Assembly: GCF_002135205.1 (NCBI RefSeq)
Contig: NZ_NEFZ01000002.1
Coordinates: 434,001-498,000, forward strand
Length of the DNA: 64,000 bases
Direction of reading: 5' to 3'
DNA from: Acinetobacter sp. ANC 4204
GTDB taxonomy: Bacteria > Pseudomonadota > Gammaproteobacteria > Pseudomonadales > Moraxellaceae
Shown: piece after piece, positions 1-64,000 of the stretch
Layout: every line of letters starts with the position of its first letter
Numbering within the stretch: position 1 is the stretch's first letter
Notes under the pieces: generated by a model
Told to the model about the DNA's origin: nothing
Seen by the model: only the letters and a program-made list of their open reading frames with translations
Databases searched by the model: none
Position numbers and translations under genes: made by a program

Positions 1-186
1 AAAGCATCAATAATCGCTTCACGATGATTATTAATCAGCGCTTTTAAATTCAATAAGTGCTGTTTTCTTTGTGCAAGGGTTTCAATGCCTTGCTCAAGAA
101 AGTGACTGCGCTGTAATTTGAAAGCATTGTGTAGTGTCTGTTCCATCACTGTTTGCTCGATATGAGACTGAGCCGTAAGTTGCATA
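1..186 (-). CDS. Aldehyde dehydrogenase (coniferyl-aldehyde type), N-terminal part only
   Basis: The first 62 codons of a gene that runs off the left edge. The ATG is the CAT at 184-186. The translation begins MQLTAQSHIEQTVMEQ and continues with an LQRSHFLEQG...LAQRKQHLLNLKALI pattern. That pattern is typical of the N-terminal helices of coniferyl aldehyde dehydrogenase-like NAD(P)+-dependent enzymes, which oxidise aldehydes to acids. The catalytic part is outside the window, so the substrate cannot be judged. The gene is divergent from the AraC-type gene at 337, which is probably its regulator. Family assignment rests on recall of this N-terminal pattern only. Confidence 0.62.
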
Positions 187-290
187 AGCGTTCCTTATTA
201 ACAGCTAAAAAGTGGTGATTTACTGGTCGTCGATTAGGTTAAGCTGAACTCTCATCCTACTTTATCAAATTACTTGAAATTGGCTTGACT

Positions 291-321
291 TTTTAGGACA
301 CTTATTTGATCTTTCAGGACA
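291..321. promoter_or_regulatory. Tandem direct repeat, candidate AraC-type operator
   Basis: TTTTAGGACA (291-300) is repeated as TTTCAGGACA (312-321), nine of ten bases identical and exactly 21 bp apart, which is two helical turns. It lies between the divergent aldehyde dehydrogenase and AraC genes. Direct repeats at this spacing are usual for AraC-family dimers. Function is inferred. Confidence 0.45.
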
Positions 322-336
322 ATATGGAACATTGTT

Positions 337-1356
337 ATGGCCAGCTATATTCGTGCAGCCAGCCTTGGTGGATTTGAAGAACTCGTCCGAAGCTATAATG
401 TAAATCCTATTGAAATTTTAAAAGACATTGGGATTTTACCTTCTTTACTTCGAGATCCCGATGCGTTTATTCATTATGATCATTATTTAAGTTTATTAGA
501 AAAAGCCGCTTGCGTGTGCCAAGAAGAGTGCTTTGGCCTAAAACTCGGCGCGCTGCAAAATATTAGTACTATTGGCTTAATTGGTGTGTACATGTCACGA
601 CAGCTAAGCATTTTGGAGGCGCTAAAAGTTGCCCAAAAATATGTTTACCTACATGCTGAAGGAGTTGTATTTCAAGTAACCCGCTATAATGCGCAGACAT
701 GTAGACTCAACTTTGTCCGTCTAAATGACTACAACATCGACATGCCACAAAAGTCACAACTCGCAATTTGTCTAGTCAGCAATATTCTCAAGGATTTAAT
801 CGGGCCACCTTGGTATGCAGAAAAAATCTGCCTAAAACAAAGAGCACCTCAACACAGCGCGCATATTTTTAAAGAACATTTTCCCTGTGAAGTTGAGTTT
901 GAAAAAGATGAAGATGCCCTGTACTTCCCAGCAGCATTTTTAACGCTTAAACCCTATAATTTCAATGAAGATTTAGTCGATCAACTGATTCTACAGCGCC
1001 TTGAGATGCAAAGCAGTACCAAGGCAGATGATCAACCCCTTCTCATTGAAAGCTCCATTCGTATGTTAATGGCAACTGGTGATTGTAGTATTGAAAATAT
1101 CGCATTGTGTCTGGGGATACATCCCAAAAAACTACAACGCACCTTAAAGCAACAAGGGACCAGCTATCGCGATTTGCTCGAAAATGTTCGTAAAAAAGAA
1201 GCTCTGCGCATGATTGACGCAGGTAATATTAGCTTAACAGACATAGCCTTACAGTTAGGCTATGCCGAGCTGTCAATTTTTAGTCGGAACTTTAAAAACT
1301 GGTTTGGCTATCCAGCAAATGAATGGAAAAATAAAGTGAGAAGTCATCTAGAATAA
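337..1356 (+). CDS. AraC-family transcriptional regulator with arabinose-binding-like N-terminal domain
   Basis: This is a 339-residue regulator. Residues about 20-210 match the N-terminal domain of OruR/ArgR-like AraC proteins, with a conserved block around GLKLGALQNISTIGLIGVYM. Residues about 240-335 hold two helix-turn-helix motifs, including IENIALCLGIHPKKLQRTL and the classic second motif ISLTDIALQLGYAELSIFSR followed by FKNWFGYPANEW. It is divergent from the aldehyde dehydrogenase at the left edge and so is likely its activator. A pair of direct repeats sits just upstream. ATG at 337 is used; an ATG at 324 is out of frame. The effector is unknown. Confidence 0.9.
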   Translation: MASYIRAASLGGFEELVRSYNVNPIEILKDIGILPSLLRDPDAFIHYDHYLSLLEKAACVCQEECFGLKLGALQNISTIGLIGVYMSRQLSILEALKVAQKYVYLHAEGVVFQVTRYNAQTCRLNFVRLNDYNIDMPQKSQLAICLVSNILKDLIGPPWYAEKICLKQRAPQHSAHIFKEHFPCEVEFEKDEDALYFPAAFLTLKPYNFNEDLVDQLILQRLEMQSSTKADDQPLLIESSIRMLMATGDCSIENIALCLGIHPKKLQRTLKQQGTSYRDLLENVRKKEALRMIDAGNISLTDIALQLGYAELSIFSRNFKNWFGYPANEWKNKVRSHLE

Positions 1357-1424
1357 CTTCTCACTTTCATTGGAATTCAAAATGAGTATGTGACAGGTTA
1401 ACCCTACACATTAAAGTCCATTTT

Positions 1425-2249
1425 TTATTTTTTAGGGAAAACAAAAGAAGCAATCAATCGTGCTCCCCAACCTTTAGGGCTAGCATCATGATCATCCGCC
1501 CAATATCTCGCACCCGCACCAACACTGATCAACTGCCCATTTAGATTAATAACTTTTGTAACAGTAAGATTTACTGGCATTGTGGCCTCTTCAGAATTCC
1601 AATCATAGGTTGTTTCTGTATTTAGACCCACGGTCGTACTGTTCGGGTAGGTATAACTTACAAAAGGTTGCACAAAAGTACTACTGATGGCATCCACGTC
1701 ATCATCATGTTCTACTCCCCAAATATGGTTTGCCAAAGCACCCACTGTCCAACCATGTGTTTGTTTCAAAATAACAAAAGTCGGTCCAAGTCCATATTGA
1801 TCTGCACCCAAAGTTTTTTCTGAGGCTGTCGGAAGTAATATCGCTGGACCAACTCCCCAGGTAATTCCACTCTCAGAAGTTTTCGAAGGAGAGAAAAATA
1901 GACTTTGTACAATATCACCTACCCCCCAATCATCCTCAAGGTTTGATTCGTTATAGACTTGATAAGTCACAGGTAAAACTGTACGTGAAATCAAATTCCA
2001 ATTTTCATTTAACTCAATCGGTATTACAGGCTGAATATTCAGTTGATAACGTTCAATATTCTCAGCTGCACCAATATTCTCATCGTAATTAAACTGAAAA
2101 GGTACGCTCACCAGATTTGCAACAGGATTTGACAATTGCTTTGCTAAATCTGCATCATCGGCAAAAGCTTGAGAGTTACAAAAGACACTGCATACCATTA
2201 AGGAAAGTAATATTTCTAGCTTTCTGTTTCTCATAGAAAAATGATTCAT
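1425..2249 (-). CDS. Predicted outer-membrane beta-barrel protein (MetA-pathway/'neuromedin U' type family)
   Basis: This 274-residue protein has an N-terminal signal peptide ending near FCNSQAFADDAD. The body is rich in alternating beta-strand patterns with the family blocks NPVANLVSVPFQFNYDENIG, GWTVGALANHIWGV and ending in an aromatic/basic strand. Bacterial proteins of this pattern are often annotated as transporters of the phenol MetA-degradation family or, misleadingly, as neuromedin U. It probably forms an outer-membrane barrel, but no substrate is known. It stands alone, convergent with the AraC gene. The ATG at 2249 is followed by a second in-frame ATG five codons later, so the exact start is uncertain. 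Confidence 0.65.
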   Translation of the reverse strand: MNHFSMRNRKLEILLSLMVCSVFCNSQAFADDADLAKQLSNPVANLVSVPFQFNYDENIGAAENIERYQLNIQPVIPIELNENWNLISRTVLPVTYQVYNESNLEDDWGVGDIVQSLFFSPSKTSESGITWGVGPAILLPTASEKTLGADQYGLGPTFVILKQTHGWTVGALANHIWGVEHDDDVDAISSTFVQPFVSYTYPNSTTVGLNTETTYDWNSEEATMPVNLTVTKVINLNGQLISVGAGARYWADDHDASPKGWGARLIASFVFPKK

Positions 2250-2932
2250 ATACCGAATGCCCCTTTATAATTTATGGATATTATTGAGTTATAACAAATA
2301 CTTGCTCTTTTTCTACTAACTACACTGACTCAACCAGCACATACGGCTCTTTGAATGAATATCAAAGCTTCCGTATCCCACTGATTAAATATGCCTAAAT
2401 TTTTAATATTATAAATTTTGAATCTTATTACTTTGCTTATTGGATTAAAGCTTAGTTTTTTATAGCACAATTCATAATAGCTGCAACAGTTTTTAACCTT
2501 GGTTTCATTATAGTAAATTGATTGCAGAAATAAGTGCTTAGTCCGTGTTTATATAAAAAGGCTTGAATCATAAATAATTTTTAGGTGAAACACATAAACA
2601 TCAAATAAAAATCTGTATTTGGCGCCACGAAGCTTATTTATTTCTTATTTTTATGCTTATTTTTTAACCAAAAGAAAATTTTATATTTCAAATTATATAC
2701 TTATATTTTTCAAAGATTTAATGCTTAAAAAGGCTTTTTTTTAGTATAAAAACTCTATTTAGACTATTTTTTGAACTGCTGAGTTAGTCCTAGAGCATTT
2801 ACTCTTATTTTAATTGTGCTATTTTTGTGACATGGAGTAACAAATGATTTCGGTAAAACGATTTCTCCAAAAGCCAAAAAGCATAAACACAAAATGAGCA
2901 ACAAACATTTGCACCTCAAGGAAAGACGTAGA
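2250..2932. other. Long AT-rich intergenic region before the FadL-type genes
   Basis: About 680 bp without a credible gene, very rich in A and T. It must hold promoters for the leftward gene at 2249 and the rightward gene at 2933. Only the motif at 2793-2826, shared with the next gene, could be singled out. An in-frame ATG at 2894 is discounted because the later ATG at 2933 has the ribosome site and the signal peptide. Confidence 0.5.
2793..2826 (+). promoter_or_regulatory. Upstream motif shared by the two FadL-type genes (copy 1)
   Basis: Begins GAGCATTTACTCTTAT and matches the sequence at 4412-4445 at about 29 of 34 positions without gaps, although the flanking DNA is not obviously similar. 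It lies 140 bp before the ATG at 2933. It is likely a promoter or activator site kept after gene duplication. Confidence 0.45.
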
Positions 2933-4156
2933 ATGAAATTAAAGACATTAACGACAGCAATGATTTTAGCAACTGTACCAATGACGGGGGCATTTGCCGC
3001 TGCACTCGATCGTTCAGGTCAGTCTATCTCAGCATTCTTACAACCAGGCAACTACTTTGAAGCAGGTATTTCAGTATTAGATCCAGATGTATCTGGTAAA
3101 ACAATTACAGCCCTAGGCGGACAAGAAACAGGTGACATGGCTGGGGATTACTATTTCCCAAGTGCAGCACTCAAACTACAATTAACAGATCATTTTTCTT
3201 TTGGTTTGCTATATGACCAACCTTTTGGTGCTGATGCTGAGTTTACATCTTCTTCAGCATTCACAAGTTCATTAGGAAATACTGAAGTTGAAGTTGATAC
3301 TCAAAGTTTATCAATGATTTTCGGTTATCAACCTACTGAAAACTGGAATATCTATGGTGGTGGTGTATACCAAACGATTAAAGGTGATGTAAAACTCCGT
3401 GGAACAGCTTATGGTGGCGCTGCAGCTTTTGGTGGCTATAATGCTGAAATTGGTGAGGATAGTGCAGTAGGTTGGTTAGCTGGTCTTGCATACCAAATCC
3501 CTGAGATTGCATTAAAAGCATCGGTTACTTATCGTTCTGAGATTGAACATACGGTAGCTGTAGACGAATCTTCAGTCGGCTCAGGTATGCTGACAGCAAT
3601 TATGAACAATCCAGCTTTAGCAGGTGTAAGTGCTACTGGTAATACTGACATTACTACACCTCAATCTGTTAACCTTGATTTCCAAACAGGTATCATGGCG
3701 AACACAGTAGCATTTGCAAATGTACGTTGGGTAAATTGGAAAGACTTTTCAATTCGTCCTTATGCATTCGGTGTAGCATCTAAACTAGCAGGTCCTTCAG
3801 TTGGAAAACCTGATGGTTTTGATCTTGTAGCATATACAGATGATCAATGGTCTGCAAACCTAGGTGTAGGTCGCAAATTAAATGATCAATGGGCAGGTAA
3901 TATCTCTGTAGGTTGGGACTCTGGTGCAGGTAACCCTGTGACAACGCTTGGTCCAACAGAAGGTTATTGGAATGTCGGTTTAGGCGTTCAATATAGCCCT
4001 ACACCAGCTACATTTATTGCAGGCGGTGTGAAATACTTCTGGCTAGGCGATGCGAAAGCACAATCTGGTTCTCAATTTGATACCGATTCTTATGTTGCAG
4101 AATTCGAAGACAATACTGCTCTAGCGTATGGCTTGAAAATCGGTTATCGCTTCTAA
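2933..4156 (+). CDS. FadL/OmpP1-family outer-membrane transport protein (copy 1)
   Basis: A 407-residue outer-membrane barrel of the FadL family, which carries long-chain fatty acids and other hydrophobic compounds across the outer membrane. The ATG at 2933 is chosen because AAGGAAAG precedes it and it starts a clean signal peptide (MKLKTLTTAMILATVPMTG...FAAA). The mature N-terminus LDRSGQSISAFLQPGNYFEA is the FadL plug segment. Other family marks are ALKLQLTDHFSFGLLYDQPF and the C-terminal strand ending GLKIGYRF. It is a tandem paralogue of the next gene, with many identical blocks such as SVGWDSGAGNPVTTLGP. The pair fits an organism that stores wax esters, but the substrate is not shown. 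Confidence 0.9.
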   Translation: MKLKTLTTAMILATVPMTGAFAAALDRSGQSISAFLQPGNYFEAGISVLDPDVSGKTITALGGQETGDMAGDYYFPSAALKLQLTDHFSFGLLYDQPFGADAEFTSSSAFTSSLGNTEVEVDTQSLSMIFGYQPTENWNIYGGGVYQTIKGDVKLRGTAYGGAAAFGGYNAEIGEDSAVGWLAGLAYQIPEIALKASVTYRSEIEHTVAVDESSVGSGMLTAIMNNPALAGVSATGNTDITTPQSVNLDFQTGIMANTVAFANVRWVNWKDFSIRPYAFGVASKLAGPSVGKPDGFDLVAYTDDQWSANLGVGRKLNDQWAGNISVGWDSGAGNPVTTLGPTEGYWNVGLGVQYSPTPATFIAGGVKYFWLGDAKAQSGSQFDTDSYVAEFEDNTALAYGLKIGYRF

Positions 4157-4168
4157 TCCCTAATCGTG

Positions 4169-4200
4169 AAAAAACCATCTATAAAGATGGTTTTTTCTTT
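4169..4200 (+). terminator. Rho-independent terminator after FadL copy 1
   Basis: Stem AAAAAACCATCT / AGATGGTTTTTT with loop ATAA, followed by a T-rich tail. It ends the first gene, so the second copy needs its own promoter. Confidence 0.88.
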
Positions 4201-4411
4201 TTTTGAAATAAAAGCCTTTCTTACTTTTTATACACTTGTCACTCATTTGAACAACAAATCAACACTTAAACTTTTTTGATAACAATAAATGCCTCACACC
4301 CCAGTCTAAAAATAAGTTTATAAAAATCATAAAATTAATTAGTATTTTTAGTGTTTTTACTCTAAGCAAGTACATTTTTTAACTTCGCCAGTTCATTTCA
4401 TAACCTGATCT

Positions 4412-4445
4412 GAGCATTTACTCTTTTTTTATTTATGTTACTTTT
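4412..4445 (+). promoter_or_regulatory. Upstream motif shared by the two FadL-type genes (copy 2)
   Basis: Begins GAGCATTTACTCTTTT and aligns ungapped with 2793-2826. It lies 78 bp before the ATG at 4490. The conservation stands out in otherwise divergent intergenic DNA and suggests a common regulator or promoter. Confidence 0.45.
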
Positions 4446-4489
4446 CGTGCCAATCATTTACATAAAGCTACAACAAGGAATGTCTCCCC

Positions 4490-5650
4490 ATGAAGCTTAA
4501 GGCACTTCGCTCAGCTATTTTACTTAGCTTAATTCCAACAACTTCAGTATTTGCAGCAGGTCTTGACCGCTCTGGTCAGTCTATTCTGCCATTTCTACAA
4601 TCTGGAAATTATGCAGAAGCATCTTTCAGTGTACTTGATCCAAATGTAAGTGGCGAAAGTAATAATGGTACATCTGTTTCAGATATGGCTGATGACTACT
4701 ATTTCCCTTCTGCAGCCCTTAAAATTCAAGCGACTGAACACTTTTCTTTTGGTTTACTTTATGACCAACCTTACGGCGCTGACTCTCAATACTCATCTGC
4801 AGCAGGTGCATTTGGTAATGGGAAAGAAGGCACAAGTGTAAAAGTGCGTACCAATAATCTTTCACTGATTTTTGGTTATCAACCTACTGAAAACTGGAAT
4901 TTATACGCTGGTCCTGTTTATCAAACAGTTAAGGGCAATGTTTCTTTACGTGGCAGTGCTTATTCATTGCTTTCTGGTTATGACATTAACCTCGAAGAAG
5001 ACGATGCTTTTGGTTGGTTAGCTGGTGCAGCTTACCAAATCCCCGAAATTGCTTTAAAAGCTGCCGTTACTTACCGTTCTGAAATTAAACACGAATTAGA
5101 TACAACGGAAACTTCGAATATCTACATTCCTTCATACGGTATTGACCTACGTTCTGTTACAAGCCAAACAGAAGTTGTCACGCCACAATCTGTGAATCTT
5201 GATTTCCAAACAGGTATTGCGAAGGATACTTTGGCATTTGCGAACATCCGTTGGGTACATTGGGACCAATTTGCAGTAAGTCCAACAGCTTTAGCAACAG
5301 CAAGTAAACTTGCTAAAGGGAAAGCGCAAAACCTCATTGATTATTCAGATGACCAAATTTCTGCAACTGTTGGTGTCGGTCATAAATTTACCAGCAAATG
5401 GTCTGGTTCTGCATCTGTAGGTTGGGACTCTGGTGCAGGTAATCCTGTAACAACTTTGGGTCCAGTAGAAGGTTTCTGGAGCGTAGGTTTAGGTGGTCAA
5501 TATAGCCCAGCAGAAAACTATTTCGTACAAGCAGGTGTTAAATACTTCTGGTTAGGTGATGCTAAAGCTCAAACTGGTGGTAATGTTGTTGGTGATTTTA
5601 GTAATAACGATGCAATCGCTTACGGTTTAAAATTTGGTTATAAATTCTAA
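4490..5650 (+). CDS. FadL/OmpP1-family outer-membrane transport protein (copy 2)
   Basis: This 386-residue paralogue of the upstream gene has the same layout: signal peptide MKLKALRSAILLSLIPTTSV ending before AAGLDRSG, the plug segment LDRSGQSILPFLQSGNYAEA, and a barrel ending GLKFGYKF. Shared blocks include IFGYQPTENWN and SVGWDSGAGNPVTTLGP. The copies differ mainly in loops, for example around residues 100-120 and 210-230, as expected for surface-exposed parts. AACAAGGAATG precedes the ATG. It has its own terminator and its own copy of the upstream motif, so it is a separately controlled duplicate. It probably imports hydrophobic substrates; which ones is unknown. Confidence 0.9.
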   Translation: MKLKALRSAILLSLIPTTSVFAAGLDRSGQSILPFLQSGNYAEASFSVLDPNVSGESNNGTSVSDMADDYYFPSAALKIQATEHFSFGLLYDQPYGADSQYSSAAGAFGNGKEGTSVKVRTNNLSLIFGYQPTENWNLYAGPVYQTVKGNVSLRGSAYSLLSGYDINLEEDDAFGWLAGAAYQIPEIALKAAVTYRSEIKHELDTTETSNIYIPSYGIDLRSVTSQTEVVTPQSVNLDFQTGIAKDTLAFANIRWVHWDQFAVSPTALATASKLAKGKAQNLIDYSDDQISATVGVGHKFTSKWSGSASVGWDSGAGNPVTTLGPVEGFWSVGLGGQYSPAENYFVQAGVKYFWLGDAKAQTGGNVVGDFSNNDAIAYGLKFGYKF

Positions 5651-5671
5651 ATCCTAAAAGTTGTATCCAAT

Positions 5672-5705
5672 AAAAAAGGCGTATCTATTTAGATGCGCCT
5701 TTTTT
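5672..5705. terminator. Bidirectional terminator between FadL copy 2 and thrH
   Basis: Stem AAAAAAGGCGTATCT / AGATGCGCCTTTTTT with an ATTT loop and one G-T pair. A-run and T-run flank both arms, so it can serve the convergent genes on either side. Confidence 0.88.
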
Positions 5706-5725
5706 GCTTTCGTAGATATTGCTTT

Positions 5726-6343
5726 TTATGCAGGAATATCGCGAACTGAAGCATTACGAATCGCTTCTTTTAAAGCATCATAACCATGAATTGGTGGAAA
5801 CTGAGGGAACTCTTTGATTACATTTTCTGGCGCATCAAATAAAAATCCTTTGTCCGCTTCACCGAGCATAGTAGTGTCATTATAAGAATCACCTGCGGCA
5901 ATCACACGGAAATTCAAACCATGTAACGCCTTGACTGCCTCACGTTTTTGGTCAGGTTGACGTAACTTATACGCTGTAATCATTCCCTTTTCGTCAGTTT
6001 CTAACTTATGACAAAAAATGGTCGGCCAACCTAATTGCTTCATTAAAGGATGTGCAAACTCATAGAAAGTGTCTGATAAAATAATCAACTGAAAGTGTGT
6101 GCGTAACCATTCAACAAATTCTTTCGCACCTGGAAATGGCCCCATTTCGGCAATCACTTCTTGAATATCATTGAGGCCTAAACCATGTTCTTTTAATATA
6201 TTTAAGCGCTGGGTCATGAGCACATCATAATCAGGAATATCACGCGTGGTTGCTTCAAGCGCCTTAATGCCTGTTTTTTTAGCAAAGTTAATCCAAATCT
6301 CTGGAACCAATACCCCTTCTAGATCAAGACAAACAACTTCCAT
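5726..6343 (-). CDS. thrH: Bifunctional phosphoserine phosphatase/homoserine phosphotransferase ThrH
   Basis: This 205-residue protein belongs to the HAD superfamily. Motif I is CLDLEGVLVPEIW near residue 5, where the second acidic residue is Glu, as in ThrH and unlike classical SerB. Motif II is LIILSDTFYEF and the C-terminal motif is IAAGDSYNDTTML. ThrH from Pseudomonas dephosphorylates phosphoserine and can move the phosphate to homoserine, linking serine and threonine synthesis in the cytoplasm. Length matches the family. It stands alone, convergent with the FadL gene. Confidence in the family is high; the in vivo reaction is inferred. Confidence 0.93.
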   Translation of the reverse strand: MEVVCLDLEGVLVPEIWINFAKKTGIKALEATTRDIPDYDVLMTQRLNILKEHGLGLNDIQEVIAEMGPFPGAKEFVEWLRTHFQLIILSDTFYEFAHPLMKQLGWPTIFCHKLETDEKGMITAYKLRQPDQKREAVKALHGLNFRVIAAGDSYNDTTMLGEADKGFLFDAPENVIKEFPQFPPIHGYDALKEAIRNASVRDIPA

Positions 6344-6544
6344 GAAGACTCCCTTTTATTTACGTGGAAAAATTTGCCCTATCATAGCTTAATATTTGTC
6401 TAATGCATTGTTGTTTTTTAAATCTATTTTTTTCATAAGCATTGATTTTTTAGTGATAAGTAGCCTAATTCAACTCTATTAAAATACTTAGCAAATAACG
6501 TAATATAGGTCTTGTTAGATTCCAAGCCTATTGCCAGGATACTC

Positions 6545-7279
6545 ATGACAACCATTCCAACCATTGACCTTGTCGATGCTCTTGCTGCTGAATATGCAGA
6601 CAAATCGCCAAGTGAAATTTTAGCACTCGCACTGAATCAAAACGGTGAAATCGCCATTTCATTTTCTGGTGCAGAAGATGTCGTACTGATTGATATGGCG
6701 GCCAACTTAGGTAAACCTTTCCGTGTCTTTAGTTTAGATACAGGACGTTTACACGCAGAAACCTATCAGTTTATTGAAACTGTGCGCAAACATTACAACA
6801 TCAATATCGAAATTTGTTTCCCAGAAGCCAATGCAGTTCAACAACTGGTCAATGAAAAAGGGTTATTCAGCTTTTACCAAGATGACCATAAAGAATGTTG
6901 CGGTATTCGAAAAGTTCAGCCATTACGTAAAAAATTAGCCACTTTAGATGGCTGGATTACGGGGCAACGTAAGGATCAAAGTCCAGGTACACGAACTGAA
7001 ATCCCTGTCGTACAGGCCGATATTGGTTTCTCAGGTGAAGGCAAGCAACTGATTAAATATAATCCTCTTGCCAACTGGAGTAGTGCTGAAGTCTGGAGCT
7101 ATATCCGCATGATGGAAGTCCCCTATAACCCTTTACATGAACGCGGCTTTATTTCTATCGGTTGTGAGCCTTGTACACGACCAGTGCTACCAAACCAGCA
7201 TGAGCGTGAAGGTCGCTGGTGGTGGGAAGAAGCTACGCACAAAGAATGTGGCTTGCATGCAGGTAATTTGAAAAAGTAA
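6545..7279 (+). CDS. cysH: Phosphoadenylyl/adenylyl-sulfate reductase (Fe-S type)
   Basis: CysH reduces activated sulfate to sulfite with thioredoxin in assimilatory sulfur metabolism. The 244-residue form from ATG 6545 is preferred over an upstream TTG at 6512 because AGGAT lies just before it. The nucleotide-binding region is near [13 protein letters not shown]. The two cysteine pairs, [11 protein letters not shown] and GCEPCT, bind a 4Fe-4S cluster and mark the type that uses adenylyl sulfate. The C-terminal catalytic segment is KECGLH. It is monocistronic, with a terminator six bases downstream. Confidence 0.95.
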
Positions 7280-7284
7280 AGACT

Positions 7285-7310
7285 AAAACCACTGCTCAGC
7301 AGTGGTTTTT
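7285..7310 (+). terminator. Terminator of cysH
   Basis: Stem AAAACCACTG / CAGTGGTTTT ending in a T run, immediately after the cysH stop codon. Confidence 0.88.
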
Positions 7311-7440
7311 CGCAACTAATAGATACACACAAAGCGCTCCCATTCTTATAAAAAGTCGATATACTAACCTTAAGTTATATAATTCTAACAAGATTGCTCA
7401 GATAAGAGCCGTCAGATATTGCAGTGAGGCAATCTAGACT

Positions 7441-8820
7441 ATGCGTCCATTACATCCGATTGACTTTATTTTTTTATCACTTGAAAAGCGCCAGCAACCC
7501 ATGCATGTCGGTGGATTATTCTTATTCCAAATTCCCGAAAATGCACCAGCCAGCTTCATTCAAAATTTAGTAGCGGATATTCGTAATTCAAAATCTATTC
7601 CTATCCCCCCGTTTAACAATAAACTGAATGGCCTATTTTGGGATGAAGATGAAGAATTTGATCTTGACCATCATTTTCGCCATATTGCACTTCCCAAACC
7701 TGGTCGTATCCGCGAACTCCTGACTTATATTTCACAAGAACACAGCAGTTTGATCGACCGTGCAAAACCATTATGGACCTGCCATATCATTGAAGGAATT
7801 GAGGGTAACCGTTTTGCCATGTATTTCAAAATTCACCATGCAATGGTGGATGGAATTGCAGGTATGCGGTTGGTTGAGAAATCCTTATCACATGATCCAA
7901 ACATCAAAAGCATCGTACCGCCTTGGTGTGTTGAAGGACCACGCGCTAAACGCTTGAAAGAGGATAAAGCAAGTCGATTTAAAAAGATTATGAATGGTGT
8001 GGTTGGACAGCTTGAATCTACCCCACGTGTCATGTATGAACTGTCTCAAACAGTGATGAAAGATATGGGGCGTAATCCCGATTACGTTTCAAGTTTCCAA
8101 GCGCCAAGCTCCATTTTAAACCAACGCGTCAGCTCTTCACGTCGCTTTGCAGCACAGTCTTTTGAATTTGACCGTTTACGCCATATCTCTAAAAGTCTGG
8201 GTGTCACAATTAATGACATCGTACTGGCTGTTTGTTCAGGTGCACTGCGTGAATATTTATTATCGCAAGATGCGTTACCTAAAAAACCACTGATTGCAAT
8301 GGTTCCTGCATCTGTACGTGATGATGATTCATCTATGTCGAATCGTATTACGATGATCTTGGCAAACTTAGGCACACATAAAGAAGATCCATTAGAACGC
8401 TTAAACATCGTCCGTCGTAGCGTACAAAATGCAAAAGAAAAGTTCAAACGTATGAACTCAAATCAAATTTTGAACTATAGTGCATTTGTATATAGTGCGG
8501 CAGGTCTGAATATAGCCTCAGGCCTATTGCCTAAACGCCAAGCCTTTAATTTGGTGATCTCGAATGTACCAGGACCACGTGAGCCACTGTACTGGAACGG
8601 GGCACGTCTCGATGCATTGTACCCTGCTTCGATCATTTTAGATGGTCAGGCACTCAATATCACCATGACTAGTTATTTAGATAAACTTGAGGTCGGTTTG
8701 ACCGCGTGTCGCAATGCTTTGCCGAAAATGCAAAACTTATTGACTCACTTAGAAGAAGAAATCCAACGTTTCGAAGCGATTGTGGGGGTTGAAAACCCAA
8801 AGTTACAAGCGGTCAGTTGA
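7441..8820 (+). CDS. atfA: Wax ester synthase/acyl-CoA:diacylglycerol acyltransferase
   Basis: This 459-residue enzyme esterifies fatty alcohols or diacylglycerol with acyl-CoA to make storage wax esters and triacylglycerol. The catalytic motif HHAMVDG of the HHxxxDG type is at about residues 133-139. The start MRPLHPIDFIFLSLEKRQQP and the late block NLVISNVPGPREPLYWNGA agree closely with my memory of the A. baylyi ADP1 enzyme, which is 458 residues long. The gene stands alone between cysH and a small leftward gene, with strong terminators on both sides. It is a soluble or membrane-associated protein on lipid droplets. Confidence 0.97.
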   Translation: MRPLHPIDFIFLSLEKRQQPMHVGGLFLFQIPENAPASFIQNLVADIRNSKSIPIPPFNNKLNGLFWDEDEEFDLDHHFRHIALPKPGRIRELLTYISQEHSSLIDRAKPLWTCHIIEGIEGNRFAMYFKIHHAMVDGIAGMRLVEKSLSHDPNIKSIVPPWCVEGPRAKRLKEDKASRFKKIMNGVVGQLESTPRVMYELSQTVMKDMGRNPDYVSSFQAPSSILNQRVSSSRRFAAQSFEFDRLRHISKSLGVTINDIVLAVCSGALREYLLSQDALPKKPLIAMVPASVRDDDSSMSNRITMILANLGTHKEDPLERLNIVRRSVQNAKEKFKRMNSNQILNYSAFVYSAAGLNIASGLLPKRQAFNLVISNVPGPREPLYWNGARLDALYPASIILDGQALNITMTSYLDKLEVGLTACRNALPKMQNLLTHLEEEIQRFEAIVGVENPKLQAVS

Positions 8821-8856
8821 TACCGCAGAACCCATCAAAAACTGAATAAATGACAT

Positions 8857-8890
8857 AAAACTAAGGGGCTTGGATAAGCCCCTTAGTTTT
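8857..8890. terminator. Bidirectional terminator between the wax ester synthase and the small PA1571-like gene
   Basis: Perfect stem AAAACTAAGGGGCTT / AAGCCCCTTAGTTTT with loop GGAT. The right arm overlaps the last codons and stop of the leftward small gene, so the hairpin is partly coding. Confidence 0.88.
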
Positions 8891-9056
8891 TAATGCTACG
8901 ACATTGTTTTAATAGTTGATGACATGCAGTTCGAATCATGGCAGTGGTAATTTGTACTTCCTTACCTTGCTCGTCCAGAATATATGCATTATGCGTCACT
9001 TTCGTATCCAATAAATGTTTCAAACTAGGTTGAATAATTGCTTCTCTAACACCCAT
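8883..9056 (-). CDS. Small PA1571-family protein
   Basis: This is a 57-residue protein if the second ATG (9056) is used; it has GAGGTG at good distance, while the first ATG at 9068 would overlap that site. The core NAYILDEQGKEVQITTAMIRTACHQL resembles the small Pseudomonas PA1571 family, whose core is an 'i.D.qGrEvpIT..MI..AC..L' pattern. The function of that family is unknown. The product is cytoplasmic, with no membrane segment. It stands alone, downstream of rng on the same strand with 119 bp between, and shares its terminator with the wax ester synthase. Confidence 0.65.
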   Translation of the reverse strand: MGVREAIIQPSLKHLLDTKVTHNAYILDEQGKEVQITTAMIRTACHQLLKQCRSIKN

Positions 9057-9187
9057 ATCACACCTCATTTGCTAAACCTATTTGGTAGAATAAGCTTTGG
9101 CTATTTCCGTGTTCCTAGTATTCAAAATCTACAGTCGAAAGTAAAATTTCAGTTGTAACAACTATTTAACCATATATTGTTACAATT

Positions 9188-10642
9188 TCAGCTCAGAATG
9201 ATATCGTATTGCTCTTGCGTATATAAATTTTCAACCTGAAATTTAATCACACGACCAATAAAATGCTCCAGATCCGCGACTGCTGGCGCTTCTGCGGTTA
9301 ACAAGCGGTCAATCACGGATGGATGAGCAACGACAGTAAAGCCAGTCTGAGACTGATAGGCGCGTGTATAACGCATGATTTCTCGAAAGATTTCGTAACA
9401 TACCGACTCTGCTGTTTTCACATATCCACGCCCCTGACAGGTCGGGCAAGATTCACATAATAAGTGTTCTAATGATTCACGTGTTCGCTTACGTGTCATT
9501 TCCACTAGACCCAGCTCTGATACCTGCGTGATTTTGGTTTTGGCATGGTCTTGCTCAAGCATCCGCTCAAACTGAGTCATCACTTCAGTACGATGCTCCT
9601 GCTCTTGCATGTCAATAAAGTCGATAATAATAATACCGCCTAAATTGCGCAGTCTCAGCTGACGAGCAATCACCTGTGTCGCTTCCATATTGGTTTTAAA
9701 CACAGTGTCTTCTAAAGAGCGACCACCCACATAGGAGCCCGTATTGACGTCAATCGTGGTCATGGCCTCGGTCTGGTCAATCATCAAATAACCGCCTGAC
9801 TTCAGCGCAACACGCGTTTGCAGAGCTTTTTGAATATCTTCTTCTACATTATATAAATCGAAGATTGGACGCTCACCCGGATAGTGAATCAAACGCTCTT
9901 TAATATTCGGCACAAATTCTTCAACAAACTCTTTGAGCTTGCCGTGAATTTCACGTGAGTCGACCGAAATTTTAGCAGTTTTTTCGCTTGCAAGATCTCG
10001 GATAATCCGCTGCGGTAAAGGTAGCTCTTCAAAAATTAACGATGGCACCGCAATACTAATCTGCTTGCGCTGGATAAACTCCCATAGCTTTGCCAAATAA
10101 GCCATATCTTGGGCAATGGCCGCTTCTTCAATACCATCTGCCGCAGTACGAACAATCACAGAACCTGGAAGCTTATGTTCTGCTTGAATTCGCTCAATCA
10201 TAGAGCGTAAACGGTCACGCTCTGCCTCAGACTCTATTCGTTGCGAAACACCCGTATGGTTCCCATAAGGCATTAAAACCAAATAACGAGAAGGAATAGA
10301 GAGATCTGTTGAAAGGCGGGCACCCTTCGTTCCCAACATATCTTTCATGACTTGAACAGTAAGAATTTGTCCCGGTTGCAAAAGCTCAAACACATTCGGA
10401 ATCGGCTGATTACGTGGCCAAACCATATCATTGATATGCAAAAAAGCAGTTCGTGACAGTCCAATATCAACAAAAGCAGCTTGCATACCCGGAAGAACGC
10501 GCACCACTTTACCTTTATAAATATTACCCACTAACCCACGTTTTACCGTACGCTCAACAAATAACTCATTGACCGTGCCGTTTTCAATCAACGCGACGCG
10601 ACATTCCATAGGCGTGACGTTAATTAATAACTCGTCAGACAT
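9188..10642 (-). CDS. rng: Ribonuclease G
   Basis: RNase G is an endoribonuclease of the RNase E family that trims the 5' end of 16S rRNA and degrades some mRNAs. The 484 residues are near the usual 489. The N-terminal S1 domain is around residues 38-120 (GLVGNIYKGKVVRVLPGMQA). The DNase I-like catalytic part includes MIDQTEAMTTIDVNTGSYVG, with the metal-binding aspartate. The zinc link is CESCPTCQGRGYV near residue 405. It lacks the C-terminal scaffold of RNase E. It lies 38 bp after maf in the mreBCD-maf-rng unit, as in many gammaproteobacteria. Confidence 0.96.
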   Translation of the reverse strand: MSDELLINVTPMECRVALIENGTVNELFVERTVKRGLVGNIYKGKVVRVLPGMQAAFVDIGLSRTAFLHINDMVWPRNQPIPNVFELLQPGQILTVQVMKDMLGTKGARLSTDLSIPSRYLVLMPYGNHTGVSQRIESEAERDRLRSMIERIQAEHKLPGSVIVRTAADGIEEAAIAQDMAYLAKLWEFIQRKQISIAVPSLIFEELPLPQRIIRDLASEKTAKISVDSREIHGKLKEFVEEFVPNIKERLIHYPGERPIFDLYNVEEDIQKALQTRVALKSGGYLMIDQTEAMTTIDVNTGSYVGGRSLEDTVFKTNMEATQVIARQLRLRNLGGIIIIDFIDMQEQEHRTEVMTQFERMLEQDHAKTKITQVSELGLVEMTRKRTRESLEHLLCESCPTCQGRGYVKTAESVCYEIFREIMRYTRAYQSQTGFTVVAHPSVIDRLLTAEAPAVADLEHFIGRVIKFQVENLYTQEQYDIILS

Positions 10643-10680
10643 AACAAACTCAAAACATTATAAAAAATCTTTTGAGACAG

Positions 10681-11247
10681 TTAATTTAGTGCCTTAACTG
10701 CCCGTAATAACTGTACCGTTTCATACAACGGTAAACCCACCACATTGCTATAGCTTCCCTCAATACGTGGAATATAGCGTGCTGCAATGCCTTGTATGGC
10801 ATAGGCTCCCGCCTTGCCAAGGGGTTCATGTGTTGCCCAATATGCTTCCATATCTTTAGGGCTTAAGTGCTGAAATTCGACTTCAGTACGAACTACTATA
10901 CTTGAAATTTGTGCATTTGTACGAACACAAACACCTGTATAAACATCATGCTTACGTCCCGAAATTTTTTCCCACATTTCAAAAGCATGTTGTTTCGATT
11001 CAGGTTTACCCAAAATCTCTTGATCGACTCCTAAGCTGGTATCGGCAGCGATCACGATCGCATCTGGATAACGAACTTGCACAGCCTCAGCTTTGGCACA
11101 AGCCAGTCGCTCTACATAATGAGCGACCAATTCGCCTGTTTGTATCGACTCATCAATATCTGGGCTGTAAATATCAAAAACTAGGCCAAGCTGCTCAAGC
11201 AACTCACGACGGCGAGGCGAACTTGACGCTAAAATTAAATGCGCCAT
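10681..11247 (-). CDS. maf: Maf-family nucleoside triphosphate pyrophosphatase
   Basis: This 188-residue protein begins LILASSSPRRRELLEQLG, the Maf signature, and continues with VIAADTSLGVDQEILGKP. Maf proteins hydrolyse dTTP, UTP or modified nucleotides to monophosphates as a house-cleaning step. In E. coli the gene at this position (yhdE) lies between mreD and rng, as here. It overlaps the end of mreD by 13 bp, which indicates translation from the same message. The cytoplasmic location and dTTP/UTP preference are inferred from the YhdE branch. Confidence 0.94.
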   Translation of the reverse strand: MAHLILASSSPRRRELLEQLGLVFDIYSPDIDESIQTGELVAHYVERLACAKAEAVQVRYPDAIVIAADTSLGVDQEILGKPESKQHAFEMWEKISGRKHDVYTGVCVRTNAQISSIVVRTEVEFQHLSPKDMEAYWATHEPLGKAGAYAIQGIAARYIPRIEGSYSNVVGLPLYETVQLLRAVKALN

Positions 11248-11726
11248 TTTTTTAGGAAGAAATATAAAATGGGAAAGGTCAAAACACTACTCAACAGGGG
11301 TTGCCAATGACGGGCAATCGAAAACTGCGCCCCGATCATAATTTGCGCGATCCATGTCATAAATAAATGTGCGACAACAGCCAAAGCCGTGATCACCCAG
11401 ATATTTGCAAACGTCATAATCCGACGTTCTCGGGTTAAAAAACGTGAGACAAAAGTAATCAGCACAAAACTGAGCGCATTTAAACCTAAGGGTGCATCGA
11501 GCAATAAATCGGTGAAAATACCCACAGCAAAGGCGAACCAAATTCCACACCATGTCGGCTGACACAGCACCCAAAACAGCATGACCATCATCATAAACAA
11601 TGGACGCCAACCAGAGAGCGTATAAGACAGTGGATAGACCATCAACACCGAAGCAATGATCACCGAAAAAATGATCGGAAATAATGGATCACGCTGTTTG
11701 GCAGCACGAAGTTTAGCGATCGGCAT
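11235..11726 (-). CDS. mreD: Rod shape-determining protein MreD
   Basis: A 163-residue inner-membrane protein with about five hydrophobic segments, such as IIFSVIIASVLMVYPLSYTL near residue 20 and FVLITFVSRFL near residue 87. MreD works with MreC, MreB, RodA and PBP2 in the elongasome that builds the lateral cell wall. Sequence is weakly conserved in this family, so the call rests partly on place: it overlaps mreC by 14 bp and maf by 13 bp. The blocks GIWFAFAVGIFTDLLLDAPLG and NALSF are typical MreD. Confidence 0.93.
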   Translation of the reverse strand: MPIAKLRAAKQRDPLFPIIFSVIIASVLMVYPLSYTLSGWRPLFMMMVMLFWVLCQPTWCGIWFAFAVGIFTDLLLDAPLGLNALSFVLITFVSRFLTRERRIMTFANIWVITALAVVAHLFMTWIAQIMIGAQFSIARHWQPLLSSVLTFPILYFFLKKWRI

Positions 11727-12570
11727 GCGGTTGCTCCATCGCTAAAGAATCGGAAAATAACACAACGACATGATGTCCACCCGCTAGCTGTGCGGCAGGT
11801 ACCACATCTATTTGAGCAAACTCACCTGAATTATGACGACTGATTTTTGAAATCGTACCCACCAAATAACCCGCTGGGAAATGCTCACCAAGACCTGAGC
11901 TATACACTTTTTCACCCACTTTAATTTCGGCACTGGTCGGGACATATTCCATTTTCAAATGCCCTAAATCTCCCGTACCCGAAACAATCGCTCGCATACC
12001 CGAGCGTTCTAAACGGACTGAAAGTGAATGTTCTTTATCTGAAAGCAACATCACACGGCTACTATGTGGATAGACATTGATAATCTGCCCCATAATGCCT
12101 TTGTCATCGAGCACCGTCTGCCCTACTTTTAACTGACTGTTGGCACCACGGTTAATCACAATAATATGACGCAGTGGATCAGCATCGGTTCCAATGACTT
12201 CTGCAATCTCCATACGACCATCAATGATTAACGGGGTATCTAACAAACCACGCAAACGGGTATTTTCCGCAGATAGTTCAGATAATTTTTGTAAACGTAC
12301 CTGTGCCTGTAACAGTTCAGCTTGCATCGCGGTATTTTCACGGCGCAGTTGAGCCTCAGACTTGGTTTGTTGATTCAGCCACTCTCGCGATAACACGGGA
12401 TAACTTGCTACAGCATAAATTGGATTATAAGCGGCGTACAAGACATCTCTTGCAGGTTGAATCACATGCGGCATGCGCCAGTTAAAAAACAGCACAACCA
12501 AACATGTGATCACTGCAATGATAAATGAGCGAAAAGATGGCGGTTGTCTGGAAAACAGATTTGTTTGCAC
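11713..12570 (-). CDS. mreC: Rod shape-determining protein MreC
   Basis: A 285-residue bitopic protein. A single membrane helix lies at about residues 14-30 (FIIAVITCLVVLFFNW). A coiled coil follows at about 70-110 (QLRRENTAMQAELLQAQ), and then come the two small beta domains, with the conserved GVMGQIINV-like segment (KGIMGQIINVYPHSSRVMLL). MreC is the periplasmic scaffold of the elongasome. It begins 16 bp after mreB and overlaps mreD, so the three genes form one operon. Confidence 0.95.
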   Translation of the reverse strand: MQTNLFSRQPPSFRSFIIAVITCLVVLFFNWRMPHVIQPARDVLYAAYNPIYAVASYPVLSREWLNQQTKSEAQLRRENTAMQAELLQAQVRLQKLSELSAENTRLRGLLDTPLIIDGRMEIAEVIGTDADPLRHIIVINRGANSQLKVGQTVLDDKGIMGQIINVYPHSSRVMLLSDKEHSLSVRLERSGMRAIVSGTGDLGHLKMEYVPTSAEIKVGEKVYSSGLGEHFPAGYLVGTISKISRHNSGEFAQIDVVPAAQLAGGHHVVVLFSDSLAMEQPHADR

Positions 12571-12585
12571 CCGCCGATTCCTTTA

Positions 12586-13653
<1,068 letters not shown>

Positions 13654-13765
13654 TTATGTGGACGCAAGGTGGCAACTTTAACTAAATGTGATGATTTGAA
13701 CAAGTCAATCGCTTATTATAACGCACGATATTTTGAAATTTTTTAATACTGACTCAGGTGATGTT

Positions 13766-14080
13766 ATGTCTACATCGGATGCACAGCATTCTGCAGATTT
13801 AAATGCACAAACAGTTTCAGCAATCGCCAATCTTGCTCGATTGTCGCTAGATGATACGCAATCTGCTGAATATGCTCAAAGTCTAAATAAAATTTTAGGC
13901 ATGATGGAAACCTTAAAAGGTATCGACACCGATGGTGTTGAGCCGCTTAAAAGCCCATTTGATCACCCACAACCCTTACGTGAAGATGTGGTTTCAGAAA
14001 CCAATCATCGTGATGAATATCAAGCCATTGCACCGCAAGTGCAAGATGGTTTGTACCTTGTTCCTCGCGTGATTGAATAA
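13766..14080 (+). CDS. gatC: Asp-tRNA(Asn)/Glu-tRNA(Gln) amidotransferase subunit C
   Basis: A 104-residue GatC starting at ATG 13766 with GGTGAT before it; an in-frame TTG at 13733 is less likely. The block [20 protein letters not shown] followed by [20 protein letters not shown] is typical. GatC braces GatA and GatB in the complex that makes Gln-tRNA(Gln) and/or Asn-tRNA(Asn) by amidation of the mischarged tRNA. First gene of gatCAB, divergent from mreB over about 130 bp. Confidence 0.95.
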
Positions 14081-14133
14081 TTTCTATTCAGTTAAACCAT
14101 TATTTTGTAAAAATTAACGTAAAGACATTTCTC

Positions 14134-15612
14134 ATGACAGATTTACATCGCTTATCGATTCGTGAACTCTCTGAGGGTTTAGCTGGGGCTAAATTTTCAT
14201 CTCGCGAACTGACTGAACATTATTTAAAGCGCATTGCAAAGCTAGATACACAAGTTAAATCTTATGTAACCGTAACTGCAGAACAAGCGCTGGCACAAGC
14301 CGATGCTGCCGATGCCGCAATTAAAGCAGGCACAGCAACCGCATTGACAGGTGTGCCCATTGCACACAAAGACATTTTTTGTACCCAAGGCATTAAAACC
14401 ACTGCGGGTTCAAAAATGTTGGATAACTTTATCTCTCCTTACGACGCCACTGTTGTAGCGAAAGGCAAAGCCGCGGGTCTAGTCACTTTAGGTAAAGTGA
14501 ACATGGACGAATTTGCAATGGGTTCAACCTCTGAGAACTCATTCTATGGCGCTACAGCAAACCCTTGGAACTTAGGTCATGTACCGGGTGGTTCTTCAGG
14601 CGGTTCTGCGGCAGCGGTTGCAGCGGACCTTGCTCCATTTGCAACGGGTACAGACACAGGTGGTTCTATTCGCCAACCTGCATCATTCTGTGGCTTAACG
14701 GGTCTTAAACCAAGTTATGGCCGTGTGTCGCGCTTCGGGATGATTGCGTATGCATCATCACTCGATCAGGGCGGGCCAATGGCACGTTCGGCTGAAGACT
14801 GTGCCTACCTCATGAATGTGATGGCAGGTCATGACGCGAAAGACTCAACATCGGTTGAAAAAAACGTTGATGACTATGTGGCGAATTTAAACGGCACATC
14901 TGTTAAAGGTCTACGCATTGGTATTCCAAAGCAATACTTCAATGTCGCTGGTTTAGATGCAGACGTGAAAGCACGTGTTGAAGAATCATTGAAAAAATTG
15001 GAAGAGATGGGCGCGATCCTAGTTGAGATTGATCTCAACATGACTGAAGCTTATGTTCCAACCTATTACCTGATTGCACCTGCTGAAGCGTCATCGAACT
15101 TGTCTCGTTACGATGGCGTACGCTATGGCTACCGTGCAGAGAACCCAGTTGACCTGATGGACTTATACAAGCGTTCACGTTCTGAAGGTTTTGGTGCAGA
15201 AGTACAGCGTCGTATCTTGATTGGTACGTATGCGTTGTCTGCGGGTTACTACGATGCGTACTATGTTAAAGCTCAAAAAGTCCGTCGCCTGATTCAACAA
15301 GACTTCTTAAAAGCGTTTGAATCCGTGGATGTGATTGCTGCACCTGCTGCACCAACCACGGCTTATAAAATTGGCGCGAACTTGTCCCCAGTTGAAATGT
15401 ACTTGGGTGACATTTACACCATCGCGGTTAACCTTGCAGGTCTTCCTGCGATTAATGCACCTGTTGGTTTTGACAAAGACAACTTACCTGTGGGCTTACA
15501 GCTGATTGGTAACTATTGGTCAGAATCTCAACTGTTGTCTGTGGTACATCAGTACCAACAAGCGACGGATTGGCATACGAAACGTGCGGCAATTGCTGAG
15601 GAGAATGCATAA
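14134..15612 (+). CDS. gatA: Asp-tRNA(Asn)/Glu-tRNA(Gln) amidotransferase subunit A
   Basis: GatA is the amidase subunit that frees ammonia from glutamine for the GatB site. The 492 residues carry the amidase-signature Ser-cisSer-Lys triad. The lysine is in [14 protein letters not shown] near residue 78, and the serines are in [20 protein letters not shown] and [19 protein letters not shown]. It lies 54 bp after gatC, and its stop shares a base with the gatB start (TAATG), so the two are translationally coupled. Confidence 0.98.
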
Positions 15613-17099
15613 TGGCCCAAAACAATGGTAAGAATGCTGCTAAACCAAAGTCGTTATTAATTGACGGTTGGGAAGTCGTGATCGGGATCGAGATTCACAC
15701 TCAGCTTGCGACCCAATCTAAAATCTTCTCAGGTTCTTCAACTGAATTTGGTCAAGACCCAAATACACAAGCCAGCCTCGTTGACTTGGCAATGCCGGGT
15801 GTACTGCCTGTATTGAATAAAGAAGTGGTGGATTTAGCCATTCGCTTTGGTTTGGGGATTGATGCTTACATCGACCAAGCGTCTGTGTTTGCACGTAAGA
15901 ACTACTTCTACCCTGACTCTCCAAAAGGCTACCAAATCAGCCAAATGGATAACCCGATTGTGGGCTTGGGTCATATCGACATTCAACTTGAAGATGGTAC
16001 GGTAAAGCGCATTGGCGTAACGCGTGCTCACCTTGAGGAAGATGCAGGTAAATCGATCCATGACCAATTTGAAGGTATGTCAGGCATCGACTTAAACCGT
16101 GCAGGTACACCTTTGCTTGAAATCGTGTCTGAACCTGATATGCGTTCGGTTGAAGAAGCGGTGGCTTATATCAAATCGATTCACACTTTAGTGCGTTGGT
16201 TAGGTATTTCTGACGGTAACATGGCAGAAGGTTCATTCCGTGCTGACTGTAACGTGTCGTTACGTCGTCCGGGTCAACCGTTCGGTACACGTTGTGAGTT
16301 GAAAAACCTCAACTCGTTCCGTTTCATTGAACAAGCGATCAATGTTGAAATTGAACGCCAAATGGAAATTTTGGAATGGGATGGCACGATTGACCAAGAA
16401 ACGCGTCTATTCGACCCTGTGAAGATGGAAACACGTTCGATGCGTTCGAAAGAAGAAGCGAATGACTATCGCTACTTCCCAGACCCGGATTTGTTGCCTG
16501 TGATTATTTCAGATGCTCAAATTGAATCGGCTCGTGCTGCATTACCTGAGCTTCCTGCGGCACGTCGTGAGCGTTTCGTAGCGGACTTTGGTGTCACTGA
16601 GTATGATGCGCATGTGTTGACGTTGACCCGCGAAATGTCAGACTTTTATGAAGTGGTTGTGGCTGCTGCTGGCGGCGCGGCTCAAGGTAAAGTGTCTGCA
16701 AACTGGGTCATGGGCGAGTTCTCTGGTGCTTTAAATAAAGCGGGCTTGGAACTAGCAGACTCTCCTGTTTCTGCTGAAAAGCTTGGCGGCATGGTTGCAC
16801 GTATCGTGGATAATACCATTAGCGGTAAGATTGCGAAGCAAGTGTTCGGCTTTATGTGGGATGAAGGTAAAACTGCGGACGAAATTATTGCGGAAAAAGG
16901 CTTGAAGCAGGAAACTGATACAGGCGCGATTGAAGCGATTATTAAAGACGTTCTTGCTGCCAACGAGAAGATGGTTGAAGAGTTTAAATCTGGTAAAGAG
17001 AAAGCTTTCAATGGTCTTGTCGGTCAAGTGATGAAAGCGTCTAAGGGTAAAGCTAACCCTGGTCAAGTGAATGAATTGATGAAAAAATTGATTGGTTGA
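15612..17099 (+). CDS. gatB: Asp-tRNA(Asn)/Glu-tRNA(Gln) amidotransferase subunit B
   Basis: GatB phosphorylates the mischarged Glu-tRNA or Asp-tRNA and transfers ammonia to it. The 495-residue protein has the N-terminal cradle motif [20 protein letters not shown], the block [15 protein letters not shown] and the C-terminal YqeY-like tail ending [12 protein letters not shown]. It overlaps gatA by one base and is followed 32 bp later by a terminator, closing the operon. Confidence 0.98.
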
Positions 17100-17130
17100 T
17101 TTATTCGCTAATGAATTGATTCCATGTTAT

Positions 17131-17158
17131 AAAAACCTCGCTTAATGCGGGGTTTTTT
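17131..17158 (+). terminator. Terminator of gatCAB, touching the next start codon
   Basis: Stem ACCTCGC / GCGGGGT with loop TTAAT and flanking A and T runs. The T run ends at 17158 and the next ATG is at 17159, so the 3' arm GCGGGG sits where a ribosome site for the following gene would be. Confidence 0.85.
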
Positions 17159-18496
17159 ATGAAACATTCAATTATCTATATATCTACAACATCATCTTAT
17201 TTAGAACAAATAATCGACAAAAAACGATTAAGAATCTTTGCTGGAGACTTTATTCTCAACCATGCTTCTGAAGAAGTACAAATTTTTTATAAAGTTTTGG
17301 ATGATGAAACACTTAGAGAATTAAGTAACTTACCCCTAATCATCAACGATGATTCTAATATCTTACGTATTCTAAAAATTAAAAAAGCTATTTATGATTC
17401 TAAAAACTCTATAATTGAAATTACATTTCATGAGAGTCTTACTGAGCATCCCAAAAGAAACGACGTTTTGGAAATAGATAAAATTAAAGAATTCAAAAGA
17501 GGTGAAAGTAATATAATTGTTCAAATAATTACAGCGGAATTATCTGATTTTATTTGGCAATTAACCGATAATTATGACAAAGATGATTTCGAAAAATCTC
17601 AAAAGCAGTTTGTTGATAAAATAACCAAAAACAATGAAAGAAATTATAGTAACGTAGAAACACTACCCTCTTTTTTTGACCAATTAGCCATTATTCTAAA
17701 AAGTAATCAATATCAATACTTTAAAGAACGATTTTTTAGAGGACACTCCTCTATCAGATATCGCTTAGAGCCATCAAATTATAGATTCCATTCGGGCAAA
17801 AGAATATATCTTGATAACGAAGATAAACTATTTCGAGAATTAATCATCAATGAACCAATACATTTTCAAAATGATAAAAATGCATTAGAAATTTTAACAA
17901 GAATGCAACATTTTGGGTTGCCGACGAGACTATTAGATGTAACCTTGAATCCCCTAACTGCCTTATATTTTGCTTGTAGTAGCAAGGATAGTGAGGATGG
18001 TGAAGTAATTATAATTTTACCTAATCAAAATAACATTAAATATTATGATTCTGATACTGTTAGCTGCCTAACAAATTTAGCAAAAATGAATATGCATGAC
18101 AAAAATGATATAGAAAATTATTTGCTAACGAAACCGACACCTAAAAAACTTAATTACAGAAAAACATCGCATAAAAAATTTCTACATTTCATTAAAGAAG
18201 ATAAACCTTATTTTCAAAATTTAATCAACACTAGTGATTTAACCCGCATCGTATGCATCAAAAGTAAATTAAACAATGAAAGAATTGCAGCTCAAACAGG
18301 TGCTTTTTTATTATTTGGTATAAAATCTAGAATGAATGAAAAATCTGATTACAATTATAAAATTCATAGAATACGTATTAATAAAGGTTCTAAAGCAAAC
18401 ATCTTAAAAGAGCTTGATCTAGTGAACATTAATTCAAGAACTATTTACCCAACTCTAGAGAATACAGCTAAGTATCTATTAGAGAAATATAAATGA
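17159..18496 (+). CDS. FRG-domain protein, possible defence-related accessory gene
   Basis: A 445-residue protein with an FRG domain named for its conserved Phe-Arg-Gly, here in KERFFRGHSSIRYRLEPS (residues 193-195). The second hallmark is QHFGLPTRLLDVTLNPL at about 250-266, then TALYFACSS. Residues 1-170 match nothing I recognise. FRG proteins are common in defence islands and other accessory DNA, but the biochemical activity is not settled. The gene is much richer in A and T than gatB and uses AT-ending codons heavily, which suggests transfer. The ATG at 17159 directly follows the gatB terminator, and no other Met occurs before about residue 249, so this start is the only sensible one. Its stop overlaps the next start (ATGA at 18493-18496). 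Confidence 0.8.
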   Translation: MKHSIIYISTTSSYLEQIIDKKRLRIFAGDFILNHASEEVQIFYKVLDDETLRELSNLPLIINDDSNILRILKIKKAIYDSKNSIIEITFHESLTEHPKRNDVLEIDKIKEFKRGESNIIVQIITAELSDFIWQLTDNYDKDDFEKSQKQFVDKITKNNERNYSNVETLPSFFDQLAIILKSNQYQYFKERFFRGHSSIRYRLEPSNYRFHSGKRIYLDNEDKLFRELIINEPIHFQNDKNALEILTRMQHFGLPTRLLDVTLNPLTALYFACSSKDSEDGEVIIILPNQNNIKYYDSDTVSCLTNLAKMNMHDKNDIENYLLTKPTPKKLNYRKTSHKKFLHFIKEDKPYFQNLINTSDLTRIVCIKSKLNNERIAAQTGAFLLFGIKSRMNEKSDYNYKIHRIRINKGSKANILKELDLVNINSRTIYPTLENTAKYLLEKYK

Positions 18497-18580
18497 CCAT
18501 CAAAAAAGTGTCCTCTATCGCCAAACTCGAAGACTTAGGACGTATTCAACTTTCAAAGTCATTCTTTATGCGCGACTTCC
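18493..18580 (+). pseudogene. 5' stub of a truncated gene, cut by a REP-like element
   Basis: An ATG overlapping the FRG stop by four bases opens a frame that reads MTIKKVSSIAKLEDLGR...LSKSFFMRDF over 29 codons. It then runs into repeat DNA and stops at 18681. The first 29 residues look like a real protein start. From memory, proteins of roughly 200-plus residues annotated as M15-type peptidase-like begin with LSKSFFMRDFLYSEIA-type sequence. No remainder of such a gene is found after the repeat. The stub suggests that the FRG gene once had a translationally coupled partner that has been lost. Confidence 0.5.
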
Positions 18581-18583
18581 AAT

Positions 18584-18700
18584 ACCCTCATCCCCCGCCT
18601 TCTCCCACTGGGAGAAGGAGCTTTCATTGTAAATTTGATAGCACCATATATTTAATAATGAATGTCCCCTCTCCTTTTTAAGGAGAGGGTTAGGGAGAGA
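18584..18700. repeat. REP/BIME-like inverted repeat pair
   Basis: Two GC-rich hairpins in opposite orientation enclose about 48 bp of AT-rich DNA. The first is CCTTCTCCC-ACT-GGGAGAAGG (18598-18618) preceded by CCCTCATCCCCC. The second is CCCTCTCCTT-TTT-AAGGAGAGGG (18667-18689) followed by TTAGGGAGAG. Seen from opposite strands, both read as a C-rich head followed by a hairpin, which is the layout of paired REP sequences moved by RAYT-type transposases. The left edge coincides with the break in the gene stub. Confidence 0.75.
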
Positions 18701-18832
18701 TATTTAAAAATTCAAAACTCTGATTCGTAAAAGGATAGCTAAAACTACCTATCTAATTCCCAAAATCTACTACACTAACCACCATCTATTACTTTAAAAC
18801 CATAACCATTTTCAAAAAATCAAAGGACAAAA

Positions 18833-19306
18833 ATGAAAACAGCTATCCTCACACTTTCTACCCTTACCTTCCTCAGCACCACCGCATTTGCAGAAACCAA
18901 ACCCGCAGTTCCAGCGAAAGAAGCCAGCCAAATCTTTAAAGCTGCAGGCTTTTCAAAAACAAAACATGGCTGGGAAGGTAGCTGCGACACAGGTGAAATC
19001 ACCACATACAAAGACCTCAATGGTGACAGTCTAAAAGACGCAGTCATTTCAGACTACAGCACCATGTGCTATGGCAACACAGGTATCGGTTACCATATCG
19101 TTACTCAGCAAAAAACTGGAACTTGGAAACTCATTTTTGAAAACATGGGCATCCCTACTTTTCTAAAAACCAAAGGAAAAGACGGCTGGCCAGATATTGA
19201 AAATGGTGGCCCCGGATTTTGTTTTGCTGTTTACCGCTGGAATGGTCAAAAATATGATGTCAACCGTTATGAATATCAGGGCAAAGCGTGCACATTAGAC
19301 TATTAA
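18833..19306 (+). CDS. Periplasmic protein of unknown function
   Basis: A 157-residue protein with an evident Sec signal peptide (MKTAILTLSTLTFLSTTAFA, cut before ETKPA). The mature part has four cysteines (GSCDTGEI, TMCYGN, GFCFAVYRW, KACTLDY), probably forming two disulfides. The segment YKDLNGDSLKDAVISDYS looks like a calcium-binding or VCBS/FG-GAP-like strand turn with Asp residues. It is preceded by AAAGGAC and followed by its own terminator, so it is a single-gene unit. I recognise no named family. Confidence 0.75.
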   Translation: MKTAILTLSTLTFLSTTAFAETKPAVPAKEASQIFKAAGFSKTKHGWEGSCDTGEITTYKDLNGDSLKDAVISDYSTMCYGNTGIGYHIVTQQKTGTWKLIFENMGIPTFLKTKGKDGWPDIENGGPGFCFAVYRWNGQKYDVNRYEYQGKACTLDY

Positions 19307-19382
19307 TACATCAGCATAGTAAATTTCATATCAATGAATATATAAACTGATTGATTTAACAAGCTTTTACAGACAGTTAAAA

Positions 19383-19406
19383 CGCCTCAATTACTTGGGG
19401 CTTTTT
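19383..19406 (+). terminator. Terminator of the periplasmic protein gene
   Basis: Stem GCCTCAA / TTGGGGC with loop TTAC and one T-G pair, followed by six T residues. Confidence 0.8.
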
Positions 19407-19529
19407 TATAAAAATGACGTCAGCTATACGACTAAAGAGCACTAAATGACTTAAAAATGACATCGTAACTGTGCTAATTTAGATCAAAATTGAATATAAA
19501 TATGCACAAACAATAAAGAGGGTTTAAAG

Positions 19530-20108
19530 ATGTCAAAACAAATTTTAATGCTCGTGGGTGACTATGCCGAAGACTATGAAACGATGGTGCCTTTTCAGTT
19601 CTTAACGGGTCTCGGTTATACCGTACACGCAGTCTGCCCCGATAAAAATGAGGGCGAAAGCATCGCTACAGCCATTCATGACTTTGAAGGTGAGCAGACC
19701 TATAGTGAAAAACGCGGTCATAATTTTACCATTAATTACAACTTTGAAGCGGTACACACTGCGGACTATGTCGGTTTAGTCATTCCCGGTGGTCGTGCGC
19801 CTGAATACTTACGTATGAATGAACGTATCCTTGAAATCGTACGTGAGTTTGATACTGCGAAAAAACCAATTGCAGCGGTTTGTCATGGTGCACAAATTCT
19901 TGCGGCAGCCGATGTACTCAAAGGTCGTACTTGTTCAGCTTACCCTGCGTGCGCAGCCGAGGTGAAACTAGCAGGCGGGACTTATGCGGACATTGAAGTG
20001 ACAGAAGCTGTAACCGATGGGCACTTGATCACAGCGCCTGCTTGGCCTGCACACCCTGCTTGGATGGCGCAGTTTATTCAAGCTTTAGGGGCGACTGTGA
20101 CGATTTAA
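19530..20108 (+). CDS. DJ-1/PfpI-family protein
   Basis: A 192-residue protein of the DJ-1/ThiJ/PfpI superfamily, whose members include glyoxalases, deglycases, chaperones and peptidase-like proteins. The nucleophile cysteine is in [17 protein letters not shown] at about residue 116, preceded by [14 protein letters not shown]. The N-terminal acidic residue is in [13 protein letters not shown]. The His after the nucleophilic Cys suits a PfpI/YhbO-type active site. The product is cytoplasmic. It stands alone, with AGAGGG before the ATG. The true substrate cannot be read from sequence. Confidence 0.88.
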
Positions 20109-20170
20109 TTGTCTTGTTCTTCAAATGAATATTTTATGATATGCCCTATCATCTTTTTAGATTCAAAAAT

Positions 20171-20202
20171 AAAAAAGCTCCTTCGATTCAAGGAGCTTTT
20201 TT
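20171..20202. terminator. Bidirectional terminator between the DJ-1 gene and the lipoprotein gene
   Basis: Stem AAAAAAGCTCCTT / AAGGAGCTTTTTT with loop CGATTC, between convergent genes. Confidence 0.88.
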
Positions 20203-20224
20203 AAGCGCTGTTCTTTTTAAATGA

Positions 20225-20824
20225 CTACAAACCTTCGAGTTGGGCATCACATCCCGCCCATTCATTTACATAATTTAAAGATCTAAGTGGTTTTAGTTCA
20301 ACCCTTTCACCAGTGGACATGATTTCATTGATTGCCAAAGAACACTGCATTCCGCCAGCGTTATCCAATAACTCATAATTTTTATTTGTTGCAAATTTAT
20401 AAACCGCATTTACGCTACAACCACGCAACTCTACGCCATTGTGGTAACTTTTATATGCACTAATTGCTAAAAAACGTTCAGCAGGTACTTTAAACTCAGC
20501 AAAATTAATTTCAGCCGGCGGAAAAGGCATGTCTAATAATTTTTGTTTATACTTAATCTGACTGCTTTGCATTTGTTCTTTAAATGATCCCATACTTTCT
20601 ACTTCGGGTAACATTTGGAAGTTTGGCTGCATTGAAGTCATACACCCATTTGGGTATAAACGTACGCCAAAGTTATTTTTATTTTCAATCCGAAGCTTTG
20701 CTGTGTGCTCAGCATTAGAGTCTTGATATAACTTGAGACCTAACATTTTTTTCGATTGATTCACCATTCCTGCACTACAACCAACTAATCCCAAGACTAA
20801 AAAGCCAATCACTATTTTTTTCAT
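20225..20824 (-). CDS. Putative lipoprotein of unknown function
   Basis: This 199-residue product starts MKKIVIGFLVLGLVGCSAGM, a short signal peptide with lipobox LVGC, so it is probably lipidated. The residue after the Cys is Ser, which favours the outer membrane. The mature part contains NFGVRLYPNGCMTSMQPNF and three further cysteines. I recognise no family. It is the last of a run of four leftward genes of unknown function, but 157 bp and a terminator separate it from the previous one, so it is likely expressed alone. Confidence 0.7.
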   Translation of the reverse strand: MKKIVIGFLVLGLVGCSAGMVNQSKKMLGLKLYQDSNAEHTAKLRIENKNNFGVRLYPNGCMTSMQPNFQMLPEVESMGSFKEQMQSSQIKYKQKLLDMPFPPAEINFAEFKVPAERFLAISAYKSYHNGVELRGCSVNAVYKFATNKNYELLDNAGGMQCSLAINEIMSTGERVELKPLRSLNYVNEWAGCDAQLEGL

Positions 20825-20926
20825 CTATTGTAAAAATCAATTAAAAATTCACATCAAATACTAGCAAATATAATTAGTTACACAACTTATAATTCTATTT
20901 ATAAATGATATTTTGATCTTCCGAAT

Positions 20927-20950
20927 AAAAAACCTCTTTGGAGAGAGGCT
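20927..20950 (-). terminator. Terminator of the leftward gene at 20982
   Basis: On the minus strand AGCCTCT / AGAGGTT with a six-base loop, followed by TTTTTATT. Confidence 0.75.
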
Positions 20951-20981
20951 TTATGATTCTTAGATTAGCATTTAAATACAA

Positions 20982-21500
20982 CTACCTCGTCACACCCAAC
21001 TTATTCCAAATTTCTGGGGTTAAAAAAGTCGTGACCAATTTATTCAAATCCACATAGCGCAGCACACCTTGTAACTGCCCTTTCACTTCAGGATTCTTTA
21101 AAATTTCCTCACCCGTAATCTGTCCAAGTTCCTGAAAGCTATCTCCAACCGCTTGTATGCCTTCAGCTTGAATCACAGCTTTGGTCTGGGCTGAACATTG
21201 CTCCACCAAAATGCGTTGTAAAACCTGGGCGAGGTTTTTATCTAGCTGTGTACGCTGTGCATCGGTGACATTGCTATACACTTTCAAATCTGGATGTGCC
21301 GCCAATGCCGCAAACGTCCACTGTAACACGGTGGTTTTATCTGTTGCTGTCGTTGACTTCACCAAACAATTACTCAGTTGGTCGACTGTGGTACTGGCTG
21401 TTGCAACTTGGACTGAACTACACAATGCTACTGCCAAAACAGCATGACGAAAAATAGCAGAAGACCGACCACGTAAAATGCTTAAAACAGGCTGTGACAT
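20982..21500 (-). CDS. Secreted or periplasmic protein of unknown function
   Basis: The ATG at 21500 is chosen because GGAGTTGAG lies just before it; an upstream start would give 189 residues. The 172-residue product begins MSQPVLSILRGRSSAIFRHA and carries a hydrophobic stretch HAVLAVALCSSVQVATAS that looks like a signal peptide with a long N-region. The mature part is mostly helical, with two cysteines (QLSNCLVKS and VEQCSAQT). No family recognised. It is a single gene with its own terminator. Confidence 0.65.
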   Translation of the reverse strand: MSQPVLSILRGRSSAIFRHAVLAVALCSSVQVATASTTVDQLSNCLVKSTTATDKTTVLQWTFAALAAHPDLKVYSNVTDAQRTQLDKNLAQVLQRILVEQCSAQTKAVIQAEGIQAVGDSFQELGQITGEEILKNPEVKGQLQGVLRYVDLNKLVTTFLTPEIWNKLGVTR

Positions 21501-21614
21501 AAACTCAACTCCAATCAACAATTGCATTCTTTGTATCACAAAGCCCGTCAATCAGCCTGTTATGGAACTGTAAAATTACCGCGTAATTGAAGCAAAAAGA
21601 TAAAGTCGCTTCAT

Positions 21615-22478
21615 TCAAGTGATATCTATATTCAACTCAGCAGATTCAAACGCATCGAGCTGTGGATGAATGGTCGGGCATGCGTTCCAAAACCAATAGA
21701 AGTAACCTTTGGGATCAAGCAGAGTATGCATCTGTATCATAGATTGACCGCTTTCGGCCTTCCAACACGCTAAAGCAGCATTACGGTTATTATGTAAATC
21801 GACAAATTCAGGGGCGACTTGCTTTGGCATTTCAGGAATATAAAGCGCGTCGCCATATTCCACCCACAAATCAGCCAAGTAAATTTTTCGATCTTTAGGA
21901 AAATAGCGTCCTACTGAAATCACCAACGGTAATTGATTGGGGTCGGTCGAAGCAAATACATGCGGAAAATCATGATGTTCCAAGTCTGTGATGACAAAAG
22001 GATATAAGGTTTTCTCGGTCAAATTAGCCTGAGATGAATCGTAAGGAAAAAAGTGACCTGCCATCATGCCATAACGATATTCAATTTGAGATAGCATCTG
22101 CTCTGTTGCGACAACTGCAATCGCTTGTCCTGCTTTGACTAAAGTCATACCAAATGCAGCGGCCGTTTCAGGCGTGGCTTTGAGTGGCATAAACTCAAAA
22201 GTGTTTCCTGCGAACGCAAGCTGAGTTTGTTCCCCCCAATCGGTTTGGATCGTTTCAATCTCTTCAGGCACAGCATATACATGCCCCATACTCATACTGG
22301 CATTGGTCGATGATGCAGAAATGAGTTCAATAGCATCTGACAGATCAGCTAAAAACACAGGAGTCCCACCATTATTGTAAAAATATGGTTGAGCAGAAAT
22401 ATCAACGTCTATTTCTTGCAAAGTCTGATCTAACAAAGGTGCAGTAAAATAGGTGGCTGGGTTTGTGACATGACTCAT
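21615..22478 (-). CDS. Cytoplasmic protein of unknown function
   Basis: A 287-residue, acidic protein with no signal peptide or membrane helix. The N-terminus is MSHVTNPATYFTAPLLDQTL. It is rich in aromatic residues toward the C-terminus (GYFYWFWNACPTIHPQLDAF) and contains two short blocks that could be strands, YPFVITDLEHHDFPHVF and LPLVISVGRYFPKDRKIYLA. AGGAACTAG precedes the ATG. I recognise no domain. It lies between two other orphan genes on the same strand but with intergenic gaps of 59 bp and over 100 bp, so an operon is uncertain. Confidence 0.65.
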   Translation of the reverse strand: MSHVTNPATYFTAPLLDQTLQEIDVDISAQPYFYNNGGTPVFLADLSDAIELISASSTNASMSMGHVYAVPEEIETIQTDWGEQTQLAFAGNTFEFMPLKATPETAAAFGMTLVKAGQAIAVVATEQMLSQIEYRYGMMAGHFFPYDSSQANLTEKTLYPFVITDLEHHDFPHVFASTDPNQLPLVISVGRYFPKDRKIYLADLWVEYGDALYIPEMPKQVAPEFVDLHNNRNAALACWKAESGQSMIQMHTLLDPKGYFYWFWNACPTIHPQLDAFESAELNIDIT

Positions 22479-22537
22479 GATCTAGTTCCTTTGGTTTAGA
22501 TGCCCACATGAAGTCCTGTCAAAAACAGCCGAAAATA

Positions 22538-23518
22538 TTACTTCATTTGTTTGAGCATATTTTTAGCACCTGTATGGTTATGGTTTTTGGCTAAGTTCTG
22601 CAACACGTACTTTGCCTGCCCTTTAGGGTTAGAAAAACGACTGCTATAACTTGGGATACTGGTTAAACAACGTGCAACTAATATGCCTGATTCGGTATAA
22701 ACATTTGAGGCATCTGAACCTGGTAAACGCCCATAGTTATATGCGCGTTGTGCATTATTGCAAGCAGTGACTTGGTTGCGACCACTGTTAATATCACGGC
22801 GAGCTGCCACATACAGTTTGGTCTGTTGCTGTTGTGGTGTTTCTACAGCTTTGTTGACCTTAGGTTGTTCTTCGACTTTAGTTTCCTTTTTGCTCTCCAC
22901 TTCTTTTTTCGGCTCTTCTTTTTTCACCTCTGACTTTGTCTGCGGAGCTTTGGTCACCGTTTTCTTCGTTACAGTACTAGGGGTGGTATTTCTTGGTGCT
23001 TGTCCATGTTCAGCCAAGACTTTAGTTTGTAGATTCACCACACGAGTATCATTGGAACTTGGTAGCTTACGTTCAGACAAAGCCTCTATGCTGACTTGCC
23101 ACTGCTCACCATTTTTAAGTTGACAACGAAAAGTACCCGTTCCCTGTTTTAAACTGTTATAAGTGCGAAGTAACTTTTTCGCCCACGGATCTTTCACTAA
23201 GCTAAAACTACTTTTTTGTGTCTGAGTAAAACGTCCACCATGGGCTTGGCAATACTGACTGAACATGGTTCGTGGATAGAGCACCTCAATGTCTTTTTCA
23301 TTTTGTACACCCACTTTGTGGTACACATATTCTTTGCTGCTTTTGTCAGTATCATTAATTTTTCGTTCTACAATGAGTTCTTGTGGTGATGCAATATTTG
23401 TAAACGGTTCTTGTGCTATATTTCCCAGACTAGTACAGCCCTGTAACACACTCCCCAAAACCCCAAATACCCATAAAATTTTATAATTCACTACGACTTT
23501 ACTCTTAAACACCCGCAT
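22538..23518 (-). CDS. Putative lipoprotein with Lys/Glu-rich linker, unknown function
   Basis: From the ATG at 23518 the product is 326 residues; an upstream TTG is discounted. The signal peptide ends in lipobox LQGC (VFGVLGSVLQGCTSLGNIAQ). A low-complexity, highly charged linker at about residues 175-230 (VTKAPQTKSEVKKEEPKKEV and more) joins an N-terminal domain to a C-terminal domain with CNNAQRAYNYGR and ILVARCLTSIPSY. The layout suggests a cell-envelope protein with two folded parts spaced by a flexible arm. No family recognised. The ribosome site is weak. Confidence 0.65.
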   Translation of the reverse strand: MRVFKSKVVVNYKILWVFGVLGSVLQGCTSLGNIAQEPFTNIASPQELIVERKINDTDKSSKEYVYHKVGVQNEKDIEVLYPRTMFSQYCQAHGGRFTQTQKSSFSLVKDPWAKKLLRTYNSLKQGTGTFRCQLKNGEQWQVSIEALSERKLPSSNDTRVVNLQTKVLAEHGQAPRNTTPSTVTKKTVTKAPQTKSEVKKEEPKKEVESKKETKVEEQPKVNKAVETPQQQQTKLYVAARRDINSGRNQVTACNNAQRAYNYGRLPGSDASNVYTESGILVARCLTSIPSYSSRFSNPKGQAKYVLQNLAKNHNHTGAKNMLKQMK

Positions 23519-23693
23519 AAAAACATTAGCGGAAAGATCATAAAATAACAAACTCAAACTACTGTTTTTATTATTTATTTTAGCTTGATGAATACATCAA
23601 AATGATGTGTTTTATGATAAATTCAACACCATTTAATCAATTTAGTTTGAACCATACAACACAAGTTATAGACAAAACGATGCTTGAGCACAT

Positions 23694-23720
23694 AAAAAAA
23701 CCTGCCCTAGAGGCAGGTTT
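23694..23720 (-). terminator. Terminator of the SbmA-type transporter gene
   Basis: On the minus strand AAACCTGCC / GGCAGGTTT with a five-base loop, followed by a run of T residues. Confidence 0.87.
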
Positions 23721-23733
23721 AAAAACAATGCGT

Positions 23734-24927
23734 TTATTCGTCAAGTGTCGACTCAAAAGCTTTCAAACGTTTATAAATCGAAAGTAGCTCAATAATGGTT
23801 TTCCATGACATGATGAGATATTGAAATGACTCACGGACTTTATCAAATACATTACCAATTTGATTGATTAAACCAAGAGTCATTTTCCCGGCTGCAATCG
23901 CAGGAAATAGCACAACAAGACTATATAAAATGTCCAATTGTTTATACCAAGTTGCCACTAAGTTGAAATAAGCATAGTGAAAATACAAACGGAAATAGTT
24001 TTTACGTACCCGACTAAATAGTTCAGTCAATGTCGCGGGTTGAGCACGATCTGCATGATCTTCCCCATAAACCAATTCTTTACGATACGCAGCTTCAACT
24101 TTTTGGTTATTAAACTCTAAACCTGGTAGTTTGCTTCCCACCACCATTAACAGAACTGTACCAAAAATAGCCCAAATAATGGCCGCCCACACTAAAGAAT
24201 GCTTTACTTCACCAACGACAGGTAGCTCTGGTACATGTTTCGATAACTCGAACAAAATTGGAAGAAAAGCCACCAATACCATTACTGCTTTGATCAACTC
24301 TACGCCCAAATCTTCCATAATCGTGGCAAAACGCATGGTGTCTTCTTGTACACGTTGTGATGCCCCCTCGATATGACGCAATTTTTCCCAACGCTCGGTG
24401 TAATATTCATTCATCGCTGTACGCCACCGGAACACATAGTGACTGGTAAAAAAGGCATTGATAACCGCGAAAGTCACTGCAATCATGGCAATATACAAGA
24501 AAGTTAAAGTCCCCATATAGAGTTCTTTGATATTACCTCCTTTACCCAGCATGCCTTGAATCGTATCCCAAAAAGGACCGTACCAAGCATTGATTGCAAC
24601 ACTCACTTGTACACCAAACCAAATGTTAAACAGAATAAATGCAGAACCCCAGATCGACCATCTTTGCCACTTATTGTCTGAAAAAAAACGCCAGAACGAG
24701 GCAAAGAGTGCTGTTGCTATAAAAAACCATAGGTAAAACCAAAGAAAGGAAGACGACCAAAAACGGCTTACACCAATAGGCAGTTCAGCTGTTGCATATC
24801 CTTGTGGCCATCCTATAGCACTTCCCCATGTGTTGCCTCCCGTATACCACAGTACGACATTGATCACAGACCACAGTAATACTGAAAGGAAGAACCATTT
24901 AGGGCTTGGGAAAAATGACTTAAACAT
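23734..24927 (-). CDS. sbmA: SbmA/BacA-like peptide transporter
   Basis: A 397-residue inner-membrane protein close to the 406 residues of E. coli SbmA. It has about seven to eight hydrophobic segments and conserved blocks [40 protein letters not shown] and [20 protein letters not shown]. SbmA/BacA resembles the membrane half of an ABC exporter without an ATPase domain and uses the proton gradient to import proline-rich peptides, microcins and other antibiotics. No ATPase domain is present here either. It is monocistronic, with a strong terminator downstream. Confidence 0.93.
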
Positions 24928-25379
24928 GAACGATGTATATCCCTTTTATTTTTAAGGTATGCAATCCCTGCATACTAATCCTTATTTCTTAATTTAGTAC
25001 AATCGCATTACAGCAAGTTTGTACACTTTACTTATCCTGATTTGGTTATACGTTATTTTATTTAGATACAAATCTACAAGACCTCATCTAGATATTTTTA
25101 TAACCCCGAAGTCAAAATCCAGTTAAATCAAATAATATCAATAATTTAAACACAAATATCTGAGCATTCTTTGCACTTAGATGTTTTTTGTCTGCTGTAG
25201 GTTTCTTTGGCCCTAAAGTGAAAGCTATTCTTTAGATTTAAAATTCCTATGTATATAAAAATGCGCCAAGCTTATCTTTCGATTACTTTTTGATTTCATG
25301 GATAAAAGATCATTTTTACACACATAAAAATTACTTCATGTTAGTATCGAGACATTAAAAAAATTGTTGGGTCTGTTCC
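24928..25379. other. AT-rich intergenic region
   Basis: About 450 bp between the divergent transporter and the small gene at 25380. It has no convincing open frame, no hairpin with a T run and no recognised operator. It should hold promoters for both neighbours. Confidence 0.5.
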
Positions 25380-25574
25380 ATGGAAACACTAGTACTTGAA
25401 CTGATAAAACCACTAACACTGACAAAAGAAGACTTTCCGCCCATTAACTTTGAAGAAGGCACCATTTTAAAAGTCATCATGAAAACCCCAACGGGTTACC
25501 TTGTGACAGCGGATTCACGTTTTAATTTTACTGTCTCTTATGATGATGAAAATCAAATCTGGCAGAAGCTCTAG
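25380..25574 (+). CDS. Small protein of unknown function
   Basis: A 64-residue open frame, METLVLELIKPLTLTKEDF at the start and SYDDENQIWQKL at the end. The composition is that of a real small globular protein, with alternating strands (TILKVIMKTPTGYLVTADSR), and there is no signal peptide. Support for expression is a hairpin about 115 bp downstream that could terminate its message. The ribosome site is weak. Family unknown. A chance open frame cannot be excluded. Confidence 0.5.
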   Translation: METLVLELIKPLTLTKEDFPPINFEEGTILKVIMKTPTGYLVTADSRFNFTVSYDDENQIWQKL

Positions 25575-25689
25575 TTTAAGCCTCTTCTCTTAGAAAAATA
25601 AAATTTACTCAAGCTGATAAAAATAAACATTCATCTTTTTTATAGATTTAAAACTGATTATTTTTATTAAAATTTGGGTTCTTCATACC

Positions 25690-25722
25690 CTATCAGCACA
25701 TGAATAGCGTGCTGATAGTTTT
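25690..25722 (+). terminator. Hairpin after the 64-residue protein gene
   Basis: Perfect stem CTATCAGCAC / GTGCTGATAG with a nine-base loop, then GTTTTC. It sits between convergent genes. The short T run makes it a moderate terminator for the plus strand. Confidence 0.6.
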
Positions 25723-25743
25723 CTACACTTATTGATTTTATGA

Positions 25744-26166
25744 TTATTTTTTCCACCAAATCCAAATTTGCACAGCGATCATAATAATAATTGCAATACC
25801 GACAAAATAAGGATGTGGTACTTTCCAAAGCATAAGTCCAGCAGCAAGACTCATACTCAACAAAGAAAGTATTTTCGCTTTTGTCGGTAAGGTTTTATGT
25901 TCTTTCCATTGTTGTAAAATAGGACCAATAACCCGATTCTGTACAATCCAACGATGTAAACGCGCCGAACCTTTAGCGGCAAAAATAGTGGCTAAAAAAT
26001 AAAAATCAAAAGTAGGTAAACCAGGAATAATGATTCCTAATGTGCCTATAGCCAAACAGACCCAAGCAAGCCCAATACACACCCAACGTACCCAAATTGA
26101 TTTTGCAAGATTTGAATCTGAGTCATCCTTAGGTTTGGATATTGAACTTAACTCGGTATTTTGCAT
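25744..26166 (-). CDS. YbaN/DUF454-family inner-membrane protein
   Basis: A 140-residue protein with the DUF454 core WVCLAIGTLGIIIPGLPTFD followed by FYFLATIFAAKGS and LHRWIVQNRVIGPILQQW. Two to four membrane helices are predicted by eye, the last being PYFVGIAIIIMIAVQIWIWW. Members often sit next to haem oxygenase or iron genes. Here it begins only 9 bp after hemO and is probably cotranscribed with it, which suggests a link to haem or iron use. The molecular role is unknown. Confidence 0.85.
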   Translation of the reverse strand: MQNTELSSISKPKDDSDSNLAKSIWVRWVCIGLAWVCLAIGTLGIIIPGLPTFDFYFLATIFAAKGSARLHRWIVQNRVIGPILQQWKEHKTLPTKAKILSLLSMSLAAGLMLWKVPHPYFVGIAIIIMIAVQIWIWWKK

Positions 26167-26175
26167 GTCTGCCTC

Positions 26176-26772
26176 TTACTTCAATTGTTCTAAGTCTGCT
26201 AACAATTGACCAAAGCGAGAAAAGCCTTGCATCGCCCCTTCAATCACCTGATCTTGCTGCTCTTGACTGAAGTTGGCATCATCCATAGCCTGCTTAAAAC
26301 GTTTCCAGACCACAGCACGCCCCTCTGGATAAGCAGCTAAATTACGCGCAGCAAAGTCAGCGCTAAAACCAAACTGGCTCTGCGCGGCTTTAAATAAAAA
26401 TGCTGCACCTAAAGTCGAACCTTCAGACACATAGATCCAGCCCAAAGCTTGAGGAAAGCTGACATGATCTGTTGCAATGCTACTGGATTGAGGTGCTAAC
26501 CCTAGATCTTTTAAGTCCAACAGCGCAGCATCTGAACGACCACGCACATCTAAGTCTGGGATAATACGTACCACTTCAGGATGTGCATATAAGTGTTCAA
26601 CATCTTTCTGGAAATAATACTGAGATAAAGTAAAGCGCGCATAGTTACTTTGGTTTTCAAAGACTTTTGCTTGTGCCATTAACTGTTCCATTCGATCATG
26701 TTCTGTCGAAGTTTCCGTTTTTAGACGCTGTGACAGACTTGTTTCTAGCTGCTGGTTCATACTGGTGGTCAC
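26176..26772 (-). CDS. hemO: Biliverdin-producing haem oxygenase
   Basis: HemO opens haem to biliverdin, CO and free iron in the cytoplasm. The 198-residue protein fits the HemO/PigA type. The proximal haem ligand is the His in ETSTEHDRMEQLM near residue 24, and the distal helix is ALGWIYVSEGSTLGAAFLF, with the flexible Gly-rich turn. ATG at 26772 or the in-frame ATG four codons later may be used. The gene is divergent from the sigma factor at 27053, and a Fur box lies between them. It forms the last step of the hemophilin uptake route in this locus. Confidence 0.95.
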   Translation of the reverse strand: MTTSMNQQLETSLSQRLKTETSTEHDRMEQLMAQAKVFENQSNYARFTLSQYYFQKDVEHLYAHPEVVRIIPDLDVRGRSDAALLDLKDLGLAPQSSSIATDHVSFPQALGWIYVSEGSTLGAAFLFKAAQSQFGFSADFAARNLAAYPEGRAVVWKRFKQAMDDANFSQEQQDQVIEGAMQGFSRFGQLLADLEQLK

Positions 26773-27013
26773 GTTTAAATCCTATGGTTCCTGTTTGTAC
26801 TGATTTCCACGTTTGTACTTTTCAGAATTTCCCAACAACTCGAATCACGCTTTCGGATCTCTTGAGATTGATGATTTTTCTAAACTGTAAAACTGGACTT
26901 ATACATATAGACGAACAAAAAGTTCAAAATACGCAAAAATAATTTAACTTTCTTCTCTGTACTGAAAAATCGTCTTTTTTACTTTACGCACTATTGCATT
27001 TGGACACATCATA

Positions 27014-27032
27014 AATGATAATCAATATCATT
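27014..27032. promoter_or_regulatory. Fur box before the FecI-type sigma gene
   Basis: AATGATAATCAATATCATT is a near-palindrome close to the 19-bp Fur consensus. It lies 20 bp before the sigma factor start and 242 bp before hemO. Iron-bound Fur would repress the sigma gene and possibly hemO. Confidence 0.85.
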
Positions 27033-27052
27033 TAAACCCTTGGGGAAGTATT

Positions 27053-27598
27053 ATGTCTCCTTCCACCTCTTCCAAAGCACAGCAACAGTTAATTGGTGAA
27101 CTTTATCTTCAGCACCATGACTGGTTAATTCAATGGCTCAGATATCGCATTCGGCATCCCTTTAATGCTGCCGATATTGTGCAAGATACTTTTGTGCGTT
27201 TAATCCAAGCCAAACATAAGTTGGCTTCGATCCAAGAACCCAAAGCCTATCTCATCAATATTGCAAAACACGTTTTGATTGATCAGCATCGTAGAAATGT
27301 AATTGAAACCAATTACTTAAAAAATCTCTACGATGAAGCTCAATTAGGACAAGAGCTAATTCAAGACAACACTATTGAAGACACCATACAAATTCTGGAT
27401 TTTCTATCGGTTGCCTTAGGTAAAACCACCGCTAAAGTGCGCCAGTCCTTTATTCTTTATTATATTGAAGGCTATAGCCAAACTGAGATTGCTGAATTAA
27501 CAGGAAAATCACTGCGTAGCATACAAGGCTATTTAGCCGATGGACTCAGTCTCTGTTATGAGCTACGCCATAAAATGCACGCAGAATGCGAAGAATGA
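27053..27598 (+). CDS. FecI-type ECF sigma factor
   Basis: A 181-residue extracytoplasmic-function sigma factor of the iron-starvation group. Region 2 is at residues about 15-80, with the core DIVQDTFVRLIQAKHKLASI. Region 4 is at about 125-170, with the helix-turn-helix YSQTEIAELTGKSLRSIQGY. It is preceded by GGGGAAG and a Fur box. The next gene, an anti-sigma regulator, overlaps it by four bases. With the signalling domain on the receptor at 31307 it forms a surface-signalling system expected to switch on the hemophilin genes when haem is bound outside. Confidence 0.92.
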   Translation: MSPSTSSKAQQQLIGELYLQHHDWLIQWLRYRIRHPFNAADIVQDTFVRLIQAKHKLASIQEPKAYLINIAKHVLIDQHRRNVIETNYLKNLYDEAQLGQELIQDNTIEDTIQILDFLSVALGKTTAKVRQSFILYYIEGYSQTEIAELTGKSLRSIQGYLADGLSLCYELRHKMHAECEE

Positions 27599-28593
27599 AA
27601 GACGCTCGGCATATTCGTAAAGAAATTGCCCTTTGGGTGATTCGACTCAACTGTGACAACCCAACTGAGCGTGCACAAGTTCAGCAAGAGTTTCAGGCTT
27701 GGCAAAAAAATCATCCGCAATATCTGCCCTATTTTGAAGAATTTCGAGACTTTGATCTTGAAATGCAGAACCTATCACGCCAGCAAAACCTACATGGTGA
27801 AACTGTCGAACAAACCTTTCAAGCCATTGAGCATGAACAACAAAAAGTTATCTCATTGTTTAATCAGGCTGTTTTCTCACTGATGGCCATCAGTTGTCTT
27901 GGTTATTTGAGTTTTACTTATATTCCCTTTTCTTATTATTTTGCAGACTATAAAACTGCAACCAGTGAAGTGAAGAATATTGTACTCGATGATGGCTCAA
28001 TGCTGACCCTCGCGCCTAAATCAGCGATAAAAGTGGATTACACCACTGGGCAAAGAAGAATCGAATTGATCCAAGGTGATATCTATGTTGATGTCGCTAA
28101 GAACCCTGCTCGCCCTTTTATCGTCCATACAAAACAAGCTGACTATCAAGCACTTGGTACACGTTTTATTGTCAACCAATATACCGATACAAGTGCACTG
28201 AATATGTTGCATTCACGTGTTCAAGCCCGTGCTAATCTGACTGCTCAGGCTAAGCCTTTAATTGTTTCAGAAGGTCAACGGATACAAGTTGACGCTCATG
28301 GCCTTGGAAAAATTGAAGTCTTTGATACACAAATGTTCAAAACTTCATGGCAAATGCAACAAATTCAGGCCAATGAACTGGCTTTACCTGATCTTCTCAA
28401 TCGCTTAAATGCTTACCATAGTGGCTACATGATTTTTAATGAAAAAGAACTCAGCCAAATTAAAGTGACGGGGATTATTAACCCTCAACAAGACTTGCTT
28501 GGAACACTGCAATTGATCCAGTTACAGTACCCTCAGCTTGAGTTTTTTCAAATCGGAAACTATGTGACCTACGTCAAAATGAAAGCCTCTTAA
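27595..28593 (+). CDS. FecR-type anti-sigma/signal-transducing protein
   Basis: A 332-residue bitopic inner-membrane regulator. The start at 27595 overlaps the sigma stop (ATGA); an ATG three codons earlier is also possible. The N-terminal DUF4880-like segment includes IALWVIRLNCDNPTERAQVQ. A membrane helix is at about residues 85-105 (VFSLMAISCLGYLSFTYIPF). The periplasmic FecR domain holds LDDGSMLTLAPKSAIKVDY and RRIELIQGDIYVDVA. The C-terminus would contact the receptor's signalling domain. It ends one base from the end of the convergent gene at 28595. Confidence 0.92.
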   Translation: MKDARHIRKEIALWVIRLNCDNPTERAQVQQEFQAWQKNHPQYLPYFEEFRDFDLEMQNLSRQQNLHGETVEQTFQAIEHEQQKVISLFNQAVFSLMAISCLGYLSFTYIPFSYYFADYKTATSEVKNIVLDDGSMLTLAPKSAIKVDYTTGQRRIELIQGDIYVDVAKNPARPFIVHTKQADYQALGTRFIVNQYTDTSALNMLHSRVQARANLTAQAKPLIVSEGQRIQVDAHGLGKIEVFDTQMFKTSWQMQQIQANELALPDLLNRLNAYHSGYMIFNEKELSQIKVTGIINPQQDLLGTLQLIQLQYPQLEFFQIGNYVTYVKMKAS

Positions 28594-28594
28594 T

Positions 28595-30088
28595 TTAAAA
28601 TTTGTACTCAAACTTTAAGCTTAAACTTTGCTTATCGTTGCTATATAGCCAGTCTACATTACTTTTATTTTGGTTATAGTTGTAGGTTAAATTGGGGGTC
28701 AGACCATATAGTGTGAATTTGGGCATTTGCAGTACCGCTGTATAATTCTGTTCAAAATCATGACGTCGGGTATCAAAGCCAAAACCATTGACATATTGAT
28801 CGTACTGTCTCCAACGTAAAGAGCTAAACACAGTCAAGTTAACGCCTTCTGTAATTGGTTTACTCAACCCAAAGCGAACACCTTGTTGTTCATAAGCTGC
28901 AAAATACTGTTCCTCGGTATTGTGATCGACATAGTCTAATCCTGAAAACAACGTCCACTGCTGTGGTAGAACTTTCCAAAAGGTCAGAAATATCGACTTT
29001 TCAATGCCACTCTGTTTTTCATATAAGATATGATCGACATCTTCAATTTCTGCTTCCAGTTTTAAGGCCTTATCCTGTCCGATAAAACGCATCCATTCTG
29101 CCCGCATACCATAAGCATTTGACAAAGTATCATTGGCATAGCGCCGATGTTCAAACACTGGTGCAACTAAAATTTGATTACGTGGGTTTTGAAAACTATA
29201 GCCTGCATTAAAATTGAGCGTGGTTTCATTATAGTCACTTTGCTTTTGATAACTTTTTCCATAACCCAACGCCTTGAATGCAAATCCATGCTGCCCTACA
29301 AGTGACCAGCGTTTACTGATGACTGTTTCATAGTCGAATGCACTTGCATCAATCGGATCTGGAGTACCTTGCTTTAAGTCCCGAATAATATATTCACCAT
29401 TTGCATCTACCCCGACAATGGTGGGCACCAGTGTATAACGCTCGGAAGAATTATTAATATTGGTTGCATGACGTATCCCCAAAGCTACATTGCCTTGCCA
29501 TGTATCACGTTGATCTAAAGTTTTTAAATACGCGTCGATGCTGTGATTAATATTGTGACTAATTTGATCATTCGCCCCCGCTAAATGCTGTTTCACCTGT
29601 TCAAATAACTGTTTGGCTTCTTTATTTTTTTGTTGTTCTGTCCATAATCTTGCCAATTCCAAACGAATCATCATATTTTCAGGCTGCAATTCTAAGGCCT
29701 GCTGAAATAGGTGCTCAGCTTGTTGCGCCTGACCTTGTACTCTTGCCAGTGAGGCTTGCGCAAAATAAGCCAAAGACAGGTCATGATCTTTAAAATTTAA
29801 ATAGCGATTTAAATAAATCTGAGCAGCCTGCCACTGTTTTTGCATGACTGCAATGTATAAAGCACGTCCAACCTCCTCCACATTTGGCTGAACTTGGACG
29901 GCCTCCCCATCAATCACCATCGTCGGTAATGGATGAACATCTATGTTTTGTTGCTGTTTGAACTGTTGTTCTATTTGTAATTGCTGTTGTTGTAATTCTT
30001 GGTTCAAACGCAACTGAGTGTCGTCATCTGCTGCATATATATGTTGTTGACTTAAAAAGAATATGCCAATTAACCATTTTTTTTTCAT
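28595..30088 (-). CDS. hsmA: Slam-type outer-membrane secretion modulator for hemophilin
   Basis: A 497-residue protein with a signal peptide (MKKKWLIGIFFLSQQHIYA). Residues about 80-190 form TPR helices (AYFAQASLARVQGQAQQAEH and LARLWTEQQKNKEAKQLFEQ). A C-terminal beta-barrel of DUF560 type ends in SLSLKFEYKF. This two-part plan defines Slam proteins (type XI secretion), which move TbpB-like lipoproteins or hemophores across the outer membrane. It lies 70 bp downstream of the hemophilin gene, its likely cargo. A Gln-rich segment follows the signal peptide (QQQLQIEQQFKQQQ). Confidence 0.92.
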   Translation of the reverse strand: MKKKWLIGIFFLSQQHIYAADDDTQLRLNQELQQQQLQIEQQFKQQQNIDVHPLPTMVIDGEAVQVQPNVEEVGRALYIAVMQKQWQAAQIYLNRYLNFKDHDLSLAYFAQASLARVQGQAQQAEHLFQQALELQPENMMIRLELARLWTEQQKNKEAKQLFEQVKQHLAGANDQISHNINHSIDAYLKTLDQRDTWQGNVALGIRHATNINNSSERYTLVPTIVGVDANGEYIIRDLKQGTPDPIDASAFDYETVISKRWSLVGQHGFAFKALGYGKSYQKQSDYNETTLNFNAGYSFQNPRNQILVAPVFEHRRYANDTLSNAYGMRAEWMRFIGQDKALKLEAEIEDVDHILYEKQSGIEKSIFLTFWKVLPQQWTLFSGLDYVDHNTEEQYFAAYEQQGVRFGLSKPITEGVNLTVFSSLRWRQYDQYVNGFGFDTRRHDFEQNYTAVLQMPKFTLYGLTPNLTYNYNQNKSNVDWLYSNDKQSLSLKFEYKF

Positions 30089-30158
30089 TACTCACACTCA
30101 AAAGATAAAACATAGAAATATGAAAGACCTACCGAAGTAAGTCTTTCACGCCTTTCAA

Positions 30159-30977
30159 TTAGGGAGTATATGAAGTCTGAACACCACCAAAGGCCGTATC
30201 TAAATTACGGTCATCAAACTGGGCAATACCTGCTAAAGAACCAGTATTGGTCGCTTGGTTACCAAAGAAGTGACCCGATGCATCACCTGCGATTGAACCG
30301 TTTGCAGTCGCAGTTCCATAGAAGCTTGCTGAGCTTGCGTCAATATCAGCATTCACTTGTAGGCTGCTTACCGTTCCTGTACCAGTTAATTGACCCGTCA
30401 AAGTTGCATTATTGAAGTTTGCTGTAAAGGTATTGGCACCTGTGGCAGTCAAGTTGTTTCCATTGTTAATGCCACTCACGCTATAAGTTGCAGTACCTGC
30501 ATTCGGTACTGATGCGCCAGTATTGTTGCCAATATAGAAAACTGTACGGGTTGCTGCATCAGCAGCACCTGTATAGTTTCCAGCACTGTCTTTCACCTCT
30601 TTGGCCCATTCGCCAAACCAAACATCATTGCTTGCAGCGGGGCTTACATTCTTGAACTTCCAAACACCGAGACCTGTATGTGGAAATGGAATACTGGCCA
30701 AATCAATCCCTGCAGCCAACCCATAGATGCCTGTTGCAGGATCATAAGTACCGCCATAATTTGGATTATTAATAAAGCTAACCAGATGATCTTCAAATGA
30801 TGCTTTTAAGTTCAATAACTGACCTTGGACACCCCCTGCTGCTGTGCCAGAAAGGTTATACGCTGAGCCCAATAACAAATTGGTCGTGTCCGATTGCCCA
30901 TAAACCAAGGCTGCTTGTGCAGAACCCATTACGCCCAATGAAGCAATCATTGCCAGTGTAAGTTGCTTAAATTTCAT
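30159..30977 (-). CDS. hphA: Hemophilin-type secreted haem-binding protein
   Basis: A 272-residue precursor with signal peptide MKFKQLTLAMIASLGVMGSA cut after AQA. No lipobox follows, so the product should be soluble. An N-terminal handle-like domain holds several His and Tyr residues (FEDHLVSFINN, IPFPHTGLGVWKF). A Gly/Asn-rich C-terminal barrel (about 150-265) resembles the TbpB-like barrel recognised by Slam: GHFFGNQATNTGSLAGIAQF and LDTAFGGVQ. Acinetobacter hemophilin captures haem from haemoglobin and delivers it to its receptor. AAAAGGAAATG precedes the start. A Fur-like box lies 45 bp upstream. Confidence 0.9.
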   Translation of the reverse strand: MKFKQLTLAMIASLGVMGSAQAALVYGQSDTTNLLLGSAYNLSGTAAGGVQGQLLNLKASFEDHLVSFINNPNYGGTYDPATGIYGLAAGIDLASIPFPHTGLGVWKFKNVSPAASNDVWFGEWAKEVKDSAGNYTGAADAATRTVFYIGNNTGASVPNAGTATYSVSGINNGNNLTATGANTFTANFNNATLTGQLTGTGTVSSLQVNADIDASSASFYGTATANGSIAGDASGHFFGNQATNTGSLAGIAQFDDRNLDTAFGGVQTSYTP

Positions 30978-31021
30978 TTGTTCATTTCCTTTTATTTAGA
31001 ATTTAAGATCATCAATAATTA

Positions 31022-31046
31022 AATGATAATCTTAATGATTATTATT
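31022..31046. promoter_or_regulatory. Fur-like box before hphA
   Basis: AATGATAATCTTAATGATTA and the next five bases contain the repeated GATAAT/ATGATT hexamers of a Fur site. It lies in the 330-bp gap between the receptor and hemophilin genes, 45 bp before the ATG. This suggests hphA-hsmA has its own iron-regulated promoter. Confidence 0.6.
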
Positions 31047-31306
31047 TACATATTTGGATTGTATTTATGCTTGATTCAATTCTCTAGATGTAAAGCATAA
31101 AAAAGATCGGGCTATGTAAATTGTCAATTAAACTGTACGAATACAGTTTTGTTATTTTCCGTATATCCACATGTGAATACATGGACTTGCTACTGAAGGT
31201 TCAGCCGATATAGAGTGCCCAACCTTCGGTATTACTTTGAATATTTCAAAACATTCAGCTTTAAAATATTCATATATTAATCAAGCTAATAACCTTCTAT
31301 TTCAAG

Positions 31307-34300
31307 TTAAAACTTATAGCTCAATGCTAATTTAAAGGCACGACCTGGAGCCGCAACCGCAGAACGGGTTAAAGGATCCAAGTAGTATTGATTGGTTAAG
31401 TTGGTACCAATTAGATCCAGACCTAAATGCTCACTGTGTTGGTAGTGTGCATAGGCATCGACGGTTAGCGTGTCATCCCATTGCAAAGGTGCGTTAAACC
31501 AAGCCACCAATTCAGTTCCAATATAAGGATGGTCATAGCCTTCAAAATAATTCAGACGTGTGCCTAGCTCTAATTTGTTATCCAATAACCGTGTGCCGAG
31601 GGTTAGGTTCGCTTGGTATTCTGGTAAGGCCATATTGACCAAATAACCTGTTGGGAAACCATAATTGATACAGGTTTTTGCTACACCCGACATAGTCATG
31701 GCGTCTAGACTTGCAAGCAGACCTGAACTTTCATCGCAGACTTCATTTTTTGAGTTATAAACCAAGGATAAATCGGTAAAGTATTTACCATTGTCAAAAC
31801 GCCCTGAAAACTCATAGCCTTCGACTGTCTGTTTATCAATATTGCTAAATTTCAGTTGGTTATTACGTTCAATCACATCTTCTGTTTTGTTGTGGAAGTA
31901 CGCCAGTTTGATGTCTGCATGCCCTTTTTGTAAGTTAAACAAATCCTTCATGTTATATACATAAGCCAGTTCAAAATTGTGGGCATGCTCGGGTTTTAGA
32001 TCATAACCTGACTGTGATGCCGAAAACCCTAAAGTCGTTTCAAACATGCTCGGCATGCGATAGGCTTCAGTATAGTTAATATAAAAACGGTTGTTCGGAT
32101 TCAATGTAATGGCTGCCGAAACAGCAGGTGCCCAATTTTTATGGTCTTTTTTCTTTTTCACCACAGTTGAGTTAGTCTCTGTGACTTCAGAAGAACTGAC
32201 ATCAGGCTGACCATTGGTATTGAGCGCCAAGTCTTTTTGACTTAAGTCGACTGTTCCATTTAAGAATGGATTGTTCTCTGCATGAAACTTGCCATCTGCG
32301 TCGGCATACCAGTAATGTACCCCTTTAAATTGATAGGCTTTTCCAATGGCACGTTTAGCGCGGTTGCGTAGCGCAAGATTAACGCCCCCCCAATCATAAG
32401 CAAAAGCTCCATTTTGATCCATTTCATCAAACATTTCTTGGGTATAGACATCAACGTTTTCCGTATAAGACAGTTTCTGCCCAATGGTCCGTGTGGTTTC
32501 CGATAAACCCGCAATGCTGTCTTTATTGCCATTTAAAAAGTCATCAAAAGAACTATACGAAACCGAGCGGGCGCCTGCCGTTAAGTTCAGCCATGACGTC
32601 GCCTGCCAATCAAAGTTAAACCAATATTGATTTTCTGAACGATGTCCTGCTCGTGGCAACATACGAAAAGCAGAGGTGCCCTGACTATCGTTGATATATT
32701 CATCTTTGGTGGTCAGTTTTTCACGCGTTAAATCCGCTCCAACAGTTAAACTTAAGGCATCCATAAAGTTAAACTTGTTGCTGAGACTCACGCCCTTATG
32801 AGTGGTTTTGGCATCGGTAAATGCGGTATCAAGAATGGTAAAACCATCACCCGGGCTACGGTCGCGGACACCATCTCCATCACGGTCAACATTGGCTTCC
32901 CAAACATAATCACGTTTTGAAATCCAGTTCACGAAACCACCTGCCGAATAGGTTTGTGATTCCGTATCGGTCTGAAATAGATTTGCACTGAAATCAAGCC
33001 AACGGCTATTTTCAGGGTTAAATCTATATTTTAAACTATAAGCTTTTGTACTTACTTCGCTGACAGGCCACTGTGGAACATTATCCTGCGTCTGCCACAT
33101 AATTCGCGAAGGCATAATTTCGCCATAAATGGTGTTGGTATCTCGATAAGTCAGTTGTAGCGCATGGTCGTCGTTTGGTCGCCAGTTCCCCTTTAACAGC
33201 CAAGATTCCATACGATTAGAAGTATTGGTGACTTCATTGCCCGGTTGCCAGACCGTTGCCATATAAGGTACCAGCCCTGTATTGTAATCAATGTTGCTAC
33301 GGTCGCCCTGCTTAAAAAAGTCACTATTATGCTTTCCTGCAAAGTAGTTGCCACGGTCTCGATAGGCATAAGCTGCAAGCAAATCAAATTGATCTTGTTT
33401 GGTCGCCACCGCAATACGCAGTGCCTGATCTTCTAAATGTGTGAGTTTATTGTCACTGCTGGTTTTTGGAGTCACTTGACCCAATGGGTCTTCACCATTA
33501 TAGCTACCGAGCTTATCCCAACCTTTAGATTCTGCGACATCCCGATAATCTTGCCCATGATAAGAATGCATTTTTTGGGCTTTGGTGGTATTCGTCGCGC
33601 CTTCTACTTTAATTTCAGCACCATAGCGCTGTCCTTCACGTACAACATCATCCGCTTCTAAAGTCTTAACCGATACCCCACCCGCAATGCCTGTTTTCAC
33701 ATCACGATCTAAAACTGAACCTTTCACTACTTGAATCGAGCTGAGCAAATTCGGATCAATATAACTTCGACTATTGGCACCGTTGTAGCCACGCCAGACC
33801 GTCATCGACTGTTCTGTTCCATCAATCGTGACGGGTACACGTCCCTGCCCTTGCATACCACGGATATTCGGATCTAAAGCCCCACTATTACGAGCATCGC
33901 CACTATACACATTCGACATTCCTTTCAGTAAATCTGAAGGCGTCGTCCCTTTAAAACGCTCAATCGCTTCTTTGCCTGCATAGACGGTCGAAATATTTTT
34001 ATCATAGACATCATCATAGCCTTGCTCATCTCGTTCTTTTTCGCCACTAAAACTGAGGGCTTCGAGCTGTACATGAACAGAGTTTGGGTTTTCCACGTCG
34101 AGAGCCTGTGTACTTTGCGACTCAGGCAATGCTTGTGCAATGACCTTATTTTGTGCTGTATCTGACTTTGATGTAGTCGGAGCTTCTTTTAACAAATAAC
34201 CTGTCGCATTTTTTTGCAAACTAAAAGGCGTATCTTTTAATAAATGCTGGAAAGCTTCATCGGCTGTGTATTTTCCGTTTAAAGCAGGTGCTTGGAACAG

Positions 34301-34519
34301 ATTGGTCTTTTTCGGGTCGAGTAACAAAGTCACATTGGCTTTCTGCGCAACCAAATTCAACGCACTGGTCAAATTACCCTGTGGAATGTGGTAATTCATT
34401 TCAGCAACTTGTGGTGCCGCTGAAACAGACTGCATAGCCAATGTCGATGAAATGGCTAGTGATATACAGAGACTTAAATATGTCACCTGCTGTTTAAATT
34501 GTTTTGATGAATGCCCCAT
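31307..34519 (-). CDS. hphR: TonB-dependent haem/hemophilin receptor with N-terminal signalling domain
   Basis: From the ATG at 34519 the protein has 1070 residues; the longer open frame would include the Fur box, so it is rejected. After a signal peptide (about 1-35), residues about 38-110 form an STN signalling domain (MNYHIPQGNLTSALNLVAQK and NATGYLLKEAP). The plug includes STVYAGKEAIERFKGTTPSD and NIRGMQGQGRVPVTIDGTEQ. The barrel of the haemoglobin-receptor type ends FKLALSYKF. The STN domain would signal through the FecR/FecI pair at 27053-28593. The gene heads the hphR-hphA-hsmA group. Confidence 0.92.
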   Translation of the reverse strand: MGHSSKQFKQQVTYLSLCISLAISSTLAMQSVSAAPQVAEMNYHIPQGNLTSALNLVAQKANVTLLLDPKKTNLFQAPALNGKYTADEAFQHLLKDTPFSLQKNATGYLLKEAPTTSKSDTAQNKVIAQALPESQSTQALDVENPNSVHVQLEALSFSGEKERDEQGYDDVYDKNISTVYAGKEAIERFKGTTPSDLLKGMSNVYSGDARNSGALDPNIRGMQGQGRVPVTIDGTEQSMTVWRGYNGANSRSYIDPNLLSSIQVVKGSVLDRDVKTGIAGGVSVKTLEADDVVREGQRYGAEIKVEGATNTTKAQKMHSYHGQDYRDVAESKGWDKLGSYNGEDPLGQVTPKTSSDNKLTHLEDQALRIAVATKQDQFDLLAAYAYRDRGNYFAGKHNSDFFKQGDRSNIDYNTGLVPYMATVWQPGNEVTNTSNRMESWLLKGNWRPNDDHALQLTYRDTNTIYGEIMPSRIMWQTQDNVPQWPVSEVSTKAYSLKYRFNPENSRWLDFSANLFQTDTESQTYSAGGFVNWISKRDYVWEANVDRDGDGVRDRSPGDGFTILDTAFTDAKTTHKGVSLSNKFNFMDALSLTVGADLTREKLTTKDEYINDSQGTSAFRMLPRAGHRSENQYWFNFDWQATSWLNLTAGARSVSYSSFDDFLNGNKDSIAGLSETTRTIGQKLSYTENVDVYTQEMFDEMDQNGAFAYDWGGVNLALRNRAKRAIGKAYQFKGVHYWYADADGKFHAENNPFLNGTVDLSQKDLALNTNGQPDVSSSEVTETNSTVVKKKKDHKNWAPAVSAAITLNPNNRFYINYTEAYRMPSMFETTLGFSASQSGYDLKPEHAHNFELAYVYNMKDLFNLQKGHADIKLAYFHNKTEDVIERNNQLKFSNIDKQTVEGYEFSGRFDNGKYFTDLSLVYNSKNEVCDESSGLLASLDAMTMSGVAKTCINYGFPTGYLVNMALPEYQANLTLGTRLLDNKLELGTRLNYFEGYDHPYIGTELVAWFNAPLQWDDTLTVDAYAHYQHSEHLGLDLIGTNLTNQYYLDPLTRSAVAAPGRAFKLALSYKF

Positions 34520-34537
34520 GCCCCGACCCAAAATAAG

Positions 34538-34554
34538 TAAATGATAATCATTAA
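34538..34554. promoter_or_regulatory. Fur box before hphR
   Basis: TAAATGATAATCATTAA contains the palindromic Fur core TGATAATCATTA, 19 bp before the chosen start. Confidence 0.8.
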
Positions 34555-35011
34555 CCAAGCAAGCGTATATAAATCCCTTGTTTGTATGTATAGAGACGAG
34601 TGGCGGATAAAAAACATGCAAAAAAAATTAATTTAATTTTTCCCAAAAGGAAATAAGCAGAAAAAAATAACGGTTTCTTTCAATCCTCGTAAAAATAAAA
34701 TAACAAGATTGTGATAGAAAATGAGGTCTTAAGTCTCATGTTCTATATCTGGAAACAGCATGAAATGTAGAATGCAAACGCTCTAGTTTGGGCATTTGTA
34801 GTTTTCGTCTTCATTTCACGATGTATAAATAGTCATGTATGGGAAACAAGGCATTTTGATTGGTCAAGTATTCCATCAAAAAAAGAAGCTTTGTCTCAAG
34901 CTTCTTAGCATCATGGCGTATCAAATATATGCTGTACAACGCTTCCAGCCCATTCTTAAAAGAAATGTATGGCTATATTTCTCACAAAATATAAGTCCCA
35001 AAACATTCGGT
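34555..35011. other. Intergenic region between hphR and tonB
   Basis: About 450 bp between two leftward transcription units. It holds the terminator of the tonB unit at 34877-34906 and the hphR promoter. A frame at 34835-35020 overlaps the end of tonB on the other strand and has no ribosome site, so it is not called. Confidence 0.5.
34877..34906 (-). terminator. Terminator of the phytase-TonB operon
   Basis: On the minus strand AAGAAGCTT-GAGACA-AAGCTTCTT followed by further T residues. It isolates the phosphorus operon from the haem locus downstream. Confidence 0.85.
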
Positions 35012-35773
35012 TTAACCTGAGATGCGATATTGGAAGGTATTTTTAACATTCGACACACTGGTCGGTTTGCCATCGACGAGACGAGGCTGATATTTAAAAG
35101 TGAGAGCAGCCTGAATCGAAGGTCGTACAAACATCGGATGGCAGTCGCCTTGTGCCTTTGGATTTTCTACCCGTCCTTTTTCGTTCACGCTATACACCAC
35201 CGTACAATCCCCCTCTAGCTTACGATCCAAAGCTTGTTCAGGGTAAGCTGGTGCTATTTTTGTAACAGGTTGATAATTTTTAACATCAAATGATTCAGGA
35301 TGAGTTTGTGCTTTAGGTTCTACTGATTTCTGGGTCTTCGTCTGAGTTGGTATATCCGCTTGAGACTGCGTATCTACTGTTTTCTGAGATTCCGCTGCTG
35401 CCGTTTGCTTTTCCGTCACGACTTGCTGTGTCGGTTTAGCCGCTGTAGGTACAATTTTGTTGCTCTGTGACTCTACAAACTTCTTGGTGGTTTTCGGTTG
35501 GACTTCAGTAGGTTTCTCAAGCTGTTTTTTGACAGGCTCATGTAAGGGTTTTTCTTCGACTATCGGCTCAGGCTTTTTAGGTTCAGGTTGTTGTTTGATT
35601 GGAGGGGGTATTTGCACAAATTGTAATTGAATGGTTTTCGGCTTGGGTTCCGCCAATGTTTCATGCATCTCAACCGTACATAACCATGCAATTAGCGCAA
35701 TATGCAATCCAGCCGTGACCGACAGAGCTAGGCCTTGATCACGAAACCTAATTTTGGAAACGGTTGCCATCAT
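35012..35773 (-). CDS. tonB: TonB energy-transducing protein
   Basis: A 253-residue protein. The N-terminal membrane anchor is at about 15-35 (LSVTAGLHIALIAWLCTVEM). A Pro/Lys/Glu-rich linker follows (IPPPIKQQPEPKKPEPIVEE) and is rich in Gln and Thr toward residue 150. The C-terminal receptor-binding domain begins near IAPAYPEQALDRKLEG and ends ISG. TonB passes the proton-motive energy of ExbBD to outer-membrane receptors. It overlaps exbD by four bases. Because it lies in one unit with a receptor and a phytase, it may serve that receptor specifically. Confidence 0.94.
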   Translation of the reverse strand: MMATVSKIRFRDQGLALSVTAGLHIALIAWLCTVEMHETLAEPKPKTIQLQFVQIPPPIKQQPEPKKPEPIVEEKPLHEPVKKQLEKPTEVQPKTTKKFVESQSNKIVPTAAKPTQQVVTEKQTAAAESQKTVDTQSQADIPTQTKTQKSVEPKAQTHPESFDVKNYQPVTKIAPAYPEQALDRKLEGDCTVVYSVNEKGRVENPKAQGDCHPMFVRPSIQAALTFKYQPRLVDGKPTSVSNVKNTFQYRISG

Positions 35774-36216
35774 GATTGTGGTTCCTCTGTCACTAGCCCC
35801 AAGTTCGTTACCCCACTTTTTTGCAAGGATGCTATGGCCTGTGCAACCAGTTGATAATCAGCATCCTGATCGGCACGTACATAAAACTGTAAGCTTTTAT
35901 CTTTTTGAATAATCGGAACGAGCTTTTGTTGCATAGTGGCTAAATCAATGGCCTGATCCGTAACTTTCTCGGTATTCACTTCTGATCCAATATTCCAGTA
36001 ATACTGGCCATTGGCTTGAATAGATAAGGTTACAATACGCTGCTGTTGTGACGCGGGCATGACATTGGCATCCACTTTAGGCAAATCAATTTGAATGCCT
36101 TGCGTCAACATTGGTGCAGTCACCATAAAAATTACCAACAACACCAACATGACATCAATATAAGGAACCACATTCATTTCAGCATTGGGTTTTAATTTTT
36201 GAGGACGCTTAATCAT
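35770..36216 (-). CDS. exbD: Biopolymer transport protein ExbD
   Basis: A 148-residue protein with one membrane helix at about 17-40 (VVPYIDVMLVLLVIFMVTAP). This helix carries the essential aspartate in PYIDVML. The periplasmic domain ends with DYQLVAQAIASLQKSGVTNL. It works with ExbB as the proton-driven stator that energises TonB. It lies 12 bp after exbB and overlaps tonB. Confidence 0.95.
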   Translation of the reverse strand: MIKRPQKLKPNAEMNVVPYIDVMLVLLVIFMVTAPMLTQGIQIDLPKVDANVMPASQQQRIVTLSIQANGQYYWNIGSEVNTEKVTDQAIDLATMQQKLVPIIQKDKSLQFYVRADQDADYQLVAQAIASLQKSGVTNLGLVTEEPQS

Positions 36217-36228
36217 GGTTCTTGCTCC

Positions 36229-36927
36229 TTAACGCGAAGTGCGCTCAGTGTGCCCCAACAAACGATAAATACGCGTTTGCAACTCATTGGCAAAACCGTA
36301 ATAACGACTGGAAAGCTTGTCAGCACGTGCCGAAAAGCGGTTATACGCCACGACCGCAGGAATAGCGGCAAATAAACCAATAGCTGTCGCAATCAGCGCT
36401 TCTGCAATCCCTGGTGCAACTGTATTGAGGGTTGCCTGTTCAACGGCAGACAGTCCAATAAACGCATTCATAATGCCCCAGACCGTTCCAAATAAGCCTA
36501 TATAAGGGCTGACTGAACCAACTGTTGCGAGAAAGGTTAGATTCTGCTGAAGCTTTTCTTCTTCTTCACTGATACTACTGAGTAAACGACGTTCTACCCC
36601 ATCAATCACATCACTTGTGGTGAGTTGCTCATCTTTGATCAATTGATGGTATTCATCCACCCCATGTTGAAAAATGCTGACAACGCCTTTTTGTTGTTCA
36701 GGCTGTTGGTAATCTTGCTGTAAAAGATTGAGATCTTTTTGCTGTCTAAAATTCTTTAAAAAACGGTTCCAAAGCTGCTCTTGTCCACGAAGTAACATGC
36801 CGTGACGCACGATTAAATACCAACTTACGACTGAGGATAAAACCAAAATCAACATCACTACTTTTACCAACACACTGGCATGGCTAATCAACATCCAAAC
36901 TGACATTTGATCCATCGTTGCTTGCAT
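36229..36927 (-). CDS. exbB: ExbB/TolQ-type proton channel protein
   Basis: The ATG at 36927 is preferred because GGAGTGCG precedes it; this gives 232 residues. It has three membrane helices: VKVVMLILVLSSVVSWYLIV near residue 25, FLATVGSVSPYIGLFGTVWG at about 130, and ALIATAIGLFAAIPAVVAYN at about 180. The last two are the channel-forming signature. The ExbB/TolQ choice is settled by the next genes, exbD and tonB. About 110 bp separate it from the phytase gene, with no terminator seen, so read-through is likely. Confidence 0.94.
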   Translation of the reverse strand: MQATMDQMSVWMLISHASVLVKVVMLILVLSSVVSWYLIVRHGMLLRGQEQLWNRFLKNFRQQKDLNLLQQDYQQPEQQKGVVSIFQHGVDEYHQLIKDEQLTTSDVIDGVERRLLSSISEEEEKLQQNLTFLATVGSVSPYIGLFGTVWGIMNAFIGLSAVEQATLNTVAPGIAEALIATAIGLFAAIPAVVAYNRFSARADKLSSRYYGFANELQTRIYRLLGHTERTSR

Positions 36928-37040
36928 AACGCACTCCAATTTTTTTACTGCATGGTGCAGTACATATATATTTTTAAAATGGGCTGTGATTCTTTAGCAG
37001 CCCATGTACTCACTCAGGTACTAAACTACTAAAGAGTTAT

Positions 37041-39020
37041 TTAGTCCAAATGCAGCGCTTGGGCGATTTTTTCCCACGGCACATATTTAAAGTTCTGATT
37101 GGTTTCAGGCATACGTTTACGTCCGTCTTGCACCACCAACATGCCTCGCTTCCATTTGCCACCAAAATTTAGGGAACTCACATCTAGTCCATCTGTTTCA
37201 GACACAGCGTCAATGCCTTTGTCGGTATTGATGCCGATACGAAATGCGCCACGAACCGTGTAAGGTGCAGCGGCATCAAGTACCACAAAGCTGTCATTGC
37301 CTTGGCTTGAAACCACCAAATAACTTTGGTTTTTGCCGTGATAAAGTCCCATCCCCTCAATGTCATCATGCATCACCTCTCCTACACCTATCACCTGCTG
37401 CATAGGAAGCTGAGTTTTTGGGTTGAGATCTTTTACCCACACCGCGACATCCTCTTCACCCAAGAAAATACGCCCTGTGGCATCGTCTACGACACAGCCT
37501 TCAGGTTGAGTTTTCACTGAAAAACGTTGTACTTCTTCAGCTCTTAATTTTTGCTGTGCAGCCGTGATGTGGTATTGAACAAAAGTCCCGTTTTTATCGT
37601 TGGGAATGGCATAAATTTCCCCTTGAGCATCGCGGTACATGCAAATGCCATAAATATCATCCAATGTGGTTGCTAACTCGCCAAGCACAGAAACCTTGCC
37701 CGTTTTGGGTTGAATCGCAAAGAGATGCAGGCTGTTATGATCTCGGTTTGATGCGACAGCCAAATCGACTGTCTGATTGCCCCATTTAAAACCGTGGCGT
37801 ACATCGACATTATTCAATCGCCCTACAGGCAAGTACTGTACCGTTTTGCCCTGTAAGTCGTTAACCTGTAGACCACCTTGTTTATCTGTCGCTAAAATAC
37901 GGGACTGACTCGGCTGTGCAGCGTTATGCCAAATTGCAGGATCATCAGCCGCATCCCCTGTACTTGGCACGCCCTCCGTCTGCACTTCTGCTGGAATAGT
38001 GATGATATTTTGGGCTTTGGTCTGGGTCTGCGTTTCCCATTCCACATCTGTCACTTTCACGGTTTTATCATCTAAAATCAGCAAGGATTTATCAGTTAAA
38101 TTACCTTGAACACTCAAAGTCTCTGCTTCTTTCACCGTGTCTAGTTGTAAAGGCGGCTGTGCTTTCCATTGCTTATCTTGCTTTTGATAACGATAAAGCA
38201 AAGGTTTTTCTGCATCGAGTACCGCGACATGATCATCTACAATCGCAATTGCAGAAGGTGAACCTTGAATCGAACCAAAGGGTTGCACGAGATCCACCGC
38301 CTGACGCACCATGTCTGCTTCAGAATGAGCTGGATATGCCCAAATGCCAACATTCGCTTCATTAATAAACAACTCTGCTGTGGCATCATTCACTTTGCAT
38401 ACACTACTAGCAGGTGGAAAACTGAGACGGCGTACCAACTGTGGTTGAACCAAAGCCTTCTCATGCTGAGCCACCAACCATTGTTCACCAAGCCCCTCTT
38501 CACCTACTAAAAAAGCAAAACTCAGCCCTTGAGCATCGGTATATAGGCAAACATCTTCAGACTTAAATGAACGCTTTGGAATAAAACTAGGCTTGTCCCA
38601 TGCTTTATTTTTTAAGTTCATGCTCATCAGTTGAATTTGCTGTTGTTGCAAATTCGACGCAGCAATCAATAAACGCTCCGAACCAATCCGATAATCAAAA
38701 CGCCCAAACTGACCTTGAATTTGATGTAGTACATTTTGTTGATCATCTAAAATTTGTAGCCCTTTATTTTTACTGCTCAACAGTGCGGCAACTTCAGGCC
38801 ATGCACTCAAGGTTAACCATTGCACATCCTCAGTTTTCGCCCCATTCATGTCGACTTCACGTAATTGCAACTTCGCTGCCATAGGCTGATCTATTGGTAT
38901 TTCAACCGAGCTTAACGACTGGCTACTTTGCGGAGCTTGAGGCACACTGTGCTGACTGCATGCGCTCAATAACAGCAAGCAACTGCTTAAAGCAGACCAT
39001 TTAAAAGATGAAAATTTCAT
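37041..39020 (-). CDS. Two-domain beta-propeller phytase, lipoprotein
   Basis: The ATG at 39020 starts a signal peptide with lipobox LSAC (FKWSALSSCLLLLSACSQHS), giving 659 residues. The C-terminal half (about 335-655) is a beta-propeller phytase: GDAADDPAIWHN, RLNNVDVRHGFKWG, LATTLDDIYGICMYRDAQGE and MHDDIEGMGLYHGKN supply the usual calcium and phosphate ligands. The N-terminal half repeats the plan in decayed form (KNKGLQILD for KQGGLQVND, INEANVGIWAY for LGEEDVAVWVK) and lacks the DDPAIW motif. Such enzymes remove phosphates from calcium phytate. It lies 76 bp downstream of a TonB-dependent receptor, and as a lipoprotein it is probably on the outer membrane beside it. Confidence 0.9.
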   Translation of the reverse strand: MKFSSFKWSALSSCLLLLSACSQHSVPQAPQSSQSLSSVEIPIDQPMAAKLQLREVDMNGAKTEDVQWLTLSAWPEVAALLSSKNKGLQILDDQQNVLHQIQGQFGRFDYRIGSERLLIAASNLQQQQIQLMSMNLKNKAWDKPSFIPKRSFKSEDVCLYTDAQGLSFAFLVGEEGLGEQWLVAQHEKALVQPQLVRRLSFPPASSVCKVNDATAELFINEANVGIWAYPAHSEADMVRQAVDLVQPFGSIQGSPSAIAIVDDHVAVLDAEKPLLYRYQKQDKQWKAQPPLQLDTVKEAETLSVQGNLTDKSLLILDDKTVKVTDVEWETQTQTKAQNIITIPAEVQTEGVPSTGDAADDPAIWHNAAQPSQSRILATDKQGGLQVNDLQGKTVQYLPVGRLNNVDVRHGFKWGNQTVDLAVASNRDHNSLHLFAIQPKTGKVSVLGELATTLDDIYGICMYRDAQGEIYAIPNDKNGTFVQYHITAAQQKLRAEEVQRFSVKTQPEGCVVDDATGRIFLGEEDVAVWVKDLNPKTQLPMQQVIGVGEVMHDDIEGMGLYHGKNQSYLVVSSQGNDSFVVLDAAAPYTVRGAFRIGINTDKGIDAVSETDGLDVSSLNFGGKWKRGMLVVQDGRKRMPETNQNFKYVPWEKIAQALHLD

Positions 39021-39096
39021 AGAGATACTCAAAATTGGGCAAGGAACCTCAGGTCTGCTTCTGTTGAGCAAACCTGAGTACTAAATTTAATTCGAC

Positions 39097-41583
39097 TTAA
39101 AAATGGGTATAGGTCAGTGCCAGTTTGTAAGCTGGGCCATACTCTTCATATTGCGCGTTATAAGCCTTAGAACCTGCATAGTTGTAATAATGCTCATCGG
39201 TGATGTTTTGTACATCAAACTTGAGCTGTAAGTTTTTAGATAAGTTCACATGACTACTAAAATCAAGGAAGATTTGGTCATCGGTATAAATATCTTTTTC
39301 AGGCGTATCAATGTCACCAAGTTCATACAGATAACTCGATTTATAATTTGCTGAAAGTCGTACACCAAAACGTTCATTTTCCCAGCCAAGCATCGCATTC
39401 GCCACCACATCCGACTGATTTGGCAAATGAATACGACGATTCAGAAGTTCACCATCTTTCATCGAATCAATATCCGCTTCTGACTTACTAAAGGTGGTAT
39501 TTAAACCCAACAAGAACCCGTTCCATGGTGCTCCTAAGTGGTCAAATTTTTGTGAATAGGCAAACTCCATTCCATAGAGTTTGGCACTTTGACCATTTTT
39601 ATAAGTCACAGCTTCATCAAAGTCAGCCCACTGACCTGTCCCTGCAATATTGGTGTTATAGATAAAATTGTCGATATCTTTATAAAAACTATAAAAACTC
39701 ACCATACTGGCTTTGCCAAAATACTTTTCTACACCCAAATCAAAGTTAGAAGACTCTAAAGGCTTTAACATTGGGTTACCAAACTCAGCTTCATCACCAT
39801 CTATGTAAACACCTGGCGCACTTTGCGCAAAGTTCGGACGCACGACACTATTGGTCCATGCCGCACGCAGGTAGGTATTGTCCGCCAATTGATAACGCAA
39901 ATGTAAGCTTGGCAACCAATGATCATAGTCATTTTCATATTTGGTCGCAGTGATCACATCATCATTAAACTCAAAACCACGTGCTTCAAAGTTGGTATTT
40001 TCATAACGTAAACCAGCAATCACACGCAATTGATCCAAATCAATCGTATTCATGACATAAGCCGCTTGTATGTCTTCATTTGACTTAAAGTCATTAATGA
40101 TGGAGCCATCCGCAACCACATAGTCAGCAGCGTTTAGCCCATTTATTTTGTCCTGAATGGCATTTTCATTGATGCTTGGACCAAACTGTCCCAGTTCATA
40201 GTGACTGTTTGAATTGAAATCTGAACTTGATGTGCTGAGGTTTTTATATTTCCACTCATCGGTATTATTGGTTTTCTCACGTTGACTGATTTTGCCCCCA
40301 AACTTCAATGCAGCAGCATAATTCCCCAACATATAGTCTTTTAAAAAGTCTAATTTACCGTTGTATTCTTTATCGGTGGTTTTAGACTTTTCCCACGACA
40401 CCGAATCTAGCTCATAGTTGGCAGCATCATAAAAATCTTGATCTGCCGTTACAACTGGCTTTTGGGTACTGCTAAAGCCAACATTGCTAAACTCAGCTTT
40501 ATATTTCGCCCCTGAAATACCGCCTGGGTTTTCCTCCGATGCTTCGCTATAACCGAGTTGGCCTTCAACAGTCCACGTGCCGAAACCTTGCTTGCCCCCT
40601 AAAACAAAGGACTGAATTTCTTGCGTTTCAACACGACTTTTTAATGAGCGAGTGACTTCGGCATCTCCACTTTGCCCTGCAAGTTGTGGATCGGCAAATT
40701 CAACTGAAACTTCTTGACGCGATTCGGTATCTTTAAATCGGCTATATAACGTTCTTAAATAGTATTCGCCTGTGTCATTGGGGCGGTAATCAAAATTCAG
40801 CCCTGCACCAATGCGCTCACGCTCGATGTCATATTGGCGCATTGCGGTTTCTTCAAGTGCGTCGCCATCCCAAGCCCCACCCGTTTCAACATTGTCCGAG
40901 CCAAATTTTCGGTTTTGATAACTCAGTGCCAGCGCTACCCCAAGGTTGTCTTGCCCCTCACCAACACTGAAACGGTTACTGATGGCACCCGATGCTTTAG
41001 GGCTATATTTTTCCCGTTTTTCATCATAACCACCTTCAACCGTTCCCGTATAAAACAAACCGTCATGGTCAAAGGCTGATAAACTTTCAACTTGCACCGT
41101 ACCGCCTAATGAGTTGGCATCCATATCTGGTGTCAGCGTTTTCACCACAGCCAAAGACTGCACCAGCTCTGATGGTAAGACATCCAATGCCACGCCACGG
41201 CGATCGCTTTCAGGCGCGGGAACCAAAGTACCATTGATGGTCACTGCATTTAAGTCAGCACCTAAACCACGAACCGAAACAAAACGTCCTTCGCCTTGGT
41301 CACGCTCTGTAGATACACCCGGTATCCGTTGCAAAGCTTCTGCGGCATTGTCATCGGGTAATTGTCCAATGCCATCGGCATGTACCACACTGCTGATTTG
41401 GTCGGCACGCTTTTGTTCTTTGAGTGCTTTATCCATACTTGCAGCTTGGCCAATGACCTGTACATATTCCACCGTGTTATCTTCGGCATGTAGATGCGTC
41501 ATGCTCAGCATTGACAGGACCAGTGTACTGAGCTGAAAACCCGCACGCTTATGTTTCATGAAACGGCTCTGATTATTTTGCAT
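39097..41583 (-). CDS. TonB-dependent receptor of the phytase operon
   Basis: The ATG at 41583 has GAGGGGAAG before it; the product is 828 residues. The signal peptide ends near MTHLHAEDN. The plug contains the TonB-Xanth-Caul-type blocks IGQLPDDNAAEALQRIPGVS, GEGRFVSVRGLGADLNAVTI and LDVLPSELVQSLAVVKTLTP. The barrel ends PAYKLALTYTHF with the terminal Phe. There is no STN domain, so it does not signal through a FecR. It is first in a unit with the phytase and exbB-exbD-tonB. The substrate is probably an organic phosphate or its product; that is inference from context. A PhoB-like site is 58 bp upstream. Confidence 0.88.
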   Translation of the reverse strand: MQNNQSRFMKHKRAGFQLSTLVLSMLSMTHLHAEDNTVEYVQVIGQAASMDKALKEQKRADQISSVVHADGIGQLPDDNAAEALQRIPGVSTERDQGEGRFVSVRGLGADLNAVTINGTLVPAPESDRRGVALDVLPSELVQSLAVVKTLTPDMDANSLGGTVQVESLSAFDHDGLFYTGTVEGGYDEKREKYSPKASGAISNRFSVGEGQDNLGVALALSYQNRKFGSDNVETGGAWDGDALEETAMRQYDIERERIGAGLNFDYRPNDTGEYYLRTLYSRFKDTESRQEVSVEFADPQLAGQSGDAEVTRSLKSRVETQEIQSFVLGGKQGFGTWTVEGQLGYSEASEENPGGISGAKYKAEFSNVGFSSTQKPVVTADQDFYDAANYELDSVSWEKSKTTDKEYNGKLDFLKDYMLGNYAAALKFGGKISQREKTNNTDEWKYKNLSTSSSDFNSNSHYELGQFGPSINENAIQDKINGLNAADYVVADGSIINDFKSNEDIQAAYVMNTIDLDQLRVIAGLRYENTNFEARGFEFNDDVITATKYENDYDHWLPSLHLRYQLADNTYLRAAWTNSVVRPNFAQSAPGVYIDGDEAEFGNPMLKPLESSNFDLGVEKYFGKASMVSFYSFYKDIDNFIYNTNIAGTGQWADFDEAVTYKNGQSAKLYGMEFAYSQKFDHLGAPWNGFLLGLNTTFSKSEADIDSMKDGELLNRRIHLPNQSDVVANAMLGWENERFGVRLSANYKSSYLYELGDIDTPEKDIYTDDQIFLDFSSHVNLSKNLQLKFDVQNITDEHYYNYAGSKAYNAQYEEYGPAYKLALTYTHF

Positions 41584-41640
41584 TATGTTCTTCCCCTCAA
41601 GCCAAAGTGGCGTGGTTTGAACGCACAATAGAAATTGAAT

Positions 41641-41658
41641 GTGAACATGATGTGACAG
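41641..41658 (-). promoter_or_regulatory. Candidate PhoB box before the phytase operon
   Basis: On the minus strand CTGTCACATCATGTTCAC: two 7-mers with TCAC repeated at an 11-bp period, the spacing of PhoB half-sites. The first 7-mer is one base from the consensus; the second is weaker. A possible -10 follows (CTATTGT). It lies 58 bp before the ATG at 41583. Confidence 0.4.
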
Positions 41659-41907
41659 TGCCTTTTACGATCTGCCCTTTTTATTTATTTTTGGCCATTT
41701 TCAGCAAAAAGTGAGCTAATTTGATCTGTATAGAGAAAATACTGAGCATACAGAATGATGCATATTCACCACAAAGATAGGGTTTTTCAGCATTTTTATT
41801 CTCAAAAAGCAAAAATACACTGATCTATTTTGACTCTAGCCTTTGCCATCAAACTGTCATCTAAATCTGTTTAGCTTGGGCGAAAATAAATCATTTCAAA
41901 AAATGCT

Positions 41908-42834
41908 ATGCCTAAATACTTTGCTTACTACCGCTGGCCTTTGTTATGTGTAGCGACTGCCTGTAGCTTATCCCTGTGGTTGTTTATCTTACTTGGACAG
42001 AGCAAGTCGTTTGCTGAATGGAACTGGGTCGATATTTTAGGTGAAGGGGGAGCAACTGTTTTTATTGGTATTTGGATTTTCTTTATTATTAAAAGCCGTC
42101 CTTTGGGCCGTGTAACCAACTATATCTTTTATGGACTGTGTTTTATTTTTTTCCATATGTGGATGGACAGCTTAGATGAGTTTATTCGCCTACCTAAAGA
42201 AATCATGTGGGATGCATGGCTTGAGTCCATTCCTTTTCCAATTGGACTGTGCCTATTTACCATCGGGATTTATTTTTGGCATCAAGAAGAACTGGCGATT
42301 TCTAAACACATGCAAAAACGAGAACGTATTTATCGGGATCATCGTTTATTCGATGCACTCACCCCTTTGGCCGATGCGCATTACTTTAAAACACAGCTCA
42401 AAGCTGCAATTGAGCAAAACTTGCATGAACCCAGCGACATGTCCGTCATATTGTTAGATATGCATAATTTTAATCAGATTAATCAAACACATGGTTTTGA
42501 TGAAGGCACATCTATTTTACAGCATGTTTCACAATTGATTAGCTTAAACTTACGACCACAAGACCTGCTCTGCCGCTTCGCAGGAGATCGTTTTATTATG
42601 CTGTTACCAGAGACGAAGCTACAACAGGCTGAAAAAATAGCAGCTCAACTTGAGCGCATGCTTATGGTCAGTGCTTATTATCAACGTGATCTGTCCGCAC
42701 ACATTCCTTTAAAAGCACTCACGACCTGCTGTTCAGTCGGGCAATACCAAACTGCTCAGCAACTTTTGAGTGCCTTAAATCAGCAATTGCTCCAAGTGAA
42801 GCAATACTACTCACCAAAGCGAGTCACGGTATGA
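41908..42834 (+). CDS. Membrane protein with degenerate GGDEF domain
   Basis: A 308-residue protein. Residues 1-130 hold four hydrophobic helices (LLCVATACSLSLWLFILLG, GATVFIGIWIFFII, YIFYGLCFIFFHMW, FPIGLCLFTIGIYFW). Residues about 150-300 form a GGDEF fold, with DMHNFNQINQTHGFDEGTSI and the position of the catalytic loop reading RFAGDRFIMLLPE. The signature is AGDRF rather than GGDEF, so diguanylate cyclase activity is doubtful; it could bind nucleotide or sense a signal. The stop overlaps the start of an AraC regulator (ATGA), which argues that the two proteins act together. It is divergent from the phytase operon. Confidence 0.85.
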   Translation: MPKYFAYYRWPLLCVATACSLSLWLFILLGQSKSFAEWNWVDILGEGGATVFIGIWIFFIIKSRPLGRVTNYIFYGLCFIFFHMWMDSLDEFIRLPKEIMWDAWLESIPFPIGLCLFTIGIYFWHQEELAISKHMQKRERIYRDHRLFDALTPLADAHYFKTQLKAAIEQNLHEPSDMSVILLDMHNFNQINQTHGFDEGTSILQHVSQLISLNLRPQDLLCRFAGDRFIMLLPETKLQQAEKIAAQLERMLMVSAYYQRDLSAHIPLKALTTCCSVGQYQTAQQLLSALNQQLLQVKQYYSPKRVTV

Positions 42835-43832
42835 GCTTTGAATGCGACTACAGCTACATTCCTGCGCATCATCAATTGTCTATTTTAATTGATTTAGCAG
42901 TCAGCCATGAGGTCGAACATCACGTCCTACTCAGTGGTAGCGGTATTTTCTTGGAAGATATCTTTTCAGGGCAAAAGCTGATTAGCCAGCAACAGTTACA
43001 ACAGGTTCTAACAAATGCTGAGCAGTGTTTTCGCAATCAGGACATCAGTTTTTTATTCGGTCAACGCAGCCTAACCACCCCCTTTAATGACGCCATTAAA
43101 TCCATGCTGTATGCATCGACCTTCGATGAAGCGCTTAGCCGTTATTTAACATTTTCCGCGTCTGTTTCACCGTGGTTATGCCCTCGACTCATGTACAGCC
43201 AAAGCCATATTCATATTTATTGGTTAGATGAAAACAAGCTTGAAAATCGCTTTTTAATCGAAAGTGCAATGAGTGCAATACAAGCATTTAGCCGTCAACT
43301 GTATCAAACCAAGTTAGCGTGGAAATTCGAATTTAATTTTTCTGAACCGGATTATATTGAACAATATTGGACGCATTTAGGCAGTGCTTTAGAATTTAAT
43401 CGCCCGATCAACATGATGAGCCTGCCTCGTGACTTGGTCCATGAAAAACTTCCCAATGCCTCTTCGACCTTAGCTGCGATCAGTTATCAACATGCGCTGA
43501 AAGAAATGACAGCTCAAAATATTCAACAGAGTTTTTTGCTCAGTTTGCATCAATACTTCATGCAAAATATTCAAAATAATATTCAACTCGAACAAACTGC
43601 TGATTATTTTCAAATGAGTTCTGCCACCTTAAAACGTAAACTGAAAAAGCATCAGACCCATTTTCAGGCGCAACTCGATCAAAGTCGTTTGCATACCGCC
43701 ATCATTTTATATCGTGTACATGGTTTTAAAACTGAACAGATTTCTCAGTATTTACAAATTAACGATGCCACTAATTTTCGACGTGCATTTAAACGTTGGA
43801 GTGGTTTAACAGTACAAGCGGCACAGTCCTAA
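42831..43832 (+). CDS. AraC-family transcriptional regulator
   Basis: A 333-residue regulator with an arabinose-binding-like N-terminal part (about 15-210; DISFLFGQRSLTTPFNDAIK). The C-terminal DNA-binding part (about 245-330) holds IQLEQTADYFQMSSATLKRK and the second helix-turn-helix FKTEQISQYLQINDATNFRR followed by AFKRWSG. It is translationally coupled to the degenerate GGDEF protein. It faces away from the phytase operon across 320 bp and is the nearest candidate to control it or the phosphatase genes beyond. Effector unknown. Confidence 0.88.
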   Translation: MSFECDYSYIPAHHQLSILIDLAVSHEVEHHVLLSGSGIFLEDIFSGQKLISQQQLQQVLTNAEQCFRNQDISFLFGQRSLTTPFNDAIKSMLYASTFDEALSRYLTFSASVSPWLCPRLMYSQSHIHIYWLDENKLENRFLIESAMSAIQAFSRQLYQTKLAWKFEFNFSEPDYIEQYWTHLGSALEFNRPINMMSLPRDLVHEKLPNASSTLAAISYQHALKEMTAQNIQQSFLLSLHQYFMQNIQNNIQLEQTADYFQMSSATLKRKLKKHQTHFQAQLDQSRLHTAIILYRVHGFKTEQISQYLQINDATNFRRAFKRWSGLTVQAAQS

Positions 43833-43905
43833 CCACTTATTTTCCCCAAAAAAATCACGGATATTGCTATTGTAACGTCGGAATTAAAAGTCAAAAACCC
43901 ATCGG

Positions 43906-44631
43906 CTAATCACTAAAGTCCGCATAGTCACGTTCGCTGTATTTTTCTGTTTGCGTCCAAGGTGTAGCAACATGTTGGCCAATTTTGCGCACGGTAAAGG
44001 TTTTGGCAGAGCCAGAGGTCGGTTTGAGCAATTCATATTTTTGAACCAGTTGATCCTGTTCATTCCATATAATATTCAACGTTTGCCCAGCACTGCGTAT
44101 TTGATAATGCGCTAACTTCGGATCACGTTGAATCAATTGTGCTCGCTTTAAAATGTCAGGATGAATCAAACTATATTCACAGCGCCAACAGTTTTTCATC
44201 CCTAGCATTTCTTGATCGACATCCTGCAATTGCACCCGCATTTTTTCATCTGGCAAAATATAAAAACGCTGAAACGGACTTTCTACGTTTGCTTGCCCGA
44301 CTACATCTTTGCGCTGCATCCACTGAATTGCACTGTCAAAACTCGCATGCTCATGGGTGTCTGTTTTGGCAGACACATGAGCGTTGCTATGTGTCTGGGC
44401 TTCGTCAGCATGCGTTTGAGTGTTTAAACGTTCAATCCAAATATTTTGCGCATCTCGAATCATTTTCTCACTGTATTTTTGAATGGTCGTGACCCCATTG
44501 GCATCCAACCGTTCAATCTGATAATCAATACGATATTCATCGGCCGACCATACCCATGGACTGAGCAAACTGAAAGACAATGCTAAGAACTTCATTTTGA
44601 ATTTGAACGGCCGTATTAATCTTATATCCAT
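43906..44631 (-). CDS. Periplasmic protein of unknown function coupled to alkaline phosphatase
   Basis: A 241-residue product. A signal peptide follows the in-frame Met at residue 13 (MKFLALSFSLLSPWVWS, then ADEYRIDYQ). The start at 44631 shares a base with the phosphatase stop (TAATG), so the two are translationally coupled. A His-rich stretch, THADEAQTHSNAHVSAKTDT and onward to THEHASF, lies at about residues 72-95 and could bind metal. There are two close cysteines in KNCWRCEYSL. No family recognised. It could help load or hold metal for the phosphatases, but that is a guess. Confidence 0.65.
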   Translation of the reverse strand: MDIRLIRPFKFKMKFLALSFSLLSPWVWSADEYRIDYQIERLDANGVTTIQKYSEKMIRDAQNIWIERLNTQTHADEAQTHSNAHVSAKTDTHEHASFDSAIQWMQRKDVVGQANVESPFQRFYILPDEKMRVQLQDVDQEMLGMKNCWRCEYSLIHPDILKRAQLIQRDPKLAHYQIRSAGQTLNIIWNEQDQLVQKYELLKPTSGSAKTFTVRKIGQHVATPWTQTEKYSERDYADFSD

Positions 44632-46142
44632 TAGAATCCAAATGCCTTTTTCAATTGCTCAAATACCCATGTATTTTCTTGTGTGCCTTTGAAAAGATTT
44701 GAATTCTTTCCTTCAGCAAACAGCATCACATCTCCGCCGCCATGTGTTTCGCTTTTCGCCAGTTGTACCCCGACTTCTTGTTTATAGTCGTCGGCAAAGG
44801 CTTGCTCGTTGCTAATACTGTCACGAATATCTAAACGTTTACCCGTACCATTTCCAAAAACGAGCGTCGTTCCTGTTGCCCCATTTACATCGCGGTATGG
44901 ATTATGTACTTGGCCATCAGCCAGCACTTTGCTGTAAGCATTTTGCTCTTTTGCAATATTATAGTCATAGCTCAGCCCCAAAATACCTGGATTAGTCTCC
45001 GTCGTTTGGCCCGTTCGTGCGGCATAACCATTAAAGGTCATCACATGGTCATGGTCTGCCGTCACTACTATCAAGGTATTGCTCAAATCCACTTTATCCA
45101 GTGCAGTTTGAATTGCATCATTAAATGCCTTGGTTTCCTGCAATGCCCGTTTGGCATTATTGGCATGTAGCGCATGGTCAATACGCCCACCCTCAACCAT
45201 CAAGAAATAGCCTTGTCCATGACTCTGTGCTTGCAGTGCATCAATCGCTTTACTGGTCATCGCCGCCAGACTCGGTTCAGTCTTTATATTCTTCTTGAGT
45301 CGATCCAAATCAAAATTTAAATGCGACTGTGTGGAGAATACGCCGAAAATTTTCTGAGTATTGACCGTCTGTGCCAAATCACTTTGGCTTAAAACGGTTT
45401 GATAACCCTGCTGTTTAAACTCTGCCAATAAATCACGACCATCCAAGCGCCCTTTGGGGTTGGAGACTGCATCATAAGGCGTCCAGTGATTTAAGCCGCC
45501 TCCCATAAGGACATTAATGCCATCCAATAAGTTTGGATTATAAGCTTTACCTTTTGGAACAGCTTGAAGCGCAATATCGTATTGCGCATCACGATGACAG
45601 ATATGTGCATAGGTTGCCGCAGGTGTGGCATGGGTGAGTTCAGTCGTCGTCACTACACCAACCGCTTTTCCCTGCTTTTTTGCCAGTTCTAAAATACTTA
45701 ACGCAGGCATCCCTGCGACCATACTACGGCCCTGTTCTGGACAACGGTTGATGGCTTTCGCTAAGCTTTTGCCATTCGGCAATTTTCCATCTTCAGGTTC
45801 GACCGCAACCGTTCCTGTTGTCATCGCAATCACTTCATTTTTATTTTTCTGCCCAGTCATATAGGCGCCCATAGAGGGAGCGCTATCTGTGGTTTGACCA
45901 TCCTCAGAATAGGTTTTAATCCGTGCTGCGTGCTTCATGCTGTCCATGGCCAGTTTGCCATTTTCCCCCACAGCATAAATACGACTTGCCGTCACTGTGG
46001 TTGGTCCCATGCCATCGCCTAAAAAGAATATAACGCTTTTCGTCGGTGTAACTGTGGTGTCAGCAGCATACAAAGCACTTGAAGAAATCGACGCTGTAAG
46101 CAGAAGCATCATGTATGGGATGGTTTTTAAAGTATGTTTCAT
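44631..46142 (-). CDS. Alkaline phosphatase, PhoA family (secreted copy)
   Basis: A 503-residue enzyme with a Sec signal peptide (MKHTLKTIPYMMLLLTASIS...LYAADTT). Metal and active-site motifs are VIFFLGDGMGPTTVTASRIY at about 38-57, TTDSAPSMGAYMTGQ with the nucleophile Ser, LMVEGGRIDHALHANNAK and VVTADHDHVMTFNGYA. It releases phosphate from many monoesters in the periplasm using zinc and magnesium. AGAGGGATATC precedes the ATG. It is 14 bp downstream of a paralogue and overlaps an unknown gene. It lacks large insertions and is similar in length to the family. Confidence 0.94.
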   Translation of the reverse strand: MKHTLKTIPYMMLLLTASISSSALYAADTTVTPTKSVIFFLGDGMGPTTVTASRIYAVGENGKLAMDSMKHAARIKTYSEDGQTTDSAPSMGAYMTGQKNKNEVIAMTTGTVAVEPEDGKLPNGKSLAKAINRCPEQGRSMVAGMPALSILELAKKQGKAVGVVTTTELTHATPAATYAHICHRDAQYDIALQAVPKGKAYNPNLLDGINVLMGGGLNHWTPYDAVSNPKGRLDGRDLLAEFKQQGYQTVLSQSDLAQTVNTQKIFGVFSTQSHLNFDLDRLKKNIKTEPSLAAMTSKAIDALQAQSHGQGYFLMVEGGRIDHALHANNAKRALQETKAFNDAIQTALDKVDLSNTLIVVTADHDHVMTFNGYAARTGQTTETNPGILGLSYDYNIAKEQNAYSKVLADGQVHNPYRDVNGATGTTLVFGNGTGKRLDIRDSISNEQAFADDYKQEVGVQLAKSETHGGGDVMLFAEGKNSNLFKGTQENTWVFEQLKKAFGF

Positions 46143-46156
46143 GTGATATCCCTCTG

Positions 46157-47773
46157 CTATAAGCCTGTGATCTTACGAATGAGGTGATTGACCTCAATAT
46201 TTTCAAGGCTACCTGAGAACTGATCGGCTCCCTGACCAATTGCACCTAAAAACACATCTGCACCGCCATGCGTTTCTTTATCTTTATAGCCCGTTTGAAT
46301 CACAGCTTCTTGTTGGAAATCATCCGCAGCAGTGCCCGTACACCAACCCGTTTCAGCCAAAGGATAGGTGAAACTATATTTTTCACCTTGCGGTGCCTTT
46401 GGCCCTTGTACTGGATGACAGACATCAGTGTCTTTTAAGTTCAGTACCAAGTCATCCATACGGTTTTGAGTGGGGCGTTTTTTGCCCGTACCAAAACCGA
46501 TAATCGGATAAGGTTGACCATGAATATCTTGAGCAAAGCCCGCTTGGTCATAATTTTTTACCAATCCAAGCACGCTGGTTTCCTTACCTTCGACGTATTT
46601 TCCTGTACGCTTGGCATAACCATTTAAAACCAAGGTGTGATCATGGTCGGCCGTGATTACAATCAGTGTATTTTTAAGTTCAGGATCACTTTGTTTAAGC
46701 TTTTGAATGGTTGCTTCTAAAGCATCATTTAAGGCAATCGTGTCTTGTAAAGCACGTTTGGCATTGGTGTCATGCAGCGCATGATCTATACGCCCGCCCT
46801 CCACCATCAGGAAAAAACCTTTTTTATTTTGCGTCAGGATGTCTAAAGCAGACAGCGTCATTTGCTTGAGACTTGGCTCTGCCAAGTTTTTCTTGGTGCG
46901 ATCCAAGTCGTAATTTAAATGGCTGTGATTAAATAAACCCAATAATTTTTCATTTTTCGCCAGTTGCACTTGGGAGAGTTGGTTTTCATCAAAAACCACG
47001 CGGTAGCCTGCCTTTTGCATCTCGGTAATTAGATTGCGCCCATCAGTACGTTCTCCACCTGCATCTTTAGGCAAAAATTGACGCTTACCTCCACCCAAAA
47101 TTACATCGACTCCATCTTTGAGTTTGAGGTTATAGCGTTGATAATCATCGCCTTTTGAACTCGGCACCAACTGTGATGCAATGTCATTTTCAGCATCACG
47201 GTGGCATATATGCGCATAAGTCGATGCAGGCGTGGCATGCGTGATCCGCGTCGTGGTCACAACCCCTGTCCCCCAACCCTTTGCTTTGGCTAATTCGAGT
47301 AAAGTCTGTGTGTTTTGCTTATTTTTGTTTTGTGGGTTAGTCGCGCACTGGTTATTTCCTACTGAGTCAGGTTCAACCGCAATTGTCCCTGTCTGCATCG
47401 AGATCACCTCGTTTTTCATCTTCACACCGGTCATGTATGCGCCCATCGAAGGTGCGCTGTCCGTGACTTGTGCATCTTCAGAAAAGGTACGAACAAAAGC
47501 AGACTCAGGCAGCCGATCAATCGCCAACTGACCATCTTCACCAACAGCATAAATACGTGAAGCGGTAAGCGTGGTAATGCCCATACCATCACCCAAGAAA
47601 AAGACCACACGTTTCGGTTGTTGGACTTTTTCTTGTTGGAGCTGTTGCGCTGTATTGGCCTGTTGATTTCGCGTTATCGTCGTACTTTGACAAGCGGTAA
47701 GCAATAAAGCGCTGAAACTTATACATGCCACGCTGATTGTTTTTAATTGGAATTTTTCAAGAGAACCGAGCAT
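46157..47773 (-). CDS. Alkaline phosphatase, PhoA family (lipoprotein copy)
   Basis: From the ATG at 47773 the product is 538 residues. The signal peptide ends in lipobox LTAC (CISFSALLLTACQSTTITRN), so unlike its neighbour this copy is probably membrane-anchored. Shared motifs are VVFFLGDGMGITTLTASRIY, VTDSAPSMGAYMTGVK, LMVEGGRIDHALHDTNAKRA and VITADHDHTLVLNGYA. A Gln-rich segment after the lipid anchor (QQANTAQQLQQEKVQQPK) may be a tether. It lacks the copy-1 insert around residue 130 but has a longer C-terminal part with a likely disulfide (TDVCHPVQGP and ETGWCTGTA). It is first in the three-gene unit. The ribosome site is weak. Confidence 0.93.
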   Translation of the reverse strand: MLGSLEKFQLKTISVACISFSALLLTACQSTTITRNQQANTAQQLQQEKVQQPKRVVFFLGDGMGITTLTASRIYAVGEDGQLAIDRLPESAFVRTFSEDAQVTDSAPSMGAYMTGVKMKNEVISMQTGTIAVEPDSVGNNQCATNPQNKNKQNTQTLLELAKAKGWGTGVVTTTRITHATPASTYAHICHRDAENDIASQLVPSSKGDDYQRYNLKLKDGVDVILGGGKRQFLPKDAGGERTDGRNLITEMQKAGYRVVFDENQLSQVQLAKNEKLLGLFNHSHLNYDLDRTKKNLAEPSLKQMTLSALDILTQNKKGFFLMVEGGRIDHALHDTNAKRALQDTIALNDALEATIQKLKQSDPELKNTLIVITADHDHTLVLNGYAKRTGKYVEGKETSVLGLVKNYDQAGFAQDIHGQPYPIIGFGTGKKRPTQNRMDDLVLNLKDTDVCHPVQGPKAPQGEKYSFTYPLAETGWCTGTAADDFQQEAVIQTGYKDKETHGGADVFLGAIGQGADQFSGSLENIEVNHLIRKITGL

Positions 47774-47930
47774 GGCATCAACCCATCTAAAGATGGCTGA
47801 ACCATACACCGCAGATATTTAATTAAGATTACAACAGCACACAAACTTTAAATTTTCTTGGTACTTAGATATTTTTATCACGTTTCACAATGATTTTTAG
47901 TTGGGTACTTTTACAAAATCGGGCACTATA

Positions 47931-47966
47931 AAAAAGCCTCGGATACGAACATCCGAGGCTTTTTAA
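47931..47966 (-). terminator. Terminator of the 3-hydroxybutyrate unit
   Basis: Stem AAAAAGCCTCGGAT / ATCCGAGGCTTTTT with loop ACGAAC; on the minus strand it ends in six T residues, 25 bp after the dehydrogenase stop. Confidence 0.9.
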
Positions 47967-47990
47967 TTTTTAAACCTATGCTGAGGCAAG

Positions 47991-48779
47991 TTATTGCGCG
48001 GTATAACCGCCATCCATCACCACGGCTTGACCCGTTACACCACCCGCCTTATCACTGGCAAGGAAGATCGCATAATCCGCAATTTCCTCTACACTGAGTA
48101 AGCGTTTTTGTGGCACCATCGCCAAAATTACGTCTTCTAATGCACTTTGTTCGCTGACATTTCGAGTTTTAGCTAAGTCATGAATTTGACCACGTACCAA
48201 CGGTGTATCGACATAGCCCGGACACAGCGCATTCACCGTAATACCATCACGCGCACACTCTAAAGCCGCAACTTTGGTCAAACCAATCACACCATGCTTA
48301 GCACTGTTATAGCCAGCCTTGCCAGCAAAGCCAATCAGACCATTAATCGAAGCCATATTAATCACACGACCAAACTGCTGCGCTTTCATGATAGGAAATG
48401 CGTACTTGATACCAATGAACGACCCCACCAACATGACATTAATCAACTTTTGATAGACTGCGGTTGGAAAGTCCTCAATCACTGCAACATGCTGAAAACC
48501 TGCATTATTGATGAGAATATCCAAACGACCATAGGTTTGCTGAGTCAGTTCAATCGCAGCTTTATACGCGTCTTCATCAGTCACATCGCAAGGCGCAGAC
48601 AAAGCCTCAAAACCTTCATTTTGAAGAGCTGTAACCGTTTCAGCACACTTGTCTGCATTCATATCAGAAATGACAACTTTGGCACCTTCACTGGCAAATT
48701 TCTTTGCAATTTCATGTCCAATACCGCTGGCTGAACCAGTAATAAATGCAACTTTATCTTTTAACAGTTGACTCATCAT
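47991..48779 (-). CDS. hbdH: D-3-hydroxybutyrate dehydrogenase
   Basis: A 262-residue short-chain dehydrogenase that oxidises 3-hydroxybutyrate to acetoacetate with NAD+. The cofactor motif is ITGSASGIGHEIA near residue 14, the NAG motif is in INNAGFQHVAVIEDFP, and the catalytic Ser-Tyr-Lys are in NMASINGLIGFAGKAGYNSAKHG. The segments NAGFQHVA and CPGYVDTPLVRGQI are typical of the 3-hydroxybutyrate branch. It lies 34 bp after a GntP-type permease and faces the CoA-transferase genes across the LysR regulator, giving a complete ketone-body route. Confidence 0.92.
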   Translation of the reverse strand: MMSQLLKDKVAFITGSASGIGHEIAKKFASEGAKVVISDMNADKCAETVTALQNEGFEALSAPCDVTDEDAYKAAIELTQQTYGRLDILINNAGFQHVAVIEDFPTAVYQKLINVMLVGSFIGIKYAFPIMKAQQFGRVINMASINGLIGFAGKAGYNSAKHGVIGLTKVAALECARDGITVNALCPGYVDTPLVRGQIHDLAKTRNVSEQSALEDVILAMVPQKRLLSVEEIADYAIFLASDKAGGVTGQAVVMDGGYTAQ

Positions 48780-48813
48780 GTACTCCGTTGTCTTCTTTTT
48801 TCATTCCAAAGTC

Positions 48814-50238
48814 TTAAACAATACCAAACCAAGTAAAGGCAGCAATGGCAACAAATACCGCGATGGTTTTAATAATGGTGATAGCAAAAATATCTTTATA
48901 CGATTGTTTATGGGTTAAACCTGTGACTGCAAGTAAGGTAATCACAGCACCGTTATGCGGTAAGGTATCCATACCGCCTGATGCCATCGCAACAATACGG
49001 TGCATAACTTCGGGTGGAATTCCCATGGCTAGAATCGCAGCATTGTACTGATCGGCCATCGCACTTAGGGCGATACTCATCCCACCAGAAGCTGAACCTG
49101 TCACGCCTGCTAAAACTGTCGTGGTGACTGCACCATTGACCAGCGGATTGGTAAAGGTATTACCCAATGCATGACTAATGATCGCAAAGCCTGGTAAGGC
49201 CGCAATGATCGCACCAAAACCATATTCAGATGCAGTATTCATCACTGCAAGTAAAGACCCGCCAATACTGGCATTAACGCCATCTTTGAAGCCCGTATAG
49301 ACACGGCGGAAGTCAAATGAAATGGCTGTGATAATGCCCACAATCAAAGCCAAGCCCACGGCCCAAATGGCAGAAGTTTTCGCAACATCGACCGTGTAGG
49401 CTGCAAGTCCAATCGCATTAAAGTCGAAACCGTTTGGATACCATTCTTTAATCGCGGTTGATAAATACTTATTGGTCACGGCAACTAAAATAAGCGGTAC
49501 AAAAGCTAACCATTGACGCACGGTAGAACCATTTGATGTGGTATCTAAGTTTTGCTTCAGTTGTTGTTGCTCGGCTTCTGTCAGCTCAATACCTGTGGCA
49601 TAGCCATCCCCATTTCGAGCGGCTACACGGCGACGCCATTCTAAATAGCTCAAACCTGTAGCAAGAACAAATACACCACCAATCAAACCAAGAAACGGTG
49701 CCGCATAAATGTCCGTACCAAAGAATGTGGTTGGAATAACGTTTTGAATTTGTGGGGTTCCTGGCAAGGCATCCATGGTAAAGGTAAATGCACCAAGGGC
49801 AATGGTTCCTGGAATCAAACGCTTTGGAATATTGGCTTGTCTAAAGAGTTGATTTGCAAATGGATAAACGGCAAATACCACCACAAAGAGACTGACACCG
49901 CTATAGGTTAAAATTGCACCCAACAGCACAACAGTTAACATCGCATTTTTAGAGCCAATCAGATTGACAATGGTTTTGGCAATAGATTCGGCAATTCCTG
50001 ACATTTCAACCACTTTACCGAAGATGGCACCGAGTAAAAACACCAAGAAATAATCTTTAATGAACCCAACCATTTTGGGCATAAACACGCCTGAATAAAA
50101 AGGCAAAACGTTAGCAGGGTTAATCAGTAAAACCGCCAACAAGGCACAAATCGGTGCCATAAGAATTACAGAAAAACCTCTGTAGGCTGTATACATCAGT
50201 AGCCCAAGAGACAATAAAATTACACCCAAATCCCACAT
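48814..50238 (-). CDS. GntP-family permease, probable 3-hydroxybutyrate transporter
   Basis: A 474-residue inner-membrane protein with about twelve hydrophobic segments, beginning MWDLGVILLSLGLLMYTAYR. Family marks are GAIFGKVVEMSGIAESIAKT, PGTPQIQNVIPTTFFGT and GMDTLPHNGAVITLL. GntP proteins carry gluconate and other small organic acids with protons. Its place directly before the 3-hydroxybutyrate dehydrogenase suggests the substrate is 3-hydroxybutyrate or acetoacetate. A 7-bp inverted repeat with LysR-site geometry lies 83 bp before its start. Confidence 0.9.
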   Translation of the reverse strand: MWDLGVILLSLGLLMYTAYRGFSVILMAPICALLAVLLINPANVLPFYSGVFMPKMVGFIKDYFLVFLLGAIFGKVVEMSGIAESIAKTIVNLIGSKNAMLTVVLLGAILTYSGVSLFVVVFAVYPFANQLFRQANIPKRLIPGTIALGAFTFTMDALPGTPQIQNVIPTTFFGTDIYAAPFLGLIGGVFVLATGLSYLEWRRRVAARNGDGYATGIELTEAEQQQLKQNLDTTSNGSTVRQWLAFVPLILVAVTNKYLSTAIKEWYPNGFDFNAIGLAAYTVDVAKTSAIWAVGLALIVGIITAISFDFRRVYTGFKDGVNASIGGSLLAVMNTASEYGFGAIIAALPGFAIISHALGNTFTNPLVNGAVTTTVLAGVTGSASGGMSIALSAMADQYNAAILAMGIPPEVMHRIVAMASGGMDTLPHNGAVITLLAVTGLTHKQSYKDIFAITIIKTIAVFVAIAAFTWFGIV

Positions 50239-50816
50239 ATTTTTTACTCCATCCTTAAAGAAAATATGTCTTGATGTGCTGTGATATTAATGGCGAATGA
50301 TGTCAAATGTAGTTGAGTCACAGTACAATCAACCTGTACTGAAAGTACCCTATACGTATCCATAGACCGTCTATTTTCCATCATGACGAGATGTCTATGT
50401 GCACTCTGATCTGTGTACTATATTTATTCATCAGAGCATTAATATTTCAGCTTATGGGTCAGACTATAATGCATATAAACCCGCACATTGTTTGAAAATA
50501 ATCATTGAGTAAGAAGAAAAATTGATTAATATCCATGCCCTAGTAAGACTGATCAAACTAATTGTATCAAGTTAAAGGTAAAATTTCGAAATCACACAAA
50601 ATAATCAATTTTTATATTTTTCATTTAGTTAAAACATATTTTTACAGACTATCACGCTGTTCGGCTTATACTGCTTTGACCCATCGAATCAAAACCACAT
50701 TTACTTTCATCACTTGATCTATTTTGACCTCTTGTTGTATTTTTCATGTAAACCATTGGAGAAAAGCACGTTCACTTTCATTCGACATCGTGTTGCATCA
50801 TTGCTCAGGGAAGCTC
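50239..50816. other. Divergent control region between permease and LysR gene
   Basis: About 580 bp, AT-rich, without a credible gene. It contains the inverted repeat at 50321-50341 and must hold promoters in both directions. An in-frame extension of the LysR gene to 50724 has no support. Confidence 0.5.
50321..50341. promoter_or_regulatory. Inverted repeat, candidate LysR-type operator
   Basis: CAGTACA-ATCAACC-TGTACTG: perfect 7-bp arms with a 7-bp spacer, matching the T-N11-A layout of LysR sites. It is the clearest dyad in the divergent region and lies 83 bp upstream of the permease start. Confidence 0.55.
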
Positions 50817-51698
50817 ATGACACTCAAACAATTAAAAGCCTTTTTAGTCCTTGCACGTACGCTTAATTATGCCAATGCAGCCAATGAACTGTGTCTGAGC
50901 CAATCCGCTCTCAGCTTAAGTATTAAAACGCTAGAAGAGGAACTCGGTGGAAAACTGTTTAAACGCAATACACGTCGGGTAGCAATCACCACCGAAGGTC
51001 AGTCCCTGATTCCCTATGCCAAAAAGCTTCTGGCTAACTGGGAAGATATGGAAAAAGATGTCAAACAGCGCTTTAAACTCAACCGTGGCACTTTAAATAT
51101 TGCCTCAATGCCCTTTGCCACCCATGCGGTACTCCCCGCAGTCATGCATGATTTTTCACAATTACACCCCAACATCAGTTTTTCCATCCATGACATTACC
51201 AATGAAAAAATTATTGAAAAAGTTCAAGAAGGCATTTTTGAGATTGGCATTTGTTTTGAACCTAAACCGAATGATCAACTGATTTTCCAGCCCTTATTTA
51301 ATGAAGACTTTTTGGCTCTGTTACCCAAACACCATGCCTTAGCCAAACAAAAAAGCGTGACATGGCTGGAACTCTGCTCTTACCCTTTTGTGACCTTACA
51401 AAACCCCTCGATTATTCGACATGTAATTGAGGAACAGTGTGCTGCGCATCAAGTGGTGTTGGATTTGAAAGTCGAATGCCACCAAATCAGTTCCCTATCT
51501 CACTTTGTTGCCTATGGCATGGGCGTCAGTGCGATTCCACGGCATTTTCAGAAATTCATTGATCTTGAAAAAAATGTGTTGATTGAAATTGACGACAACC
51601 AAACTCAACTGGCGGTGGGCATTATTTATAAAAAAGATTATGAACTGTCCAACATTTCAGCCCAATTTATTGAAACCACACTTTGGCATCATTTTTAA
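50817..51698 (+). CDS. LysR-family transcriptional regulator of the ketone-body genes
   Basis: The ATG at 50817 with AGGGAAG before it gives 293 residues, the usual LysR length. The helix-turn-helix is at about 16-40 (LNYANAANELCLSQSALSLS), followed by LEEELGGKLFKRNTRRVAIT. The C-terminal part is the periplasmic-binding-like effector domain (IGICFEPKPNDQLIFQPLFN). It lies between the divergent permease-dehydrogenase unit and the CoA-transferase genes, so it probably controls both in response to a ketone body. Effector not proven. Confidence 0.92.
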   Translation: MTLKQLKAFLVLARTLNYANAANELCLSQSALSLSIKTLEEELGGKLFKRNTRRVAITTEGQSLIPYAKKLLANWEDMEKDVKQRFKLNRGTLNIASMPFATHAVLPAVMHDFSQLHPNISFSIHDITNEKIIEKVQEGIFEIGICFEPKPNDQLIFQPLFNEDFLALLPKHHALAKQKSVTWLELCSYPFVTLQNPSIIRHVIEEQCAAHQVVLDLKVECHQISSLSHFVAYGMGVSAIPRHFQKFIDLEKNVLIEIDDNQTQLAVGIIYKKDYELSNISAQFIETTLWHHF

Positions 51699-51934
51699 AG
51701 CCTCACTTTTATCCTTAAAGATGAATCTCTGTTCCTATTCCTTATGAATCAAATGCTTATAATTATTTAAATATTTAAGGCATTTTGTATTCTTCGCACC
51801 TAATTCTCTCTTTTTCCTTCTTTAATATTAATGATTAATGAGTTTTTTTTATTACACATTAGAAAGATTCAATTTCTAAAAAAAGCAGTGCAATGCTAAA
51901 AAAATAACAAGCAAGGAAGATCAGGAAATAAAGG

Positions 51935-52639
51935 ATGAATAAAGTTGTCGCAAATGCAGCCGAAGCATTGGCCGATGTGGTTGCCAATAATCAAACTATT
52001 GCTGTTGGTGGTTTTGGCCTCTGTGGTATTCCAGAAGCATTAATTGATGCCTTAAAAGAAACAGGTGTCACAGGTTTAACCTGCATTTCAAATAATGCAG
52101 GTGTAGATGGCTTTGGTTTAGGCAAACTATTAGAAACCAAACAAATTAAAAAAATGATTGCGTCTTATGTCGGTGAAAACAAAGAGTTTGAGCGCCAATA
52201 TCTGAATGGTGAACTTGAAGTCGAGCTCACACCACAAGGCACACTCGCAGAAAAACTACGTTCAGGCGGTGCAGGTATTCCTGCATTTTTCACCCAGACA
52301 GGTGTAGGCACTCTCATTGCCGAAGGCAAAGAAGTTCGTGACTTTGATGGTCGTCCACATATTTTAGAAATGTCTCTCACTGCGGACATTGCTTTAGTCA
52401 AAGCCTACAAAGCCGATAAAGCGGGTAACTTAGTGTTCCGTAAAACCGCGCGTAACTTTAACCCTGACTGTGCTATGGCAGGCAAATTCACCATTGCTGA
52501 AGTCGAACAAGTGGTTGAAATTGGTGAAATTGATCCAGATGACATCCATTTACCGGGGATCTACATCAACCGTGTGGTACTGAATGCCACCCCCAAAAAG
52601 CAGATCGAACAACTGACCATTAAAGCAGAGGAAGCTTAA
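51935..52639 (+). CDS. scoA: 3-oxoacid CoA-transferase subunit A
   Basis: A 234-residue alpha subunit with the family motif [20 protein letters not shown] near residue 20 and [14 protein letters not shown]. The enzyme transfers CoA from succinyl-CoA to acetoacetate (or to 3-oxoadipate in the Pca/Cat branch). Context with 3-hydroxybutyrate dehydrogenase, permease and LysR favours acetoacetate. The usual pcaIJ would be expected upstream of pcaH, beyond the right edge. AAAGG precedes the ATG. The B subunit follows after two bases. Confidence 0.9.
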
Positions 52640-52641
52640 TC

Positions 52642-53289
52642 ATGGCTTGGACACGTAATGAAATGGCACAGCGTGCTGCCCTTGAACTCGAAGATGGTTT
52701 TTATGTCAACTTAGGTATTGGCTTACCGACCTTAGTGGCCAATTATCTACCCGAAGGGATCAATGTTTGGTTGCAGTCAGAAAATGGCTTGCTCGGTATT
52801 GATGAATTTCCAACCCGTGATGCAGTCGATGCAGACTTGATTAATGCAGGAAAACAAACTGTCACCGCACGCAAAGGGGCTGCATTTTTCTCAAGCTCAG
52901 AATCCTTTGCCATGATTCGTGGTGGTCATGTCAATATTGCTATTTTAGGTGCAATGGAAGTCTCTGAAACGGGCGACTTGGCAAACTGGATGATTCCGGG
53001 TAAAAAAGTCAAAGGCATGGGCGGTGCAATGGACTTGGTCTCTGGTGTACAAAAAGTTGTGGTGCTCATGGAACACTGCGCCAAAGATGGCACGCCAAAA
53101 ATTGTGCCTCAATGTACCCTACCACTCACGGGTAAAGCTGTCGTTAGCCGTATCATTACTGACTTAGGTGTGATGGATATCACTGCTGAAGGGGTGAAAC
53201 TGGTTGAACTGGCACGCGATGTGAGCCTAGAACAAATCCAAAAGGCGACTGGTTTAACACTGATCATTAATGACTTTAAAGCCGCTTAA
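52642..53289 (+). CDS. scoB: 3-oxoacid CoA-transferase subunit B
   Basis: A 215-residue beta subunit. The catalytic glutamate lies in [14 protein letters not shown] near residue 51, and the glycine-rich motif is [20 protein letters not shown]. With subunit A it activates acetoacetate to acetoacetyl-CoA for thiolysis. Substrate choice between acetoacetate and 3-oxoadipate cannot be read from sequence alone. It is the last gene of the pair, with a hairpin 19 bp after the stop. Confidence 0.9.
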
Positions 53290-53308
53290 GTACAAAAACG
53301 ACATCATT

Positions 53309-53330
53309 CAAAGCAGCTTCGGCTGCTTTG
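53309..53330 (+). terminator. Terminator of scoAB
   Basis: Perfect stem CAAAGCAGC / GCTGCTTTG with a TTCG tetraloop. The T run is poor, but the stem is very stable and closely follows scoB. Confidence 0.7.
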
Positions 53331-53542
53331 TTATTGGGATCAATCAAAAAAATCAGTTAGCAAAAGGCTTCTTTATAGCCTTTAAATCCAACATAAAACC
53401 ATCATTACCTTGACCAAGTCTATCTCTCGATATTCTCGAATTTACCGAATGATGACTCCTGCGCACATTTTTTAACTCAAATACCTGATGAAAAACTAAT
53501 CCGCTCGGCTACTATATTTGCATTCCACATCCAGAGGTTCCC

Positions 53543-53929
53543 ATGTCACAACAAGATTATGAAAATGGTTTAAAAGTTCGCACAGAAGTCATGGGCGAAT
53601 CTTTTGTTAAACGTGCTCAAGACAATACTGTACCTTTCACCCAACCTTTGCAGGACTGGATTAATGAACATGCTTGGGGCTCAACATGGCAACGTGAAGG
53701 TGTTTTACCACGTAAATATCGCTCGTTAATTACCATTGCATTTTTGACGGCACAAAAGAGTCCAACAGAACTCAAAGGCCATGTTCGTGGTGCGCTAAAT
53801 AACGGTGCAACGGTTGAAGAAATTCAAGAAGTCCTTCTGCACAGTTTGCCTTATTGCGGCGCACCTGCAACTCAAGAGGCGTTCCGCGCTGCACTGGAAG
53901 TGATTCAGGAATATCAAAGCAATTCATAA
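53543..53929 (+). CDS. Carboxymuconolactone decarboxylase-family protein (PcaC-like)
   Basis: A 128-residue protein of the CMD family: the start YENGLKVRTEVMGESFVKRA matches 4-carboxymuconolactone decarboxylase, and the core includes RSLITIAFLTAQKSPTELKG, HVRGALNNGATVEEIQEVLL and HSLPYCGAPATQEAFRAALE. PcaC removes CO2 in the beta-ketoadipate pathway. In A. baylyi the pcaC gene lies beside pcaH in the pca operon. Here a copy stands alone, on the opposite strand, 10 kb away. It may be an extra paralogue with another lactone substrate. It is convergent with the receptor gene at 54030. Confidence 0.85.
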   Translation: MSQQDYENGLKVRTEVMGESFVKRAQDNTVPFTQPLQDWINEHAWGSTWQREGVLPRKYRSLITIAFLTAQKSPTELKGHVRGALNNGATVEEIQEVLLHSLPYCGAPATQEAFRAALEVIQEYQSNS

Positions 53930-53985
53930 ATAGACTAAGTGCCCATACAAAAGCGTTATATTGCAGTCGTATGGCGCAATTCATC

Positions 53986-54027
53986 TGGTTTGGCTATGCC
54001 GTATTTTTTGCCTAGCCAAACCATTTT
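53986..54027. terminator. Bidirectional hairpin between the PcaC-like and PqqU-like genes
   Basis: Perfect 11-bp arms TGGTTTGGCTA / TAGCCAAACCA with a 16-base loop containing a T run; TTTTC follows on the plus strand. It sits between convergent genes. Confidence 0.7.
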
Positions 54028-54029
54028 CA

Positions 54030-56147
54030 TTAAAAGGCTTTAGTCACACTCATGCCAACGCTAAAGTTTCGACCATCGGCCGGTTCAAAGAAACGACTAT
54101 TGCTGTCATTCACAATCACTGAACCAACATAGTTACGGTCAAACAGGTTATCGACTCGAGCATAGCTGTTTACTTTCCAGTCACGGTTTACCCATAAGTA
54201 GCCGACATTTGCAGCCACAACGGTATAACTTGGTGCCGTATCTGAGTTGAGATCATCGACATAAATTTTATCCATATAACGTGCTTCTAAGCCTGCTTGA
54301 AAGCCTTGCTCAGGTTGCCATGCAATACGGGTAAACACTTGGTTTTTGGCAATTCCGGGAATATATGTCCCTTTTTCAATCAAAGGTTTGGTGCTAGTTG
54401 CTGCAATATCGGCATCAAAAGTGGCATCTAAATAACTATAGCTTGCACTAAGTTTTAAATCCTGCCAAAGCTGATGTTGCCAAGCCAGCTCAGCGCCTTG
54501 TCGTAAGGTTTGTTCTGCATTACGAAATGTATTGCGTCCCGCATTGGCATCATCAGGCACAATGTCATTTTTAGTGACAGTATTGAAAACAGCCAATGTA
54601 AACAGACCAAATGCATTTTGAGACTTTAACCCAAGCTCATAGGTATCACTACTTGCAGGTTTTAAATCGAAATTAATTCCCGATGTGGCCAATGTAGGAT
54701 AAGCCATTTCGGTAAAGCTTGGGGTTTCAAAGCCTTTGCCATAACTGGCATAAGCATAGAGTTCAGGTAAAATTTCCCAGCCTAAAGCCACAGATGGCAA
54801 TAGTTTTTGATAATCCGTTGAACCACTGTCATCACCATTGCCAGCTACAATGTAATGGTCTTCCGACTCATAATGTACATTGCTATAGCGTAAGCCTGTA
54901 TCAAGATGCCATGTGGGTAAGAACTGCCATGAGGCCTGCACATACGGATCTAAATTCCATAAGGTATTATTTTCATTACGGCGTAAATCACCTTTCACGC
55001 CAAATTTCCCTTGATTATTATAATTGTTATAGCCTTTACGGTCTTCCGTCATTCGGTCTAAAGCCACACCGGCAACCAAAGTTGTATTCGGTAAAAGTGC
55101 TTTCCCAGTCCAACGGAAATCTGCGCCATAATAATCTCGGTCAAAATCAATCACACCACCTGCATGGCGAGCATTGGCTTGTGGCCCCTTTGGAATCGAC
55201 TGATATTGTACGACTTGTCGGTTGCCCAAATAGAACATGCTATATAGCTCTTGCTGGTCATTTAATGGCTTCGTCCAGGTCAGTCCTGTTTGGGTTTGTT
55301 CAATTTCTTTACGGACATTATAAGTATTTGTACGGTCATTCACTTGTTTCGGATTGGTTTTCCACTGCTCACGACTGAGGCCTTGTGGGTCGTCAGCATC
55401 AATATCGACACGATTCATCACCCAGTTGATTTTACTGCCATCCTCTAAGTTCCATGTCAGTTTGGCATTATTCAGTACTTTTTGTGCTGCACTATGGTCT
55501 CGAAAACCATCGGTATCAAAATAAGAAGAACTAATCACATAAGCGGGCTGATTGGCCTGTTCGGAACCCCCTTGTAATTGGATATTGGCTTGTTGCTTAT
55601 GGTGGCTGCCTGCATTGAGTCCCACTTGAATTGAGTCTTTCCCTTGTCCTTCTTTGCTCTCAGCTAAGATGGTTCCCCCTGATGAGTTGCCATATAAAGA
55701 TGAAAATGGCCCTGTCAGTACTTCGATGTGATCTAAACTATTGAGGTCAATATTAGAACTTTGCCCTTGGCCATCAGGCATGGTCGCAGGAATACCATCG
55801 ACATACATTCGAATGCCACGCACGCCAAAAGTCGAACGAGCGCCAAAGCCACGCATCGAAATCTGTAAGTCTTGCGCATAGTTTTCACGGTTATTGATTT
55901 GTAAGCCTGCAACCCCTTGTAAAACTTCGGATAGATTCACATTGGTATTGTTTTGTACTGTAACCGCTTGGACTTTTTGAATAGATGCAGAAGTCGATAA
56001 CAACTCGCTATCGGTATGTACCGCTTGGACAGTGATAATAGGAAGTTGATATTCTGTCGTTTCTGCATAGGCATGCATCGTTTGTAAAATAACTGCAGTC
56101 AATAAGGCTTGTTTAAAAGGCGCAGGCATCAAATAAGTTAATCGCAC
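54030..56147 (-). CDS. pqqU: TonB-dependent receptor, PqqU/YncD homologue (predicted PQQ uptake)
   Basis: A 705-residue receptor starting at GTG 56147 with AAGGAAA before it. Long blocks agree with E. coli YncD/PqqU as I remember it: LQGVAGLQINNRENYAQDLQ, RGIRMYVDGIPATMPDGQGQ, GFRDHSAAQKVLNNAKLTW, EDRKGYNNYNNQGKFGVKGD, VAGNGDDSGS and DNLFDRNYVGSVIVNDSNSR. E. coli PqqU is the receptor for pyrroloquinoline quinone. Here the gene follows quiA, whose product needs PQQ. A terminator-like hairpin lies between them, so its expression may be partly uncoupled. The Ton-box region is near LPIITVQAVHTDS. Homology is clear; PQQ specificity is inferred. Confidence 0.88.
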   Translation of the reverse strand: MRLTYLMPAPFKQALLTAVILQTMHAYAETTEYQLPIITVQAVHTDSELLSTSASIQKVQAVTVQNNTNVNLSEVLQGVAGLQINNRENYAQDLQISMRGFGARSTFGVRGIRMYVDGIPATMPDGQGQSSNIDLNSLDHIEVLTGPFSSLYGNSSGGTILAESKEGQGKDSIQVGLNAGSHHKQQANIQLQGGSEQANQPAYVISSSYFDTDGFRDHSAAQKVLNNAKLTWNLEDGSKINWVMNRVDIDADDPQGLSREQWKTNPKQVNDRTNTYNVRKEIEQTQTGLTWTKPLNDQQELYSMFYLGNRQVVQYQSIPKGPQANARHAGGVIDFDRDYYGADFRWTGKALLPNTTLVAGVALDRMTEDRKGYNNYNNQGKFGVKGDLRRNENNTLWNLDPYVQASWQFLPTWHLDTGLRYSNVHYESEDHYIVAGNGDDSGSTDYQKLLPSVALGWEILPELYAYASYGKGFETPSFTEMAYPTLATSGINFDLKPASSDTYELGLKSQNAFGLFTLAVFNTVTKNDIVPDDANAGRNTFRNAEQTLRQGAELAWQHQLWQDLKLSASYSYLDATFDADIAATSTKPLIEKGTYIPGIAKNQVFTRIAWQPEQGFQAGLEARYMDKIYVDDLNSDTAPSYTVVAANVGYLWVNRDWKVNSYARVDNLFDRNYVGSVIVNDSNSRFFEPADGRNFSVGMSVTKAF

Positions 56148-56172
56148 AATATTTCCTTGCTTGTTATTACCA

Positions 56173-56208
56173 TAAAAACGGGAAGCCTATCATCTCGACA
56201 GGCTTCCC
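56173..56208 (-). terminator. Terminator or attenuator between quiA and pqqU
   Basis: On the minus strand GGGAAGCCT / AGGCTTCCC with an eleven-base loop, followed by GTTTTTATGG. It closes the pca-qui operon, or limits read-through into the receptor gene. Confidence 0.8.
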
Positions 56209-56223
56209 ATACAATAAAACGTT

Positions 56224-58647
56224 TTAATCGGCTAAGCTATACGCAACCACATAATCGCCATGATCAGGCGACTGACGTGCTCCACCTGCGGAAATGACCA
56301 CATATTGCTTGCCTGTTTTTGGAGAAATGTAGCTCATCGGGGTACCTTGGCTACCCACGGGTAAACGCGCTTTCCATAACTCTTCACCATTCGATGAATT
56401 GAAAGCACGTAAGTAGAAGTCTTGTGTTGCAGCAAAGAACACTAAACCACCTTGCGTCGCCATTGGGCCACCAATCGTTGGCATACCAATCGGCGCTTTT
56501 AAGCCCATTTTAATGCCCATTGGACCAGTATCTTCAACCGTACCCAAAGGCACCTGCCAAGCCACTTGACGGGTTTTCATATCAATCGCCGTCATGGTTC
56601 CGAAAGGTGGTTTTTGGCATGGAATGCCCAGTACTGACATAAAGCGGTTTTTATTCACTTTATACGGTGTACCTTTCATTGGCACTGCGCCCATACCAGT
56701 GTTGACCTTCTCTCCGCCACTGGCTTCAAGTTTTAAGTCTTCAGGCGTTTGTTTAATCAGCTGAATCCACAGACCTAGGCGCATGTCGTTGACAAACATA
56801 TAACGGTGCGTTGGGTCAAATGCGATACTGCCCCAGTTCATCCCACCCAGCGAACCCGGAAAACTTAAAGATACATCTGAACCTGGTGCTGTAAAGAGAC
56901 CGTCATAGCGCATTGATTTAAAGTTAATACGACACATCAACTGGTCAAATGGCGTTGCGCCCCACATGTCCGATTCAGTCAAAGTTTGATTGCCAATCTG
57001 TGGCATTTCAACTGAACGCGGCTGAGTTGCACTATATTGCTCATCAGGGATATCTGCAGCTTTTACAGGTTGCTCAACCACTTTGGTTAAAGGCTTGCCT
57101 GTCACACGGTCAAGTACAAAGAACTGACCTGACTTGGTGCCAATGACAACAGCAGGTTTGGTTTGCCCATTTTGCATTGGAAAGTCGACCAAGCTTGGCT
57201 GCATGGGTAAATCAAAGTCCCAAAGGTCATTGTGAACAGTTTGATAAACCCACTTCTCTTGGCCTGTGGTTGCATCTAAAGCCAAAACGGAAGAATTGTA
57301 CTTATGATCTACAGGTTGACGGTTTCCGCCCCAAACATCGACCGATGAACTCCCCATCGGTAAGAACACCGTGTTCATTTGCGGGTCGTAGGACATTGCC
57401 GCCCAAGAGTTAGCCGAACTACGTTTATAGATTTCACCCGGTTTCAGAACATAGTTTGGATTTGGGTTACGTGGATCAAAAGCCCAACGCAGTTGCCCAG
57501 TAATCACATCATAAGCACGAATCACACCACCCGGCATATCCGCTGCAAAGTTATCAGCAATACGACTCCCGACAATGATGCTGGTGCCTGCAATAGTTGG
57601 CGCCGAGGTCACTTCAAAACGAGGCGCTTGCGTGCCCGCACCTAGACCTTCCAGTAAGTTCACCGTTCCATCGACACCAAAGTCTTTGCAGCGTTCGCCT
57701 GTATCGGCATTGACTGCAATTAAACGACCATCAGGTGTATTGGTATAAACACGACGTGGACATGCGGTATTATTTGCCACCGCTGTCACCGCACTTGCAC
57801 CTGCTAAAGTCGGTTGTACCAAGGCTTGAGTCGAGTCAAAGTAACCCACACCCCGGCAACGCTCCCAAGCATCCGCTTTAGAGTTCACTTCAGCCTTCCA
57901 GATTTGTTTACCTGTGTCTGCATCTAAAGCAATAATGTTGTTATGCGGTGTACATAAAAAGACTTTATCACCGACCTGCAAAGGCGTGAGCTGGTCTTCT
58001 GCGCCATTACCCGTACCTGTAGTCATATCGCCTGTTTGAAAGCGCCATGCTTCTTTTAACTTAGACACATTATTACGGTTAATCTGATCCAGTGCGGCAA
58101 AACGACTTCCACCAGCATCATTACCATAGTGCGACCAATTCACTTGTTGGGTTTGAGCCGTTACAGGCACTAGAGGGAGCTCTTCACCACTGGCTTTTAC
58201 CGTTGGATGTGGAATAAACATGCCATATAAACCACCCAGCATACCTAACACCGTCAAACCACCTAAGGCATAAGCAGGTGCTGAAGGCGCAATTTGAAAT
58301 TGGTACTTACGAATAGCAGGTAAAGTAAAACACAGTGCGGCAAATAAACCCGCAGGAAACATTAACCGTGAATGGAGTGCCCAAAAATCCCAACCTGCAT
58401 CAAACAGTGCCCAGACCACGGTTCCAAGAAAAACCAAGGCAAAGATCCAAACACCCAAAGCTTTTTTTCTAAAAATAAAGATTGCGGAAATGGTGGTTAA
58501 TACGCCTGCAATCAGGAAGTACCATGAACCCCCTAGACTAATCAGTTTTCCACCACCGATTAAATAAAATAAGCCAGTCAGCAATAAAGCCAAGCCTAAT
58601 ATAAAGCACCATATTTTAAATATGGGTTGAGATTGCGCTTCGGACAT
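56224..58647 (-). CDS. quiA: PQQ-dependent quinate/shikimate dehydrogenase
   Basis: An 807-residue membrane-bound enzyme, close to the 809 I recall for A. baylyi QuiA. Residues 1-140 hold five hydrophobic helices (IWCFILGLALLLTGLFYLIG and others). The rest is an eight-bladed PQQ propeller: WSHYGNDAGGSRFAALDQIN, GSRIADNFAADMPGGVIRAY, DLWDFDLPMQPSL and MPTIGGPMATQGGLVFFAAT. It oxidises quinate to 3-dehydroquinate and shikimate to 3-dehydroshikimate in the periplasm, passing electrons to ubiquinone. It is the last gene of quiBCXA and lies next to a PQQ-receptor homologue. Confidence 0.96.
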   Translation of the reverse strand: MSEAQSQPIFKIWCFILGLALLLTGLFYLIGGGKLISLGGSWYFLIAGVLTTISAIFIFRKKALGVWIFALVFLGTVVWALFDAGWDFWALHSRLMFPAGLFAALCFTLPAIRKYQFQIAPSAPAYALGGLTVLGMLGGLYGMFIPHPTVKASGEELPLVPVTAQTQQVNWSHYGNDAGGSRFAALDQINRNNVSKLKEAWRFQTGDMTTGTGNGAEDQLTPLQVGDKVFLCTPHNNIIALDADTGKQIWKAEVNSKADAWERCRGVGYFDSTQALVQPTLAGASAVTAVANNTACPRRVYTNTPDGRLIAVNADTGERCKDFGVDGTVNLLEGLGAGTQAPRFEVTSAPTIAGTSIIVGSRIADNFAADMPGGVIRAYDVITGQLRWAFDPRNPNPNYVLKPGEIYKRSSANSWAAMSYDPQMNTVFLPMGSSSVDVWGGNRQPVDHKYNSSVLALDATTGQEKWVYQTVHNDLWDFDLPMQPSLVDFPMQNGQTKPAVVIGTKSGQFFVLDRVTGKPLTKVVEQPVKAADIPDEQYSATQPRSVEMPQIGNQTLTESDMWGATPFDQLMCRINFKSMRYDGLFTAPGSDVSLSFPGSLGGMNWGSIAFDPTHRYMFVNDMRLGLWIQLIKQTPEDLKLEASGGEKVNTGMGAVPMKGTPYKVNKNRFMSVLGIPCQKPPFGTMTAIDMKTRQVAWQVPLGTVEDTGPMGIKMGLKAPIGMPTIGGPMATQGGLVFFAATQDFYLRAFNSSNGEELWKARLPVGSQGTPMSYISPKTGKQYVVISAGGARQSPDHGDYVVAYSLAD

Positions 58648-58827
58648 ACGTTTTACTCCAAATGCTGTGTTTTAAATGACCACTCCTACTTTGTTCTGAG
58701 CATCATTCACACCACATCCAAACTTTTGAGCATCCACAATTAGTTTGCTTCAGCAACGAAAAAAAGAGCATTTAAATTCAGCAATCACATCACTGATATT
58801 TTAAACACTCTTCCACTTCAAATACGA

Positions 58828-60147
58828 TTAAAAATTCACCTTAACGCTAAGACCCGCCACCCATGCGTCATCCACTTCTTTCACCCCAGAAGGTTGATAG
58901 ATATATTGCAAGTTGGGTCTGAGCATCACCGCAGGAGACCATTGGTAGGTATAGTTCAACTCAACATTGAGTTCGTCATGTTGAATTGGGACATAATCGC
59001 TGGCGAGCGCGTCATAACTGTAATAACCACGGCCTTCGTTGGTGGCGATTTGTTTATCCGTCACACGGCTATTCACCACATAGTTGGCCAAACCAAAGCC
59101 AATCGAGTCATTAGGGCGACTGTCAAAAGGACCTTTATACCAAAGTGCCAACTGCTGCGTACTTTCTACGGCGGTGGTATCTCGGTCATTGATGACCCCA
59201 TTGAAACTGATATATAAACCACGTTTAGGGTCAGCCCCATGTTGGGTTAGTTGTTGTTGAGCATTTAACCAGAAACTATATTTGCCATCGTGGATTTCTC
59301 CTGATGTCCCCACATCTTTAGCTTCTGCTGTGGAATACAGTGCGCCGAGTTTATATTCGCCCGGTAAACCATTAAATGTGGCAAGTTTTGGTTTCCATGC
59401 CAGTTCAACTGGAATGGTGGCCCCTTCGACATTGTCCATATCGAGGTTAAAACCATCACTGTCCGAATCTGTTTTGACATTGTCAGGATTAACTTCATAG
59501 ACCCCAACACCAAGTGACCAGTCTGGTGCAAATTGGTATTTCACATTGGTACCCCATAAGCTGACAGGCCAGTTATACCAAATCGAACCGATAGATTTGC
59601 CTAACTGTCCACCACACAAAAGTAAGTTCTGAAACTCACATTGCGAGCTGTTAAAATCATCGGACATGCCCATACGACCAATCTTAAATTGGACATGGTT
59701 ATCATCAAATCCTGTTTTAATCCATGCTTGGGTGAGGCGCCAGATCTTGCCACGTCCATAAATTTCTTGAGTATTCCCCAAGGTGCTGGCACGTGGATCT
59801 TTAATTCGCGCTAAAGTTAATGAATTACCATCACGTTTGGTAATCATTAAGCCTGCTGTGGTATTTTCCCAACCTGCAATTTTGTTTAAATCAAAATTGG
59901 CACCTAAAGTCAGTTGTCCCGCATTTTCCAAAGTGTTGTCATCGTTATAACCACCAGCCAAATTGGTCGCTGCTTGGCTCATAATCGAAGCTGTAAATTT
60001 ATAACCTTGATCTTCCAGTTGCTTCCGTTCACCGTTCCAATCGCCGAATAACCATTGACGGTCTGCCGAGTAAAATTCATTGGCTGACGCCAATTGGCAA
60101 GTTAAAAGCGCCAAAGATAATGTGCCTAGTTTTAAGAGTTGTTGCAT
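58828..60147 (-). CDS. quiX: OprB-like outer-membrane porin of the quinate operon
   Basis: The ATG at 60147 with AGGATG before it gives 439 residues and a clean signal peptide (MQQLLKLGTLSLALLTCQLASA). The mature start NEFYSADRQWLFGDWNGERK and the C-terminal strand ending AWVAGLSVKVNF fit the carbohydrate-selective porin OprB family. It probably lets quinate, shikimate or their products through the outer membrane. It lies between quiC and quiA as in A. baylyi. About 180 bp without a terminator separate it from quiA. Confidence 0.88.
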   Translation of the reverse strand: MQQLLKLGTLSLALLTCQLASANEFYSADRQWLFGDWNGERKQLEDQGYKFTASIMSQAATNLAGGYNDDNTLENAGQLTLGANFDLNKIAGWENTTAGLMITKRDGNSLTLARIKDPRASTLGNTQEIYGRGKIWRLTQAWIKTGFDDNHVQFKIGRMGMSDDFNSSQCEFQNLLLCGGQLGKSIGSIWYNWPVSLWGTNVKYQFAPDWSLGVGVYEVNPDNVKTDSDSDGFNLDMDNVEGATIPVELAWKPKLATFNGLPGEYKLGALYSTAEAKDVGTSGEIHDGKYSFWLNAQQQLTQHGADPKRGLYISFNGVINDRDTTAVESTQQLALWYKGPFDSRPNDSIGFGLANYVVNSRVTDKQIATNEGRGYYSYDALASDYVPIQHDELNVELNYTYQWSPAVMLRPNLQYIYQPSGVKEVDDAWVAGLSVKVNF

Positions 60148-60203
60148 AACCAAACATCCTTTTTTGTGAGGAAAGCTCAACCGAACTTTCCATGCGGTTT
60201 TTA

Positions 60204-61664
60204 TTATTTAATGCGAACAGCTGGACTCAATTCAGAGGTCGCCCCTAAGTGATCTGTGACATTGGCGGTGACATTCGCCACACCACTTGCCACTTTCCAT
60301 GTTGCTTGACCCTGACCTTGTGCATCGGTTGTCACCACTTGAGTACCTAAATACTGCTCTGCTTCTTGACTCTTCGCTTGACGATTGGCAAAGAATTCAA
60401 CCTGATAGCGTTGATTTGGTTGTGCTTGTACTTCAGCCGTGACTTGACCTTTGCTATAGCTTAAACGTGGCGCTTGGATATTTTGGTTGGGTATCGCATT
60501 ACAACCCTGTTCATTTGGCTGGGTACAGGTTTTTTGCAGTTTCGCTGCTTCAATGACCACACCACCCCCACGAGAACCGACGAAGCCAGCATGTTCTAGC
60601 GCAGGCACAGCAAACACAATGGCACCTAAACGTTGATTGGGTACACACGAACCACCCGCTTCACAGCGCTTAATATCTTTGCCATTGTCCCAAATTAAGT
60701 TTTTGGTCAAGGTTGTGCGGGCATTGGCATCTTTTTCTGAACGAATGGCTATCCCTAAACGGTTAGCATGAACTTTATTGCTGTCAAAAATGTTGCCATC
60801 ACCCGTGAGGTTAAAGCCAATTGAGTTGTTGGTCAGTTCGTTATAAGCGATGTAATTGCGCTTACCCCAGTTGATTTGCAAACCATCAGAGTAATTTTCA
60901 AATTTGTTACCGACCACCGCATTATCATTGCCCCACAGGATTTCAATTCCTTGTGACGGTTCTGGATTGGCTTTGGTTGAAGTAAATAGGTTATTAGCGA
61001 CAAGGTTAAATGCCGCGCCACGAGTGAGTTCAAGACCATCGCCATTATCTACAAATAAGTTATTTAAAACTTTGTTGTTATTGGTGGTGGTCGAGGTTGG
61101 ATTGCCCTTACCATCATCACCCGTCAACATCACGCCTGAACCACCGTAGTTATTACTGATACGGTTATGTTGAATCAAGTTATTGCTTGAACGGTTCACC
61201 AAAACGCCAATACAGAAACGGTGAATATCGAGACCTTTTAAGGTCACACCATTAACATCTTGCAGAACCAGACCCGGTAAAGTCATGGTACGGACATTGG
61301 TGCCATACTGTTCAGGGTTTGCCCCTGGGCAGGCTTTAGCGCCCTCACCTTTAATATAGTTTGAACCATCAATCACAATAAACTCGCCTGTTTTGTCCCA
61401 TTGCATCCCGATGATCTTCACTGAAGACTTAATTGGCGGTAAAGGCTGATTTAGTTTAATGGTATAAGGTGCTTTGCCCACAGCTTGGATGTGAATTTCA
61501 TTTTCTTGCGCCGTATTGGCATTCGATTGTTCAATTGCCCAACGCAGTGAACCTTTTGCACTATCATCCTGATAACGATCCACAATATAAGTTTCTGCAC
61601 TGGCCAAACCTGATGCCGCTAAACTCAAAACCAATGTGGTCAAACGTAAAGTTGATGGTTTCAT
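60204..61664 (-). CDS. quiC: 3-Dehydroshikimate dehydratase QuiC (beta-helix type)
   Basis: A 486-residue protein with a signal peptide (MKPSTLRLTTLVLSLAASGLASA). The middle part (about 130-330) is a right-handed parallel beta-helix of NosD/PbH1 type: LQDVNGVTLKGLDIHRFCIG, NLIQHNRISNNYGGSGVMLT and AFNLVANNLFTSTKANPEPS. The C-terminal part is an Ig-like domain ending SELSPAVRIK. In Acinetobacter QuiC converts 3-dehydroshikimate to protocatechuate in the periplasm, with no resemblance to the TIM-barrel AsbF-type dehydratases. Assignment rests on gene order plus length. AAAAGGATT precedes the ATG. Confidence 0.9.
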   Translation of the reverse strand: MKPSTLRLTTLVLSLAASGLASAETYIVDRYQDDSAKGSLRWAIEQSNANTAQENEIHIQAVGKAPYTIKLNQPLPPIKSSVKIIGMQWDKTGEFIVIDGSNYIKGEGAKACPGANPEQYGTNVRTMTLPGLVLQDVNGVTLKGLDIHRFCIGVLVNRSSNNLIQHNRISNNYGGSGVMLTGDDGKGNPTSTTTNNNKVLNNLFVDNGDGLELTRGAAFNLVANNLFTSTKANPEPSQGIEILWGNDNAVVGNKFENYSDGLQINWGKRNYIAYNELTNNSIGFNLTGDGNIFDSNKVHANRLGIAIRSEKDANARTTLTKNLIWDNGKDIKRCEAGGSCVPNQRLGAIVFAVPALEHAGFVGSRGGGVVIEAAKLQKTCTQPNEQGCNAIPNQNIQAPRLSYSKGQVTAEVQAQPNQRYQVEFFANRQAKSQEAEQYLGTQVVTTDAQGQGQATWKVASGVANVTANVTDHLGATSELSPAVRIK

Positions 61665-61708
61665 ATTTTAAATCCTTTTCTATCCTTGAACATGAATAAC
61701 GCAGTGCA

Positions 61709-62566
61709 TTAAGGGGTTGGTTGTACAGTTTTCAGCAACTGTTTGAGTTGAGTCACATCAATTTGACCTGGTGCAGAAGCTTCACCAATCATGCCGAAAC
61801 TTAGGCTGCCACCCATGTTGGCAGTCGCCACACGTGAAATGGTGCCCAACTGTCCCATCGACATGGTCAGTAGTGGTTTTTGAGTTTTTTGACTGACCGC
61901 CAAGGTGGCATTCATGAGGGTAAAGACATCTTGTTTTGACTTTGGCATTACCGCAATTTTCAAAATGTCGGCACCCATCTGATCTTGTTTTAGCAGACGG
62001 TTTTCAATGTCTTGTTGCTCAGGTGTTTTTGCAAAATCATGATTCGACATGATCACCAACACCTTCTTGTCATGCGCCAATTTGGTTAATTTCGCCACAC
62101 TGCCTGCATCACGGAACATTTCAATATCCAGCAATTGCATAAATGGCTTTTTCAGGTATTCACGATAAATTTTTTCATAGTTTTGGTCAGACACCGTCAT
62201 TTTTCCGCCTTCGTTATGGGTACGAATAGTGGCGATTAACGGTTTGTCTTTTAAAATTTGATTCAACTGCTGACCCAATGCCATCACTTTTTTAGTGTCG
62301 GCAGAAAATTCCAATAAGTCGATACGAAACTCAGCCACATCTGCGTTTGGATTACTGGCAATCACTTTTGCTTGGGCAATCGCTTGTTCAGCCGTTTTTG
62401 CGGTAATCGGCACAATGGTTTTGACAGGTAAGTCACCAATATTGAGGTTTTTCACCACATAGTGTTGTACGCTTGATTGAGCTACTTCCGCTGCAAATGC
62501 TGGCATTGCTGCTAAAACAGCACTGCTTAAGCAAAGTTGCATCGCAATTTTTTTGATTTTCATCAT
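61709..62566 (-). CDS. quiB: Periplasmic type I 3-dehydroquinate dehydratase
   Basis: A 285-residue enzyme with a signal peptide (IAMQLCLSSAVLAAMPAFA). The rest is an AroD-type TIM barrel: ADVAEFRIDLLEF, VIMSNHDFAKTP with the catalytic His, ILKIAVMPKSKQD with the Schiff-base Lys, and GGSLSFGMIGEASAPGQI. It dehydrates 3-dehydroquinate to 3-dehydroshikimate. The signal peptide separates it from the biosynthetic AroD or AroQ enzyme and keeps this catabolic step in the periplasm. It lies between pcaG and quiC. Confidence 0.95.
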   Translation of the reverse strand: MMKIKKIAMQLCLSSAVLAAMPAFAAEVAQSSVQHYVVKNLNIGDLPVKTIVPITAKTAEQAIAQAKVIASNPNADVAEFRIDLLEFSADTKKVMALGQQLNQILKDKPLIATIRTHNEGGKMTVSDQNYEKIYREYLKKPFMQLLDIEMFRDAGSVAKLTKLAHDKKVLVIMSNHDFAKTPEQQDIENRLLKQDQMGADILKIAVMPKSKQDVFTLMNATLAVSQKTQKPLLTMSMGQLGTISRVATANMGGSLSFGMIGEASAPGQIDVTQLKQLLKTVQPTP

Positions 62567-62716
62567 TACATTTCCTTGTATTTACAAACTATTGCCTGAC
62601 TTCTGTCATCAATGGCAAATATACGTGGGATGAACGAAATGGGTTATGCCATCACCACGCATAAACTTTTATCTTTAGAATTAGTTCAAGATGTCTCGCA
62701 CTAAATCTTGGAAAAT

Positions 62717-63346
62717 TTAGATATCCAAAAAGACCGTTTCGTCTTCTCCTTGAATACGAATGTCAAAGCGATACACCACTTCACCATCACGCTGTTCACG
62801 TTTTGCAATGAGGGTTTGACGACGAGGTGCCCACTCAATGCCTTTCAGCACAGGATCTTGTGCATTGGCTTCCACTTCATCTTCAAAATAGACACGGGTG
62901 TTCAAACCGATGTTGATACCACGTGCAAAAATAATCAGTGCAATATGCGGGGCTTGAGTTGCGCCTTTACGTCCCGGAACAGCACCCGGTTTAATGGTAT
63001 TGAAACTCCAAAAACCAGTTTCAAAGTCTGCCCCTGTACGTCCCCAGCCGAGGAAGTTCGGATCGACTGCTTTGCCTTGAATATCCGCTGCACTTGGATA
63101 CACGCCGTTGGCATCTGCCTGCCAAATTTCAATCAATACATCGCGTAACGGCAAACCTAGACCGTCGAATACTTGACCCTCTAAGCGAATACGTTCGCCT
63201 AAGGTTTTTTCTTGAACCAACTGATTGTTAAAGTTGTTTTCAAAGACTTCAATGTTGGCTTGTTGGGGCAACAAACCAATGTGTACGTATGGCCCACCTG
63301 TTTGAGATGGCGTTTCATGCAATTCTTGAAAGTTCCAATGGTTCAT
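62717..63346 (-). CDS. pcaG: Protocatechuate 3,4-dioxygenase alpha subunit
   Basis: The 209-residue alpha chain: MNHWNFQELHETPSQTGGPY at the start, then GQVFDGLGLPLRDVLIEIWQ, WGRTGADFETGFWSFNTIKP and AQAPHIALIIFARGIN-like segment (TQAPHIALIIFARGINIG). With the beta chain it opens protocatechuate to 3-carboxymuconate. Iron is held by the beta chain; the alpha chain lacks the full Tyr/His ligand set, as usual. It lies 15 bp after pcaH and 150 bp before quiB, in the A. baylyi order. Confidence 0.96.
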   Translation of the reverse strand: MNHWNFQELHETPSQTGGPYVHIGLLPQQANIEVFENNFNNQLVQEKTLGERIRLEGQVFDGLGLPLRDVLIEIWQADANGVYPSAADIQGKAVDPNFLGWGRTGADFETGFWSFNTIKPGAVPGRKGATQAPHIALIIFARGINIGLNTRVYFEDEVEANAQDPVLKGIEWAPRRQTLIAKREQRDGEVVYRFDIRIQGEDETVFLDI

Positions 63347-63361
63347 GTTGCTCTCCCTGAA

Positions 63362-64000
<639 letters not shown>

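Follow-up and report, generated by a model that had tools for sequence, protein, structure and literature searches.

A quiA-Linked PqqU-Type Receptor Likely Captures External PQQ in an Acinetobacter Genome That Appears Unable to Make the Cofactor

The gene that follows quiA in Acinetobacter sp. ANC 4204 is predicted to encode an outer-membrane, TonB-driven PQQ receptor, which most likely captures external PQQ for the quinate dehydrogenase QuiA and for a second, Gcd-like enzyme; the quiA-linked gene copy appears to have arisen once and to have replaced the native pqqU in 10 of the 14 genomes that carry it. We put the probability of this reading at roughly 85%. By analogy with E. coli PqqU, the receptor would transport PQQ, and QuiA would be expected to depend on it when PQQ is scarce. 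The window, i.e., the whole stretch of DNA analyzed, comprises 64,000 nucleotides, and all positions given below without a locus identifier refer to it.

The receptor gene (54030–56147; 705 aa, GTG start) is located on the minus strand, as are quiA and the genes upstream of it in the window; its assignment as a pqqU-type TonB-dependent receptor draws on the open reading frame, Pfam and NCBIfam profiles, PDB matches, contact residues, a tree, and dN/dS values. As the first-pass annotation had stated, and as the coordinates bear out, it follows quiA (56224–58647) on the same strand at a distance of 76 bp (56148–56223). QuiA, named from its qui context, belongs to the glucose/quinate/shikimate family of membrane PQQ-dependent dehydrogenases; it passes TIGR03074 (1093.9 bits; cut-off, 832.65), contains a PQQ propeller according to Pfam, and sits in the qui cluster. 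Further upstream are quiX (58828–60180), encoding an OprB-family porin (PF04966); a quiC-type gene (60204–61664) encoding a beta-helix protein with NosD-type repeats, a 3-dehydroshikimate dehydratase by position; quiB (61709–62566), encoding a type I 3-dehydroquinate dehydratase that scores over the cut-off of the aroD model; pcaG (62717–63346), encoding a protocatechuate dioxygenase subunit by position and similarity between loci; and pcaH (63362–63979), which runs off the window end. Profiles back quiA and quiB as well as the porin and beta-helix assignments; the names quiX, quiC, pcaG, pcaH, and the remaining pca and qui names are ones we assume from the gene order of A. baylyi ADP1. Beyond the window (L108) lie pcaC, K, D, B, F, J, and I, as well as pcaU, so that the locus reads, in transcription order, pcaI J F B D K C H G quiB C X A and the receptor gene, with the IclR-type gene pcaU divergent at its head and the receptor gene at the 3′ end of the pca-qui cluster. 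The order from pcaI to quiA is shared with the ADP1 cluster. The region convergent with pqqU (47991–53929) contains genes for a short-chain dehydrogenase, a GntP-type permease, a LysR regulator, a CoA-transferase pair, and a carboxymuconolactone-decarboxylase-like protein; it presumably represents a hydroxybutyrate-type locus, here beside a complete pca set. Two adjacent genes on one strand (44631–47809) encode what we take to be proteins resembling alkaline phosphatases. For ADP1, PMC4213383 names a pcaI–quiA operon.

Of the long sequence blocks that the first-pass annotation had seen to be shared with E. coli YncD, the quoted one, RGIRMYVDGIPATMPDGQGQ, is present in the receptor, with a single residue that deviates from E. 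coli PqqU. The best PDB matches, which extend over the length of the receptor, are both YncD/PqqU (6v81 and 9c4o; 657 and 653 bits), and the next receptor type reaches 68.5 bits; aligned identity to E. coli K-12 PqqU (YncD; NP_415968.1) is 45%. Pfam places a receptor plug (PF07715) and barrel (PF00593), both over cut-off, and PADLOC returned no match. The best NCBIfam model is PqqU (811.5 bits), followed by a siderophore model (172.8 bits); since this score lies below the curated cut-off of 1200 bits for the equivalog TonB_rec_PqqU (NF041535), the receptor is not filed under that equivalog, although no other model scored higher. An AlphaFold model of the receptor is of low confidence (mean pLDDT 56.5), and a fold search with this low-confidence model ranked 9c4o (E = 5.6e-53) and 6v81 (E = 2.8e-52) first, the next match having E = 2.7e-24.

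Munder et al. 2025 (PMC12124388) count 12 PQQ-contact residues in PqqU and give Y/F/W99, R304, and R365 as its signature; our comparison covers the 11 residues that can be named from their text. Nine of these are identical in the window receptor, Y99 is replaced by F, which the published rule accepts, and N477 is replaced by T; the signature is present as F107, R310, and R370 (positions 99, 304, and 365), with both arginines kept. The same pattern was found in 54/54 complete Acinetobacter rows, unlinked PqqU included (one partial row was set aside, and many rows represent one gene under two locus identifiers). Among more distant gammaproteobacterial matches, 26 of the 29 examined carry the signature (the misses are G314, G439, and G319), as do two further receptors inspected in addition. 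Alignment to PqqU, one of the checks proposed in the annotation, hence sides with PqqU and away from siderophore receptors, with the contact residues kept, and the receptor can be regarded, by the published signature, as a divergent member of PqqU. Compared with the E. coli protein, it has the same fold family and differs in F for Y99, T for N477, and its score below the NCBI equivalog cut-off; the E. coli gene lies between mcbR and yncE, whereas the window gene lies behind quiA. E. coli, too, is described as unable to make PQQ, judging by the titles of cited papers.

On the evidence of pqqC and pqqE, the window genome, a 3.9-Mb assembly of 19 contigs with a completeness rating of 100%, appears unable to make PQQ. 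The search for PQQ biosynthesis covered these two genes; pqqC had no match in the genome, and no pqqE candidate scored over the cut-off (best, 50 vs. 381 bits). Both searches score clearly in other Acinetobacter, with pqqC over cut-off in 43/175 genomes and pqqE in all four pqqC-bearing controls, and therefore work. The genome nevertheless encodes two TIGR03074 dehydrogenases, QuiA and a second one that we take to be Gcd-like. With PQQ enzymes present and both synthesis genes absent, scavenging appears to replace synthesis. The quiA-linked receptor is the one PqqU found in the genome (next receptors, ≤52.7 bits) and should for this reason serve the second dehydrogenase besides QuiA. The proposal in the first-pass annotation that the cell scavenges external PQQ to charge QuiA thus gains support from the PqqU identity and the kept contact residues; the annotation had left it at scavenging instead of or alongside synthesis, and the absence of pqqC and pqqE, against positive controls in the genus, points to "instead" here, although of the pqqABCDE search it had suggested, those two genes are the part covered. 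The pqq cluster is reported for under 20% outside the A. baumannii complex (PMC9162365), which fits the search results here. For ADP1, PMC4213383 reports that growth on quinate requires the pqq genes, that four of five rise on quinate, and that a PcaU-like site lies by pqqA. ADP1 makes PQQ, whereas in the window genome a receptor gene stands after quiA, and pqqC and pqqE were not found.

Comparative data by themselves back a PQQ role for the receptor, PqqU and PQQ dehydrogenases being jointly present or jointly absent across Acinetobacter. In a survey of 175 genomes, in which a match of at least 515 bits counted as PqqU and a match to QuiA at E 1e-100 or better as a membrane PQQ dehydrogenase, each was present in 144 genomes; 143 had both, 30 had neither, and two were discordant. 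One of the latter, with the dehydrogenase only, is a genome that is 64% complete (G152). The other (G138) has PqqU only, with no QuiA-type match and no PF01011 match at E 1e-20, and is a real exception. Its pqqU (L208:6467–8593), the sole case of PqqU without a PQQ enzyme, adjoins genes that we take to resemble an arsenic resistance cluster. On a kinship tree of rpoB-rpoC from 77 genomes (80 chosen, three without an rpoB match; sample enriched for genomes without PqqU), 11 independent pairs differed in PqqU; the dehydrogenase agreed in 10.4 of these on average and was opposite in none (median p = 0.002), and dropping four less complete genomes raised agreement to 10.7 of 11. Some PqqU was found in 85 of the 86 quiA genomes, the exception being the incomplete G152. 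PqqU is also present in 59 genomes without quiA, 58 of which carry another membrane PQQ dehydrogenase, ruling out a receptor for quinate itself. Of the comparative results, this co-occurrence, which does not hinge on quiA, makes the strongest case that PqqU serves PQQ enzymes.

The survey of PqqU neighbors across Acinetobacter, also suggested in the annotation, showed that the arrangement recurs. Whereas quiA (at least 81% identity) was found in 86 genomes, the quiA-pqqU pair on the same strand occupies 15 loci in 14 genomes (14/175 overall, 14/86 with quiA; 77–104 bp between match ends), leaving 72/86 quiA genomes without it; one genome, G004 (94% complete, 7% contamination), has two linked copies. 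The environmental A. tandoii DSM 14970 (locus L086), for example, carries the pair. The outer neighbors of the pair differ, downstream genes vary between lineages, and in G088 (L210, G088:C77:64000-80000) the pair occurs without quiBCX upstream. In a quick tree of 54 rows with an E. coli outgroup, all linked receptors (15) group in a single clade (SH-aLRT 97) that lies within Acinetobacter PqqU; its sister is the G047 copy, whose branch was flagged as long, and the copies of G077, G071, and G078 are near. Because all 15 receptors fall in one clade, the adjacency, which is beyond chance, would represent one inherited or exchanged arrangement rather than 15 independent ones, and the quiA-linked pqqU appears to have arisen once within Acinetobacter. 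Given the sister position of the G047 copy and the nearness of those of G077, G071, and G078, in this quick tree with its long G047 branch, we rejected the idea that the linked copy stems from a local duplication of the native gene in the recent past. No unlinked gene is closer to the linked receptors than that of G047 (L205, G047:C1:2585000-2602000); on its strand, 2.8 kb away and separated from it by two genes, stands another gene for a membrane PQQ dehydrogenase. Compared with 13 of the other 14 linked copies, the window copy has dN/dS values of 0.05–0.16, indicating purifying selection on the linked receptors.

Identities of quiA and rpoBC are out of step. The nearest relative, G115, is 95.2% identical to the window genome in rpoBC and 92.2% in pqqU, but 79.9% in quiA, while the window quiA is 95–96% identical to those of G075 and G010, at 88–89% in rpoBC; quiA was therefore exchanged between species, here with a history partly apart from that of pqqU. 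C-terminal PqqU-like pieces (query residues 429–703, 81.5% identical) are present on plasmids of A. towneri and A. baumannii (L106:6001–6825 and L107:6001–6825), in the latter case with macrolide resistance genes and insertion sequences within a few kb; seven PqqU-like plasmid records fall in the 80–90% identity band. All 14 linked genomes are non-producers for pqqC and pqqE (pqqC in 0/14; pqqE over cut-off in 0/14). Among quiA genomes, pqqC was found in 0/14 linked and 32/72 unlinked ones (Fisher p = 0.0015, kinship ignored), but on the rpoBC tree the association comprises three independent pairs and is not significant; we therefore dropped it as proof that linkage followed loss of PQQ synthesis.

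Unlinked pqqU has a different home. In 11/11 named unlinked loci examined, it adjoins a gene that we take to be mutM-like, and an FMN oxidoreductase gene follows in 10/11. These unlinked receptors, which stand next to mutM and not behind quiA, are 62–75% identical to the window protein (59% in G003), have the same contact residues, and fall in one tree with it. In the window genome, the native site (L109) retains these neighbors but is empty, the intervening 803 bp showing no trace of PqqU (best E = 1.0). Ten of the 14 linked genomes, including this one, have no second PqqU above 515 bits, and in these 10 the linked pqqU thus appears to have supplanted the native gene; the other four (G075, G004, G107, and G042) have a second PqqU. 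The reverse situation is represented by G160 and G126, in which the linked pqqU behind quiA is cut down to its first 49 and 24 codons, respectively, and by G161 and G081, with no pqqU match within 1.5 kb behind quiA; all four keep an unlinked pqqU, that of G081 being matched as two pieces on two contigs. OprB-type porin genes precede the unlinked pqqU in 6/11 loci examined (e.g., the porin gene at L089:8640–9938), the Gcd-like gene (porin gene at L110:13145–14422), and quiA (porin gene at 58828–60180); porin, PQQ enzyme, and PQQ receptor genes tend to stand together.

Side-by-side genes for importer and PQQ enzyme recur outside the genus but are uncommon. In an evenly drawn sample of 369 gammaproteobacterial genomes, 36 had a PqqU-like match (E 1e-80), i.e., 35 besides the window genome; of these 35, 22 had PF01011 proteins (E 1e-20), which, compared by eye, lay within 2 kb of the receptor in two. 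One (G539) has a Gcd-type enzyme convergent with the receptor at 109 bp, and the other (G212) has a PQQ dehydrogenase with a cytochrome domain upstream of the receptor on the same strand, the open reading frames overlapping. Munder et al. 2025 (PMC12124388) describe four Burkholderiales in which PqqU is syntenic with genes of PQQ biosynthesis, whereas in the window PqqU is linked to a PQQ-using enzyme in an apparent non-producer; "quinate" does not occur in the main text of that paper. Searches of open-access literature, judged by titles and abstract openings, brought up no report of the quiA-pqqU pair, the emptied native site, or the genus-wide co-occurrence.

The spacer between quiA and pqqU contains a predicted terminator-like hairpin of 15 pairs followed by a T-run (56178–56210, minus strand). 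The spacer folds at −26.5 kcal/mol (z = −4.84; 0/200 shuffles as low), and among six terminator-like sites in the 10 kb scanned (10.9 expected) the hairpin is the longest and the only one that stands out. The covariation alignment comprised 15 of 19 spacers, namely 13 from intact linked loci and two from loci cut short. Across these 15, 94.8% of the cells in the stem are paired and no slid register comes near; 33 cells are changed on both sides, which 0/500 shuffles reach, while the seven pairs changed on both sides are reached by 85/500 shuffles and the number of pair types by 495/500, and the RNAalifold structure was predicted from the same alignment as tested, which favors that structure. 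A T-run of at least four follows the stem in 6/15 linked loci, the window's included, and is lacking in the other nine; by the start pattern used, all 15 linked loci have a GTG start. A promoter scan (13 sites; 19.7 expected) found no promoter-like site in the spacer. Although pqqU shares the strand of the pca-qui transcription unit at a 76-bp gap, the hairpin with its T-run (56210–56178) intervenes, and pqqU is therefore not filed as an operon member; it appears to lie beyond the point where the pca-qui transcript ends. Transcription may read through, attenuation may act, or pqqU may have its own promoter; any coupling to growth on quinate would require either transcription past the hairpin or a promoter that the scan did not find. 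The claim of the annotation that the pairing gives independent support for the PQQ role of this family holds in part; with one origin, presence in 14/86 quiA genomes, and an intervening hairpin, the pairing gives some support but less than claimed, and for these reasons the genus-wide co-occurrence is the stronger support.

Several points speak against the main reading, i.e., the score of 811.5 bits against a cut-off of 1200, the hairpin, the exception G138, the three uninformative pairs, and the 72/86 quiA genomes without the pairing, and other explanations were weighed against it. TonB-dependent receptors have one common fold, and an ordinary siderophore, heme, or B12 receptor could thus bear a partial likeness to YncD; 657 bits for PqqU against 68.5 for the next type, profile scores of 811 against 173 bits, and a lead of PqqU/YncD in the fold search of about 28 orders of magnitude in E-value rule this out for practical purposes. 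Its position in a quinate locus, N477T, and the bit score under the NCBIfam PqqU cut-off would suit a receptor whose specificity had shifted from PQQ to a plant-derived quinate ester or some other ligand related to the catabolic locus. We consider such a switch improbable; the contact residues are those of unlinked Acinetobacter PqqU (54/54 complete rows, some genes counted twice), 58 of 59 genomes with PqqU but no quiA encode another membrane PQQ dehydrogenase, and in 10/14 linked genomes this receptor is the only PqqU found. That the cell makes PQQ after all, through genes that the assembly lacks or that have diverged beyond the reach of the searches, and that the receptor only recaptures it, is less probable still: the assembly has 19 contigs and the search covered two of the pqq genes, but the assembly is rated 100% complete, pqqC had no match and the best pqqE reached 50 against 381 bits in searches that score clearly in other Acinetobacter, and none of the 13 other linked genomes was over the pqqE cut-off.

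The explanation that comes closest to an even chance, while falling a little short of it, accepts that PqqU imports PQQ and denies regulatory meaning to its site behind quiA; recombination would have placed the gene there, the hairpin would isolate it, and it would have its own expression for any PQQ enzyme. A terminator-like hairpin with a T-run that covaries across loci, the restriction of the pair to 14/86 quiA genomes, the partly separate histories of quiA and pqqU, and a second dehydrogenase in the same genome are consistent with this. Retention of the pair across lineages with different outer neighbors, also in G088 without quiBCX, argues against it, as do the nine of 15 linked loci with no T-run of at least four directly behind the stem and the spacer in which no promoter-like site was found. 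Alternatively, and more tentatively, quiA-pqqU may be a small exchangeable unit for quinate use by PQQ non-producers, uniting the enzyme and the importer of its cofactor, in which the covarying hairpin acts as an attenuator that yields few receptors per dehydrogenase, the native pqqU being lost afterwards; although we consider this rather unlikely, it would place the PQQ supply of all quinoproteins in such cells, also that of the Gcd-like enzyme, under the quinate locus.

Under the main reading, that of a PqqU-type receptor supplying QuiA and the Gcd-like enzyme, PQQ would be captured outside the cell and moved through the barrel with energy supplied via TonB, as in the known PqqU mechanism, and in the periplasm it would be taken up by apo-QuiA and the apo-form of the Gcd-like dehydrogenase. 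The QuiA and Gcd families act on the periplasmic side, and hence no further transporter would be needed. Import would probably replace the synthesis that feeds the ADP1 pathway, suggesting one pathway whose cofactor is made in one lineage and probably imported in the other. The window genome represents an apparent natural PQQ non-producer with one recognizable PqqU beside an enzyme that should need PQQ on a plant compound, and the value of PQQ scavenging in nature may therein be testable by a simple growth assay.
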